46,586 nucleotides of DNA, from positions 1 to 46,586 of the IMG/VR virus record IMGVR_UViG_3300042340_000108. One strand, 5' to 3'. This DNA comes from a virus. The position numbers were made by a program, and so were the translations under genes. This document shows positions 1 through 46,586 of this stretch, piece by piece (position 1 is the stretch's first letter; every line of letters starts with the position of its first letter). The notes under the pieces are model-generated. The model was not told the origin of the DNA, searched no databases, and saw only the letters and a list, made by a program, of their open reading frames with translations.

Positions 1-1
1 A

Positions 2-379
2 ATCATAGCGGCTGATGCCAACCGCTATCCGTCCATCCGCGAACCAGCATATCAGAAGAAATACGACTACATCGAACACGCGGAACGAGCCGTGATCTAC
101 AGGTGCGTCGGCAAGGGGCTTACCACACTGAATACCCACATGTACTGCCCATTCATTGCTTGCCCCGATTGCGCGAGGGCAATCGTGATGGCAGGAATAC
201 GCAGGGTGGTTGGTCACAAGACCATTTGGGACATAATGCCTGAGAGATGGAAACCCAAGTGCAATATAGGGATAAACATCCTTGAGGGAGCAGGAGTAGA
301 GGTTCTGCTCTATGATGGCAAGGTTCTAAACGACGGAGAGTTCAAGATTCGCTTCAATGGAGAAGACATAGAACCATAA
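2..379 (+). CDS. cd: Deoxycytidylate (dCMP) deaminase, 5' end cut off
   Basis: Converts dCMP to dUMP, feeding dTMP synthesis with the ThyX and dUTPase encoded further along. The frame is open from base 2 with no start inside the window, so the gene begins upstream; the GTG at 92 is internal because the catalytic part lies before it. The zinc/proton-shuttle motif H-A-E is encoded at 77-85 (EHAERAVIY), and the second zinc motif is C-P-D-C (in YCPFIACPDCARAI). These are the two hallmarks of the cytidine/deoxycytidylate deaminase family. The visible part is 125 residues; T4 Cd is about 190. A T4-type late-promoter-like sequence overlaps its stop codon. Confidence 0.85.
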   Translation: MIAADANRYPSIREPAYQKKYDYIEHAERAVIYRCVGKGLTTLNTHMYCPFIACPDCARAIVMAGIRRVVGHKTIWDIMPERWKPKCNIGINILEGAGVEVLLYDGKVLNDGEFKIRFNGEDIEP

Positions 380-382
380 ATA
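375..382 (+). promoter_or_regulatory. T4-type late promoter candidate (CATAAATA) before uvsW
   Basis: CATAAATA differs from the T4 late consensus TATAAATA by one base and overlaps the TAA of the deaminase gene. It lies only 5 bases before the uvsW ATG at 388, very close for a leadered transcript, so it may be chance. The phage encodes the matching sigma factor gp55. Confidence 0.3.
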
Positions 383-387
383 TCTGC

Positions 388-1875
388 ATGGATACATTGG
401 TTCTTGAAGATGTTGATTCAGTATTCATCCGTGTGCGATGTGAGCGCGGTACTGCCAAGGAGTTGAGCGATTGCTTCTCCTTCAAGGTTCCGAACCACAA
501 GTACATGTCGCGCTTCCGCAAGACGCGGTGGAGTGGCGACATCAAACTATACAACGTAGGCAAGGCAACGATCTACCGTGGTCTTCGCAACTATGTCACG
601 AAGTTTGCCGCTGATCGCGGATATCACCTCGACAACAAACTTACCGAAAGCCAGCATCGTGCCCTGACAGGCGCGGAGGTGGATGCCCTTTTCGACCGCT
701 GCGTTGGAAAGGAGTCTGGCATACCATCGCTTCATGACCATCAGCGGGATGCCATCGTGAAGGCATCAGAAACATCTAGAATCCTCCTGGTGTCTCCAAC
801 GGGTAGCGGCAAGTCCATGATCATCTACCTCCTGATGAGGCATATGCTTGAGCATACGGAAGGCAAGATACTCATCGTCGTGCCAACCATAGGATTGGTG
901 ACGCAGATGGCAAGCGACTTCGAACATTATGCCAAGGGTACGGACTGGAAGGTATCCAAGAACTGCCATCCGATCTATGCGGGGCAGGAGAAAGAAACAA
1001 AGAAGCGTGTGGTGATCACTACATGGCAGTCGGTCTACAAGCAGCCGCGTTCCTACTTCGATCAGTTCACGGTGGCATTTGGAGATGAGTGCCATATGTT
1101 CAAGGCAAAGTCACTCAGCGGCATCATGGAAAAACTCACGAACTGCAACTTCCGTTTCGGCACCACGGGAACACTCGACGGAATGCAGTGCCACAAGTTG
1201 ATCATCGAAGGGTTGTTTGGTCCGTCATACCATGTGACCTCTACCAAGAAACTCATCGACAAGAACATATTGTCGAGCCTCAAGATAGATACCATCCTGT
1301 TGAACTATGGGGAGGCAGACAGACGCGCAGTCAGCAAGTATACCTATAGTGATGAGATGCTGTGGCTCATTCACAACGACAAGAGGAACAGGTTCATCGT
1401 GGATCTTGCGGATAGCCTGAAGGGGAATACGCTGATTCTCTTTCAGTTCGTTGAGAAGCATGGCAAGCAACTTGATCATCTCGTCAGAAAGACAGGAAAG
1501 AAGACATTCTTTGTCCACGGTGGCACGGAGGCAGAGGACAGGGAGCAAGTCAGGAAGATACTTGAGGAGAACGACCAGTGCATAGTGGTCGCATCGTATG
1601 GAACATTCTCCACAGGCATTTCCATAAAGAGACTGCACAACATCATATTTGCATCACCTAGCAAGTCCAGGGTCCGTGTGTTGCAGTCGATTGGAAGGCA
1701 GTTGCGTGTTTCGGAACACAAGCAGTTCGCAAAGTTGTACGATATTGGGGATGATCTGTCATGGAAAACGAAAAAGAATCACACTCTTCGTCATTTCTCA
1801 GAAAGAATCAAAATCTATCGGTCGGAAAAGTTCGAGTTCAGACCGATCATCATAAAGATGGAGAATCTACAATGA
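388..1875 (+). CDS. uvsW: UvsW-type RNA-DNA / branched-DNA helicase
   Basis: Superfamily 2 helicase that in T4 unwinds R-loops and migrates branched DNA, switching replication from origins to recombination. The 495 residues match T4 UvsW (about 500). Walker A is P-T-G-S-G-K-S at about residues 137-143, and the Walker B/DExH box is D-E-C-H at 233-236, close to the T4 DECH form. Motif III-like TTGTLDG follows, and motif VI is QSIGRQLR near the C-terminus. The N-terminal ~100 residues correspond to the DNA-binding domain of UvsW. The 3' end overlaps the next gene by ATGA, implying translational coupling. Confidence 0.93.
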   Translation: MDTLVLEDVDSVFIRVRCERGTAKELSDCFSFKVPNHKYMSRFRKTRWSGDIKLYNVGKATIYRGLRNYVTKFAADRGYHLDNKLTESQHRALTGAEVDALFDRCVGKESGIPSLHDHQRDAIVKASETSRILLVSPTGSGKSMIIYLLMRHMLEHTEGKILIVVPTIGLVTQMASDFEHYAKGTDWKVSKNCHPIYAGQEKETKKRVVITTWQSVYKQPRSYFDQFTVAFGDECHMFKAKSLSGIMEKLTNCNFRFGTTGTLDGMQCHKLIIEGLFGPSYHVTSTKKLIDKNILSSLKIDTILLNYGEADRRAVSKYTYSDEMLWLIHNDKRNRFIVDLADSLKGNTLILFQFVEKHGKQLDHLVRKTGKKTFFVHGGTEAEDREQVRKILEENDQCIVVASYGTFSTGISIKRLHNIIFASPSKSRVRVLQSIGRQLRVSEHKQFAKLYDIGDDLSWKTKKNHTLRHFSERIKIYRSEKFEFRPIIIKMENLQ

Positions 1876-2618
1876 AGGAATACATCCTCATCAAGTTGCG
1901 TTCAGGTGAGGAGATCATTGCATCCCTCATGTCCAAGAACAGGAATGGCATCAAGGTTCTTAGACCAATGCAGATCCGTCAGGTTCCATTCGTTGACTAT
2001 GCATCGGGATCGCTGAAGGCAGCAGTGGTGATGGAGAACTGGATCGGTCGAACCAACGACGATGAGGTGGTCATTCCGAACAACTGGGTCGGGATCAAGA
2101 TGCTTCCGTCTCAGACCATCATCGATGCCTATGAAAAGCAGATGAAGACCGATGACGAGCCGTCTGTTCCAAAGAAGGCTGAGGTCGAACTGACCGACAA
2201 GGAAAAGACGGAGATGAAGGCACTTGAGGATGAGATGACGAAGATGCTTTCAAGCATGGCAAGCGAGGCTGGCATCACCCCGCCCGACATAGAGGGAATG
2301 GCTGACTTTGCCAACATCATGGATACGCAGAACAAAGGCAAGGACACGGTCATCGTGAACTTCGTCTTTCCTGCCAATGTCTTCAAGAACATGATGGAGG
2401 ACGGGCTGATCGAAGACTTCCTCTCAGGTGGAATGTCCTATCAGGACGAGAACGGAGACAACTCATCTGAGGAGGATGACATGGAGGATGATGTCGATTC
2501 AAAGCCCAAGAAGAAAAAGAAGATTCGTGAGAACGATGTCGATCTTCGTGAGAAGGGAGACGAGTCTTGGGGGAACAGTTTCCGTGATTGGAGTTCAAAC
2601 CCTAATGACTATCTCTAA
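1872..2618 (+). CDS. Sm-like (LSm/Hfq-fold) protein with acidic-basic tail
   Basis: The start ATG at 1872 overlaps the uvsW stop; an upstream in-frame ATG at 1761 would lie inside uvsW and is less likely. The product is 248 residues. Residues 1-85 show an Sm-like pattern: a strand I-K-L-R-S-G-E-E-I-I-A, then VLRPMQI, a W-I, and a strand ending in MLPSQTIIDAY. The same order of elements occurs in the protein at 21103, so the two are paralogues. The middle is helical and acidic. The tail contains a run of D/E (about residues 205-220), a KPKKKKK patch and an aromatic C-terminus (SWGNSFRDWSSNPNDYL). Sm-like proteins usually form rings that bind RNA. Its role here is unknown. Confidence 0.6.
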   Translation: MKEYILIKLRSGEEIIASLMSKNRNGIKVLRPMQIRQVPFVDYASGSLKAAVVMENWIGRTNDDEVVIPNNWVGIKMLPSQTIIDAYEKQMKTDDEPSVPKKAEVELTDKEKTEMKALEDEMTKMLSSMASEAGITPPDIEGMADFANIMDTQNKGKDTVIVNFVFPANVFKNMMEDGLIEDFLSGGMSYQDENGDNSSEEDDMEDDVDSKPKKKKKIRENDVDLREKGDESWGNSFRDWSSNPNDYL

Positions 2619-2648
2619 GTCTAAGAACACTTCTTGATCAAACTAGAC
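2619..2648 (+). other. Imperfect inverted repeat between the Sm-like gene and gp55
   Basis: GTCTA at 2619-2623 pairs with TAGAC at 2644-2648, and AAGAA (2623-2627) pairs with TTCTT (2631-2635) around a CAC loop. The two arms cannot form one continuous long stem and there is no T tract. It may be a weak transcript-end structure, or nothing. Confidence 0.25.
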
Positions 2649-2712
2649 ACACTCAAGTTACCTACTTCGTTTCCATCTGTCAAGCCCCTTCTACAGAATC
2701 TAAAGTTGCCAC

Positions 2713-2740
2713 TTGCCTTCTGCCGATACTGAGGTAGTAT
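2713..2740 (+). promoter_or_regulatory. Sigma70-like promoter for gp55
   Basis: -35 TTGCCT (2713-2718), 16-bp spacer, -10 TAGTAT (2735-2740). It sits in one of the few real intergenic gaps (2619-2768). It is followed by a strong ribosome site AAGGAGGA (2753-2760), 8 bases before the ATG at 2769. The 16-bp spacer is shared by the other host-type promoters of the window. Transcription by the unmodified host polymerase would let gp55 accumulate before the late phase. Confidence 0.6.
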
Positions 2741-2768
2741 GTTCGTGCAAGCAAGGAGGATACGATGA

Positions 2769-3314
2769 ATGAGTGACTCGCATTACATAGACAATAAGGT
2801 TTTCTACGCTGAGATGGTGAAGTGGAAGAAGGAATGGAAGAAGGCAAAGAAGGCTAACCTTCCTCTTCCTCCCGTCACGGACTACATCGGCAGATGCTTT
2901 CTCAACATCGCGGAACGCCTGTCGTACAGACCGAACTTCATAAACTATCCCTATCGCGACGAGATGGTCGGTGACGGCATTGAGAACTGCCTGATGTATG
3001 CGGCTAACTTTGATCCGAGCAAGTCAAAGAATCCGTTCTCCTACTTCACGCAGATCATCTACTATGCCTTTGTCCGCAGGATACAGAAGGAAAAGAAGCA
3101 GAACTACATCAAGTTCAAGAGCATTGAACTTGCGGAGATGACAGGTAAGATTCCCAAGTGGTTGAAAGAGGCATATCATGATGAGAACAAGGTTCAGGAT
3201 TTCTTCAAGAGCCTTTCTCTCTCGGAACTTGACCTAGAGAACTTTGAGGGTGGCAAGAAGAAGACAGCAGCACCCGTGGCAGAAAAGAAACCAAAGAAGA
3301 AGCCAAAGAAATGA
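2769..3314 (+). CDS. 55: RNA polymerase sigma factor for late transcription (gp55)
   Basis: Small sigma-70-family factor that binds host core RNA polymerase and directs it to late promoters (TATAAATA in T4), coupled to the gp45 sliding clamp. It has 181 residues, as in T4 (185). The family hallmark block NPFSYFTQIIYYAFVRRIQK is at about residues 95-114, equivalent to sigma region 2. The C-terminus is lysine-rich (KKKTAAPVAEKKPKKKPKK). The start at 2769 is chosen over the ATG at 2765, which reads only three codons before a stop. The ribosome site AAGGAGGA is ideal. It overlaps gp47 by ATGA. Its presence supports the TAAATA sites reported here as real late promoters. Confidence 0.93.
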   Translation: MSDSHYIDNKVFYAEMVKWKKEWKKAKKANLPLPPVTDYIGRCFLNIAERLSYRPNFINYPYRDEMVGDGIENCLMYAANFDPSKSKNPFSYFTQIIYYAFVRRIQKEKKQNYIKFKSIELAEMTGKIPKWLKEAYHDENKVQDFFKSLSLSELDLENFEGGKKKTAAPVAEKKPKKKPKK

Positions 3315-4366
3315 AGATCGCCATCGTCACCGATACTCACTTCGGATTCAAGAACGACTCCCCGATATTCCTTGAGGCATATCTGTCGTTCTTCGAAGAG
3401 CAGTTCTTCCCATACCTGAAGGCAAATGGGATAAAGACTGTCATTCATATGGGTGATGTTCTTGACCGGAGGAAGTTCATCAACTTCAATACCCTGCGCG
3501 CCGTCAGGAAGCGGTTCACCGAGTGGTTCAACGAGAACGGGATCGATGTGCATTGCGTGATTGGAAACCATGACTGCTATTGGAAGAACACCAATGAAGT
3601 CAACTCTGCGGTCGAGATATTCGGTGATCATTTCCATGTCTACGAGAAGCCAACGGATGTGATGCTCGACGGAATGATTTGTGGCTTCGTTCCTTGGATT
3701 GCCAAGGACAATGCTGCTGAAGTCGAGGAGTATCTGCTCCACAGCAATGCGGACTGCCTGTTTGGTCACTTTGAGATCACGGGATACGAGGTTGTCCGTG
3801 GTGTCAAGCATGAGGGTGGGCTTGACCCAAACATCCTTCAGAAGTTCAACATGGTCTATTCGGGGCATTTCCACTGCAAGCAGAAGAAGGGAAATGTCCA
3901 TTACCTTGGTTGCCCTTATCAGATGTTCTTCTCCGAGGTTTCCGAGGAGCGTGGATTCCATGTCCTCGACACCACGGATGGGAGCATTGAGTTCATTGAG
4001 AACCCAAGGAAACTATATCGAAAGATCGTCTATGATGCGGTCCTTGACGAGCAAGGGCATGGCAACTTCAACTTCACAAAGTTCAAGGAATGCTATGTTA
4101 GGCTTGTGGTGACTTCCAAGAAGAACCAACTCAAGTTCGACATGTTCTGCGATAAACTCTTCGATGCTGGCATCCATGATATGCTTATCGTGGACACCTT
4201 GGAGCAGGAGGAGAAGAAGGAAGAGGATGTCTTCGTCTCCGAAAAGGAACTTTCCAAGAACACCATCGATCTCATTGATGGATACATCGATGAACTCAAG
4301 GTGGATGAAAGCACGGATCTGAAGAACATGATGCGCGAGATCTATAGTGAAAGTTTGTCTCTCTAG
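3311..4366 (+). CDS. 47: Recombination endonuclease subunit gp47 (SbcD/Mre11 family)
   Basis: Nuclease subunit of the gp46-gp47 complex, which resects DNA ends for recombination-dependent replication. It has 351 residues (T4 gp47 is 339). Calcineurin-type phosphodiesterase motifs are in order: D8-x-H10, G48-D49, G85-N86-H87-D88, a G-H-F near residue 150 and S-G-H-F-H near 184. These supply the metal ligands of Mre11/SbcD. The C-terminal third is acidic and likely caps the nuclease. The start overlaps the gp55 stop. The partner gp46 lies about 5 kb downstream at 9206, separated by structural-type genes, whereas in T4 the pair is nearly adjacent. Confidence 0.93.
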   Translation: MKIAIVTDTHFGFKNDSPIFLEAYLSFFEEQFFPYLKANGIKTVIHMGDVLDRRKFINFNTLRAVRKRFTEWFNENGIDVHCVIGNHDCYWKNTNEVNSAVEIFGDHFHVYEKPTDVMLDGMICGFVPWIAKDNAAEVEEYLLHSNADCLFGHFEITGYEVVRGVKHEGGLDPNILQKFNMVYSGHFHCKQKKGNVHYLGCPYQMFFSEVSEERGFHVLDTTDGSIEFIENPRKLYRKIVYDAVLDEQGHGNFNFTKFKECYVRLVVTSKKNQLKFDMFCDKLFDAGIHDMLIVDTLEQEEKKEEDVFVSEKELSKNTIDLIDGYIDELKVDESTDLKNMMREIYSESLSL

Positions 4367-4369
4367 TTT

Positions 4370-4377
4370 CCTAAATA
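4370..4377 (+). promoter_or_regulatory. Late promoter candidate (CCTAAATA)
   Basis: CTAAATA at 4371-4377 lies between the gp47 stop (4364-4366) and the ATG at 4396. A Shine-Dalgarno GGAG at 4387-4390 follows, the normal arrangement for a late transcript start. It would drive the block 4396-8625, whose products look structural. Confidence 0.6.
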
Positions 4378-4395
4378 TTGGAAACTGGAGATGTC

Positions 4396-5421
4396 ATGGG
4401 CAGAGTAAACGAAGATCTCAGAAACTGGTTCAGCAAGTCTCACCCCGAGGGTGATTGGCAGCGAATCAACAGCAAGGGTGAGGCAATCGGTCCCTGTGCA
4501 AGGGAACCTGGAGAGCCTAAGCCCAAATGCATGTCACGCGAGAAGCGAGCGATGCTCTCCAAGGGAGAGAGGGCATCTGCTGTCCGTGCAAAAAGAAAGC
4601 ACGATCCAAATCCGAAACGAGAGGGAGAACCAATCATGGTGTCCAATTTTGGCAAGGGAAGAATAACTGAGGGCAAGAACGAACCAACCAACAAGGAACT
4701 ATGGAGCAAGATCCAATCCCTTGTGTCGGGTAAGAGTTCAAGCATTGAGTACAACGGAAAGACCATAGATGGTCCAAACAATGGAAAGGGTTTCAAGGTT
4801 CATCCCTCTGCATACTCAAATGGTTGGGCATCTGCAAAGTACAAGGAACTTGGTGGTGATTGGAAGACGGTGAATGAAGGGTTGAAGAACTTCAACTGCT
4901 TTGTTGATCGGGACTCCATGCTCTCTCAGATGAATACATTCAACGATGTGCTTTCACGAACTGGCAAGATCATTGTCGAGAAGTATGTCGTGCAGGACAA
5001 CCTCAAGAATGGAATCGGACCCGAGCATATCAGAACCTATGCCAAGAAGTTCGGTGGTTCTGCGAAGAGCAAGAACGAGACAACCGAGTTCATGTTCGAT
5101 GACGAGAAGTCGGCTGACTCCTTCCTCAAGGCAATCACTGGCAAGGGGCTGAACGAGAGCGAGTGCGAGGGTAGGCAGTCGGGAAAGCCTTGGAGGACTC
5201 CTGGTGAAAAGAAGAAGTTCGCCGTCTGCGTCGATGGCAAGATAGTGCGCTTCGGTGATCCTGGTCTTTCAATCAAGCGCGATCAGCCTGGTCGCCTCAA
5301 GAACTTCCGCGCCCGTCACGGATGTGACAAGGGTGGCATTGCCCGAGACACTCCGAAGTACTGGTCCTGCCAGATGTGGCGCAAGGACAAGAGCGTAACC
5401 GATCTCACTGGTGGTGGCTGA
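4396..5421 (+). CDS. DUF5872-like protein with C-terminal cysteine motif
   Basis: The start ATG at 4396 is preceded by GGAG with 5-base spacing; an upstream TTG at 4378 is in frame but lies before that site. The product has 341 residues. The N-terminal ~75 residues (DLRNWFSKS, GPCAREPGE, PKCMSREKRAMLSKGERA, VRAKRKHDP) resemble the DUF5872 module found in marine T4-like phages. The C-terminal ~60 residues carry another module, IVRFGDPGLSIKRDQPGR then RARHGCDKG then YWSCQMW, also common in marine phage proteins. The middle has a conserved-looking GWASAKYKELGGDWK stretch. The function is unknown. Its position after a late promoter and before tail-type proteins suggests a virion or assembly role. 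Confidence 0.5.
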   Translation: MGRVNEDLRNWFSKSHPEGDWQRINSKGEAIGPCAREPGEPKPKCMSREKRAMLSKGERASAVRAKRKHDPNPKREGEPIMVSNFGKGRITEGKNEPTNKELWSKIQSLVSGKSSSIEYNGKTIDGPNNGKGFKVHPSAYSNGWASAKYKELGGDWKTVNEGLKNFNCFVDRDSMLSQMNTFNDVLSRTGKIIVEKYVVQDNLKNGIGPEHIRTYAKKFGGSAKSKNETTEFMFDDEKSADSFLKAITGKGLNESECEGRQSGKPWRTPGEKKKFAVCVDGKIVRFGDPGLSIKRDQPGRLKNFRARHGCDKGGIARDTPKYWSCQMWRKDKSVTDLTGGG

Positions 5422-5864
5422 TGGCACTTGTAGAGCAGGACTTCACCGTCGAGCAGGGATCTTCCTTCATCATGGAGTTCGATCTCCTGAAGGATGACAA
5501 CACCACACTCAGTCTCGTCGCTCCATCTCCCAATGGTGTGAATACATTTCAACTTGACAAGTATTCGTTTCGCATGAACTTCCGCAAGTCTAAGTATCGT
5601 GGTACGAGTGCCTACGGAATATCCAACACCAGCGTGATACAGGTTGGAGACGAGGATACTGAAGGAAGAACCGCAGACGGATTCTATCTGATTGCCAATC
5701 ATCCTGGCAGGGTGCGTATGGTGATGAAGCCATCCTCGACTGCAAGCATAAAGCATGGAAAATATTTCTTCGACATCGAAGCAGTAGCAGGGACAACGGG
5801 CTTTCAGGAAGTCACAAAGGTGGTGGCAGGTAGATTCGAGGTTACAGCGGAGGCAACGACCTAA
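5421..5864 (+). CDS. Phage structural-type beta-sandwich protein (copy 1)
   Basis: The start ATG at 5421 overlaps the upstream TGA. The 147 residues follow a pattern common in phage tail-associated modules (BppU_N-like): DFTVEQGSSFIMEFDL, then YSFRMNFRKSKY, GFYLIANHPGRVRMVM, KHGKYFFDIEAV, and VVAGRFEVTAEAT at the end. It is a paralogue of the next gene, which has the same order of elements (EQGTTFVLEF, YRMRMKIKKSKY, GRYFYDVELV, ILEGKFEIDAEAT). This looks like tandem duplication. Such modules usually form tail or baseplate attachment domains for host-facing proteins, here possibly for the 770-residue protein two genes on. The function is inferred from pattern only. Confidence 0.55.
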   Translation: MALVEQDFTVEQGSSFIMEFDLLKDDNTTLSLVAPSPNGVNTFQLDKYSFRMNFRKSKYRGTSAYGISNTSVIQVGDEDTEGRTADGFYLIANHPGRVRMVMKPSSTASIKHGKYFFDIEAVAGTTGFQEVTKVVAGRFEVTAEATT

Positions 5865-6316
5865 TGGCAGCACTAAATGCAGATCTTGCCATAGAGCAAG
5901 GAACAACCTTCGTGCTTGAGTTCAAGTTGTACAATGATCAACTTGAGATTGTGCCTCTTCTTACATCTGCCATAAACAACGAGGGTTCCGTCGAATATTC
6001 GATAAGCAACTACAGGATGCGGATGAAGATAAAGAAGTCCAAGTATAGGACACCTGTTCTTTACTCAGCAGGAACAACCATGAACTTTGTCGTGCAGCCA
6101 GGATCGACCGAGGGATTCATTCGTGACGGATTCCTCTTTGTCGGTGGATCCACTGGCTCGACACGAATGGTCATAAGTTCAATGACCAACGAATCGTTCA
6201 AGCCTGGTAGATACTTCTACGATGTCGAGTTGGTTGAACTCGTTGGATCGGATGAGATAGTCTCACGAATCCTTGAAGGAAAGTTTGAAATAGACGCAGA
6301 GGCAACCAAGCCATGA
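5864..6316 (+). CDS. Phage structural-type beta-sandwich protein (copy 2)
   Basis: 150 residues; the start overlaps the stop of copy 1 by one base (TAATG). It has the same motif order as copy 1 (see 5421-5864), with enough divergence for an old duplication. The N-terminal strand EQGTTFVLEF and the final strand pattern GRYFYDVELVE ... LEGKFEIDAEA are typical of these beta-sandwich units. It overlaps the following 770-residue gene by ATGA, so the three genes 5421-8625 are probably translated together and may form one virion substructure. Confidence 0.55.
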   Translation: MAALNADLAIEQGTTFVLEFKLYNDQLEIVPLLTSAINNEGSVEYSISNYRMRMKIKKSKYRTPVLYSAGTTMNFVVQPGSTEGFIRDGFLFVGGSTGSTRMVISSMTNESFKPGRYFYDVELVELVGSDEIVSRILEGKFEIDAEATKP

Positions 6317-8625
6317 AGATAACGAACATACGGGTTCTCAACAACTACAAGATCAAGTTGATCAATGCAACCTTGGCTGGTGTGAACACCACCGAGAATA
6401 TCGTTGCCGAACAGGGTACACGGTCGCCAGTTCTTCCAACTCCCGCGAATCCCGTGAGAACATTTCAGGAAAAATTCAATGTAGTCATGAAATATCTCAT
6501 CGGGAGATATGAACCTGGTTGGTCTGCTGCCGATCCTGTCGTCGGCAAGGCAGCAACGATGGCATTGCTTGGAGTCTCTTCAGGAATAAATCCCCTGACT
6601 CTGGGTGGCACTGTTGAGAATGCATTCAACGTACTCTCATCTACGGATGCTGGTTGGTTTGATCCGCTGACGCATCCGAAGGATTTTGCAACCGCTGTGA
6701 AGGCTGCTTATCGCACTTTTGAAAGAGCAAGAAAGCCAGCAAAAGCAAAGCATCGTTTTGTTGACTACAGCGTGAATGGAATCGGAGAATATTCGTATTC
6801 CAGAAGCGGTGGCAATATGTTCTTCAACATGAGATCCGACTCTCTGTGGTATCCTGAATCGGTTGGAAGTTCATCTTTGGGTTTGAGTTTTGGCTATGCA
6901 AACGGCATAGAGCGGCACATGCTGCACTCACCGTATGGCATCTTCAGAAGCCCCATGTACGAATCGGGTGCTTATTATCACAAGCAAAGTCTTCCTTGGA
7001 TGTCTGATCGATATGCGCCCGATGCTGGATGGGTCTTCGATCAATATCTCAAGATAAAGGAATCAGCAACCTTGAGGGACATGTTGACCGATTGTTCGGT
7101 TGAGCGAAATCCTCTATTGGGTGTCCTTGTCGATGGAGTCACCGATACCTATCTGAATACTTTTTATCGTGGAATGTGCTATCCCGATGGAGTCTATTCG
7201 AAGACGGTTGGCAATAGGGCAAATGGTGGCTATAGTGCGGATCAGGTCTTGGTTGGCTCACCGTGGATACCATATCCAAACGGAGTGACATGGACCGGAG
7301 CATTGTCTGGATTTGAACCTGCTGGTCTGTGCTTTGATATTCGAACACTGACTCTGTTTGATGGTACAACATTCCTGTTTAATCCTCCGACCATAACGGA
7401 CAGACCAGTTGACTTTGCAACAGGATTGTCTTGGGGCAATGGAGAAACGCGAATCCATCACTTGAATCTCCTTGCAGATGCTTGGGGAAACTCTATGGAG
7501 TTCATCTTCTATACAGGGCTTCTTCCCTATGGTGCCTACTATGAGCAAGCAATACCTTGGATGTTGTACAAGGATCCGACCGATCCCGAGCATGTCAGGT
7601 ATACCAAGTGGAGGCTAGATGCCTCAATGGCTCACTGGAAGGAAAAGTTCAAGTCACCAATAGATGGCTTTGCCCACATAATGACCGACTCAGCGGTTGC
7701 GATTGAACGAACGTATCATCGTTATATGCAACCAAGTTACATGACTTGGGGCAATGTCCTTCCGTCTGGTGCCAGTTACGTCGAGAATATCCCCGTCTCT
7801 TGGTTCAGGGATCAATACAACTACACATATGGACTATCTGGACCGAGTGCAGACAAGGGTGTTGTCACGGGAGTAGAACTATTTGGTTGGTATGACTGGA
7901 GTGCATATCCCGCCGAAACTTGGCACAAGAAATCACCTTCTGATTCTGCACCAAAGCATTGGATATTTGATGAAGACATTGCGTCGGCGCAGTATTCATC
8001 TATCTACGATCTTGTCGTTGGTCAGAGAGTAAACGGATTTACATTGACCAACAGAATATGGGGAATGGGAATCTGTGGTACTTCCGTGCTTGGTGAAATC
8101 TACACGACCACCAGAATAGCAGACCAAAGAACTCCCGATGGATATCCCTTCTATTACAATACATTCATAGGTGTGACTGGAAATGCATTGGAATGGAAGA
8201 GAGTGGCAAATACGAGATACGAGAACACCAACTTGGGAGTTCCTTGGTATCACGACAGAAGGTTCACTCTCTTCTATCACTATCCTATAGTGCTTGCCTT
8301 GGGTGGCACTATACTAGACCACATTCACAATGGATTTGGTTATTACTATGCAAATCAGTCTAGGTGGTTCGATGTCAGGCTCGGTTCTCTGTATGCGGGT
8401 GACATGGAAGCACTCAATCTTGGAACGGTTGTTTCCAATATTCCATTCCCAAACAGAAGGACTCCAACCACTCCACCTCAGAATCATTGGACGGGAAATG
8501 CCCGTGAGTCTGAGTTCGAACTGCTGTATGCTTGCATGAAGGGTGGCATCACCGCTGGATTGGATTCTTTGTACTTTACAGAACTTTACAATGAACTTGA
8601 AGCAGTGGGTGCAACTGGATTCTAA
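6313..8625 (+). CDS. Large protein of unknown function, Trp/Tyr/Gly-rich
   Basis: 770 residues and not recognised. The first ~25 residues (MKITNIRVLNNYKIKLINAT) read like a beta-strand adaptor. About residues 45-150 look helical (EKFNVVMKYLIGRYE, AVKAAYRTFERARKPAKAKHRF). The rest is rich in W, Y, G, P and D with loosely repeated units of the form GAYYxxxxPWM (SGAYYHKQSLPWMSDRY, YGAYYEQAIPWMLYKD, SGASYVENIPVSWFRD, TNLGVPWYHDRR). The aromatic, repetitive composition fits a carbohydrate-binding or glycan-hydrolysing adhesin or tailspike. No catalytic motif could be assigned. It follows two tandem tail-type beta-sandwich genes with ATGA overlap and no recognisable enzyme neighbour. Confidence 0.45.
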   Translation: MKITNIRVLNNYKIKLINATLAGVNTTENIVAEQGTRSPVLPTPANPVRTFQEKFNVVMKYLIGRYEPGWSAADPVVGKAATMALLGVSSGINPLTLGGTVENAFNVLSSTDAGWFDPLTHPKDFATAVKAAYRTFERARKPAKAKHRFVDYSVNGIGEYSYSRSGGNMFFNMRSDSLWYPESVGSSSLGLSFGYANGIERHMLHSPYGIFRSPMYESGAYYHKQSLPWMSDRYAPDAGWVFDQYLKIKESATLRDMLTDCSVERNPLLGVLVDGVTDTYLNTFYRGMCYPDGVYSKTVGNRANGGYSADQVLVGSPWIPYPNGVTWTGALSGFEPAGLCFDIRTLTLFDGTTFLFNPPTITDRPVDFATGLSWGNGETRIHHLNLLADAWGNSMEFIFYTGLLPYGAYYEQAIPWMLYKDPTDPEHVRYTKWRLDASMAHWKEKFKSPIDGFAHIMTDSAVAIERTYHRYMQPSYMTWGNVLPSGASYVENIPVSWFRDQYNYTYGLSGPSADKGVVTGVELFGWYDWSAYPAETWHKKSPSDSAPKHWIFDEDIASAQYSSIYDLVVGQRVNGFTLTNRIWGMGICGTSVLGEIYTTTRIADQRTPDGYPFYYNTFIGVTGNALEWKRVANTRYENTNLGVPWYHDRRFTLFYHYPIVLALGGTILDHIHNGFGYYYANQSRWFDVRLGSLYAGDMEALNLGTVVSNIPFPNRRTPTTPPQNHWTGNARESEFELLYACMKGGITAGLDSLYFTELYNELEAVGATGF

Positions 8626-8634
8626 TCAATCCAC

Positions 8635-8662
8635 TTGACAGTCACAAACATCGATGTATCAT
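8635..8662 (+). promoter_or_regulatory. Sigma70 promoter, probably giving a leaderless mRNA
   Basis: Consensus -35 TTGACA (8635-8640), 16-bp spacer, -10 TATCAT (8657-8662) preceded by TG. The next ATG is at 8669, six bases after the -10, where transcription should begin. No Shine-Dalgarno is present. The same geometry recurs before gp43 and gp41. Confidence 0.7.
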
Positions 8663-8668
8663 TGAGTC

Positions 8669-9187
8669 ATGAACATCTTCGTTCTCAATGCAAATCCGAT
8701 TCTTGCTGCTGAAGACATGTGTGACAAGCACGTTGTCAAGATGATCGTGGAAGGCTGTCAGATGCTTTCCACGATTCATCGCATGGCTGGCAGCCATGTC
8801 GCGTATGCTCCTGTGAACCTGTACAAGCAATCCTTTACCAATCATCCATGCACGGTTTGGGCAAGGCAGTCGTTTGACAACTACTTGTGGCTTGCCCGTC
8901 ATACTCACAAACTTTCCTTGGAGTACTCCCGTAGATACGGAAGGATCCACAAGGCGCACGACATGACGATTTGGTTCCTTCGGGTCATACCGCACATCGT
9001 GGGAACGGCAGACATGACTCCATTCGCACAGGCAATGCCTGATCAATACAAGCATCAGAATGCCGTGATTGCCTACAGGCAATACTATCTTGGGGAAAAA
9101 GCACGGTTTGCAAAATGGAAGGATGGAAATGTTCCTGATTGGTTTCAGCAGAAAAATCCGATGCTCGGTCTAGAGGTTCCTGCATAG
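8669..9187 (+). CDS. Conserved phage protein of unknown function (MNIF...CDKHVVKM family)
   Basis: 172 residues. It belongs to a protein family seen in many phages, with conserved N-terminus MNIFVLN, then CDKHVVKMIVEGCQMLSTIHR, then NHPCTVWARQS, then SRRYGRIHKAH, and a C-terminal AMPDQYKHQNAVIAYRQYY and FAKWK. The conserved H, C, K and R residues suggest an enzyme or nucleic-acid protein, but no activity is assigned. It has its own strong host-type promoter and a likely leaderless start, pointing to early expression, and lies just upstream of gp46. Confidence 0.6.
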   Translation: MNIFVLNANPILAAEDMCDKHVVKMIVEGCQMLSTIHRMAGSHVAYAPVNLYKQSFTNHPCTVWARQSFDNYLWLARHTHKLSLEYSRRYGRIHKAHDMTIWFLRVIPHIVGTADMTPFAQAMPDQYKHQNAVIAYRQYYLGEKARFAKWKDGNVPDWFQQKNPMLGLEVPA

Positions 9188-9205
9188 ATACTGATGGAGT
9201 GAACG

Positions 9206-10930
9206 ATGATCGTATTTGAAAAGATCCGTTGGAAGAACTTTCTTTCATATGGCAACTACTTCACCCAGATCACGCTGAACAAGTCAGAGATGACTCTTAT
9301 CTGCGGTGACAATGGTGCGGGAAAGACCACCTTCCTCGACGCGATATGCTTCTGCCTCTTCGGCAAGCCGTTCCGAAACATCAACATCCCACAACTCGCA
9401 AACAGCATCAATGGCAAGGATTGCCTTGTCGAGTGCGAGTTCACTATTGGTCCAAACAAGTACTTGGTGAAGCGCGGACTGAGTCCCAAGGTATTCGAAG
9501 TCTACAAGAACGGAACCCTGCTTGATCAGGATTCCAAGTCGAAGGACTATCAGAAGATGCTTGAGGAGCAGATCCTCAAGATGTCCTACAAGTCATTCTG
9601 TCAGGTCGTGATCTTGGGAAGCACCAACTACATCCCGTTCATGCGACTTCCTGCCGCAGACAGGCGATCCATCGTGGAATCCCTGCTCGACATCGGCATA
9701 TTCTCGTCCATGAACGTGGTGTTGAAGAACCGAATCGCATCGAACCGCGAGGACATTCGATCCTGCGAGTCGGGGATTGAGATCCTACAGAACAAGGTGG
9801 ACACTCAGAGAAAGTACCTCAATATGCTTGAGGAGAAAAGCCGTTCATCCCTTGAGGGCATAGAGTCCGACATAGAGGAGAACAAGAAGACACGCGATTC
9901 CCTTTCCTCCGTGGTGACTCGCGGCGGAAACCTACTGAGCAATCTTTCCAAGAACAGGGATCTCCTTCGCAAGAAGTATCAGGCTATCGCTGATCTCAAT
10001 AAGATTCGCAACAGCCTTGAGAAGAAACTCAATGCATTGCAGATGGAGATATCCGTCTACATGACGGTGGAGGACATGACTTGCCCCTCCTGTGGACAGG
10101 CACTCACGGATGAACACCGTGAGAAGGAGACGAAGGCAAAGCAGGAGAAGGAAGGGGAGATCCGCAAGGCATTGCTCAATGTCGAGGGGATGATTGCAAC
10201 CGAGGAGAAGTTCATTGAGGACAATAAACTTGCATCGGCAGAGACTGAGTACAGCAAGTTGTCCGATATTCTCAGCGAACACAGGCAAAAACTTGGAGTT
10301 GCAGAGAAGATCCTTGAGCGTCTGATGTCCGATGTGGAGAAGATCCGCAAGTCGCAGCAGACTCTTGACGATGAGCAGACTGCCCTTGAGGAACTTGAGG
10401 ACAAGGTTGCTTCAGCAAGAAAGAATCTTGATGATCGTCTGCATGAGCAGAAGTTGTTGTCATCGGCACAGAACATCCTGAAGGACACGGGCATCAAGAC
10501 CAAGATTATCAGGCATTACCTGCCCATCATGAACAAGATGATCAACCACTATCTTGCTTGCATGGATTTCTTCGTGCAGTTCAACCTTGACGACAACTTC
10601 GATGAGACGATCAAGTCCCGCCACCGCGACGAATTCACCTATGCATCGTTCAGTGAGGGAGAGAAGATGCGTATCGATCTGTCTCTTCTTCTTGCTTGGC
10701 GCGAGATCGCACGGTTGAAGAACAGCACCAACTGCAATCTTCTTGTGCTTGACGAGGTATTTGATTCAAGCCTCGACGGAACGGGAATGGACGAGTTCAT
10801 GAAGTTGCTCAAGAGCATGGGCGAAAGATGCAACATATTCGTCATATCGCACAAGAGCGATCAGTTGATGGATAAGTTTCAGGATGTATTGGTCTTCAAG
10901 AAGAAGAACAACTTCAGCAGGATACAATGA
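9206..10930 (+). CDS. 46: Recombination endonuclease subunit gp46 (SbcC/Rad50 family)
   Basis: ATPase subunit of the gp46-gp47 end-processing complex. It has 574 residues (T4: 560). Walker A is G-D-N-G-A-G-K-T at 34-41. Coiled-coil arms flank the zinc hook C-P-S-C at 293-296. The C-terminal half carries the signature-like FSEGEKMRIDLSLLL and Walker B LLVLDEVFD near residues 512-520. The start ATG is preceded by TGGAG. It overlaps the next gene by ATGA. gp47 is encoded apart at 3311. Confidence 0.95.
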   Translation: MIVFEKIRWKNFLSYGNYFTQITLNKSEMTLICGDNGAGKTTFLDAICFCLFGKPFRNINIPQLANSINGKDCLVECEFTIGPNKYLVKRGLSPKVFEVYKNGTLLDQDSKSKDYQKMLEEQILKMSYKSFCQVVILGSTNYIPFMRLPAADRRSIVESLLDIGIFSSMNVVLKNRIASNREDIRSCESGIEILQNKVDTQRKYLNMLEEKSRSSLEGIESDIEENKKTRDSLSSVVTRGGNLLSNLSKNRDLLRKKYQAIADLNKIRNSLEKKLNALQMEISVYMTVEDMTCPSCGQALTDEHREKETKAKQEKEGEIRKALLNVEGMIATEEKFIEDNKLASAETEYSKLSDILSEHRQKLGVAEKILERLMSDVEKIRKSQQTLDDEQTALEELEDKVASARKNLDDRLHEQKLLSSAQNILKDTGIKTKIIRHYLPIMNKMINHYLACMDFFVQFNLDDNFDETIKSRHRDEFTYASFSEGEKMRIDLSLLLAWREIARLKNSTNCNLLVLDEVFDSSLDGTGMDEFMKLLKSMGERCNIFVISHKSDQLMDKFQDVLVFKKKNNFSRIQ

Positions 10931-11376
10931 CACACAAATATCTGAGGAACAAGTTCACAAAGGCATGGCAGTTTGCCGATGCCCATCTTTCCCGTGGATT
11001 CAGCAACGCAAAGGTGTCGGAGGAAGTGAAGGATATTCGCGAGATATCCTGTCATGGTTCCGAGGACTTGAACATCCCACCCTGCGATGGCAGGGGAGAC
11101 AGCAGGAAGTTTCCTGGATCGTTCGTCTGCGAAAGATGTGCCTGTGGGGACTTCAGCCACACGCAACTCAAGAATCTTTCTGATAGCCACTATTCAAAGT
11201 TGGACTATCCAAGGATCTTTTGCCCGAAGCAGATGCCTGGTTTCAGCAACTATGTTCCACTAACGATTTCGGAGAATGATATGAGAAAGAAGTTGATTGA
11301 GGAGACATTCGGTGTAGAGTACCTATCTGAACTACTGAAGAACAAGGAGAACTCAGGTGAGCAGGAAGTGGAGTGA
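10927..11376 (+). CDS. Hypothetical cysteine-containing protein
   Basis: 149 residues; not firmly recognised. Cysteines occur as SCHG (near 39), PPC (near 50), CERCACGDF (near 66-74) and FCPKQ (near 96), which could bind zinc. The C-terminus is a charged helix (RKKLIEETFGVEYLSELLKNKENSGEQEVE). It lies between gp46 and gp45 and overlaps both neighbours, so it is co-translated with replication and recombination genes. A role in that machinery is a guess from position. Confidence 0.5.
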   Translation: MTHKYLRNKFTKAWQFADAHLSRGFSNAKVSEEVKDIREISCHGSEDLNIPPCDGRGDSRKFPGSFVCERCACGDFSHTQLKNLSDSHYSKLDYPRIFCPKQMPGFSNYVPLTISENDMRKKLIEETFGVEYLSELLKNKENSGEQEVE

Positions 11377-11551
11377 CAACGATTTCGATCCCCTCGACCG
11401 CACACATGCTTCATCGCGTGGGCGAAAGCACGAACGCAGAGGTCAGAGGCATGATCGCAAGCATCACCTGAAGGATCTCAAGGACATGGTAAACAACGGT
11501 GAGGACGTTGAGGTCGATGACATCATGGATACTTTTGAGGATGAACAATGA
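11357..11551 (+). CDS. Small basic-acidic hypothetical protein before gp45
   Basis: 64 residues starting with GTG at 11357, which overlaps the 3' end of the preceding gene. The first half is Arg/His/Lys-rich (THASSRGRKHERRGQRHDRKH) and the second acidic (EDVEVDDIMDTFEDEQ). The end overlaps the gp45 start by ATGA, which supports a real, coupled gene. The function is unknown. Confidence 0.5.
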   Translation: MSRKWSDNDFDPLDRTHASSRGRKHERRGQRHDRKHHLKDLKDMVNNGEDVEVDDIMDTFEDEQ

Positions 11552-12225
11552 AGATCAGCAAGAAGACATTTGACATTCTGAAGAACTTTTCGGGAATCCG
11601 CTCGTCCATCTATGTGGACAAGGGAAACATGATCCGCACGGTGTCCCCTGCCAAGAACATCATGGCAGAGGTCAAGGTGGATGAATCGTTTCCCAAGCCG
11701 TTCGCAATCTTCGATCTTGGCAAGTTCATTGCCACTACAAGCCTGTTCAACGAACCCGACTACGAGTTCGATGACAAGTATGTCGTTGTGAACTCGCAGA
11801 AGGGTGGTGCGGTTCAGTACTTCTATGCCGACGAGAAGTTGGTCGAGAAGGCAAACAAGACGATCAAGATGCCTGATCTGACGGCAGAGTTCGATCTGTC
11901 AGCATCCGAGATCGCAGAGGTCCAGAAGGCAGCATCGATCCTGCAACTCGACACCATCTGCATCCGCGGCAATGTTACCACGGGTGGGATTGAGATCATT
12001 GCATTCGACCGCAAGATCGGCTTGAACAGCACATCAAATACCTACAAGGTTCCAATCAAGGCAAAGAAGGCAGAGCCGAATCTTTCGGTCTACATCGACA
12101 TCGAACTGATGAAGATGCTCTCCGATGACTATTCGGTCGAGATCGGCGGAACTGCCGTTGCCAAGTTCGTTGGAAACAAGAATGGCGTTACCTATTGGAT
12201 TGCTCTCCGTTCAGACTCAAAGTAA
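11548..12225 (+). CDS. 45: Sliding clamp, DNA polymerase accessory protein gp45
   Basis: Trimeric ring clamp that tethers gp43 to DNA and, in T4, activates late transcription with gp55. It has 225 residues (T4 gp45: 228). Recognised by the N-terminal MKISKKTFDILKNFSGIRSS, the internal VSPAKNIMAEV, FAIFDLGKFI (T4-like YDLNGFL region) and the C-terminal VTYWIALR strand. It is the first of the cluster 45-44-62-regA, the same order as in T4. The ATGA overlap with the preceding small gene suggests coupling. Confidence 0.95.
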   Translation: MKISKKTFDILKNFSGIRSSIYVDKGNMIRTVSPAKNIMAEVKVDESFPKPFAIFDLGKFIATTSLFNEPDYEFDDKYVVVNSQKGGAVQYFYADEKLVEKANKTIKMPDLTAEFDLSASEIAEVQKAASILQLDTICIRGNVTTGGIEIIAFDRKIGLNSTSNTYKVPIKAKKAEPNLSVYIDIELMKMLSDDYSVEIGGTAVAKFVGNKNGVTYWIALRSDSK

Positions 12226-12235
12226 GGAGTGAACA

Positions 12236-13183
12236 ATGCTTGCTACAGATGAATATCTGTGGTCAGAGAAGTATCGTCCGCGCAGGATCGCAGACTGCGT
12301 TCTTCCACAGGATCTCTTGAAGACATTCAACGAGTCCGTAGAGAAGGGGCAGATTCAGAACATGCTCCTTGCGGGTGGACCAGGCGTGGGAAAGACGACC
12401 ATTGCCAAGGCACTCTGCGAGGAGATGGGTTCCGATTGGATCATCATCAACTGCTCAGAGGATGGAAACATCGACACGCTGCGGACTCGCATCCGCGAGT
12501 TTGCTAGTTCAGTCTCCTTCACGGGTGGCACCAAGGTGGTCATCCTTGACGAGTTTGACTACTCCAATCCCCAATCCATGCAGCCAGCACTTCGTGGCTT
12601 TATGGAGGAGTTCTCAAAGAACTGCCGCTTCATCCTCACTTGCAACTACAAGAATCGCATCATTCAGCCGCTGCATTCCCGATGCACGGTGATCGATTTC
12701 CGCATCCCATCGGCTGAGAAGCCAAAGATGGCAAAGCAGATGCACAAGAGGATCTGTGCCATCCTTGACTCCGAGGAGATTGAGTACGATGAGAAGGTCA
12801 TTGCTGAACTCGTCATGCGTAGATTCCCCGACTTCCGCAAGTTGATCAATGACTTGCAGAAGTATTCCTTGGGGGGAAAGATCGATGTTGGCATCCTTGG
12901 CACGACTGCAAGCGACAAGGTTCAGGATCTCATCGGCTTCATGAAGAAGAAGGAGTTCGGTTCCATCCGCAAGTGGGTGGCTACGAACATCGACAACGAT
13001 CATGTCGGGTTGTTCCGCACCATCTATGATGGGCTGTACGAGATCCTTGAGCCTCAGTCCATTCCACAGGCAATCCTCACGCTTGCTGACTATCAGTACA
13101 AGGCAGCATTCGTTGCGGATCAGGAAATCAACACTATGGCTTGTCTGAGTGAACTGATGGTTTCATGCGAGTTCAAGAAATGA
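12236..13183 (+). CDS. 44: Clamp loader ATPase subunit gp44
   Basis: AAA+ subunit (4 copies with 1 gp62) that opens and loads the gp45 ring. It has 315 residues (T4: 319). N-terminal LWSEKYRPRRIADCVLP is the clamp-loader signature. Walker A is G-G-P-G-V-G-K-T at 47-54, Walker B is ILDEFD with D105-E106, and the arginine-finger motif is H-S-R-C near residue 145. The ribosome site AAGGAG precedes the ATG. It overlaps gp62 by ATGA, ensuring matched synthesis. Confidence 0.96.
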   Translation: MLATDEYLWSEKYRPRRIADCVLPQDLLKTFNESVEKGQIQNMLLAGGPGVGKTTIAKALCEEMGSDWIIINCSEDGNIDTLRTRIREFASSVSFTGGTKVVILDEFDYSNPQSMQPALRGFMEEFSKNCRFILTCNYKNRIIQPLHSRCTVIDFRIPSAEKPKMAKQMHKRICAILDSEEIEYDEKVIAELVMRRFPDFRKLINDLQKYSLGGKIDVGILGTTASDKVQDLIGFMKKKEFGSIRKWVATNIDNDHVGLFRTIYDGLYEILEPQSIPQAILTLADYQYKAAFVADQEINTMACLSELMVSCEFKK

Positions 13184-13581
13184 GCAGCAATCCATTCGAT
13201 TTCATGAACAGCATCAACCAGACCAAGGTCAATCTAATCCGTGATGAGGGAAGGGGGGCATCCGAGTATGCCCCCTATCTCATGAACAAGGGTCTGTCTC
13301 AGTTTCCCGACACGATCATGCAAGCAAATGCCATGAACCGCGTCGGGTTCTTGGACAAGCAGATGCAGTACGAGTACATGCTCCACTCCATCCGCCCACG
13401 GAAAAGATACTCCAAGTGGGCAAAGAAGGAAGATGCTGAACTTGTGCAGACTATCTGTGATATTTTCGGTTGCTCTGCCAAGAAGGCAGAGGAGATCCGT
13501 GATGTCCTTGGGGCTAAGACCATTGCCAAGGTGATCAAGGCAAGTCAAGAATCTATTGGGGGTATCCAAAATGCTAAATAA
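13180..13581 (+). CDS. 62: Clamp loader small subunit gp62
   Basis: Fifth subunit of the T4-type clamp loader. The ATG at 13180 overlaps the gp44 stop and gives 133 residues; an in-frame ATG at 13165 inside gp44 is less likely. T4 gp62 is longer (187), so this is a compact version as in other non-enteric T4-like phages. MSSNPFDFMNSINQTK at the N-terminus and the central RKRYSKWAKK fit the family, and position between gp44 and regA is decisive. A strong RNA hairpin lies in its 5' part. Confidence 0.85.
   Translation: MSSNPFDFMNSINQTKVNLIRDEGRGASEYAPYLMNKGLSQFPDTIMQANAMNRVGFLDKQMQYEYMLHSIRPRKRYSKWAKKEDAELVQTICDIFGCSAKKAEEIRDVLGAKTIAKVIKASQESIGGIQNAK
13253..13276 (+). other. Strong intragenic RNA hairpin in gp62
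   Basis: GGGGGCAT (13254-13261) pairs perfectly with ATGCCCCC (13268-13275) around the loop CCGAGT, with a possible G-U pair outside. It lies about 75 bases into gp62 and has no T tract, so it is not a standard terminator. It might pause ribosomes, protect mRNA or be coincidental. Confidence 0.45.
13573..13580 (+). promoter_or_regulatory. Late promoter candidate (GCTAAATA) before regA
   Basis: CTAAATA at 13574-13580 overlaps the gp62 stop codon and lies 42 bases upstream of the regA ATG at 13623. It has the same core as the sites at 4371 and 36476. It would allow regA to be made late, independent of the clamp operon. Confidence 0.45.
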
Positions 13582-13622
13582 TCAAGTACATCAAACTATG
13601 ATGATTGATTGGCGAGGATACT

Positions 13623-14039
13623 ATGGAAAAAAGAATATTAAGTCTCGGAGTCGAGGATCTCCTTGAGATCAGGTTGAAGGCAGAGGACGACTTCCTAAAG
13701 GTACGGGAAACCTTGACCCGAATAGGTGTCTCCTCAAAGAAAGAAAACAAACTTTATCAGAGTTGTCATATACTTCACAAGCGTGGTAAGTTCTACATCG
13801 TTCATTTCAAGGAACTATTTGCCTTGGATGGACTGCCTACCGACATAGACGACACGGACATCGGCAGGAGAAACACCATAGCCAATCTCCTTGAGGAATG
13901 GGGTCTTGTGGAGATAGTTGATTCAAAGAAGGCAAGTGAACCCATAGTCTCGCTTGCTCAGATGAAAATAATCCCACACAAAGACAAGCAGAACTGGGAA
14001 CTCGTACCTAAATACCATATAGGTAAGAAGAAACCCTGA
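13623..14039 (+). CDS. regA: Translational repressor RegA
   Basis: RNA-binding protein that in T4 blocks ribosome binding on many early mRNAs, including those for gp44 and gp45. The start ATG at 13623 is preceded by GAGGA; an upstream TTG at 13605 is in frame but precedes that site. It has 138 residues (T4: 122, with a few extra N-terminal residues here). Conserved blocks are EDDFLKVRETLTRIG, LYQSCHILHKRGKFYIVHFKE, LLEEWGLVEIV and WELVPKYHIG, all nearly matching T4 RegA. It is downstream of gp62, as in T4. Confidence 0.95.
   Translation: MEKRILSLGVEDLLEIRLKAEDDFLKVRETLTRIGVSSKKENKLYQSCHILHKRGKFYIVHFKELFALDGLPTDIDDTDIGRRNTIANLLEEWGLVEIVDSKKASEPIVSLAQMKIIPHKDKQNWELVPKYHIGKKKP
14007..14014 (+). 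promoter_or_regulatory. Late promoter candidate (CCTAAATA) in the 3' end of regA
   Basis: CTAAATA at 14008-14014 lies within the last codons of regA, 45 bases before the glycosyltransferase start at 14059, which has the ribosome site AAAAGGAAT. The spacing fits a late leader, but the site is coding and could be chance. Confidence 0.35.
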
Positions 14040-14058
14040 CCCAAAAGGAATATACATT

Positions 14059-15336
14059 ATGCGTCCAACTGTTACACTATGCATGATCGTGAAGAACGAG
14101 TCGCACATCATTCATGAATGTCTGAACTCGGTCTACAAGTACATCGACTACTGGGTCATCTGCGACACGGGTTCCACCGACAACACCAAGCAAATCATCA
14201 CCGACTTCTTCAAGGAGAAGGGCATTCCTGGTGAGATTCATGACCATGAGTGGAAGAACTTCGGTCATAATCGCACACTTGCATTCAAGGCAGCAGAGGG
14301 CAAGGCAGACTATGCCTGGGTCATTGATGCAGACGATTATCTTGAGGGTGAACTGATTCTTCCCCCCACCACGGAAGTTGATAGTTATGCCCTTCGTATC
14401 AAGCGAGGATCCTTCTTTTGGTGGCGCAATCAGGTGTTCAAGTTGGATTCCAAGTGGGAATACAAGGGTGTCCTGCACGAATATGCTGCTTGCGAGAAGC
14501 AGAATCCTCGCGTTGTGAAACTTGAGGGCAACTACAACATCTGCGCGAGAACGATGGGTGGAGCAAGGAATGTTGGCATTACTCCGATTGAGAAGTACAG
14601 CCGCGATGCTGTGGTTCTTGAGGAGGCAATGAAGGAAGATCCAACCAACACCCGCCATCAGTTCTATCTTGCCCAATCGTACTTCGACTCGCAGCAGTGG
14701 GAGAAGTCAGCGGAGGCATATCAGAAGCGTGTTGACATGGGTGGGTGGGAGGAAGAGGTATTCTACTCTCTATACCGCATTGCAATGATCGCGGCAATCA
14801 CCAACAAGCCTTTCGGTGAGATCAAGGAGAGGTTCCTCATGGCATGGAACTATCGCCCGATCCGTGCAGAACCCTTGTATCAGGTATCGAAGTTGTATCG
14901 CATGATCAATCAGCCAAGACTTGCATATCTTTATGCAACTATGGCAAAGACAATGCCATATCCCAAGTTCGACATTCTCTTCATAGATGAGGATGTCTAT
15001 AAGTGGCAGATTGACGATGAGATTGCATCGACGGCATTCTATCTCCACAAGTTTGACGATGGAATCTCTGCCTGTAGATCCCTGTTGGAAAACCCATTGT
15101 ATCCCGAGCAAGAGAAGCCAAGGATGCAGCAGAATCTTGCTCTCTATCAGCAGAAGATGCAGGAGATGGGTCATATGGTTTCTGCCATGCGGGACATGGA
15201 GAACTCAAAGCCCCAAACACCCAAGATTGATTTAGTTGCTTCTACGCTGAACAACCAGAAGGATGAGGATGATCGCAGGGATCGTCTGAAGAAACTTCTG
15301 AATCGCAAGAAGGATCGCAAGGCAAAGAGCCGCTGA
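14059..15336 (+). CDS. Family 2 glycosyltransferase with TPR-like region
   Basis: Nucleotide-sugar-dependent transferase of the GT-A fold. It has 425 residues. The N-terminal domain starts VTLCMIVKNESHIIHECLNS, followed by the nucleotide-binding DTGSTDNT at 36-43 and the metal-binding D-A-D-D at 90-93. From about residue 190 the sequence is helical with TPR character (TRHQFYLAQSYFDSQQWEKSAEAYQKRV), a combination common in phage and bacterial glycan-modifying transferases. The C-terminus is highly basic. It is separate from the main glycan cassette at 22435-33107 but may serve the same glycan. Acceptor and sugar are unknown. Confidence 0.8.
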   Translation: MRPTVTLCMIVKNESHIIHECLNSVYKYIDYWVICDTGSTDNTKQIITDFFKEKGIPGEIHDHEWKNFGHNRTLAFKAAEGKADYAWVIDADDYLEGELILPPTTEVDSYALRIKRGSFFWWRNQVFKLDSKWEYKGVLHEYAACEKQNPRVVKLEGNYNICARTMGGARNVGITPIEKYSRDAVVLEEAMKEDPTNTRHQFYLAQSYFDSQQWEKSAEAYQKRVDMGGWEEEVFYSLYRIAMIAAITNKPFGEIKERFLMAWNYRPIRAEPLYQVSKLYRMINQPRLAYLYATMAKTMPYPKFDILFIDEDVYKWQIDDEIASTAFYLHKFDDGISACRSLLENPLYPEQEKPRMQQNLALYQQKMQEMGHMVSAMRDMENSKPQTPKIDLVASTLNNQKDEDDRRDRLKKLLNRKKDRKAKSR

Positions 15337-15343
15337 GGACATC

Positions 15344-15847
15344 ATGAACTTGAATATCTTTAGAATGAATTCAGAGGCATCTATGCCTCGGTTTGCCACG
15401 GATCAGTCTGCTTGCTTCGACCTCTGTGCCTGTCTGAAGGGTGTCAGCAAGATCAAGGGTTATTCGATGATGAATGAACCCATTGATCTCTACTGCAATG
15501 TCGATAGTTTTGAGATACCCATTGAGTTTCGTGTATTGGTTCCTACGGGATTGATATTCGACATTCCACCAGGTTACTCAATAAGAATCCATCCGCGATC
15601 TGGACTTTCTTTCAAGAATGGGCTTGTAACTCAGAACGCAGAGGGTATAGTTGATTCCGACTATGTCGAGGAGTGCTTCATCATGCTGAAGAATGATTCT
15701 CTGCAACGGCAGACGATCACTCATGGAATGAGGATAGCACAGGCAGAGTTGGTACGAGACATCGACTACACGATCTTCGAAACCTTGGTGAAGCCATCGT
15801 TGAAGACCGATAGGAATGGTGGGTTTGGAAGCACAGGCGTGAACTGA
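15344..15847 (+). CDS. dut: dUTP diphosphatase (dUTPase)
   Basis: Hydrolyses dUTP to dUMP, preventing uracil incorporation and supplying dUMP to ThyX. The 167 residues contain all five trimeric-dUTPase motifs: 1, SACFDLCA (22-29); 2, HPRSGLSFKNG (83-93); 3, GIVDSDY (101-107) with the catalytic Asp at 104; 4, GMRIAQAELV (128-137); 5, RNGGFGSTG (157-165). An insert of about 25 residues (30-55) after motif 1 is longer than in short bacterial enzymes. The ribosome site GAGGA precedes the start. Confidence 0.93.
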   Translation: MNLNIFRMNSEASMPRFATDQSACFDLCACLKGVSKIKGYSMMNEPIDLYCNVDSFEIPIEFRVLVPTGLIFDIPPGYSIRIHPRSGLSFKNGLVTQNAEGIVDSDYVEECFIMLKNDSLQRQTITHGMRIAQAELVRDIDYTIFETLVKPSLKTDRNGGFGSTGVN

Positions 15848-15864
15848 TCATAATGGAGAAACAA

Positions 15865-16233
15865 ATGACCCGAGAAGAACTACTGAAGCATCATGAGGTT
15901 CTCTGCAAGCAAGCGCGTGACCTCATGGACAAGAAGAACCGAGACTATGCTGGAAACGATGGCAAGGAGCCATTTGCGAACTTCACTCGCGTGGAGACAA
16001 TGGGAATCTGCTCGACGGAGCAGGGATTCATGGTTCGCCTCACCGACAAGATGAGCCGTCTGTCGTCTATCCTTGAGTCGGGAAACAACCATGTAAAGGA
16101 CGAGTCCTTTGAGGACACGATGGTGGATGTGATCAACTACATCATTCTGCTGTCTGCCTACAGACAGGATCAGAGAATAAAGGCTCAATATGGCGAATCG
16201 CTTCAGTACTGCACTTCGAGGGAACTATCTTGA
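15865..16233 (+). CDS. DUF1599 / nucleotide-modification-associated protein
   Basis: The start ATG at 15865 is chosen because GGAGA at 15855-15859 is well spaced for it; the in-frame ATG at 15853 lacks a ribosome site. The product has 122 residues. KKNRDYAGNDGKEPFANFTRVE, MVRLTDKMSRL and SFEDTMVDVINYIILLSAYR match the DUF1599 family, an all-alpha MazG-like fold often found in phage nucleotide-metabolism clusters. Its placement directly after dUTPase supports a role in nucleotide handling. The substrate is unknown. Confidence 0.7.
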   Translation: MTREELLKHHEVLCKQARDLMDKKNRDYAGNDGKEPFANFTRVETMGICSTEQGFMVRLTDKMSRLSSILESGNNHVKDESFEDTMVDVINYIILLSAYRQDQRIKAQYGESLQYCTSRELS

Positions 16234-16496
16234 ACAATTTCAGACCAGTTGGCAAGAACGTCATGCTTCAGCGCGACTTCGGTGGACAGAAGACCACTGA
16301 GGCAGGAATCATCTACAACGAGAGGGTGACTACCAAACTCGTATGGTCAAAGGTGATTGGCGTTGGCGAAGGTGTCAAGGAAGACATCAAGCCAGGTGAT
16401 CGTGCATTGTGGGATATCACCAAGTGCAAGGGAAAGCAGTATGGTGAATACGACGTTATTGACGAAGAACACATCTACATGGTGGAGCGCGAATAA
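16230..16496 (+). CDS. GroES-like co-chaperonin (gp31-type)
   Basis: 88 residues. The start is TTG at 16230, overlapping the preceding TGA (TTGA); no ATG fits. The fold pattern is that of GroES: FRPVGKNVMLQRD, a mobile loop ending T-E-A-G-I-I-Y (the GroEL-binding AGII-type triad), VIGVGEGVKEDIKPGDRALW, and a final strand YDVIDEEHIYMVE. T4 gp31 is 111 residues and GroES 97, so this is a compact form. It would cap host GroEL to fold the phage capsid protein. Rare start codon and coupling may keep its level low. Confidence 0.75.
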   Translation: MNNFRPVGKNVMLQRDFGGQKTTEAGIIYNERVTTKLVWSKVIGVGEGVKEDIKPGDRALWDITKCKGKQYGEYDVIDEEHIYMVERE

Positions 16497-16874
16497 ATGG
16501 CATTTGGATACTCATACTACCTCGACATGTACAACTGCAAGCCTGGTGCGGCAGATGACATGGAACTGACTTATCGTTTCCTTGAGCGGGTCGTAGACAA
16601 GATCGGCATGACCCGCATGAGCCAACCGATAGTCATACACGGACCAACTCACCTTGGCAAGGAACTCTATCCAGCAAAGGCTGGTGTAAGTGGGTGGGTT
16701 CCTCTGATTGAAAGTGGCATTCAAATCCACTCAATCGAACCCACCCACTTCATCACGCTGGATGTCTATTCCTGCAACAACTTCGACAAGAACATCATCT
16801 TGGAGTATGCTAGGGAATGCTTTGGCTTCTCGTCGTTCGAGGAGCATCATTTCGCGCGTGGCATCAAGTACTGA
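16497..16874 (+). CDS. speD: S-adenosylmethionine decarboxylase (SpeD-like)
   Basis: Polyamine-pathway enzyme making decarboxylated AdoMet for spermidine synthesis. It has 125 residues, the size of class 1B prokaryotic SpeD. N-terminal GYSYYLDMYNC matches the G-x-H-x-x-x-D-x-Y-x-C start of the family. The self-cleavage site E72-S73 is intact, so a pyruvoyl group can form on Ser73. His78 (IQIH) and Cys93 (DVYSC) follow at +5 and +20 from that Ser, the same spacing as the catalytic Ser63/His68/Cys83 of the Thermotoga enzyme. It starts directly at the stop of the co-chaperonin gene. speD is known as an auxiliary gene in some marine T4-like phages. Confidence 0.85.
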   Translation: MAFGYSYYLDMYNCKPGAADDMELTYRFLERVVDKIGMTRMSQPIVIHGPTHLGKELYPAKAGVSGWVPLIESGIQIHSIEPTHFITLDVYSCNNFDKNIILEYARECFGFSSFEEHHFARGIKY

Positions 16875-16880
16875 GGAAAA

Positions 16881-17822
16881 ATGAACTACAGGATCATACA
16901 GGGAGACTGCCGTGAAGCACTCAAGCAGATTGATGCAGACTCTGTTCATACTTGCGTTACCTCACCTCCGTACTTCGGGCTTCGTGACTACGGAGGCGGC
17001 GAAGGGGAGATTGGATCCGAGCAGGAAGTGGAGGAATATGTCAAGGCAATGGTTGATGTGTTCCGCGAAGTTCGCCGCTGTCTTCGTCCTGATGGCACTC
17101 TGTGGCTGAACCTTGGCGACTCGTACATGGCTCAGAAGAATGTCGCTCCTCCACCACAGACAATCGGCGGACAGCGCGACATGCCTTCATTCATTCCTGG
17201 CAACCGCAGGGAGCAGAAGGGTCTGAAGCACAAGGATCTCATCGGCATCCCTTGGCGGGTTGCATTTGCCCTGCAAGCGGATGGTTGGTGGCTGCGTCAG
17301 GACATCATCTGGTCAAAGCCAAATCCGATGCCCGAGTCCGTGGAGGATCGCTGTACAAAGTCGCATGAGTATATCTTTCTTCTCTCCAAGAAATCTCATT
17401 ACTACTACGACCATGTGGCGATCAAGGAAGATGCGGTGTACAAGGGACCGCAAAAGAGTGCGAAGAATATTGGAAATAAGACAAAAGGTGTAACTAGACC
17501 TGATGGCAAATCGATTGAATCCTTTCGCGCGGTAGTGGAGAAGAAAAACAAGCGTTCCGTTTGGACTGTGAATACCAAGGGATACAAGGGAGCGCATTTC
17601 GCAGTCTATCCGAAGAATCTTATTCTTCCTTGCATCCTTGCGGGATGCCCCGAGGGTGGAACCGTAATGGATCCATTCACGGGATCGGGAACCACAGCAG
17701 TCGTTGCTCTTGAGAACAACAGGAACTTTGTGGGAACGGAACTGAATCCCGAATACATTCAGTTGGCAGAGAACAGAATCAAAGAAGAGATACCGACAAC
17801 CCTTGCATCCGTGATGCATTGA
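16881..17822 (+). CDS. DNA methyltransferase, beta-class (N4-cytosine or N6-adenine)
   Basis: 313 residues. Catalytic motif IV, T-S-P-P-Y (27-31), is near the N-terminus, and the AdoMet-binding motif I, D-P-F-T-G-S-G-T-T with VGTELNPEYI, is at about 264-290. This IV-before-I order defines the beta class. S-P-P-Y is found in both m4C and m6A enzymes, so the base cannot be fixed. No restriction partner is adjacent, so it probably protects phage DNA or is regulatory. The promoter of the DNA polymerase lies within its last codons. Confidence 0.88.
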   Translation: MNYRIIQGDCREALKQIDADSVHTCVTSPPYFGLRDYGGGEGEIGSEQEVEEYVKAMVDVFREVRRCLRPDGTLWLNLGDSYMAQKNVAPPPQTIGGQRDMPSFIPGNRREQKGLKHKDLIGIPWRVAFALQADGWWLRQDIIWSKPNPMPESVEDRCTKSHEYIFLLSKKSHYYYDHVAIKEDAVYKGPQKSAKNIGNKTKGVTRPDGKSIESFRAVVEKKNKRSVWTVNTKGYKGAHFAVYPKNLILPCILAGCPEGGTVMDPFTGSGTTAVVALENNRNFVGTELNPEYIQLAENRIKEEIPTTLASVMH

Positions 17823-17830
17823 GGTATACT
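17803..17830 (+). promoter_or_regulatory. Sigma70-like promoter for DNA polymerase, leaderless geometry
   Basis: -35 TTGCAT (17803-17808), 16-bp spacer, -10 TATACT (17825-17830), then seven bases to the gp43 ATG at 17838. No ribosome site lies between the -10 and the ATG. The stretch TATACTTACTACCATG closely resembles the one before gp41 (TATACTTACCTACATG). Confidence 0.7.
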
Positions 17831-17837
17831 TACTACC

Positions 17838-20375
17838 ATGAGCAAGTTCTACACGAATGTCGCCATTCGCGGCAATCGCATTCTACACCGCGGCTATCAC
17901 AACGGCACTCCATTCACCGAAGAGGAGATGTTCAAGCCTTCCCTGTTCGTCCTCAGCAAGAGGGGTGAAGTATGGAAGACCTTGGACGGCAAGGCAGTCG
18001 AGCCGATTGTCTTCGATGACATAGACTCTGCACGGGAGTTCGTTGACAAGTATCGGGATGTTCAGTCCTATCCGATCTATGGCAACACGGACTATCTCTA
18101 TCAGTTCATCGGTGAGGAGTATCCCTCCGAGATCTACTATGACATGAACATGATGAAGATTGCCTACCTCGACATCGAAACCGAGTCGGAGGAGGGGTTC
18201 CCCAATATAGAGACTGCAAACGAGCGCGTGAATGTCATCACGCTCATCGTCGGCAAGAAGAAGTACACCTTTGCCCTTGGCAAGGTGGACAAGTCGAAGA
18301 TGCCAGGCGATGTTCTCGTAAACCTCTATGAGAACGAGGAGCAGATGCTTGGCGACTTCATGCTCACATGGCAGTCGCTTGGGATCGACATCATCACGGG
18401 GTGGAATGTTCAGTTCTTCGACATCCCCTATCTTGTCCACAGGATGAACCGCCTGTTTGGCGAATCCTTTGCCAAGAAGTTCTCCCCGTGGGGCAAGTTG
18501 AAGGATCGCAAGGTCGAGATCAACGGCAGGGAGAATGTCGCGTATGAGATCGTCGGCATCAACATGCTCGACTATTATGATCTCTACAAGAAGTTCACAT
18601 ATGTGACCAGAGAGACTTACAAGTTGGGTCACATTGCCCAAGTGGAACTAGGAGAATCCAAGGTTGCGTATCAGGAACATGACAACTTTGCCGACTTCTA
18701 TCGCAATGATTTCACGAAGTTCGTGCAGTACAACATACAGGACACGATCCTCGTACAGAAACTTGAAGCCAAGTTGAGGCTTCTTGAACTAGCAGTCTCC
18801 CTTGCCTACTCCGCGAAGGTGAACATGCAGGATGTGTTCTCTCAGGTGAGGACATGGGAGCAGATCATCTATCACCATCTTCATGCGAAGAAGATTGTGA
18901 TTCCCCCGAAGAAGAAAGGAAAGAAGGATGCGTCATTCGAAGGTGCCTATGTCAAGGATCCGCAGGTTGGTATGCGAAGGTGGGTCGTCTCGTTCGACCT
19001 CGACTCTCTATATCCCCACCTCATCATGCAGTACAACCTATCGCCCGAGACGAAGACGGCTGACGGGCTACGCCGTGGGATCATACCTTCGTCGGTATTA
19101 CAAGGAACTCCTACTTCCCTACAACTCATCGACCATGCACGAAAGGCAAACCTCTGTCTTGCTGCCAATGGTACGACTTATCGAAGGGATATTCGCGGAT
19201 TTCTCCCAGAACTCATGGACACGATGTACAAGCAGCGCAAGGAGTACAAGAAACTCATGCTTGAAGCCAAGGCTGCTCTCAAACGACTACCTGTGGATGC
19301 GCCTGAAGAAGATAGAGAGGATCTACGACTTGCCATTTCGAAGTATCACAACTTCCAACTCGTCCGCAAGATCCAACTCAACTCCGCATTCGGTGCAATC
19401 GGCAACGAGTGGTTCCGCTACTACGATGAGGAGATTGCTGAGGCTATCACGCTGTCGGGGCAGTTGTCGGTTCAATGGGTCGAGAAGTCTCTGAACGAAT
19501 ACCTCAACAAGATCATTGGCTCGACGGACACGGACTATGTGATCGCAATCGACACAGACTCCGTCTACCTCAACCTTGGTCCGCTCGTTGACAAGTTCCT
19601 TCCCAATGAGAAGGATTCGGAGAAGATCACCAAGTTCATCGACAAGGTTTCCAATGATGCATTTCAGAAGGTGATAAATGATTCCTATGACTCCCTCGCG
19701 GATCATGTGAATGCCTACGAGAATAAGATGCACATGAAGCGAGAGTCGATTGCGGAGAAGGGCATTTGGACTGCCAAGAAGCGGTATATGCTCAATGTCT
19801 GCATGGGTGAGGAGAACGTCTATCTTGCCAAGCCCGAACTGAAGATCATGGGCATTGAGACTGCTCGCTCGTCCACTCCCGAGGTTGTCCGTGAAGCCCT
19901 CAAGAATGTTATCTCAACCATCATGAACAAGGACGAGTCTGCGGTGCAGGAGTTCGTCAGTCAGTTCAGGAATGTTTTTAATGGGCTGAAGCCAGAGAAG
20001 GTTGCATTCCCCCGAGGTTGCAATGGGCTTCGTGAATATTTCGATCCCAATGGCATCTACAAGAAGGGTACGCCGATTGCCACGAAGGGATCCTTGATCT
20101 ACAACCATCATGTCCGCAAGAACAAGTTGGGTGGCAAGTATCAGGAGATTCGCGAAGGGGACAAGATCAAGTTCATCTATCTAAAGACTCCGAACATGCT
20201 TGGCGAGAAAGTCATTGCATTCACGGGCAAGATTCCCGATGAGTTCGAACTTGACGGATATATAGACTACGATCTTCAGTTTGAGAAGACTTTCCTTGAG
20301 CCTCTCCGCACGATCCTTGGTGTTCTTGGATGGCGAGAAGAGGCAGTCAACACACTAGAGGCATTGTTTGGTTGA
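17838..20375 (+). CDS. 43: DNA polymerase gp43 (family B)
   Basis: Replicative polymerase with proofreading exonuclease. It has 845 residues (T4: 898). The Exo I motif D112-I-E114 lies in YLDIETES, and Exo II is in the GWNVQFFDIPYL region. Polymerase motif A, F-D-L-D-S-L-Y-P, has its first Asp at 387. Motif B is KIQLNSAFGAIGNEW, and motif C is D-T-D-S at 572-575. The C-terminal peptide ends EALFG, a plausible gp45-binding tail. It is probably translated from a leaderless early mRNA (see promoter at 17803). In T4, regA and the clamp genes adjoin gp43; here they lie 3.8 kb away with accessory genes between. Confidence 0.96.
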   Translation: MSKFYTNVAIRGNRILHRGYHNGTPFTEEEMFKPSLFVLSKRGEVWKTLDGKAVEPIVFDDIDSAREFVDKYRDVQSYPIYGNTDYLYQFIGEEYPSEIYYDMNMMKIAYLDIETESEEGFPNIETANERVNVITLIVGKKKYTFALGKVDKSKMPGDVLVNLYENEEQMLGDFMLTWQSLGIDIITGWNVQFFDIPYLVHRMNRLFGESFAKKFSPWGKLKDRKVEINGRENVAYEIVGINMLDYYDLYKKFTYVTRETYKLGHIAQVELGESKVAYQEHDNFADFYRNDFTKFVQYNIQDTILVQKLEAKLRLLELAVSLAYSAKVNMQDVFSQVRTWEQIIYHHLHAKKIVIPPKKKGKKDASFEGAYVKDPQVGMRRWVVSFDLDSLYPHLIMQYNLSPETKTADGLRRGIIPSSVLQGTPTSLQLIDHARKANLCLAANGTTYRRDIRGFLPELMDTMYKQRKEYKKLMLEAKAALKRLPVDAPEEDREDLRLAISKYHNFQLVRKIQLNSAFGAIGNEWFRYYDEEIAEAITLSGQLSVQWVEKSLNEYLNKIIGSTDTDYVIAIDTDSVYLNLGPLVDKFLPNEKDSEKITKFIDKVSNDAFQKVINDSYDSLADHVNAYENKMHMKRESIAEKGIWTAKKRYMLNVCMGEENVYLAKPELKIMGIETARSSTPEVVREALKNVISTIMNKDESAVQEFVSQFRNVFNGLKPEKVAFPRGCNGLREYFDPNGIYKKGTPIATKGSLIYNHHVRKNKLGGKYQEIREGDKIKFIYLKTPNMLGEKVIAFTGKIPDEFELDGYIDYDLQFEKTFLEPLRTILGVLGWREEAVNTLEALFG

Positions 20376-21046
20376 TGGCATATTTGATAGCAAACATTCC
20401 TCCGATAGAAGTCTTCGTCCGTAAGGAGTTTCTATATGATTTTCTTACAGACGAGAAGGGAAACCTTCTTGGCAAGGGCGAGTACGAATCTGCTCATTGG
20501 CTGACGGTGAAGTCTATTCCCAATCAGGCATTGTACTTCGAATCATTGATCCATGACTTTGGAGCAGTCTACGATAAGTTGCCTCTCCATGCCTATGTCT
20601 GGCGGAAGGATGTCGATCCTGAAAGACTTTATCCCTTGGATTGGTTGCAACTGTGGGACGGCATGTCATACAACATATCGGTGATCCGCAAGGAACGTCT
20701 CAGGAATGCAAGGTGCGAGGTGGTGATGAAAGACAAATCCCGCGCACCTGGCTACTATCTGTTCACGATTGATCCTTGTTCATCGGAACCAAATGAGGCA
20801 GATGTCGGGTGGGCAGAGACACCGAATGAACACAAGTCGTTCAACATCATAAAGTTGGACAATGGTCAGTTTGCTGCTCAACCGAACAACAGGATCATAT
20901 GGAGACATCAGTCGCAGACACCATCGTCGGATCTCAAGATTCCGTACTTCAGATTTTCCACGCGCAGATGGTTCTGCGAGAACCAAGATCGGTGGAGTGC
21001 ATCGACTGCAACAAAATTCAACTACGATAACGAAGAAGAATATTGA
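20375..21046 (+). CDS. Conserved hypothetical protein downstream of gp43
   Basis: The start ATG at 20375 overlaps the gp43 stop. The product has 223 residues beginning MAYLIANIPPIEVFVRKEFLYDF. It resembles a conserved protein found next to gp43 in marine T4-like phages, with blocks WLTVKSIPNQALYFESLIHDFGAVYDKLPLHAYVW, LDWLQLWDGMSYNISVI and a C-terminal WFCENQDRW. No catalytic motif is evident. Linkage to gp43 suggests a replication-linked function, which is unproven. The next gene's early promoter begins at its stop codon. Confidence 0.6.
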   Translation: MAYLIANIPPIEVFVRKEFLYDFLTDEKGNLLGKGEYESAHWLTVKSIPNQALYFESLIHDFGAVYDKLPLHAYVWRKDVDPERLYPLDWLQLWDGMSYNISVIRKERLRNARCEVVMKDKSRAPGYYLFTIDPCSSEPNEADVGWAETPNEHKSFNIIKLDNGQFAAQPNNRIIWRHQSQTPSSDLKIPYFRFSTRRWFCENQDRWSASTATKFNYDNEEEY

Positions 21047-21070
21047 CAGAGTTCGTTTTTGTGTTATAGT
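21043..21070 (+). promoter_or_regulatory. Strong sigma70 promoter before the second Sm-like gene
   Basis: Consensus -35 TTGACA (21043-21048), 16-bp spacer, -10 TATAGT (21065-21070). It precedes the ATG at 21103 with a strong ribosome site AGGAGG (21091-21096), so this transcript is leadered, unlike those for gp43 and gp41. It should drive the Sm-like gene, uvsX and the nucleotidyltransferase up to the terminator at 23193. Confidence 0.8.
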
Positions 21071-21102
21071 GAAGTGACAAGCCTAACAAAAGGAGGCATA
21101 GC

Positions 21103-21414
21103 ATGAATGTGAAGTTGATCAGATTGGTTACGGGTGAAATGCTTCTCGCGGACACGACCATCCTGCATGAGCAGGGAATGTACACGCTGAAGAAGCCAGC
21201 ATGGATTGCACAGGTAAAGGCTGGAGAGTTCGCTCTTGTTCCTTGGCTTCCCCTTGCCAAGGATGATGTTGTCACCCTGTCGGCAGACAAGATCATCTAC
21301 TGTCTTGAGCCTGAGACTGGCATTGCCAACGAGTACAGCACGGGATTTGGATCGGGTCTAGTAATGCCGAACAGCGGTGTCAAGTCGGCAAACCTCAAAC
21401 TCTCAGGAGAGTAA
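21103..21414 (+). CDS. Sm-like (LSm/Hfq-fold) protein, short paralogue
   Basis: 103 residues. The pattern [15 protein letters not shown], then YTLKKPAWI, then [22 protein letters not shown] and a final Y matches the N-terminal domain of the 1872-2618 protein element by element. It lacks that protein's long acidic/basic tail. The single-domain size fits Sm-like ring subunits. It is the first gene behind the best early promoter in the window and is translationally coupled to uvsX. RNA binding is the expected but unproven role. Confidence 0.6.
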
Positions 21415-21415
21415 T

Positions 21416-22438
21416 GTGAACTTCCTAAAGCAGATCGTGAAGGAATCTGGCAACAAGTTTGCCAGTATCGTTGAGGATGGAATCGAAGGTGCAGATGTCG
21501 CGGGTTTCGTGGACACAGGCTCCTATGCTTTCAATGCGCTCCTATCGGGATCTTTGTACGGTGGAGTAGCGGACAACAAGATCATTGCCCTTGCGGGTGA
21601 ATCTGCCACGGGAAAGACCTATTTCACCCTTGGGATTGTCGCGCAGTTCCTCAAGAACAATCCCGAGGGCATGGTCCTCTACTTCGACTCCGAGCAAGCC
21701 GTGACCTCCGAGATGTTCGAAGGTCGTGGTGTGGATGCCAAGAGGGTGGCAGTCTTCCCTGTGGCAACCATTGAGGAGTTCAAGACTCAATGTGTGAACA
21801 TCGTTGACAAGATCCTTGAGATGGACGAGAGAGAGAGGAAGCCGATGATGATCGTCCTCGACTCGCTTGGAATGTTGTCCACCGAGAAGGAAGTCAACGA
21901 TTCAGCAGAGGGCAAGAATGTCCGTGACATGACAAGGGCGCAGGGAGTGAAGGCGACATTCCGAGTCCTCACCATGAAGTTGGGTAAGGCAAGGATTCCC
22001 CTTGTGATGACCAACCACACATACGATGTCGTGGGTGCATATGTCCCCACCAAGGAGATGGGTGGTGGAAGCGGTCTGAAGTATGCCGCTTCCACCATCG
22101 TCTACCTCTCCAAGAAGAAGGAGAAGAATGCAGAGGGTGATGTGGTGGGAAACATCATTCATTGCAAGTTGTACAAGTCCCGCCTCACCAAGGAGAATCA
22201 GCAGGTCGATGTTCAGTTGAACTACGACACTGGTCTGAACCGCTACTACGGGTTGACGGAGATCGCACTCAACAATGGGATCTTCAAGAAGGTATCGACT
22301 CGCATTGAACTTCCCGATGGAACCACGGCATTCGAGAAGAACATCAATGAGAATCCTCAGAAGTACTTCACTGATGAAGTGATGAAGCGTCTTGAGGAAG
22401 CAGTTGCCAAGGAGTTCAAGTACGGGGGTTCAACATGA
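21416..22438 (+). CDS. uvsX: UvsX recombinase (RecA/Rad51-like)
   Basis: Strand-exchange protein for recombination-dependent replication and repair. The start is GTG at 21416 with AGGAGA at 21405-21410; the ATG at 21414 reads straight into a stop. It has 340 residues (T4: 391). Walker A is G-E-S-A-T-G-K-T at 61-68, and the Walker B region is [11 protein letters not shown]. The loop [12 protein letters not shown] and the block [16 protein letters not shown] are characteristic of UvsX. It overlaps the nucleotidyltransferase gene by ATGA, physically joining the recombination operon to the glycan cassette. Confidence 0.95.
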
Positions 22439-23136
22439 AGGGTGTAATACTTGCTGGTGGCACAGGAACAAGACTGCATCCATTGACTATTTCAGTTAAC
22501 AAGCATCTCCTACCGGTTGGCGAAAAGCCAATGATCTTGCATTGCGTGGACAAACTTGTCGAGGCAGGAGTCACCGACATACTGATCGTGACCAATCCTG
22601 AGTGTGTTGGTGATTTCTCCATGCTTCTCAAGAGTGGCAAGCAGTTTGGATGCAACATCACCTACAGGACTCAGGACAAGCCAGATGGTGTTGCTGGTGC
22701 CTTGGGATGTGCGCGGGAGTTCGTCGGAAACGACAACTGTGCGGTTCTTCTTGGCGACAACATGTTCGATTTCAGTATCAAGGATGCTGTACAATCCTTC
22801 AAAGGTGGCTGTGGTATCTTCTTCAAGATGGTTCCAGACGGGCATCGTTATGGTATTGGAAGATTTAGAGATGGAAAACTAATTAGCATTGACGAGAAAC
22901 CAAGTGATGCAACAAAGGCTCATGCTTGCATTGGCATTTATTTGTTTGATCCCAATGCATTCAATATAGTTCGTACACTGGTACCATCGAATCGTGGTGA
23001 GTATGAGATATGCGGTGTGATCAACGATTACCTTAAACGTGGTGAGGTAAATCACACTTTCGTGGATGGTTGGTGGACCGATGCTGGTACGATGTCATCC
23101 TATAGGATGGCAAATGAAATGATGTATGCTGTTTGA
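22435..23136 (+). CDS. Sugar-phosphate nucleotidyltransferase (RmlA-like)
   Basis: Activates a sugar-1-phosphate to an NDP-sugar. It has 233 residues, shorter than RmlA (about 290). The signature [11 protein letters not shown] is at 8-18, with K24 and LLPVGEKPM following; VLLGDNMF supplies a metal-binding Asp, and DEKP is the substrate loop. The closest pattern is glucose-1-phosphate thymidylyltransferase, but base and sugar specificity cannot be read. It is the first gene of the glycan cassette and is coupled to uvsX, so it may be expressed from the upstream early promoter. Confidence 0.8.
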
Positions 23137-23152
23137 AACTGAAGGAAATCCA

Positions 23153-23809
23153 ATGAAACACAGACTAGCAGTAGTGGTTCCGTATCGTAATCGGGAGGAA
23201 CATCTTAGGGTGTTCCTCCCCTTTTTGAAAAAGTATCTCAGTGATCGTGGCATAGACAATACGATCTATATCATTGAGCAGGAGGAAGGCAAGCCGTTCA
23301 ACCGAGCAAAGTTGCTCAACATTGGCTTCCTTGAGGCATCGAAGGAATGCGACTATTTCGTTTTCCATGATGTCGATATGCTTCCTGAGAATGTCGGCTA
23401 TGAGTATCAGGAAAATCCCACGCATCTCGCCGCTGCTGCAAGTCAGTTCAACTACAGGCTTCCTTACGATGGCTACTTCGGTGGAGTCACGATGTTCAGC
23501 CGTGAGTCATTCCTCAAGGTGAATGGCTACAGCAACGAGTACTGGGGATGGGGTGCCGAGGACGATGATATTCTCTATCGCTGCCATCTTGCCGATCTGA
23601 AGGTGCAGAGACAGTCTCCTGGCGTACTCAGATCGCTCAATCACGACCGACAGATCGATCATGATGCCTACATGAAGAACATGGAGCGCATCCGCGAGAT
23701 GTGGTCGAAGAAGTTGGAATGGGAAAAAGAGGGACTGAACTCCTGCAAGTATTCTGTGATTTCGCGCGATGAAACAGCAGACAGAGAGTTGATCAAGGTT
23801 TCAATATGA
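23153..23809 (+). CDS. GT7-family beta-1,4-galactosyltransferase-like protein
   Basis: The start ATG at 23153 has AAGGA at 23142-23146; an ATG at 23126 overlaps the upstream gene without a ribosome site. It has 218 residues. The motif series follows the animal beta-4-galactosyltransferase catalytic domain: VPYRNREEHL (9-18), FNRAKLLNIGF (49-59), the metal-binding D-V-D (73-75), YFGGV (108-112), the hallmark WGWGAEDDD (131-139), a His in LNHDR, and GLNSCKY (194-200). No signal peptide or membrane anchor is present, so it acts in the cytoplasm. Donor is likely UDP-hexose. An intrinsic terminator lies in its first 75 bases. It is the first of a row of transferases. Confidence 0.88.
   Translation: MKHRLAVVVPYRNREEHLRVFLPFLKKYLSDRGIDNTIYIIEQEEGKPFNRAKLLNIGFLEASKECDYFVFHDVDMLPENVGYEYQENPTHLAAAASQFNYRLPYDGYFGGVTMFSRESFLKVNGYSNEYWGWGAEDDDILYRCHLADLKVQRQSPGVLRSLNHDRQIDHDAYMKNMERIREMWSKKLEWEKEGLNSCKYSVISRDETADRELIKVSI
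23193..23226 (+). terminator. Intrinsic terminator/attenuator inside the GT7 gene
   Basis: GGGAGGAACA (23193-23202) and TGTTCCTCCC (23211-23220) form a perfect 10-bp GC-rich stem with loop TCTTAGGG, followed by CTTTTT (23221-23226). It lies 40 bases into the coding frame. It would end transcripts coming from uvsX and the nucleotidyltransferase. When ribosomes translate the 5' end of the GT7 gene closely behind polymerase, the hairpin should be blocked, so it could act as an attenuator for the glycan cassette. Confidence 0.7.
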
Positions 23810-24714
23810 AGATTGCATACGTCAATACTTGGGGTGGATTCGAGGACAATGGATATCCAGAGCAATGTTTTTTTTCACGGATATTGCGTGAACTGAATCC
23901 ATCTTGTTCCATTGAAATGGGATACAAGAGTTCTGAAACCTATGATTTGGTCATCTCAATGTATAGACCAATACTTGGTAGTAAGTTTTATGCCAATATG
24001 GAACAGGTCGATGCAACCAGTATTTGTTTTACAGGAGAAAGTTATGATGTAGTTCGTACCACTCCAGGGTGTGATGCTTACATCGGGTTTGATTTAGCGG
24101 AAGATATATTGGATGATGTGCGGTATTTTAGATTTCCGCTATATGCGGCTTATCATATGGGAAATTTGGAGAAGTATGGCTGTACGTCATTTGAACAACT
24201 GCGTGATAAGTTCACTGGTGAAAAGCAAGCAAAGATATCGTCGCTAGTTTCCAACCCGAGCAATGGGCTTCGCACATCGCTGTTGGGTCATTTAGTTGCC
24301 AATGGGGTTTGTGTCTCTGGTGGCAGAGTGCATAACAATGCTGGCAATGTGGACGACAAACTTGACTTCACATCGAAATACGCCCTTGGAATGGCATTTG
24401 AAAATCTTTCTCGCAAGTCATACATCACGGAGAAAATATACGAGGTGCTTGCGGTAAATGCTGTTCCTGTCTATTGGGGTGCCATGAACATCTCGGAGGA
24501 ATTCAATCCAGATTCCTATGTCTTGTTCGACACGACAAACAACGACACCGCCCGTAAATCTTATGAAGACATACTTTCGTTGTTGACTGATCCGATTAGG
24601 CTGAGTAAAATGGTCAGTGTTGATCCAATCAGTGGATTTCGCTCTGAGAAGTACATCAGGAATGGAAAGCAGATGATGAAAGATTTCCTTATGCAGATGA
24701 TGGAGGTAAAGTAA
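23806..24714 (+). CDS. GT10-family alpha-1,3-fucosyltransferase-like protein
   Basis: Expected to transfer fucose from GDP-fucose. It has 302 residues. The alpha-1,3-fucosyltransferase motif is clear at about 191-225: K-Y-A-L-G-M-A-F-E-N, then SYITEKIYEVL, then AVPVYWGA. The N-terminal domain has FTGESYDVVR (75-84), the GT10 FTGE element. No membrane segment is present. The start overlaps the GT7 stop (ATGA). An uninterrupted run of eight T (23868-23875) at codons 21-23 could cause slippage. Together with the GT11-like and GDP-fucose-synthase-like genes it implies a fucosylated product. Confidence 0.88.
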   Translation: MKIAYVNTWGGFEDNGYPEQCFFSRILRELNPSCSIEMGYKSSETYDLVISMYRPILGSKFYANMEQVDATSICFTGESYDVVRTTPGCDAYIGFDLAEDILDDVRYFRFPLYAAYHMGNLEKYGCTSFEQLRDKFTGEKQAKISSLVSNPSNGLRTSLLGHLVANGVCVSGGRVHNNAGNVDDKLDFTSKYALGMAFENLSRKSYITEKIYEVLAVNAVPVYWGAMNISEEFNPDSYVLFDTTNNDTARKSYEDILSLLTDPIRLSKMVSVDPISGFRSEKYIRNGKQMMKDFLMQMMEVK

Positions 24715-25526
24715 TGGATATCATAGTTGGTTGCTTCAATCGATATTCTCCGTCAGCACTCAAACCTTGGGTGCAATCCATAGCCAAATCTGGATTCTCT
24801 GGACATAAGTTAGCCCTGATATATGGCAATGGGGAAGCCGAGAAATCATCAGCAGAGTACCTTACCAAGCATGGCTTTGAGGTGGTGGCAAAGGAATCGT
24901 TTTTAAAGAGCATAGTCGTTGATAGATTCCGCGATATCGCTTCATATCTTTCCTCCCATGTTGGTGTCTATGACAATGTCATATCAACTGATGTTGGTGA
25001 TGTGGTCTTTCAGACAAATCCTTCTGAGTTTCTGGCAACTCGCTTGATTGGTGACAAGCAAATTTTGGTGGGTTCTGAGTGTGTGAGATACAAGGATGAG
25101 ACATGGGGTAGGGAAAACATGAGGATGTCGTTCCCCAACTACTCATCCATGATGATGGACAAAGTGATATACAATGCTGGTACTGTGGCAGTCAAGTCAA
25201 CGACGGCTATCCAATTCTTCACTGATATTTTTAACCTGTCGATGGCTACCCCTGTATACAATCCAGACCAAGCGGCATTGAATCTGCTGATACAGACGAA
25301 ATATCACGACAATACATATTTCTCCTCTATGGAGGATGGGTGGAGCATTCAATGTGGTACTGTAACCGACCCAACACGCCTTGCTGAATATGGCTCACTG
25401 CTTGTGGAAAATGAACACAAGTTTGTGGATGGTGTTGGTTACAATCGGTTGGGAAACCGAGTGTGCCTTGTACATCAGTACAACCGAGTTCCCTTGCTCG
25501 TTGATGTGGTAAAGAATCTATATTGA
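24714..25526 (+). CDS. Putative glycosyltransferase (GT-A type)
   Basis: 270 residues. Likely metal/nucleotide-sugar residues are in STDVGDVVFQTNP (D93, D96), followed by YNAGTVAVK, YNPDQAALNLL and LVHQYNR near the C-terminus. This D-x-x-D-V-x-F-Q ... N-x-G ... D-Q-A ... H-Q-Y layout is typical of a little-studied transferase family found in eukaryotes and bacteria. It starts at the stop of the GT10 gene (TAATG). Sugar and acceptor are unknown. Confidence 0.65.
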   Translation: MDIIVGCFNRYSPSALKPWVQSIAKSGFSGHKLALIYGNGEAEKSSAEYLTKHGFEVVAKESFLKSIVVDRFRDIASYLSSHVGVYDNVISTDVGDVVFQTNPSEFLATRLIGDKQILVGSECVRYKDETWGRENMRMSFPNYSSMMMDKVIYNAGTVAVKSTTAIQFFTDIFNLSMATPVYNPDQAALNLLIQTKYHDNTYFSSMEDGWSIQCGTVTDPTRLAEYGSLLVENEHKFVDGVGYNRLGNRVCLVHQYNRVPLLVDVVKNLY

Positions 25527-25533
25527 GGATATC

Positions 25534-26319
25534 ATGAAAAGCATCTGCGTCACTGGTCTGTACAACATCGGCAGAGAAGCATATGATGGCAGGAGATTTG
25601 AAGACTACTTGCAGTGGTTTGAACAAATCCTGCGGCTGCAAACACCATTGGTGGTCTATGGTGAATCGAATTTGAAGCAATGGGTGATGGATCGTCGCAA
25701 TGGAAAGCCCACTTGGTTTGTGGAACAACCTCTTGCTGACATACCATGCTATCACTATAAGGATAGAGTTTCAAAGATCATTCATTCAGCCGAGTTCAAG
25801 ACAAGGGTGAACCAGCCCCATCGTCTTGAATGCAATCTTGCAGAATACACACTTGTGATCTACTCTAAGTTGCATTGGATGATTGATGCCGTGAAGAGAT
25901 ATGGTTCCGAGGATATGAGTGTATTTTGGGTCGATGCTGGTTGCAGCAGATTCATAGATCCTAGATTGTACTCTTTGGACTTTCCGAATCCATCCAAGGT
26001 TGAATCTCTTGGTGATAGATTCTTCATTCAGATGAGTAGAAACTATCCAGACTTGATTCATAACAAGACCCTGCCAGAAAACTATTTCTGGCTTGCAAAA
26101 CCATTGACTGCTGCGGGATTCATGGGTGGGAAGATTGCCACCGTCGAGAAAATCGCAGGTAAGGTTCGGTATGTGTTTGAGGAACAGATGCTGGCAAAGG
26201 GTGTCGTTGCTACGGAAGAGAATGCGATAGGTTACTTGATAAAAACAGATCCCGATCTTTTCATGCCAGTAATAAATACTAGTGGTCATCCTCTACAAAG
26301 CATCCATATGATGGGGTAA
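25534..26319 (+). CDS. HtrL/YibB (WlaTC) family protein, putative glycosyltransferase
   Basis: 261 residues. CVTGLYNIGREAYDGRRFEDYLQWFEQILRL at the N-terminus is the hallmark of the HtrL_YibB family encoded in lipopolysaccharide and capsule loci. Further support comes from PLVVYGESNLKQWV and FWVDAGCSRF, whose D-A-G-x-x-R-F is a probable donor-binding site. A GAGGAT ribosome site precedes the ATG. It sits between other transferases, consistent with adding one residue of the same glycan. Confidence 0.7.
   Translation: MKSICVTGLYNIGREAYDGRRFEDYLQWFEQILRLQTPLVVYGESNLKQWVMDRRNGKPTWFVEQPLADIPCYHYKDRVSKIIHSAEFKTRVNQPHRLECNLAEYTLVIYSKLHWMIDAVKRYGSEDMSVFWVDAGCSRFIDPRLYSLDFPNPSKVESLGDRFFIQMSRNYPDLIHNKTLPENYFWLAKPLTAAGFMGGKIATVEKIAGKVRYVFEEQMLAKGVVATEENAIGYLIKTDPDLFMPVINTSGHPLQSIHMMG
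26271..26278 (+). promoter_or_regulatory. Late promoter candidate (AATAAATA)
   Basis: ATAAATA at 26272-26278 lies in the last codons of the HtrL-type gene, 45 bases before the GTG at 26323. One of only two TAAATA-type sites seen inside the glycan cassette. Chance occurrence in AT-rich coding sequence is possible. Confidence 0.3.
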
Positions 26320-26322
26320 AAC

Positions 26323-27027
26323 GTGAAAAATCTAGTCATTGCTTTCAGTTCTTTTCTGACTAACAGGGATCTAAACCGCGAGCGGCTGACTGAGTATGCC
26401 ATCTGCTATGAGCAGTTGCATCGCGTGCTACCAGAAAACTTTTCATTGGTGTTCGTTGACAATACGATTGACAACAAGAACACATTGGCTACACTTAGCC
26501 CCAGACTGCACAATGCAGTCAACGACACGCCGTGTATATTCTACAACAACAATATAGGTGTCTCCAATAAAGGGCTTGGTGAACTGGACATGCTAATCAA
26601 AGCGCGTCATTTGCTGGACTTTTCAAAGTACGAAAAGATAGGTTACTTGACAGGGAGAAGATTTGTCACATGCCCATATGTGTTCTATAGAACCGAGCAT
26701 TGTAAAAAGAAAATGCTGGTTGGAAGTCAGCACTTTGTAAATGCGTTTACCGGTGCGGTCAATCCATTGACTCCAAATTGTTTTGAAGACATGTATTTTT
26801 CAATGGACACCGATATCATGGTTGAATATGTCAATTATGCAAAGAACAACCTGAATCCTCCTCCAGGAATTGGTTCCGAACAAATACTCTACTCATTTGT
26901 TCAGAACTCGGGACATGAATACGAAGAACTAAAACATCTTGGATTCATTCGTAACAATTGGGAAAGATGGGGTACAGCAGCCCCAAACCAATATTCGCGT
27001 GAGTTGAATAACTATATGGTGTGTTGA
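26323..27027 (+). CDS. Putative glycosyltransferase, unassigned family
   Basis: 234 residues starting with GTG. It is not clearly recognised. NNNIGVSNKGLGELDMLIKARHLLDFSKYEKIGYLTGRRF resembles the part of certain phage and bacterial transferases where a K-x-T-G-R-Y element follows the donor site. The C-terminal half (GIGSEQILYSFV, GFIRNNWERWG) also fits that type. Assignment rests largely on its place among transferases. It is AT-rich relative to the replication genes. Confidence 0.45.
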   Translation: MKNLVIAFSSFLTNRDLNRERLTEYAICYEQLHRVLPENFSLVFVDNTIDNKNTLATLSPRLHNAVNDTPCIFYNNNIGVSNKGLGELDMLIKARHLLDFSKYEKIGYLTGRRFVTCPYVFYRTEHCKKKMLVGSQHFVNAFTGAVNPLTPNCFEDMYFSMDTDIMVEYVNYAKNNLNPPPGIGSEQILYSFVQNSGHEYEELKHLGFIRNNWERWGTAAPNQYSRELNNYMVC

Positions 27028-27054
27028 TTTGTTCATTAACGATAAAAGGAATAT

Positions 27055-28164
27055 ATGATGAATATAAGAGACAATGTTCTTCCTTGTTTGCGACCTTTTG
27101 GTGGCGAGGAAGAAGTACAGGCAGTTCGCGAAGTCATTGAAAGCGGCTGGTGGGGTAAAGGATCTAAAGTCGCTGAACTAGAAAAGAAGTTTGCGGAAAT
27201 GGTGGGTGCAAAATATGCAGTCGCCGTGACCAGTGCTACACATGGTCAAGATCTCGTTGTCAAGGCAATGAATCTAACCAACTGCGACATCATAAACCCA
27301 ACCATTTCATTTCTGACAACTGCTGTTGTTCCTCTGTGGAACAATTGCACTAGCAACATAGTCGATGTCGATAGGGCTAACCTCAATATCTGCCCCGACG
27401 ATGTGAAGAAGAACTTGAAGCCCAACACAAAGGCGATTATTGCAGTCAACATGGCAGGTGTTCCCGCACCCATAGATGAGATTAGAAGTTACTATGACGG
27501 TGTAATCATCGAAGACTGCGCCCATAGTTGCTATACTCCTGGTGCTGGAACCAAGGGTGATGTCGCTGTCTGGTCGTTTCAGGCAGTAAAGACAATGCCT
27601 TGCGGCGATGGTGGAATGATCACGACAAACGACAAGGCTTTGTATGAGAAACTCGTTCCAATGACCTGGCTTGGTATCAGCAGCACTCACTCTAGAGTTA
27701 GAGATGGTCTGACGGGAAAGCCTGGTTATTCTTGGGATTACGAGGTTGAACTCATGGGGACAAAGTCCTACATGATAGACATCAATGCTGCCATAGCACT
27801 TGTACAGATGCAAAAGTTGCCGAGGCATCTTGAGCGTCGTAGACACATACAGCAGCGTTACAATAGCGAACTGAGTGGGTTCATTCAAACCCCTCCTTGG
27901 TCTGATACGGTTCAATACTATTGCGCCAGAGTCGATCCATCCATTCGTGGAGAACTTATTGCCTATCTTGCAGACAAGAAGATTCATACGTCAGTTCACT
28001 TCAAGCCACTTCACAAGTATACCGTGACCAAGCAGAATCGCGAGTATCCTGTTGCTGACACAGAGTGGCTAAAGTTGATTTCTCTTCCTGTGCATCCAGC
28101 CATGACCGATCAGGACATAGACTATGTGATATATTGGGTAAAAAGGTTCTTTCAAGAGAGGTAA
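27055..28164 (+). CDS. DegT/DnrJ/EryC1-type sugar aminotransferase
   Basis: PLP enzyme that makes an amino sugar from a 4- or 3-keto NDP-sugar (or a related transfer). It has 369 residues, the usual length. The PLP-binding Asp is D154 in IIEDCAHSCY. The Schiff-base lysine is K179 in the block WSFQAVKTMPCGDGGM, matching S-F-x-x-x-K-x-x-x-x-G-x-G-G. The N-terminal RPFGGEEEVQAVREVIESGWWGKGSKVAELEKKF is typical of the family. The substrate ketosugar would have to come from a dehydratase not found here, possibly from the host. Start is 27055 or 27058 (ATGATG) after AAAGGA. Confidence 0.88.
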   Translation: MMNIRDNVLPCLRPFGGEEEVQAVREVIESGWWGKGSKVAELEKKFAEMVGAKYAVAVTSATHGQDLVVKAMNLTNCDIINPTISFLTTAVVPLWNNCTSNIVDVDRANLNICPDDVKKNLKPNTKAIIAVNMAGVPAPIDEIRSYYDGVIIEDCAHSCYTPGAGTKGDVAVWSFQAVKTMPCGDGGMITTNDKALYEKLVPMTWLGISSTHSRVRDGLTGKPGYSWDYEVELMGTKSYMIDINAAIALVQMQKLPRHLERRRHIQQRYNSELSGFIQTPPWSDTVQYYCARVDPSIRGELIAYLADKKIHTSVHFKPLHKYTVTKQNREYPVADTEWLKLISLPVHPAMTDQDIDYVIYWVKRFFQER

Positions 28165-28166
28165 TC

Positions 28167-28244
28167 ATGAGTGGATTGTCTTTGATACATTCGTTTGGTC
28201 GTTCTCATGGTGGAGCATATCATCACTTCTACAAGATAGGCTGA
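28167..28244 (+). CDS. Possible 25-residue peptide or remnant
   Basis: ATG at 28167 three bases after the aminotransferase stop, following AGAGG, reads MSGLSLIHSFGRSHGGAYHH and on to a TGA at 28242. It fills most of the 110-base gap before the fucosyltransferase-like gene. It could be a real small peptide, a relic or chance. Confidence 0.2.
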   Translation: MSGLSLIHSFGRSHGGAYHHFYKIG

Positions 28245-28274
28245 AGCATATAATGCGGATTGTGGAGTCACACC

Positions 28275-28982
28275 ATGATACAGGTGAAATACAATGGAAC
28301 GCATGGAAACAAGATGTGGGAGTATGCAGTCGCCAGACTGTATGCTGAAACTCATGGTCATGCATTTTATGCTGATGCAATCGATGGTCTGCCGAATACA
28401 GCACAGATTGTGGATGGCATTGGTCGCGTTGGGAATGTCAGCCATCTCCGTGGTCATAAATTTGACTTCAATGTTTGCAATGGCGACGTTATATTTGATG
28501 GATTCTTTCAACGATATGAATACTTGAAGGGCAATAGGCAAAAACTTCTCAACTGGTTTAAGTCCGACATAGACTCTCCCTGCTCTGTTGAAGAAGATGA
28601 CTTGGTATTGTCCATTCGTCGTGGTTGGAATGGATATCCAACGCATTTATGCCCACCTTCGTCATTTTACACCGCATTGATCAAAAAGGTCAATCCGAGA
28701 AGAATATATCTCTGCACGGATTCGTTTGATGATCAGTACTTTTCTTTCTTAAAAGACTTCAACGACGTTGTCTTCTACAGGGAAAACTATTTGATGCAGT
28801 TTGAACTGATACGCAAGGCAAAAACTCTTGTGCTTTCTCCGAGTACTTTTTGCTGGTGGGCTGCATACCTTGGAAATGCCAACAAGATTTTCTATCCTTG
28901 GTATTCTGATATGATTCCAACCCATCATGGTGGAAACTGGTGGGTTGATGATGACTTTAGATACGAAAGGGTCGATGTGTGA
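28275..28982 (+). CDS. GT11-like (alpha-1,2-fucosyltransferase-type) protein
   Basis: The start ATG at 28275 has TGGAG upstream. It has 235 residues. N-terminal NGTHGNKMWEYAVARLYA matches the G-L-G-N-Q-M-F-Q-Y-A-x-A-R start of GT11. SIRRGWNGYP (113-122) aligns with the GDP-fucose-binding H-x-R-R-G-D, but the leading His is Ser and the Asp is Trp. LVLSPSTFCWWAAYLG (185-200) matches the S-x-S-x-F-S-W-W-x-A-x-L motif III. The altered motif I means donor or linkage may differ from classic alpha-1,2-fucosyltransferases. It overlaps the GDP-fucose-synthase-like gene. Confidence 0.7.
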   Translation: MIQVKYNGTHGNKMWEYAVARLYAETHGHAFYADAIDGLPNTAQIVDGIGRVGNVSHLRGHKFDFNVCNGDVIFDGFFQRYEYLKGNRQKLLNWFKSDIDSPCSVEEDDLVLSIRRGWNGYPTHLCPPSSFYTALIKKVNPRRIYLCTDSFDDQYFSFLKDFNDVVFYRENYLMQFELIRKAKTLVLSPSTFCWWAAYLGNANKIFYPWYSDMIPTHHGGNWWVDDDFRYERVDV

Positions 28983-29857
28983 AGACAATAGTTACTGGCT
29001 CAAGTGGCTTCATAGGGAGAAACCTATCAGCCGATTATAGAATTGGGCGACATGTAGATTTCACGGATTTCGAGTCCGTTTACACTGCTGTTTCTCCGCT
29101 ATCTGATGTTGGGCGGATTATTCACTGTGCGGGAAAGCATGGATCATCGATAGAGATGACTCGCGATCATGCTTCTTATATCAGGACAAACTTTCTCTGT
29201 GATGAGAATATACTGAGAACCGCTGCGAAACTTTCCATTCCTACCATTGCCATGATTTCCTCCATTACCTGTCTACCATCCAACAACAAGGATGTGTTTG
29301 ATGAGGAGGATCTATTCATGGGCAATGTCAACGACATGGTATTGGGTTATGCTGTCAGCAAAAGAATGACGATAAATCTATGCAGAGCATACTACAAGGA
29401 TTTTGGCATCAATGCTGTGCCAATCGTTCTTGGTAACTGCTATGGTAGATATGGAAAGTTTCACAAGGATTCGACTATCATTCACAAGTTGATATACGAC
29501 ATAGATGTAGCCATGACACGCAAGGAAGATGTACATCTATCTGGAGATGGTAATGATGTCAGGACATTCTTGTTTGCTGACGATCTTAAAGAAATATTGA
29601 CTGAAATCCTGTCGCAGCAACAAGAAGGACATCCAGTGATTGTTTCCTCTCCGCATCAAGTTAGCATAAGAGATGTGGTGCATCTCATATCTAAACTGAT
29701 GGGATATCGTGGAAACATAATATTTGACGGCAAGACCGCATCCCCTCACAAGAAAAAGGTAGCAAAATCTATTGTGGTGGATATGAATAGATTTCAATAC
29801 ACCGCGTTGGAAGAGGGAATCGAAAAGACCTTAAGATACTTTTATCAAGGAAAATAA
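28979..29857 (+). CDS. NAD(P)-dependent nucleotide-sugar reductase, GDP-fucose synthase-like
   Basis: Short-chain dehydrogenase of the extended (epimerase/dehydratase) type. It has 292 residues, starting with GTG that overlaps the upstream stop. The Rossmann motif is G7-S-S-G10-F-I-G13. The catalytic Ser lies in ISSITCLP (94-95), and Y124-A-V-S-K128 is the Y-x-x-x-K pair. NCYGRYGKF (153-161) resembles the N-L-Y-G-P-x-x-x-F of GDP-fucose synthase (WcaG/Fcl, about 320 residues). It would make the donor for the two fucosyltransferase-like enzymes, if GDP-mannose dehydratase comes from the host or from outside the window. Confidence 0.7.
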   Translation: MKTIVTGSSGFIGRNLSADYRIGRHVDFTDFESVYTAVSPLSDVGRIIHCAGKHGSSIEMTRDHASYIRTNFLCDENILRTAAKLSIPTIAMISSITCLPSNNKDVFDEEDLFMGNVNDMVLGYAVSKRMTINLCRAYYKDFGINAVPIVLGNCYGRYGKFHKDSTIIHKLIYDIDVAMTRKEDVHLSGDGNDVRTFLFADDLKEILTEILSQQQEGHPVIVSSPHQVSIRDVVHLISKLMGYRGNIIFDGKTASPHKKKVAKSIVVDMNRFQYTALEEGIEKTLRYFYQGK

Positions 29858-29858
29858 T

Positions 29859-30416
29859 GTGGAACATATTTACACAAATAATTCTTTTGGTGAGAACTGG
29901 TTTGACTATGCCCCCTTATACGAGCGATTCATAGCAGAAGTTCCTGATAAGGCTCATATCGTAGAAGTTGGTTGCTGGATGGGCAAGAGTGTCGCATTCC
30001 TTGGGGTTGAGGCATTGAACTCTGGAAAAACGATAGCCATAGACGCAGTTGATACCTGGCTTGGATCTCCAGAACACCAATATATCTTACAAAGACATGG
30101 TGCTGACTATCTGTATGAGACATTCATATCGAATATCGCTCCGCTGAAACATATTGTTAATCCGATGAGAATGACATCGTTGGATGCAAGTATACTATAT
30201 GAAAACGATTCATTAGATGTAGTGTTCATCGATGCAGCACACGACTACGATTCCGTCAAGGCTGATATAGCGGCTTGGCTACCAAAGGTAAAATCTGGTG
30301 GTTATCTTGCTGGACATGACTATAATCAATGTTGGTCTGGAGTTATTGCCGCAGTGAACGAGTCTTTGAACATACAAGAAGTTGTCTGTGGTTGTTGGGT
30401 ATACAAGAAGCCCTAA
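29859..30416 (+). CDS. Class I SAM-dependent methyltransferase (Methyltransf_24 type)
   Basis: 185 residues, GTG start after AAGGA. AdoMet-binding motif I is VEVGCWMGKSVAFLG (35-49). An acidic AIDAVDTWLG follows, then FIDAAHDYDSVKADIAAWLPKVKSGGYLAGHDY, the standard end of the Methyltransf_24 family found in glycan clusters. It likely O-methylates a sugar of the cassette product. The exact position is unknown. Confidence 0.78.
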   Translation: MEHIYTNNSFGENWFDYAPLYERFIAEVPDKAHIVEVGCWMGKSVAFLGVEALNSGKTIAIDAVDTWLGSPEHQYILQRHGADYLYETFISNIAPLKHIVNPMRMTSLDASILYENDSLDVVFIDAAHDYDSVKADIAAWLPKVKSGGYLAGHDYNQCWSGVIAAVNESLNIQEVVCGCWVYKKP

Positions 30417-30426
30417 AGGAAACAAT

Positions 30427-31281
30427 ATGCACGATATGATCTATAGAATTGATGGAACTGTAAACTATGACGATAATTCGTGTTTTTTTCATTCAAGCAC
30501 CTATCCGACATTTCAAGACGAACTACTAAAATTCAAGAGCCTTCTGTCTGATTTGGTGGGTGGATCTGAGGCAAAGACATTCTATAAGTTTGGGGATGGG
30601 GACTATTTTTTCTTAAACAAACTTGAAGTTGGTAGTGCTTCACCTGGTAAACGTGCTTTATCTCGCGGTTATGGTCAGATCAAACATGAAGAGTTTGTCG
30701 ATGGTGTCTGCAAGAATGACTTCATAACATGTGAAATCTATCCCGAGAATAGAAACTATTTTAGAAGCCTGTATCCCAATCAGCCGATAGCGTTTCCATC
30801 AGAATTCTGTTATGGGCTTGTATCGAACAAGTGGATATTGAGGCAGTTTTCTGGCAAGATCGGGCTGATAGGGGCAGATGCCAAGATAGAACTGATCAAG
30901 AACCTGATGTCACATGCGGAGTATCGGGATTACCTTGGTATTGACTCATTTACAGATTATTTGAAGATTCCGCAAAAGTTTGCTTGCGATGATATCGATG
31001 CCACGGAAATGCTGATTGCAGAACAGTTGAAGACTTCTACGGCGAGCATTTTCTTGGTTGGAATAGGACATGTCAAGTCGGCTTTGCTTCATCGGTTGAA
31101 GAAGTACAGAAAAGCCATTTTTCTTGATGTTGGCAGTTCTATTGATGCCTTAGCCGGAATCATAGATCACAAGCGACCATATTTTGGTGGGTGGACTAAC
31201 TACAGAGTTGGAAATTTTGACTACGGATCATTGGATATTTTGCAGTATGATATATGGGGAACACCTCACAAAAAACTATGA
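30427..31281 (+). CDS. Putative GT-D-type glycosyltransferase (DUF1792-like)
   Basis: The start ATG at 30427 follows AAAGGAAAC. It has 284 residues. F-Y-K-F-G-D-G-D (52-59) resembles the R-F-G-D-G-E metal/donor motif of GT-D fold transferases. The later SIFLVGIGHVKSALLHRLKKYRKAIFLDVGSSIDAL resembles their second nucleotide-binding half and final D-x-G. A run of seven T at 30483-30489 (about codon 19-21) may allow slippage. Family placement is by motif only. Confidence 0.5.
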   Translation: MHDMIYRIDGTVNYDDNSCFFHSSTYPTFQDELLKFKSLLSDLVGGSEAKTFYKFGDGDYFFLNKLEVGSASPGKRALSRGYGQIKHEEFVDGVCKNDFITCEIYPENRNYFRSLYPNQPIAFPSEFCYGLVSNKWILRQFSGKIGLIGADAKIELIKNLMSHAEYRDYLGIDSFTDYLKIPQKFACDDIDATEMLIAEQLKTSTASIFLVGIGHVKSALLHRLKKYRKAIFLDVGSSIDALAGIIDHKRPYFGGWTNYRVGNFDYGSLDILQYDIWGTPHKKL

Positions 31282-31291
31282 GGCTAAATCC

Positions 31292-31516
31292 ATGACACTT
31301 GTGATAACAGTCGCAGATACGCGGGTTGGAGACATTGGTTGCTCGTTCGAGGAAGGCATCGGCTTGTATGAATTGTTTCAGTATGACAAGCAAGAAGGGA
31401 AGCAGTTTGTTGTTAGTTCATTGCTAAAGGATGATCTAACAGAAGAAGCACCGTCTAATGGTTTGATATCCTCATTCTCCTCCGAACCACACAAATACAA
31501 GTACATTTTCCGATGA
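31292..31516 (+). CDS. Small hypothetical protein
   Basis: 74 residues from the ATG at 31292 (MTLVITVADTRVGDIGCSFEEG). Not recognised. The C-terminus overlaps the cupin gene start by ATGA, which supports it being translated. No ribosome site is obvious before the start. It contains no membrane segment or cysteine motif. Confidence 0.35.
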   Translation: MTLVITVADTRVGDIGCSFEEGIGLYELFQYDKQEGKQFVVSSLLKDDLTEEAPSNGLISSFSSEPHKYKYIFR

Positions 31517-31830
31517 TCATACGAAACATCAACGAGTTTAATCGTGGTTGGTTTATTGGAAACTTTCCAACAGCAATTCTTCAAACCGATCAATTTGAGG
31601 TTGCCCTCATATCATGTGAGGTTGGAATACATCCAACCCATTATCATTTGTTAGCAACCGAATACAATGTCCTCATAGAAGGAAAACTTCGCATTGGTGA
31701 TAGGATACTGACTGCTGGTGATGTCTATGTCATAGATAAATGTGAAGTGACGGAACAGGAATTTCTTGAGCCTTCAAAGGTTCTGTGTGTGAAAACGCCA
31801 TCTGTAATTGGCGACAAATATCTGATCTAA
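31513..31830 (+). CDS. Cupin-domain protein
   Basis: 105 residues, a single cupin barrel. Motif 1 has H40-P-T-H43-Y-H45 with E50 following, then YNVLIEGKLRIGDRILTAGDVYVI, the standard cupin strand order. Single cupins in sugar clusters are often ketoisomerases or epimerases (FdtA, RmlC types) or metal-binding helpers. Here it could isomerise a keto sugar for the aminotransferase, but this is inference. Confidence 0.65.
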   Translation: MIIRNINEFNRGWFIGNFPTAILQTDQFEVALISCEVGIHPTHYHLLATEYNVLIEGKLRIGDRILTAGDVYVIDKCEVTEQEFLEPSKVLCVKTPSVIGDKYLI

Positions 31831-31848
31831 AATATAATGGAGTAAATA

Positions 31849-32466
31849 ATGTATTCGCAAAACAATGAAGATGACATCTTAACGCAGTTTTTTGCAAACA
31901 CCCTTAATGGCTCTTTTCTTGAGATTGGGGCATTCCATCCAAAGAATCTATCAAACACCCGCGCCTTGGTCGAAAAGGGTTGGGGTGGGGTTATGGTTGA
32001 CATGTCTCCATACAGCCTTGTGGATCTTGTCGATGAGTACAAGACAAACGACAAGATATTGATCGTCGGTGCAGCAGTAACCTTGGAAAAAAGCCCTCCC
32101 TTGAAGTCGTGGCTCGTTCCCAAGGATGATAAGACTGATGGGGCATTGACGACAACCGAAGCATGGCACAAGGATAGGTGGTCTGGCTATCTGAACCATC
32201 TTGGAAGAAAGCATGTTCCATACGTTGCGTCTACCATTTCATTGGAAGAACTTTATGCATTCCTACCACCAAAGTTGCACTTTGTATCAATTGATGTTGA
32301 GGGAACTAGTTTCGATCTTTCCATGAAGTTTGATTTTGATCGGTTTGATGTTGATGCCATATGCATAGAACACGATGGAAAGTACCGTGAGGTCTACGCT
32401 AGATTCGAAGGCAAGTATAATGCGGTTGCTTTGAATGCAGAAAACATCTTGTTGGTGAAAAAATGA
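31849..32466 (+). CDS. FkbM-family methyltransferase (1)
   Basis: 205 residues. Motif I region FLEIGAFHPKNLSNTRALVEKGWGGVMVDMSP (23-54) is the classic FkbM opening, and LHFVSIDVEGTSFDL is its second conserved block (I-D-V-E-G). GGAG lies six bases before the ATG. It probably methylates a sugar hydroxyl. It overlaps the second FkbM gene by ATGA. Confidence 0.85.
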   Translation: MYSQNNEDDILTQFFANTLNGSFLEIGAFHPKNLSNTRALVEKGWGGVMVDMSPYSLVDLVDEYKTNDKILIVGAAVTLEKSPPLKSWLVPKDDKTDGALTTTEAWHKDRWSGYLNHLGRKHVPYVASTISLEELYAFLPPKLHFVSIDVEGTSFDLSMKFDFDRFDVDAICIEHDGKYREVYARFEGKYNAVALNAENILLVKK

Positions 32467-33107
32467 AAACACTTATCTATGTCGGCGCGCATGTTGGTGG
32501 TGGACTATCAACTTATGTAAATCAATATGATAGAATCTTTGCATTTGAAGCAAATCCGAGGTTCGTGGATACGCTTCGACACAGGTTTTCTGCTTGTGCT
32601 AATGTTGAAGTGATAAATGCTGCTGTATTTGACAGGCACGAAGAGGTCATAAAGTTCATGATCTCGAAGAACAACGGTGACTCAAGTTCAATATTGCGTC
32701 CAAACAAGGACAACTCACTGCATGATGTAATACTTGGGTCAGAAGAAGTATTTGTGAAGACTGTGTCTATGGATCGTTTCTTGGAGGAAAGAAAGATAGA
32801 TTACGTTGATTCGTACATCAGCGACCTTCAAGGATGTGATTTCATGGTTTTGAGAACCATGAAAAATCTAATCGATCAAAAGAAAATTGGCACCATACAA
32901 TGTGAAGTCGGGAGGAGAAATACAGTTCCAATCTACAACAATCCCGATACCACTACGGCAAATACTGAAGAGAACTTTGATTCTTTATTGTCTAAAACTT
33001 ACGACAGAATATCAACAGGGTGGGGTAGTTTGCAAGATGGCGTATTTGCCGAAGTTCCCCCCACTTGGTCTGAATGGGATATAAAGTGGAGAGCGAAAAC
33101 CTCTTGA
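32463..33107 (+). CDS. FkbM-family methyltransferase (2)
   Basis: 214 residues, last gene of the glycan cassette. Motif I is IYVGAHVGGGLSTYVNQYDRIFAFEANP (5-32). VSMDRFLEERKIDYVDSYISDLQGCDFMVL carries the second block with D-L-Q-G in place of D-V-E-G. It differs strongly from the preceding FkbM protein, so this is not a recent duplication. Two FkbM enzymes plus a third methyltransferase imply a multiply methylated glycan. Confidence 0.78.
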   Translation: MKTLIYVGAHVGGGLSTYVNQYDRIFAFEANPRFVDTLRHRFSACANVEVINAAVFDRHEEVIKFMISKNNGDSSSILRPNKDNSLHDVILGSEEVFVKTVSMDRFLEERKIDYVDSYISDLQGCDFMVLRTMKNLIDQKKIGTIQCEVGRRNTVPIYNNPDTTTANTEENFDSLLSKTYDRISTGWGSLQDGVFAEVPPTWSEWDIKWRAKTS

Positions 33108-33131
33108 CTCACTCTCTTCCCGCGATATACT
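33104..33131 (+). promoter_or_regulatory. Sigma70-like promoter for gp41, leaderless geometry
   Basis: -35 TTGACT (33104-33109), 16-bp spacer, -10 TATACT (33126-33131), then seven bases to the ATG at 33139, with no ribosome site. The -35 overlaps the stop codon of the preceding methyltransferase gene, marking a switch from glycan cassette to replication genes. Confidence 0.72.
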
Positions 33132-33138
33132 TACCTAC

Positions 33139-34533
33139 ATGATTGAACTGACCATCCTCCGCGAGTTGACTCGCAACGATCAGTACTTCCGAAAAGTCCT
33201 CCCCTTTCTCAAGGAGGACTATTTCGCTGATAGGGACACCAAGATTTTGTTCAGGATGATCTCGGAGTACCTTGAGAAGTACAACTCCATGCCCACCAAG
33301 GGTGCATTGGAGATCATGCTCGACGCAAAGACGAATGTTGATCCTGAGACGATGAAGCAGACGCTTGCCACTCTTGGCAAGGTGTTCACCGACGAGAAGG
33401 CACCCGACACCGAATGGCTTGTCCATCAGACGGAGAAGTTCTGCAAGGACAAGGCACTCTACAATGCCGTCCTAGAATCGATTCACATCATAGATGGCAA
33501 GGCAAAGGACAAGGATGTCGGTTCGCTGCCGAAACTCCTCTCCGATGCCCTGGCTGTCTCCTTTGACACGCACATCGGTCACGACTATATCGAAGACTAT
33601 GGCAAGCGGTATGAGTTCTACCATCGGGTCGAGAACAAGATCCCATTCGATATTGAGCAGTTCAACATCATCACCAATGGCGGTGTTCCCCGCAAGACGC
33701 TCAACATCATCATGGCAGGAACGGGTGTTGGCAAGTCTCTGTTCATGTGCCATCATGCATCTGCTTGCCTCACTCAGAACCTTGATGTCCTCTACATCAC
33801 CTGCGAGATGGCAGAGGAACGAATCGCGGAACGCATTGATGCCAACCTGATGGATCTTCCGATGGAGGATCTCAAGAAACTTCCAGCAGATCTGTACAAC
33901 AAGAAGATGCAGAAGATCCGAAAGCAGTACACGGGTAGGCTGATCATCAAGGAGTATCCGACTGCCACGGCAAATGCGAATCATTTCCGTGCATTGCTGA
34001 ATGACCTGAAGACCAAGAAGAACTTCGAACCCGACATCATCTTCATCGACTACCTGAATATCTGTGCTTCTGCTCGCCTCAAGATGAATGCATCCGTCAA
34101 CTCCTATACATTCATTAAGGCAATCGCGGAGGAACTCCGTGGGCTTGCAGTCGAGTTCGATGTCCCGATCTTCTCAGCGACTCAGGTGAACCGAGGTGGC
34201 TTCAACAACACCGATGTCGGGCTTGAGAACACATCGGAATCATTCGGTCTTCCTGCCACGGCGGATCTCATGTTTGCCCTGATCGGCACGGAGGAACTTG
34301 AGGAGCAGGGGCAGATCCTCGTAAAGCAGTTGAAGAACAGATACAACGATGTCTCCCGCAGCAAGAAGTTCGTGGTGGGAATCGACAGGTCAAGGATGAA
34401 GTTGCTTGATGTCGATAGCCCAATCGTTGGAGACGAGGGTTTTGGGAAAAGTGAAGATCCTGCAAAGAAGCAGAACGGAAGCAACAAGTCTGAGGGTGGT
34501 TCGGATAAATACACGGATTGGAGTTTTGACTGA
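33139..34533 (+). CDS. 41: Replicative DNA helicase gp41 (DnaB-like)
   Basis: Hexameric 5'-3' helicase of the primosome. It has 464 residues (T4: 475). Walker A is G-T-G-V-G-K-S with K199. Walker B is IIFIDYLNICAS, and the SATQVNRGGF and KNRYND blocks are the DnaB-family loops near the C-terminus. The N-terminal domain has the LLREL/FLKEDYF region typical of gp41. A leaderless early transcript is likely. It ends in TGATG, coupling it to primase. The acidic tail ends DKYTDWSFD. Confidence 0.95.
   Translation: MIELTILRELTRNDQYFRKVLPFLKEDYFADRDTKILFRMISEYLEKYNSMPTKGALEIMLDAKTNVDPETMKQTLATLGKVFTDEKAPDTEWLVHQTEKFCKDKALYNAVLESIHIIDGKAKDKDVGSLPKLLSDALAVSFDTHIGHDYIEDYGKRYEFYHRVENKIPFDIEQFNIITNGGVPRKTLNIIMAGTGVGKSLFMCHHASACLTQNLDVLYITCEMAEERIAERIDANLMDLPMEDLKKLPADLYNKKMQKIRKQYTGRLIIKEYPTATANANHFRALLNDLKTKKNFEPDIIFIDYLNICASARLKMNASVNSYTFIKAIAEELRGLAVEFDVPIFSATQVNRGGFNNTDVGLENTSESFGLPATADLMFALIGTEELEEQGQILVKQLKNRYNDVSRSKKFVVGIDRSRMKLLDVDSPIVGDEGFGKSEDPAKKQNGSNKSEGGSDKYTDWSFD
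34504..34511 (+). promoter_or_regulatory. Late promoter candidate (GATAAATA)
   Basis: ATAAATA at 34505-34511 lies in the last codons of gp41, 22 bases before the primase ATG. Its core is identical to the site at 40791. Late expression of primase is not expected, so the site may be fortuitous. Confidence 0.3.
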
Positions 34534-35594
34534 TGTCGCTCTTCATCGACAAGAAGTATATAAACATGCTTTCCCCGCGCCTCGAAAGATTCGTGTGGAA
34601 GAAGCAGGATCTTGCCAACTGCCGTTGCCCGTTGTGTGGTGATTCCAAGAGGAACAAGGCGAAGGCGCGGGGCTATTTCTATCACAAGGACAATGATATG
34701 TTCTATCGCTGCCACAACTGCGGTGCCAGCCATACGATGTACAAGTTCCTTGAGATGGTGGCACCAGGCATGTGCAAGGAGTACTCGCTTGAGCGGTGGA
34801 GGAACGGAGAGGTCGGTCACTCCAACTACACCAAACCCAAGGAGGAAGAGATGCTAGGCGGTCTGTTCAAGAAGCCATTCAAGGTCAGCGATGATTCACC
34901 ATTGAACCAACTCAAGAAGGTTTCTGAACTGCCAGACAATCATACATGCAGGGCATTCGTGGAGTCGCGAATGATCCCGAAGAAGTTTTGGAACATCCTG
35001 TACTATGCACCTAAGTTCGGTGTGTGGGCTAAGTCCGTTGACTCCGAGGTCGTGGTCGAGCATGATGCTCGACTTGTGATTCCCATCTTCGACAATCACG
35101 GGAACATGGTGGCAGCACAGGGCAGGGCATTGTCCATTGCATCTGATCGAAATGCAAGGAGGACTGCCCGATACATCACTCTCAAAGGAGACAAGACCAT
35201 TGAGAAACTGTGGTATGGAATGGAGAGAATGGACAAGGACGGAGATGTGTTCGTCTTCGAAGGACCACTCGACTCCCTGTTCATTCCGAATGCGGTGGCA
35301 ATGATAGGAATCAATGATGGTTCTAATATTCCCAAGCCTTTGAAGGGAAGAAGACTCATCTTCGCCCTAGATAATGAGCCGAGGAATCAGGCAGTTGTCA
35401 TTCAACTGAAGAAGCACATAGATCTTGGTCATGAAGTGGTGGTGTGGGATTCCTCAGTACGGGCAAAGGACATAAACGACATGGTGATGGAGGGAACGGA
35501 TGTCCCTAGCATCATTGCCATGATGAAGAAATGCACTTGCAAGGGTGCCGAAGCCACACTGAGGTTCAATCAATGGAAGAAAGTGACGATCTAG
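34533..35594 (+). CDS. 61: DNA primase gp61
   Basis: Makes RNA primers with gp41. It has 353 residues (T4: 342). The N-terminal zinc ribbon is C32-P-L-C35-G-D-S with C60-H-N-C63-G. The TOPRIM-type core has VFEGPLDSLF with the catalytic Glu at 243, then LIFALDNEP supplying the D-x-E-like acidic residues. Directly coupled to gp41 by TGATG overlap. A small acidic gene overlaps its 3' end. Confidence 0.94.
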   Translation: MSLFIDKKYINMLSPRLERFVWKKQDLANCRCPLCGDSKRNKAKARGYFYHKDNDMFYRCHNCGASHTMYKFLEMVAPGMCKEYSLERWRNGEVGHSNYTKPKEEEMLGGLFKKPFKVSDDSPLNQLKKVSELPDNHTCRAFVESRMIPKKFWNILYYAPKFGVWAKSVDSEVVVEHDARLVIPIFDNHGNMVAAQGRALSIASDRNARRTARYITLKGDKTIEKLWYGMERMDKDGDVFVFEGPLDSLFIPNAVAMIGINDGSNIPKPLKGRRLIFALDNEPRNQAVVIQLKKHIDLGHEVVVWDSSVRAKDINDMVMEGTDVPSIIAMMKKCTCKGAEATLRFNQWKKVTI

Positions 35595-35797
35595 ACGACG
35601 AGTTGAGGGAGGAAGCCGCGAAGTTGTCGATGGCTTTCCTTCAGTTCACTCATCATTTTCAGGAGTATGTCCGTGAGATGGATCCCCATCTCTGGAAACG
35701 AGCGGTTGATTATGCAAAGACCTTCACAGAAGTAGAAGGAGTGGAGTTTACATATGCTGACCCAAGCGGATGCACATCGGATGGACAAGAAGATTGA
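35573..35797 (+). CDS. Small acidic hypothetical protein between gp61 and thyX
   Basis: 74 residues from the ATG at 35573, which lies within the gp61 3' end. The N-terminus is acidic (MEESDDLDDELREEAAK), followed by an aromatic helical region (FLQFTHHFQEYVREMDPHLWKRAVDYAKTF). It overlaps thyX by 44 bases. No family recognised. Overlaps on both sides suggest a coupled minor gene. Confidence 0.45.
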   Translation: MEESDDLDDELREEAAKLSMAFLQFTHHFQEYVREMDPHLWKRAVDYAKTFTEVEGVEFTYADPSGCTSDGQED

Positions 35798-36479
35798 TGT
35801 ACTTGACAAGGGATTCGTGAGATACATCGACCACATGGGGAACGACCTCATGGTGGTCAACGCAGCACGGGTTTCATTCAACAAGGAAAGTGATTGGGAA
35901 GGTGAGCAGAAGTGGACTGGTGAGATCGCTGGCAAGAAGTTGTCGGAGCGCGATCAGAAACTCATCTCCTACCTTGCCAAACACAATCATTGGACCCCGT
36001 TCGCACACCCGCAGATCTGCCTTCATATAAAGGCACCGATCTCAATCCGAACACAACTCTACAAGCACAAGGTCGGGTTCGTGGAGAACGAAGTGTCTCG
36101 TCGCTATGTCAAGGACGAGCCAGAAATCTACAATCCAAGGTGGAGATCAGCACCCACCGATGGTGCCAAGCAGGGAAGTTCAGACTTCATGATGGGGACC
36201 ACCTTCATGGATGACTTCTATCAGGACATCGTGGAGGAGTCCCTGTCCTGCTATGAAGAACTTCTTGCGAATGGGGTGGCTCCAGAGCAAGCAAGGTTCG
36301 TGCTGCCACAGGGAACCTATACGGAGTGGTGGTGGACGGGTTCTCTTGCGGCATATGCCCGTGTCTGCAAGTTGCGATCCGATCCCCATGCACAATGGGA
36401 AGTTCGTGAATATGCCGCTGCAATCAGCAAGACAATAGAACCGCTGTTCCCTGAGTCATGGAAGGCATTGTTCGCCTAA
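35754..36479 (+). CDS. thyX: Flavin-dependent thymidylate synthase ThyX
   Basis: Makes dTMP from dUMP using FAD and methylenetetrahydrofolate. It has 241 residues. The start at 35754 is chosen because AAGGAGTGGAG at 35736-35746 precedes it; the ATG at 35781 is an alternative. HNHWTPFAH (77-85) is the conserved HxHxxPFxH block. The ThyX signature is present in variant form at 104-118: K-H-K-V-G-F-V-E-N-E-V-S-R-R-Y, with Lys in place of the usual R-H-R arginines and one extra residue before the serine. QARFVLPQGTYTEWWWTGSL is the second conserved block. Confidence 0.93.
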   Translation: MLTQADAHRMDKKIDVLDKGFVRYIDHMGNDLMVVNAARVSFNKESDWEGEQKWTGEIAGKKLSERDQKLISYLAKHNHWTPFAHPQICLHIKAPISIRTQLYKHKVGFVENEVSRRYVKDEPEIYNPRWRSAPTDGAKQGSSDFMMGTTFMDDFYQDIVEESLSCYEELLANGVAPEQARFVLPQGTYTEWWWTGSLAAYARVCKLRSDPHAQWEVREYAAAISKTIEPLFPESWKALFA

Positions 36480-36482
36480 ATA
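36475..36482 (+). promoter_or_regulatory. Late promoter (CCTAAATA) before the collagen-like fibre gene
   Basis: CTAAATA at 36476-36482 overlaps the thyX stop. It lies 24 bases before the likely ATG at 36507 and begins a long run of virion genes, exactly where a late promoter is needed. Confidence 0.65.
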
Positions 36483-36506
36483 CATGTGGAAGGAACTCCG
36501 TATAGG

Positions 36507-38693
36507 ATGAAAGACAACTTTAGCGGCTTCATTGGCTCAGGAAGCATCTCCAAGGCTAACCTTGGCGATGTTTTTGCATTGAAAGCCAACCTAAAGGATG
36601 TTCCCCGAGGAGTCAACTTCAGTGTTGTTTCGGAACAGGAAGCAATAGATCCTCCCGTCTATAGAAAAGGTGAAGGCAACCGCCGACTCTGCCTCTTCAA
36701 TGAAGAGGTGGGTCATGTTGTCATTGTAGGCGATCCCCTCAAGATCGACCTGATGTTCTCGCTTGTGGAGAGGAATATTCCAAAGGAGAAGCCACTTGAC
36801 ACGAAGATTAGGAAAGAAAAGCCTAAAGCGGTTGCGGAACAAAGTCAAGCAGTTGTTGCGGTCAAGGGAGAAAAAGGAGATCGCGGTCCCATTGGATTCC
36901 CTGGAGAACGAGGTCCAGTTGGGGAGAAGGGCGAAAAAGGGGAAAAGGGCGACCGTGGCGAGAAGGGAGATCCTGGAGAGCCTGGTCCAAGAGGTGAGCA
37001 GGGAGAAAGAGGAGAGCAAGGAGCCGAAGGTCGGGAAGGACCACAAGGTCCACAAGGACCGCAGGGGCTGCAAGGGCAGGAAGGTCAGCAAGGTCCAAGA
37101 GGAGAACAAGGCGAAAGAGGAGAGCAAGGACCAGCAGGACCACAAGGAGAGCGCGGAGAACGTGGCATCAAGGGTCAGAAAGGCGAGAGGGGTCCGCAGG
37201 GACTCCAAGGTCCAAAGGGCGAGAAAGGCGAGAGGGGCGAGGTAGGTCCGCAGGGATTGCCTGGTCCAAGAGGTGAGCGGGGAGGCGAAGGACCGATTGG
37301 TCTTCAAGGTCCGAAGGGAGACAAGGGAGACAAGGGTGATCGTGGAGAAGATGCGATCATCGATGTTCAATATCCCCTCATCTATGACAAGACGAAGAAA
37401 GTAGTAACCCTCGACAGCAAGAACCTGCTTGAGAGATTGCAGAAGGTGTTCGCACCTCTTGCTAATCCGAACTTCGATTTGTCCAAGTTGGATTGGCTTG
37501 CTGCATCGGGTGGTGGTGTACAGGCTTTGTTAAATGGACGGTTAGTTCGTGGCAACATAAACTCAATAGACTTCCGTGGAAGCGGAGTGACGGTCACTCA
37601 GTCGGGTGGCGGCATTGTCGTGAACATAACGGGTGGTACTGGTGGCGGTGGTGCAACTGGCAACGATGGTCTTCGTGGTGCTACAGGAGCCACAGGTGCC
37701 ACAGGAAATGATGGATCTCAAGGACCGACAGGTGCCACAGGAAATGATGGTTCTCAAGGTCCAACGGGTGCTACAGGTGCCACAGGTGCAGCATCGACTG
37801 TTCCTGGTCCAACGGGTGCTACAGGAGCAATAAGTTTTACTTCATCAACTACAGCACCCGCAGGAGCCACATACGGCGATATGTGGTTCAACACCACAAG
37901 CGGAAATATATTTGTTTATATTACAGACGGAACATCTTCCTATTGGGTTGAACCTTTTGGTCCTCAAGGAGCAACAGGTGCGACAGGAACAAATGGAATA
38001 AGTGGTGCAACAGGTGCTACAGGAGCAACAGGTTCTCAAGGTAATACTGGTGCAACAGGTGCAACAGGATCTCAAGGTGCAACAGGTACCGCAGGTTCAG
38101 GTGTTGCTGGTAACAACGATGTCGGTGTGATGTATTTGAAAAATAATGCTGTCGAAACAGTAATTTCCGTAATCAACCAGCGTCAGGTTGTTTCGGGAAC
38201 TATGCAGACGGGAGCCTTATACAATTTTATCAAAGATCCCTCGACTAACTCTTTAAAATATACAGGCAGTGGTGGAAGATTCCATGCTATAGCAACCTTC
38301 GACTTTTTTAGCGAAGTTAGCAACAACACTTGTGGATTCTACATCGGAAAGAACACAGATGCTGCTAGTGGTCTGAGTGCGGATGCTGACAGAATCTCGG
38401 AATCAGAAATTTATGTTGACTGTTCATCATCGTCTAAACCAGTTGCGGGTGCTATTCAGACAATAGTTGATCTTGAGACGGATGATCGTATCTTCTTTAT
38501 TGTGCAGAACAAAAGTGCCGCAAAGAATATTACTGTTGAGTTTATGAAGTTTATAGCAGTTCCCTTGACATCCGAACGCGGAGCAACGGGAGCAACAGGT
38601 GCAACTCCAACAAATATTGTAAATTCCGTCAACGGTCAAACAGGTGCAGTTCAATATATCGTAGACTTCAAGAGAGGATGGTTCTTATCATGA
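36507..38693 (+). CDS. Collagen-like fibre protein
   Basis: Start is ATG 36507 (728 residues) with AAGGAAC upstream; an in-frame GTG at 36486 is possible. A non-repetitive head of about 120 residues is followed by about 53 Gly-X-Y triplets rich in Glu, Lys, Arg, Gln and Pro (36867-37350), typical of stable triple helices. A globular spacer comes next (about 37351-37620). Then three neutral runs of Gly-Ala-Thr type follow (about 37630-37830, 37960-38115, 38577-38605), separated by beta-type domains. Near the end is NSVNGQTGAVQY, related to the FNGSTGAV elements in the fibres at 41907 and 43873. Probably a trimeric tail or capsid fibre. The stop overlaps the next gene by ATGA. Confidence 0.85.
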   Translation: MKDNFSGFIGSGSISKANLGDVFALKANLKDVPRGVNFSVVSEQEAIDPPVYRKGEGNRRLCLFNEEVGHVVIVGDPLKIDLMFSLVERNIPKEKPLDTKIRKEKPKAVAEQSQAVVAVKGEKGDRGPIGFPGERGPVGEKGEKGEKGDRGEKGDPGEPGPRGEQGERGEQGAEGREGPQGPQGPQGLQGQEGQQGPRGEQGERGEQGPAGPQGERGERGIKGQKGERGPQGLQGPKGEKGERGEVGPQGLPGPRGERGGEGPIGLQGPKGDKGDKGDRGEDAIIDVQYPLIYDKTKKVVTLDSKNLLERLQKVFAPLANPNFDLSKLDWLAASGGGVQALLNGRLVRGNINSIDFRGSGVTVTQSGGGIVVNITGGTGGGGATGNDGLRGATGATGATGNDGSQGPTGATGNDGSQGPTGATGATGAASTVPGPTGATGAISFTSSTTAPAGATYGDMWFNTTSGNIFVYITDGTSSYWVEPFGPQGATGATGTNGISGATGATGATGSQGNTGATGATGSQGATGTAGSGVAGNNDVGVMYLKNNAVETVISVINQRQVVSGTMQTGALYNFIKDPSTNSLKYTGSGGRFHAIATFDFFSEVSNNTCGFYIGKNTDAASGLSADADRISESEIYVDCSSSSKPVAGAIQTIVDLETDDRIFFIVQNKSAAKNITVEFMKFIAVPLTSERGATGATGATPTNIVNSVNGQTGAVQYIVDFKRGWFLS

Positions 38694-39631
38694 GAAGATG
38701 GCGATTAAACTCGGGTTACAACGGAACAACCGATCAACGCCGTACAAAGGCAGGAACCATTCCTATGTTGAAGCATTACATGGAGAGAGATTTAAATGAG
38801 TTTATTAATAATATTGGTTTTATTGGGTTGTTAGATTTATACCCATCAGCGGCTGCGGCATATTCAGTTCGTGCATTACGTGCTGCTTATACGGGCAGTG
38901 CTATTCGTGTAAGAAGAGCAAGTGACAATGCAGAGCAAGATATTGGATTTACTTTATTTGGAGATCTTGATACAACTGCACTTACTTCCTTTTGTAGTGG
39001 AACAAATGGATTTGTAACAACTTGGTACGACCAAAGTGAAAATGGAAGAAATGTAATTCAACCTACTGCTGCAAATCAACCTCAAATAGTTAGTGGTGGC
39101 ACAGTGTTAACCGAAAATGGAAAACCTTGTGTAAATTTTACAGGTATTGATAAACGATTAAAAACTATTGATAATAGTTTATTTTTTAATGATTGTACCA
39201 TATCATATGTTTGTCGAAGTATTTCTACAGCAACATTTGCACCATTAACTTTTGGTTATGGTAATCATCCCATATCATCAAAATCGAGATATTTAGGTCC
39301 ATTAAATAATAATTTAAGTTTTGTAGTTTTTGGAAGTGATTATGTTTCTACTATTTCTGCCGCAGGAGATTCTACAATAAATTTATACTCTGCAAATTAT
39401 ATAATGTCTACAAACGTAGCAACAGTATATAAAAATGCAAGCACTCAAAGTGGCATTCCAGGTACACAAGCAACAACTACTACTAACGCAAAATTTGCAA
39501 TCAACGAAATTGCGGATAGAAACGAAAGTGCAACAATAAATTTTAGTGAAGGTGTATTCTATGCCTTTAACAACAATTCAAATTTAACAGGAATTAGATC
39601 AAATCAAAATACGTACTATGCAATATATTAA
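38690..39631 (+). CDS. Fibre protein with exchanged lectin-like domain
   Basis: 313 residues. The ATG at 38690 overlaps the collagen-like gene's stop; ATG 38678 is an in-frame alternative. Residues 6-40 (LNSGYNGTTDQRRTKAGTIP and on) are nearly identical to residues 57-91 of the protein at 39747. The rest differs: LYPSAAAAYSVRALRAAYTGSAIRVRRASDN, TTWYDQSENGRNVIQ and so on, a lectin/arabinofuranosidase-B-like beta domain common in bacterial surface proteins. This part is visibly AT-rich compared with the flanks, pointing to a separate origin. It lacks the N-terminal anchor of the 39747 protein, so it may attach differently or represent a split gene. Confidence 0.7.
   Translation: MRRWRLNSGYNGTTDQRRTKAGTIPMLKHYMERDLNEFINNIGFIGLLDLYPSAAAAYSVRALRAAYTGSAIRVRRASDNAEQDIGFTLFGDLDTTALTSFCSGTNGFVTTWYDQSENGRNVIQPTAANQPQIVSGGTVLTENGKPCVNFTGIDKRLKTIDNSLFFNDCTISYVCRSISTATFAPLTFGYGNHPISSKSRYLGPLNNNLSFVVFGSDYVSTISAAGDSTINLYSANYIMSTNVATVYKNASTQSGIPGTQATTTTNAKFAINEIADRNESATINFSEGVFYAFNNNSNLTGIRSNQNTYYAIY
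38705..38810 (+). repeat. 106-base repeat, copy 1 (fibre module)
   Basis: Matches 39918-40023 with only scattered mismatches and no gaps. Encodes the shared module LNSGYNGTTDQRR...MERDL..FIN in two different fibre genes. It could serve as a recombination point for exchanging the domains that follow. Confidence 0.85.
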
Positions 39632-39639
39632 CAATTACC

Positions 39640-39741
39640 ACTACAAGACAAAAAATCGAAGGATACCTTGCACACAAATGGGGACTGCAAGCAAATCTTC
39701 CAGTAGGACATCCATATAAGGATGTAGCACCAACAGTATAA
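39640..39741 (+). pseudogene. Relic of a LamG-type fibre C-terminus
   Basis: Immediately after the 38690 gene's stop, one frame (39640-39741) reads TTRQKIEGYLAHKWGLQANL and then PVGHPYKDVAPTV with a stop. It matches the last ~32 residues of the intact fibre at 40695-40790 (TRQKIEGYLAHKWGREGDLP...HPYKSISP). No start codon or ribosome site serves it. It is the leftover end of a domain replaced in the upstream gene. Confidence 0.8.
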
Positions 39742-39746
39742 CCCCC

Positions 39747-40790
39747 ATGCCTATTCAATTTCCAACCAACCCCGAAGTAAACCAAGAGTACACCTACGAA
39801 GGTAAGGTGTGGCAATGGGATGGTTCTGCATGGGTGGGGGTGCGTCAGGAGACAGGCATCCAACGCAGCAACATTTGGTCGAAGCAAAATCTCCTCATAC
39901 CGAAGCGTGGCTTTGGGTTGAACTCTGGTTACAATGGAACAACAGATCAACGCCGTACAGCAGCAGGAACTATTCCGATGTTGAAGCATTACATGGAGAG
40001 AGATTTGGGAGCGTTTATTAATACTGTTGCTGATGGGTGGACACCCGCACAAATCACCACAGAACTTTGGTTGGATGGCTCTGATGCTTCTACAATCACA
40101 TTGAATGGTTCGGTTGTCTCTCAATGGAACGACAAGAGTGGCAATGGAAGAAACGCAACTCAAGGTGATAATGCCAAAAGACCGACTTATCTTTCAAATA
40201 GCATAAACGGAAGATCTACATTGGATTGGGATGGTACAGATGACAGTATGGAAATAACTGGTGCAGTAACTACAACACTAACCACTATATTATCAAATGA
40301 CGATACTCATAGCATCGCAATTTTGCTTGAGGCAGATGTCATTTCAAACTCTCCTGTCATTCTTCATGTACCAGAATCGACTTGGGAGTTTCTTATTGAA
40401 GTAAATTCTACTGGTGGGGGATTGTATTGGGGATATACTACCTCTAATTTTAGAACATATAGCACAGGAACATTTGCTTCCATAACCAAACCAACATTCT
40501 TTGTACTTACAAAAAGTGACAGCAGCACAGGTGATGCTTATTCCGCAGGATCTTTGGTTTCCTCTTATAGTGGAACTCTTGGAGCAACACCTACATTGTC
40601 TTCAAACTTCGTTATTGGAAGTTATTCATCATCATCATTCAATTTTAATGGAAGAATCGCCGAGATAATAATCTCAAAAGAAACTTGGGATACCGACACT
40701 CGACAAAAAATTGAAGGATATCTAGCACACAAATGGGGACGTGAAGGTGATCTTCCTGTAGACCATCCATACAAGAGTATATCACCCTGA
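39747..40790 (+). CDS. Tail-fibre-type protein with LamG-like lectin domain
   Basis: 347 residues. The N-terminal anchor MPIQFPTNPEVNQEYTYEGK with VWQWDGSAWVGV is a common phage fibre motif. Next comes the shared module LNSGYNGTTDQRR (57 on). The remainder is a concanavalin-A-like/LamG domain: WLDGSDASTITLNGSVVSQWNDKSGNGRNATQ, LDWDGTDDSMEI, and the ending AEIIISKETWDTDTRQKIEGYLAHKWG. Such domains bind glycans. It is a likely receptor-binding protein and the intact counterpart of the relic at 39640. Confidence 0.8.
   Translation: MPIQFPTNPEVNQEYTYEGKVWQWDGSAWVGVRQETGIQRSNIWSKQNLLIPKRGFGLNSGYNGTTDQRRTAAGTIPMLKHYMERDLGAFINTVADGWTPAQITTELWLDGSDASTITLNGSVVSQWNDKSGNGRNATQGDNAKRPTYLSNSINGRSTLDWDGTDDSMEITGAVTTTLTTILSNDDTHSIAILLEADVISNSPVILHVPESTWEFLIEVNSTGGGLYWGYTTSNFRTYSTGTFASITKPTFFVLTKSDSSTGDAYSAGSLVSSYSGTLGATPTLSSNFVIGSYSSSSFNFNGRIAEIIISKETWDTDTRQKIEGYLAHKWGREGDLPVDHPYKSISP
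39918..40023 (+). repeat. 106-base repeat, copy 2 (fibre module)
   Basis: Partner of 38705-38810; see that entry. Same frame relative to its gene, encoding the same module. Confidence 0.85.
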
Positions 40791-40797
40791 TAAATAA
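40790..40797 (+). promoter_or_regulatory. Late promoter (GATAAATA)
   Basis: ATAAATA at 40791-40797 directly follows the fibre stop codon and lies 15 bases before the ATG at 40813, with GGAGA between. Good late-promoter position for the virion genes that follow. Confidence 0.65.
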
Positions 40798-40812
40798 TAA
40801 ACGGAGACATTC

Positions 40813-41133
40813 ATGCCCGACATATACACAAATTACGCAACTTCAATTGGGACTACTGGTGCAAGCACAATCTATGCTGGCATCACAGGTACTGCCATTA
40901 TCAATGGCATCCATGTTGCAAACACAAGCACTAGCACAGCAAACTCCGTTTCCATTCAGTTGTTCAAGGGAGCAACAGGATACTACATTGTTCGTGCAGC
41001 AGCAGTTCCGATTCAGTCAACATATCAAGCACTAGACACACCTATTCCGTTAATAACAGGAGATACACTCAAGGCAACAGCAGGAGCAACTGCTGGTCTT
41101 GATATAATTGTATCGGTATTGGAGTCAACATAA
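40813..41133 (+). CDS. Small phage structural protein
   Basis: 106 residues. Pattern GTTGASTIYAGITGTAIINGIHVANTSTS, then VSIQLFKGATGYYIVRAAAVPIQSTYQALDTPIPLITGDTLKATA and a final IIVSVLEST. This belongs to a beta-rich family repeatedly found among tail and virion genes of marine phages. It is the first gene after a late promoter. The exact location in the virion is unknown. It overlaps the next gene by one base. Confidence 0.6.
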   Translation: MPDIYTNYATSIGTTGASTIYAGITGTAIINGIHVANTSTSTANSVSIQLFKGATGYYIVRAAAVPIQSTYQALDTPIPLITGDTLKATAGATAGLDIIVSVLEST

Positions 41134-41435
41134 TGGCACTACAACAAATTATTCAACATCCTACAGGAACCTATTCGCAATATTGGAAGATTCGTACTCT
41201 GAATCTGAATCATACAGCCAAGACAGGTACAGTTATTTTGGATGGATATGTTTCTGAACAAGCAAGAATAGACAACAAGATTCCTCTTGATGAAAGAACC
41301 ATCAATGTGTTTGATTTTGATGTGTGGTTTGCACCTGCTGTCATTGATGCTGCGGGAATGAATCAGGTAAAATCTGCATATACCTTTACAAAGTCCATTC
41401 CGAACGGTGAGTTTGTTGGATCGACAGACGTTTGA
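41133..41435 (+). CDS. Small hypothetical virion-type protein
   Basis: 100 residues beginning MALQQIIQHPTGTYSQYWKI. Mostly beta-strand character (TGTVILDGYVSEQARIDNK, VFDFDVWFAPAVID). No recognised family. Coupled to the preceding gene (TAATG) and placed among fibre genes, so a virion role is likely. Confidence 0.5.
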   Translation: MALQQIIQHPTGTYSQYWKIRTLNLNHTAKTGTVILDGYVSEQARIDNKIPLDERTINVFDFDVWFAPAVIDAAGMNQVKSAYTFTKSIPNGEFVGSTDV

Positions 41436-41452
41436 TTGTTAAGTAACCAAAA

Positions 41453-41905
41453 ATGTCACAGAGTATCATCAGGATCCGACGAGGGCTTTCTGGCGGCGCA
41501 GTGCCGACAGGGTTGCAACTTGGTGAACTCGCCGTAAACATAGCAGATCAACTTCTTTATGTTGGTGGTTCCTCGGGGGAAACCATTCCCCTCACCTTTG
41601 GTGGCGGTGGTTCCTCGGGTGGAATACAAACCATCAATGGCTGTTCTGGTGGCATTCTTGGAAGCATAGGAATAACGGGAACTTCGGGTGAGGTGGAAGT
41701 CACCACGACATGCCCAAATATCATAATCGGACTGCCAAACAATGTTTCCATATCAGGAGACTTACAGGTTGGTGGCAACCTAGATATTCTGGGCAGACTT
41801 CAGGTAGACGGATTGATCATCACAAAGACAGGATTTCAAGGTTACACAGGAAATGCCGATCTAGAACCCATAGAGGGAGTGATTCTAGACGGAGGAGTAT
41901 ACTGA
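41453..41905 (+). CDS. Fibre-type protein with Mtd-N-like anchor (short)
   Basis: 150 residues. The N-terminus IIRIRRGLSGGAVPTGLQLGELAVNIADQLLYVGG matches the I-x-I-R-R-G ... G-E-x-A-x-x-x-x-x-x-L-y-V-G anchor of Mtd-like and fibre proteins. A Gly/Ser-rich linker (FGGGGSSGG) leads to a beta-rich part with NVSISGDLQVGGNLDILGRLQV, a repeat typical of fibre shafts. First of three genes sharing this anchor. Confidence 0.65.
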   Translation: MSQSIIRIRRGLSGGAVPTGLQLGELAVNIADQLLYVGGSSGETIPLTFGGGGSSGGIQTINGCSGGILGSIGITGTSGEVEVTTTCPNIIIGLPNNVSISGDLQVGGNLDILGRLQVDGLIITKTGFQGYTGNADLEPIEGVILDGGVY

Positions 41906-41906
41906 A

Positions 41907-43382
41907 ATGGCAATAATCAAGATCAGAAGAGGCACAACAACACCGTCTGGACTCACCGCAGGAGAACCAGCATTTGATACGGCATTGGACAAGTTGTTCG
42001 TGCATGACGGTGCTACGGCAGTATGGGTCGGTGCAGAGATTCTCAATGACTCTACTCTGTCTGCAAACTCTGCAACCAAGATACCAACTCAGCAAGCCGT
42101 CAAGTCATATGTCGATTCAAACATTGCTGCTGGTGCAGTCACATCAGTTGGTGGAGTAACTGGTGCCGTTCTTCTTGGTGCTGGTACAGGAATAACCCTG
42201 TCCACAAGTTCAAAGACAATCACCATAACGAACACCGGTGTTCACTCGTTCAACGGCTCGACGGGTGCTGTCTCCTTTGCCAACTATGTTGCATCGGCAG
42301 TCGCTGGTAGCAACATCACGGTCAGCAGCGCGACTGGAAATGTCACGATTGGCGTTACATCGACTCCATCCTTCACCACCATAACGACTTCAAGTAACGG
42401 AAGCATCGGTGGAAACCTCACCGTCACCGGAAACCTCACTGTCAACGGAACGACCACCACAGTCAATAGCGATGTGATGACGGTCGATGATCCGATGATC
42501 GTCATCGGTCTTTCGGGTGGTCTTCCTCTGAGCATTTCTGACGGAAGCAAGGATCGTGGTATTGCATTCACCTACTTCGATGGTTCAGCCGGAAGAACAG
42601 GTTTCTTCGGTTGGGACGCAAGTGCCAATGAGTTCGTGTTTCAGAACAGAGCAACCATCTCGGGTGATGTCTCGACTGGAAACTCTTATGCAAATGCCAG
42701 AATAGGTGGCACACTTCTTCTCAATACTTCGGTAGCAACGGATAGCATCGTTGCGGGTGGTGGTGGTTACTCATTTTCTCTGCCCGCGGATTACAGTGGG
42801 CAACTTGTGGCAGCGGGAGCGTATCCCACTGCAACTGGCTATATCCTAAAGTCAAACCAATCCCTTGGAACACCAACACAACCAACATGGATTGATCCAT
42901 CGGCAGCGGGGTTCACGGCATTTGCTGCAACTAGACTTGCAACGGCAAGGAACATTGCACTAACAGGCAATGTCACGGCAACAGGAGTTGCTTTCGGTGG
43001 AACTGCTGATATCACGCTGACTACCACGATTCCTTCCTCGACAGTCACCAATGCGATGCTTGTCAACAGCGGGTTCACCCTCGGTTCGACCAGCATCTCT
43101 CTTGGTTCCACAACCACAACCATAAGTGGATTGTCTTCGGTGAGTGCCACCACATTCATAGGTGGGTTTAGCGGAAACGCAGTCACAGCAACTACGGCAA
43201 CGAATGTCGTTACGACAGAGCAGACGACGGGAACCTACTACCTTGTCGGTGCTGCTTCTGCAAGTTTATCCACGGGTCTTCTCATCGATGCCACGGCAAC
43301 CACACCCCTGTCGTATAATGTTGCAACGGGAACTATAACTTGTGTTCAGATTGAAGCGATGATAGACGGCGGAAACTACTGA
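41907..43382 (+). CDS. Large fibre protein with Mtd-N-like anchor
   Basis: 491 residues, beginning two bases after the previous stop. Anchor IIKIRRGTTTPSGLTAGEPAFDTALDKLFVHDG. Then AVKSYVDSNIAAGAVTSVGGVTGAVLL and VHSFNGSTGAVSFANYVAS, fibre elements common in phages. Multiple Ser/Thr/Gly-rich strand repeats follow (IGGNLTVTGNLTVNGTTTTV; SDGSKDRGIAFTYFDGSAGRTGFFGWD; ATRLATARNIALTGNVTATG). The DNA 42249-42297 recurs in the third fibre gene. Likely a trimeric beta-helical tail fibre. Confidence 0.75.
   Translation: MAIIKIRRGTTTPSGLTAGEPAFDTALDKLFVHDGATAVWVGAEILNDSTLSANSATKIPTQQAVKSYVDSNIAAGAVTSVGGVTGAVLLGAGTGITLSTSSKTITITNTGVHSFNGSTGAVSFANYVASAVAGSNITVSSATGNVTIGVTSTPSFTTITTSSNGSIGGNLTVTGNLTVNGTTTTVNSDVMTVDDPMIVIGLSGGLPLSISDGSKDRGIAFTYFDGSAGRTGFFGWDASANEFVFQNRATISGDVSTGNSYANARIGGTLLLNTSVATDSIVAGGGGYSFSLPADYSGQLVAAGAYPTATGYILKSNQSLGTPTQPTWIDPSAAGFTAFAATRLATARNIALTGNVTATGVAFGGTADITLTTTIPSSTVTNAMLVNSGFTLGSTSISLGSTTTTISGLSSVSATTFIGGFSGNAVTATTATNVVTTEQTTGTYYLVGAASASLSTGLLIDATATTPLSYNVATGTITCVQIEAMIDGGNY
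42249..42297 (+). repeat. 49-base repeat, copy 1 (FNGSTGAVSF module)
   Basis: Nearly identical to 44035-44083 in the third fibre gene; encodes FNGSTGAVSF-NYVAS. Points to exchange or duplication between fibre genes. Confidence 0.8.
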
Positions 43383-43404
43383 TAGATAACAATGGAGGTA
43401 TATC

Positions 43405-43869
43405 ATGAGTGAAGTGAACTATTCGGAAAGCGTGATCATCCCAACTCTTCAGAAGAGGGTTCAGGATCTACAGAACTCCAACCTTGTGCTTGAAGTGAAC
43501 CTTCTTGTCGAGCAAGCAAGGCATAGGGACATGGCTGCTCTGTATTCAGAGGCAAAGAACTCCCTCAAGGCATCGACCGAGCAACTTGACGGAGAAGTCA
43601 CCAGAGCAACATCGTTTGCCCATGAGGCAAACAAGTTGAAGACGGAGATCGGAACCATGTCTGCAAGAACAACAGCCCTTGAAAACGATCTTCGCAGGGA
43701 GATCAGCGTCAAGGAAAGCATTCTTGCTGAGTACAGGAGCCTCAAGGAAAACCACGATGCATTGGTGGCAGAGAACAATGCACTGAAGGCTGAGATTGAG
43801 CAGTTGAAGACTCCTGTAGTGGACACCAAGAAGAAGGCAAAGGCACCGATCACTCAAGTGCAAGTATAA
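43405..43869 (+). CDS. Coiled-coil protein among fibre genes
   Basis: 154 residues, GGAGG ribosome site. Almost entirely heptad-type coiled coil: TLQKRVQDLQNSNLVLEVNLLVEQ, ALENDLRREISVKESILAEYRSLKENHDALVAENNALKAEIEQL. A lysine-rich tail follows (KKKAKAPITQVQV). It could be a fibre chaperone, shaft or connector. No family can be named. Confidence 0.6.
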   Translation: MSEVNYSESVIIPTLQKRVQDLQNSNLVLEVNLLVEQARHRDMAALYSEAKNSLKASTEQLDGEVTRATSFAHEANKLKTEIGTMSARTTALENDLRREISVKESILAEYRSLKENHDALVAENNALKAEIEQLKTPVVDTKKKAKAPITQVQV

Positions 43870-43872
43870 TAC

Positions 43873-44907
43873 ATGGCAAAGATAAAGATCAAGAACTCGG
43901 TTACGCCAGGCTCGGTTCCCGCCGGACTATCGTTCGGTGAGATTGCTATCAACATTCCCGACAAGAAGATATTCGTCGGAAATGCGGTGGAGTCAACAGT
44001 AACGGTCTATGATCCCAACAACCATGTGCTGTCCTTCAATGGCTCGACGGGTGCTGTCTCCTTCGTCAACTATGTCGCATCGGTAAATGGAGTCACCGGT
44101 GCAATCACCAATGTTGCTAGGACGAACCAAGGAAACACATTCTCCGTCCAACAGGTGATGAGTTCGGGCATAACATCATCCAACCTATATGTCACATCGG
44201 GTGGTGCCACTTTCGACAGTCAGGTTTCCGTCACCACCACAACCAATGCGATTGATGTCGTTGCCAGCACGGATGGCACTGGTCTGAGGATAGCACAGGC
44301 TACATCTGGATCATCTGCGCGAGTTGGTGGAATAAGACTTGGTAGAAGCACCACTATTGGATCGAATGTCTACCTTGAGGGATATGTCGGAACCTTCAGG
44401 GTATACAATGGAATAAGCGGAACGTTTGCTTCCACAGGCACAAAGATGCTTGAGTTGTCAACATCTGGTGGTGCCATATTCGACATCCCCATTGCAGGAG
44501 CAACATTCTCCTCCTCATTGGGTAGGATAACGGTGCAGAAATCTGCATACGTCGGTTCGGACAGCGGAACTGTAAGAATAGTTGGTGCTGATGCCCTAAG
44601 CACTCAATACAACTCGGACATTCGTGCAAACGCAGATGCTGCTGCCGATACTACTCATACTCTTCCTGCTGTAACGGGAACGCTGCTGAACACGGCAAGT
44701 TCCTATGTGACAGGGGTGAATGGAATCACTGGTCCTGTTGGAATCACGGCTGGTTCCAACATCACGATAACACTCAGCGGCAAGACCCTTACCATAGCAT
44801 CAACTGCATCTGGTGGTGGAGCAACTGGAGCCACTGGTGCTACAGGTCCAGCGGGTCCAGGTGGAGCGAGTGAAGCATTTGCCATTGCAATGGCAATCGC
44901 GCTATAA
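43873..44907 (+). CDS. Fibre protein with Mtd-N-like anchor and collagen-like tail
   Basis: 344 residues. Anchor KIKIKNSVTPGSVPAGLSFGEIAINIPDKKIFVGN is a diverged copy of the anchors at 41453 and 41907. It shares FNGSTGAVSFVNYVASVNGVTGAI with the 41907 fibre. Near the end a short Gly-X-Y run (GGGATGATGATGPAGPGG) leads to the hydrophobic C-terminus SEAFAIAMAIAL, an unusual end that may be buried in a trimer or bind a partner. Confidence 0.72.
   Translation: MAKIKIKNSVTPGSVPAGLSFGEIAINIPDKKIFVGNAVESTVTVYDPNNHVLSFNGSTGAVSFVNYVASVNGVTGAITNVARTNQGNTFSVQQVMSSGITSSNLYVTSGGATFDSQVSVTTTTNAIDVVASTDGTGLRIAQATSGSSARVGGIRLGRSTTIGSNVYLEGYVGTFRVYNGISGTFASTGTKMLELSTSGGAIFDIPIAGATFSSSLGRITVQKSAYVGSDSGTVRIVGADALSTQYNSDIRANADAAADTTHTLPAVTGTLLNTASSYVTGVNGITGPVGITAGSNITITLSGKTLTIASTASGGGATGATGATGPAGPGGASEAFAIAMAIAL
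44035..44083 (+). repeat. 49-base repeat, copy 2 (FNGSTGAVSF module)
   Basis: Partner of 42249-42297; see that entry. Confidence 0.8.
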
Positions 44908-44910
44908 ATA
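44903..44910 (+). promoter_or_regulatory. Perfect T4 late promoter TATAAATA
   Basis: Exact match to the T4 late consensus, overlapping the stop of the upstream fibre gene and followed by GAGG and the ATG at 44920. The best late promoter in the window. Confidence 0.8.
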
Positions 44911-44919
44911 GAGGTACAC

Positions 44920-45546
44920 ATGAAGCAACTATTAGCGACAGATACACCAGGTTCCTATGCCTTCGACAAGACAGCGAAGACCGTGACATTCTCAGGTCTT
45001 CGGCAGTCGATTACTCTTTCGAACATTCTACTCATCACGAATGTCACGGCAAACACGATCATCTACAACTTTGCCGATTCGACCAAGGGTGCAGTCAGTT
45101 TCAACAACAATGTGCTGACTCTTGACTATGATACATCCTCAATGGCAAACACGGATGTGTTGCAGATATTCCTTGATGTTCCGTCGAATGAGGAGAGTCT
45201 ACACGATCTACTCCGCAGGATGAACAAGTTGCTTGAGAGCAATGCGGTGGTTGATTCTAGGTTGAGACAAAAGGTTGTCATTGAAGCCGTAGGAACAAAC
45301 TTGGGAACACCAACAGAGGTCAATACGACTATTCCAACTACTGTTTCATCTGGTACTATAACGGCAAATGTCAGTAATGCTACCACTGGAGTCTTTCAGA
45401 GTACACTACTTAATCCGTATGCATATTCTACCTCTGCTACAATCGGTTTAATTACAGAAGGACCAGTTCATCAGTTGTGGCGTGTGGCAAACGATGCACA
45501 GGCTTGCTATGCACAGGCAATCAGATCAAAACTTACTTTCTCATAA
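44920..45546 (+). CDS. Phage virion-type protein
   Basis: 208 residues. The N-terminal half is beta-rich (YAFDKTAKTVTFSGLRQSITLSNILLITNVTANTIIYNF, NVLTLDYDTSSMANTDVLQIFLDVP). A helical stretch follows, ESLHDLLRRMNKLLESNAVVDSRLRQKVVIEA, then a second beta part. This layout is frequent among tail and virion proteins of T4-like phages outside the enteric group. It is directly behind a perfect late promoter. The exact role is unknown. Confidence 0.55.
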   Translation: MKQLLATDTPGSYAFDKTAKTVTFSGLRQSITLSNILLITNVTANTIIYNFADSTKGAVSFNNNVLTLDYDTSSMANTDVLQIFLDVPSNEESLHDLLRRMNKLLESNAVVDSRLRQKVVIEAVGTNLGTPTEVNTTIPTTVSSGTITANVSNATTGVFQSTLLNPYAYSTSATIGLITEGPVHQLWRVANDAQACYAQAIRSKLTFS

Positions 45547-45558
45547 TAGGATAATATC

Positions 45559-46586
45559 ATGGCAGTAACTAATTTACTAAAGCGACAGGTAGATCAGCCA
45601 GTATTTGAATGGATGCGTTTTAGCCCAATCACAACGGCAGCAACAAACTGCCTCATCGGTCTGAATGGTCAGACTGGCGAGCGGTACTTCTACCTCATTG
45701 ATTTTTCAAACGTCAACTATCAATATGACACATATAGCGATTCATGGCAACAGATATCTTCATTTACTCCTGTTAGCACCAGCGGAACTGTAAAGGGAGC
45801 CGCAACCAAGTCGCAGGGTTATGAGGGAATAGTTTTGTCAGCGACATCGACCACGATTCAGACGGGTGGTATCGGACAAACAACGAAGAATGCAGTTGGA
45901 AAAAGAATAAGGATAGCATCGGGAAAGGGTGCTGGGCAGGAGAGGACTATCACAGCAGTCTCCGATGTTGTGATTCACGACTCTGGATTTTCAACGACTG
46001 CCTCAACCACTGCCATCACTGATTCAGTTAAAAAATGGAGATTCAATCAGTGGGATGGTTACAGCGTTCGTGTTCAGTTCAATTCTAGTGGTTCTGTATT
46101 GAACGCAACTAGAAAAATCCTGTACAACAGTCAAACTGCATTAACGGTATCCGATAATGCCTATCAAATGATAGACACACTCGGAAATATTCCGTTTAAT
46201 ACATCTACCCCAAACACAAATCCAGGATCGGCAAATTTACATTATAGCATCGAGTCTGTGACATTGACTGTGGATAGTCCGTGGACAGATACTCCAGATT
46301 CATCATCAATATTCATCATTCTTGGCGGAACTGTATGGTTTTCATCTCAACTCTCCACTCAGTTACTTCTTCCACAGACATATGATGTCCTTAACGATAC
46401 ATGGAATGCAAGAACTGGAATAGCATCCTCTACTCACTATGGAACTGCTTTGACTAGTTTTCCCATTGCCCTCATTGATGAGGCTACTGGTGCATTTGTC
46501 TCTGGTGTTACGGCAACATCGGCAACGGCAAGAACTCTTGTCAACACTGGCGCCACGATGGAATATGATCGATATGCAAACCACCA
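45559..46586 (+). CDS. Virion-type protein, 3' end beyond the window
   Basis: ATG at 45559 opens a frame of 342 codons with no stop before the window ends, so the gene is cut. It begins MAVTNLLKRQVDQPVFEWMR. It then has GKRIRIASGKGAGQERTITA, DSVKKWRFNQWDGYSVRVQFN and TRKILYNSQTALTVSD, a mix seen in large virion proteins of marine phages. Mostly beta-strand, with no signal peptide. The short gap from the upstream gene (12 bases) indicates the same late operon. Confidence 0.6.
   Translation, partial: MAVTNLLKRQVDQPVFEWMRFSPITTAATNCLIGLNGQTGERYFYLIDFSNVNYQYDTYSDSWQQISSFTPVSTSGTVKGAATKSQGYEGIVLSATSTTIQTGGIGQTTKNAVGKRIRIASGKGAGQERTITAVSDVVIHDSGFSTTASTTAITDSVKKWRFNQWDGYSVRVQFNSSGSVLNATRKILYNSQTALTVSDNAYQMIDTLGNIPFNTSTPNTNPGSANLHYSIESVTLTVDSPWTDTPDSSSIFIILGGTVWFSSQLSTQLLLPQTYDVLNDTWNARTGIASSTHYGTALTSFPIALIDEATGAFVSGVTATSATARTLVNTGATMEYDRYANH

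Follow-up and report, generated by a model that had tools for sequence, protein, structure and literature searches.

The analysed window, the whole 46,586-nt stretch of viral DNA, carries a cluster of predicted sugar genes between uvsX and gp41. Fifteen tightly packed open reading frames (ORFs A to O; Table 1), all on the plus strand and nearly all of them sugar genes, fill positions 22435-33107, exactly where the original prediction had placed a phage glycan cassette of about 10.7 kb. The intergenic gaps within this 10.7-kb island range from -35 to +110 nt, and its GC content is 43%, compared with 48.6% upstream and 50.4% in the gp41-thyX region. The phage also encodes DNA polymerase B, a UvsW-like helicase, SbcC/SbcD (gp46/47) and a clamp loader and, judged by its T4-type replication genes, it is a member of the T4-like phages. 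The nearest cultured gp41 is that of Methylophilales phage Melnitz (Kyanoviridae), and the same DNA was not found in cultured phages.

Table 1. Predicted genes and sites of the uvsX-gp41 island and its surroundings.
Feature	Position	Strand	Basis
uvsX (RecA-like), 5' border of the island	21377-22438	+	PF00154, 7.8e-18
A, glucose-1-phosphate thymidylyltransferase-like (RmlA)	22435-23136	+	PF00483, 5.6e-48; PDB 3hl3, 2e-68
B, GT7, beta-1,4-galactosyltransferase-like	23126-23809	+	PF13733, PF02709; PDB beta4GalT1, 8.8e-47
C, GT10, alpha-1,3/4-fucosyltransferase-like	23806-24714	+	PF00852, 1.8e-10; H. pylori FucT, 2.7e-16
D, probable GT-A glycosyltransferase (Nucleotid_trans-like)	24714-25526	+	PF03407, 0.0012, 19.3 bits (cut-off 22)
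E, HtrL/YibB-family protein, presumed glycosyltransferase	25534-26319	+	PF09612, 9.1e-15 (secure family call)
F, no assigned family, GT-A-like by inspection only	26323-27027	+	
G, DegT/ArnB/PseC-type sugar aminotransferase	27055-28164	+	PF01041, 7.7e-77; PDB ArnB-type 8sng, 1.4e-50
H, GT11-like, distant	28275-28982	+	PF01531, sub-threshold
I, Fcl-related SDR reductase lacking the Fcl epimerase Cys/His	28979-29857	+	profile and residue alignment
J, Methyltransf_24 methyltransferase	29859-30416	+	PF13578, 5.3e-18
K, probable glycosyltransferase, weakly WecG/TagA-like	30427-31281	+	PF03808, 0.0023, 18.2 bits (cut-off 27.4)
L, small ORF, no family match	31247-31516	+	
M, cupin-like small protein	31513-31830	+	phrog_24762, 3.8e-26 (PHROG of no known function)
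N, FkbM-type methyltransferase, sub-threshold	31849-32466	+	PF05050, 0.00063, 20.3 bits (cut-off 22.7)
O, FkbM-type methyltransferase	32463-33107	+	PF05050, 1.4e-9
Sigma70-like promoter, TTGACT-16-TATACT	33104-33131	+	ends 7 nt 5' of the gp41 ATG
gp41 (DnaB-like helicase), 3' border of the island	33139-34533	+	PF03796, 3.5e-19
Collagen-like tail fibre, candidate glycan acceptor	36486-38693	+	84 overlapping G-X-Y matches; PHROG tail fibre; PF01391

ORF B exceeds the curated cut-offs of both Pfam GT7 domains (PF13733, 1.6e-26, 92.9 bits against 27; PF02709, 5.2e-26, 90.5 bits against 23) and best resembles beta-1,4-galactosyltransferase 1. It contains an HDVD sequence (the DxD metal motif) and WGWGAEDDD (of the WGWGxEDDD type), whose residues are mostly invariant in seven viral homologues. 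A tyrosine of this protein aligns with the beta4GalT1 tyrosine that we take to select the donor, which predicts UDP-Gal as the donor. ORF C scores 41.2 bits with PF00852 (cut-off 23.9) and retains the fucosyltransferase motif (FEN...YxTEK...vPvYWG), seen also in 11 island homologues. On this sequence evidence the original GT7 and GT10 calls are secure, with catalytic motifs intact in both proteins. In most GT7-bearing uvsX islands GT10 follows GT7 directly (14 loci, within 300 nt), and since the two genes are authentic and adjacent, a core of the Gal(beta1-4)[Fuc(alpha1-3)] type is biochemically reasonable. No GT7 match was found in 50,697 phage records, and only two bacterial genomes gave one, by restricted patterns. 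A pattern scan of viral contigs returned no GT10 relatives; those used here came from synteny.

The predicted nucleotidyltransferase and aminotransferase (ORFs A and G) were both borne out; ORF A scores under the RmlA equivalog cut-offs, and its assignment as an RmlA-type nucleotidyltransferase is counted secure. ORF I, predicted as a GDP-fucose-synthase-like reductase, reaches 102 bits with the NCBIfam model for GDP-L-fucose synthase (NF047922), the cut-off of which is 500. Aligned with Fcl, it keeps the Ser, Tyr and Lys that are presumably catalytic, and has Thr at the positions of the presumed epimerase Cys and His; by this alignment it is a distant Fcl homologue only, and the GDP-fucose-synthase label was overstated. 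The Fcl homologues of other islands also score under the NF047922 cut-off (184-194 bits), but keep Cys and His. Authentic GMD genes, and Fcl genes that retain the Fcl catalytic residues, were found in the islands of relatives, and the GMD model TIGR01472 was passed only in other islands. Since the window contains neither a GMD gene nor a competent Fcl, GDP-fucose would be supplied by the host.

ORF H, originally read as GT11, scores 20.2-20.6 bits with PF01531, under the curated cut-off of 23.9. Its alignment with cyanophage alpha-1,2-fucosyltransferases places SIRRGW and STFCWW where HxRRGD-type and STFSWW motifs are expected, with His and Asp replaced. The other GT7-GT10 islands contain no GT11 gene, a pattern scan of viral contigs returned no relatives of ORF H, and its single-sequence structure model (pLDDT 35) was too poor for use. 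The proposed Lewis x/y gene set thus has support in part only: its GT7 and GT10 members stand and its GT11 member is sub-threshold; with the failure of Fcl and the lack of GMD, this makes Lewis x/y a guess on linkage and acceptor. Synthesis of Lewis x/y-type antigens proper, i.e., Gal beta1-4 [Fuc alpha1-3] GlcNAc with or without Fuc alpha1-2, is consistent with the adjacency of authentic GT7 and GT10 genes in most islands of this type and with the tyrosine that predicts UDP-Gal; we nevertheless regard it as unlikely, given the sub-threshold GT11 that other such islands do not share, the incomplete GDP-fucose pathway, and an aminotransferase and methyltransferases that are foreign to Lewis structures.

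As for the three or four further transferases that had been predicted, ORF E has a family match, ORFs D and K are sub-threshold, and ORF F has no match in Pfam, NCBIfam or PHROG. A homologue of ORF D lies after GT10 in four further islands, and the fold of ORF K is weakly TagA-like (Foldseek 2.6e-3, probability 1.00). Two of the three predicted methyltransferases (ORFs J and O) were confirmed; ORF N, which falls under the cut-off, has a copy in the islands of relatives G001 and G002 (85-86% identical). The cupin assignment of ORF M is weak (best cupin Pfam match, E 0.056), its clear match being to the PHROG family, and ORF L may not be a gene.

Comparison of the locus between related phages, which the original prediction had proposed, pointed to islands exchanged as blocks at the same site. 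The distance between uvsX and gp41 is bimodal: at most 1.8 kb in 86 viral loci and 6.2-14.4 kb, occupied by sugar islands, in 17 contigs, with none between. Islands are almost wholly different between phages whose uvsX and gp41 DNA is 91-98% identical, and in the main clade, which is one lineage among relatives known mostly as fragments, the uvsX proteins are 93-98% identical and the median Jaccard index of island gene families is 0.10. Between this phage and relative G009, DNA homology stops at 22431, by the uvsX stop codon, and is solid again from 33071, just before gp41; in G013 and G004 (uvsX and gp41 97.7% identical) no common DNA could be detected over the 10-12 kb island. Two 5' modules were distinguished, with at least five switches on the uvsX-gp41 tree. 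At the level of sequence, these comparisons show a site at which some phages have next to nothing and others 6-14 kb of sugar genes, with whole islands differing between phages that are near-identical outside. The promoter-like sequence conserved at the 3' border lies before gp41 in 13 of 16 island loci and in none of 51 island-free loci, which shows this putative element to be tied to island presence; it would keep the helicase gene gp41 expressed, whichever island is upstream.

None of the transferases occurs in every island, and no gene within the island can therefore be recognised as encoding a dedicated initiating enzyme. A crude screen, by hydropathy only, found no convincing membrane protein among the 232 ORFs of at least 100 aa in the 17 islands; no flippase, polymerase or lipid-linked initiation would therefore be encoded there, a statement on carrier genes that covers the islands only. 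Outside its island, a 156-kb relative gave a few hydropathy hits, one with eight hydrophobic stretches, real and antisense frames being taken together.

The main rival explanation is a change of the host surface, in which soluble enzymes would act at the inner membrane on lipid-linked intermediates of host LPS, O-antigen or capsule, extending or capping them, with the result that competing phages no longer bind to infected cells. This is the usual reading of the sugar islands of pelagimyophages (PMC7029224) and cyanophages (PMC9602691). YibB-family and WecG/TagA-like proteins resemble genes for LPS or wall polymers, the site among replication genes fits early expression, and island variation could follow host serotypes. 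We hold this explanation to be possible though rather doubtful, as no flippase, polymerase, ligase or phosphoglycosyltransferase was seen across the 17 islands compared and islands that reach 15 genes or more are large for the capping of an existing host polymer.

We favour, at about even confidence, the view that a T4-like clade has a fixed site for exchangeable glycan-synthesis islands, which would produce in the cytoplasm a short, cassette-diversified glycan for a virion surface protein. An amino-deoxy sugar nucleotide would come from ORFs A and G; the transferases, which are soluble, would build a short chain sugar by sugar, beginning with GT7 (UDP-Gal) and GT10 (host GDP-fucose) and continuing with ORFs D, E, F, H and K; and ORFs J, N and O would methylate it. 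The sugars would be attached to a protein of the virion surface, the most plausible candidates being a tail fibre or another exposed protein, and an island swap would then change the surface type of the phage. The neighbourhood of the island consists of replication genes and not of late structural genes, an observation against a virion glycan.

The collagen-like fibre gene that had been suggested as a target is present; among the nearest island phages for which there are data, it begins about 2 kb past gp41. As collagen genes occur in 8 of 9 contigs with an island and also in 7 of 16 without one, and a 2OG oxygenase (PF13640) able to hydroxylate collagen was not found, this fibre was dropped as a proven acceptor. 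A conserved GT2-type transferase gene outside the island (14059-15336), present in island and island-free phages and only in collagen-bearing contigs, is a lead as initiating enzyme.

Attachment of the sugars to phage DNA, comparable to T4 glucosylation and the glycan hypermodifications of other phages, appears very improbable. The T4 beta-glucosyltransferase gene presumably adjoins uvsX, and phage-encoded transferases are said, from work of Pyle et al. in 2024 (cited in PMC12619734), to decorate DNA with diverse glycans. Against this, PF00303 (thymidylate synthase/dCMP hydroxymethylase) is absent from the 11 phage contigs searched, which include one of 156 kb and may be incomplete, so T4-type DNA glucosylation is disfavoured; to our knowledge, GT7, GT10 and FkbM enzymes otherwise act on protein, lipid or small-molecule glycans.

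Several known systems resemble the island in part. Chloroviruses and mimiviruses encode enzymes for their own capsid or fibre glycans, among them fucosyltransferases, methyltransferases and those of nucleotide-sugar synthesis, but are eukaryotic viruses with unrelated genomes. Bacterial O-antigen and capsule loci contain exchangeable sugar genes inside conserved flanking genes; unlike them, the 17 phage islands revealed no Wzx, Wzy, ligase or initiating phosphoglycosyltransferase (hydropathy screen). The combination had been thought undescribed for a phage, which holds for GT7 among the phage records searched and not for fucosylation: the cultured T4-like cyanophages S-SKS1, S-SRM01 and S-SCSM1 have GDP-fucose and/or fucosyltransferase clusters, which combine, as a single block, GMD, GDP-fucose synthase, fucosyltransferases (alpha-1,4; alpha-1,2; NodZ), an FkbM methyltransferase and further transferases. 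In S-SKS1 and S-SRM01, however, neither uvsX nor gp41 adjoins the sugar block in the stretches examined, and one-site cassette exchange and a border promoter are not among the features given for cyanophage clusters in the excerpts available. The host recognition cluster of pelagimyophages is likewise a hypervariable T4-like region with many glycosyltransferases; it belongs to the structural region, where VrlC and gp14 flank it, includes fibres and is described as diverging gradually, not by complete replacement (PMC7029224). The uvsX-gp41 island differs from it in its site and in swapping as a block. Mycobacteriophages, according to a secondary account, carry covalent glycans on capsid proteins and encode glycosyltransferases (Freeman et al., 2023, via PMC11256854). 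Such glycosylated capsids are a precedent for a virion glycan, although these phages have few transferases and are not known to have GT7 or GT10. We know of no large nucleotide-sugar pathway in them.

GT7 in such a setting and the uvsX-gp41 island system both look new, the latter being visible only by comparison with relatives. We tentatively suggest, as a real possibility well short of even, that the site plays in phages the part of a bacterial serotype locus: phages that are near-identical elsewhere would exchange whole virion-glycan programmes (at least two basic types, the decoration of each being open-ended) in blocks insulated by their own border promoter, giving phage 'serotypes' that differ in virion recognition. 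Phage sugar genes usually appear singly, in lists of auxiliary genes for the host surface. An island with a fixed site, a bimodal distribution, conserved borders and block exchange offers a controlled comparison, in natural near-identical phages that differ by one 10-kb block, for asking what phage glycosyltransferases modify. Should the glycans sit on virions, phages would have in these islands a system akin to serotypes, and the islands would also provide soluble GT7 and GT10 enzymes.

The sugar genes lie exactly where the original prediction had placed them, between uvsX and gp41, and form a 10.7-kb island of 15 ORFs (A-O), all on one strand and with near-zero spacing. Its GC content is 43%, compared with 48.6% upstream and 50.4% in the gp41-thyX region. 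The window is an IMG/VR virus contig, 46,586 bases in length. The surrounding genes are of T4 type (DNA polymerase B, RecA/UvsX and DnaB/gp41), and the window further encodes a UvsW-like helicase, gp46/47-like SbcC/SbcD and a clamp loader. The closest cultured gp41 (59% identity) is that of Methylophilales phage Melnitz, where the interval from uvsX to gp41 contains only a small ORF and a gene for a 2OG-Fe oxygenase.

Features of the window and their coordinates
Feature	Position	Remarks
GT2-type transferase outside island	14059-15336	conserved; phrog_13126 'beta-1,4-glycosyltransferase', 8.6e-25
N6/N4 DNA methylase	16881-17819	PF01555, 2.7e-53; adjoins DNA polymerase gene
uvsX	21377-22438	5' neighbour of island
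Island	22435-33107	
D	24714-25526	probable GT-A glycosyltransferase
I	28979-29857	SDR reductase
K	30427-31281	probable glycosyltransferase
Promoter-like sequence	33104-33131	TTGAC-N-TATACT; directly 5' of gp41, ends 7 bases short of ATG
gp41	33139-34533	3' neighbour of island
Collagen-like fibre	36486-38690	
Second hypervariable block	38678-46586	past collagen-like fibre; most genes without counterpart in near-identical-core relatives

Relatives were gathered by scanning viral contigs for GT7, gp41 and uvsX. The uvsX-gp41 distance is bimodal, 0-1.8 kb at 86 loci and 6.2-14.4 kb on 17 contigs, and the long intervals are occupied by sugar genes; with the window included, 244 ORFs group into 98 families. 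Their products include UDP-galactopyranose mutase, GT15 (KRE2-like, 1.9e-37), GT2, NTP-transferase, methyltransferases, HAD phosphatase, GMD (over TIGR01472) and Fcl relatives. Two modules recur directly after uvsX: (i) GT7-GT10, often followed by D, and (ii) phage glycosyltransferase c3 (phrog_14945), after which come Fcl, GMD and GT2, or just GT2 in contig G012. In module (ii), Fcl has both the catalytic Cys and His. GT15, the KRE2-type mannosyltransferase family, is chiefly known from fungi; its phage homologues occur at L251:5613-6452 and in L245, L244, L246 and L253.

The pattern is one of block replacement. Between the window and the 156-kb relative G001, the replication genes upstream share mostly 50-91% identity, and within the main clade identity is 93-98% for uvsX and 78-94% for gp41; most island genes are without counterpart. 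The closest core relative, G009, shares 91.4% DNA identity across uvsX and gp41 and carries the other module: homology ends at 22431, 7 bases short of the uvsX end, and is solid again from 33071, with one 164-nt match (74%) in between. Contigs G004, G005, G013 and G014, with uvsX and gp41 96.7-97.9% identical, have partly or wholly different islands (Jaccard 0.00-0.56). At least five module changes are required on a tree of 14 tips, some branches of which are poorly supported.

Of 16 distinct island loci, 13 have the promoter-like sequence at the gp41 border and a fourteenth has it with one mismatch, whereas all 51 loci without an island lack it (Fisher p 2.2e-11, uncorrected for kinship). It extends beyond the main clade to L253, L255 and L092. 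A plain consensus scan gave 32 sites against 27.6 expected, which is not significant taken alone; the weight of the case lies in the conserved position, not the consensus count. The sequence ends so close to the ATG, and with no obvious ribosome-binding site (33104-33139), as to suggest that the helicase mRNA is near-leaderless in phages with an island.

The original prediction pointed out that GT7, GT10 and GT11 together yield Lewis x/y structures in Helicobacter and animals. This Lewis reading is only partly supported: the first two are genuine. The predicted GT7 protein (B) is a strong assignment from its sequence, with both Pfam domains far over cut-off, beta4GalT1 as closest solved structure (8.8e-47), and DVD and WGWGxEDDD motifs whose residues are mostly invariant across 7 viral homologues. 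A Tyr aligns to the donor-selecting residue of beta4GalT1, which favours UDP-Gal over UDP-GalNAc. The GT10 protein (C) scores over the Pfam cut-off, matches H. pylori FucT (2.7e-16) and retains the FucT motif, as kept in 11 island homologues. GT7 is common in contigs of uncultured viruses (139 loci), although it had no match among 50,697 phage records; away from uvsX islands, none of the viral GT7 loci examined has an adjoining GT10. In other contexts, many viral loci (L020-L080) have as many as three GT7 genes and no GT10. On a Halieaceae MAG contig, a gene among bacterial-looking neighbours (L259:7983-8648) encodes a GT7 with 56% identity to the phage protein, so GT7 occurs in marine bacteria too.

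The GT11-like protein (H) scored 20.2-20.6 bits (GT11 cut-off 23.9) and is alignable to two cyanophage proteins that bear an alpha-1,2-fucosyltransferase annotation; it is therefore named a distant relative only. Protein I, an Fcl relative (human GDP-fucose synthase, 79 bits), reaches 102 bits against an equivalog cut-off of 500 and has Thr at the positions of the catalytic Cys and His, and GMD is absent from the window. The other products include an RmlA-like protein (A; PDB 3hl3, 2e-68), an ArnB/PseC-type aminotransferase (G), methyltransferases (J and O) and a protein with a sub-threshold FkbM score (N). The predicted structure of K is moderate (pLDDT 77.5), its best PDB matches being TagA/TarA at an E-value of only 2.6e-3.

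By hydropathy, none of the islands has a convincing membrane protein among its products, so export or lipid-carrier polymerisation is not supplied by the island, and the acceptor would be cytoplasmic. DNA is less favoured as acceptor because 11 contigs searched lack the pyrimidine hydroxymethylase family, and host LPS in view of the islands' large size and lack of carrier genes. The preferred acceptor would thus be a virion protein, for which glycosylated mycobacteriophage virions, as described in PMC11256854, offer a precedent. The collagen-like fibre is only a candidate target, though an attractive one: 8 of 9 island contigs have collagen genes, as do 7 of the 16 others, and a search for a PF13640 2OG oxygenase found none. 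The GT2-type transferase outside the island has strong matches in 8 of 15 contigs with collagen genes vs. 0 of 10 without, and so is a candidate for the initiating enzyme.

Fucose clusters are already present in cultured T4-like cyanophages, and GMD-like genes occur in 83 phage records. Pelagimyophages have glycosyltransferase-rich hypervariable regions, but at a different site (PMC7029224). No description of a uvsX-gp41 glycan island was found in the open-licence papers searched. The phenomenon is real and non-random, and is bigger than the original prediction had proposed.
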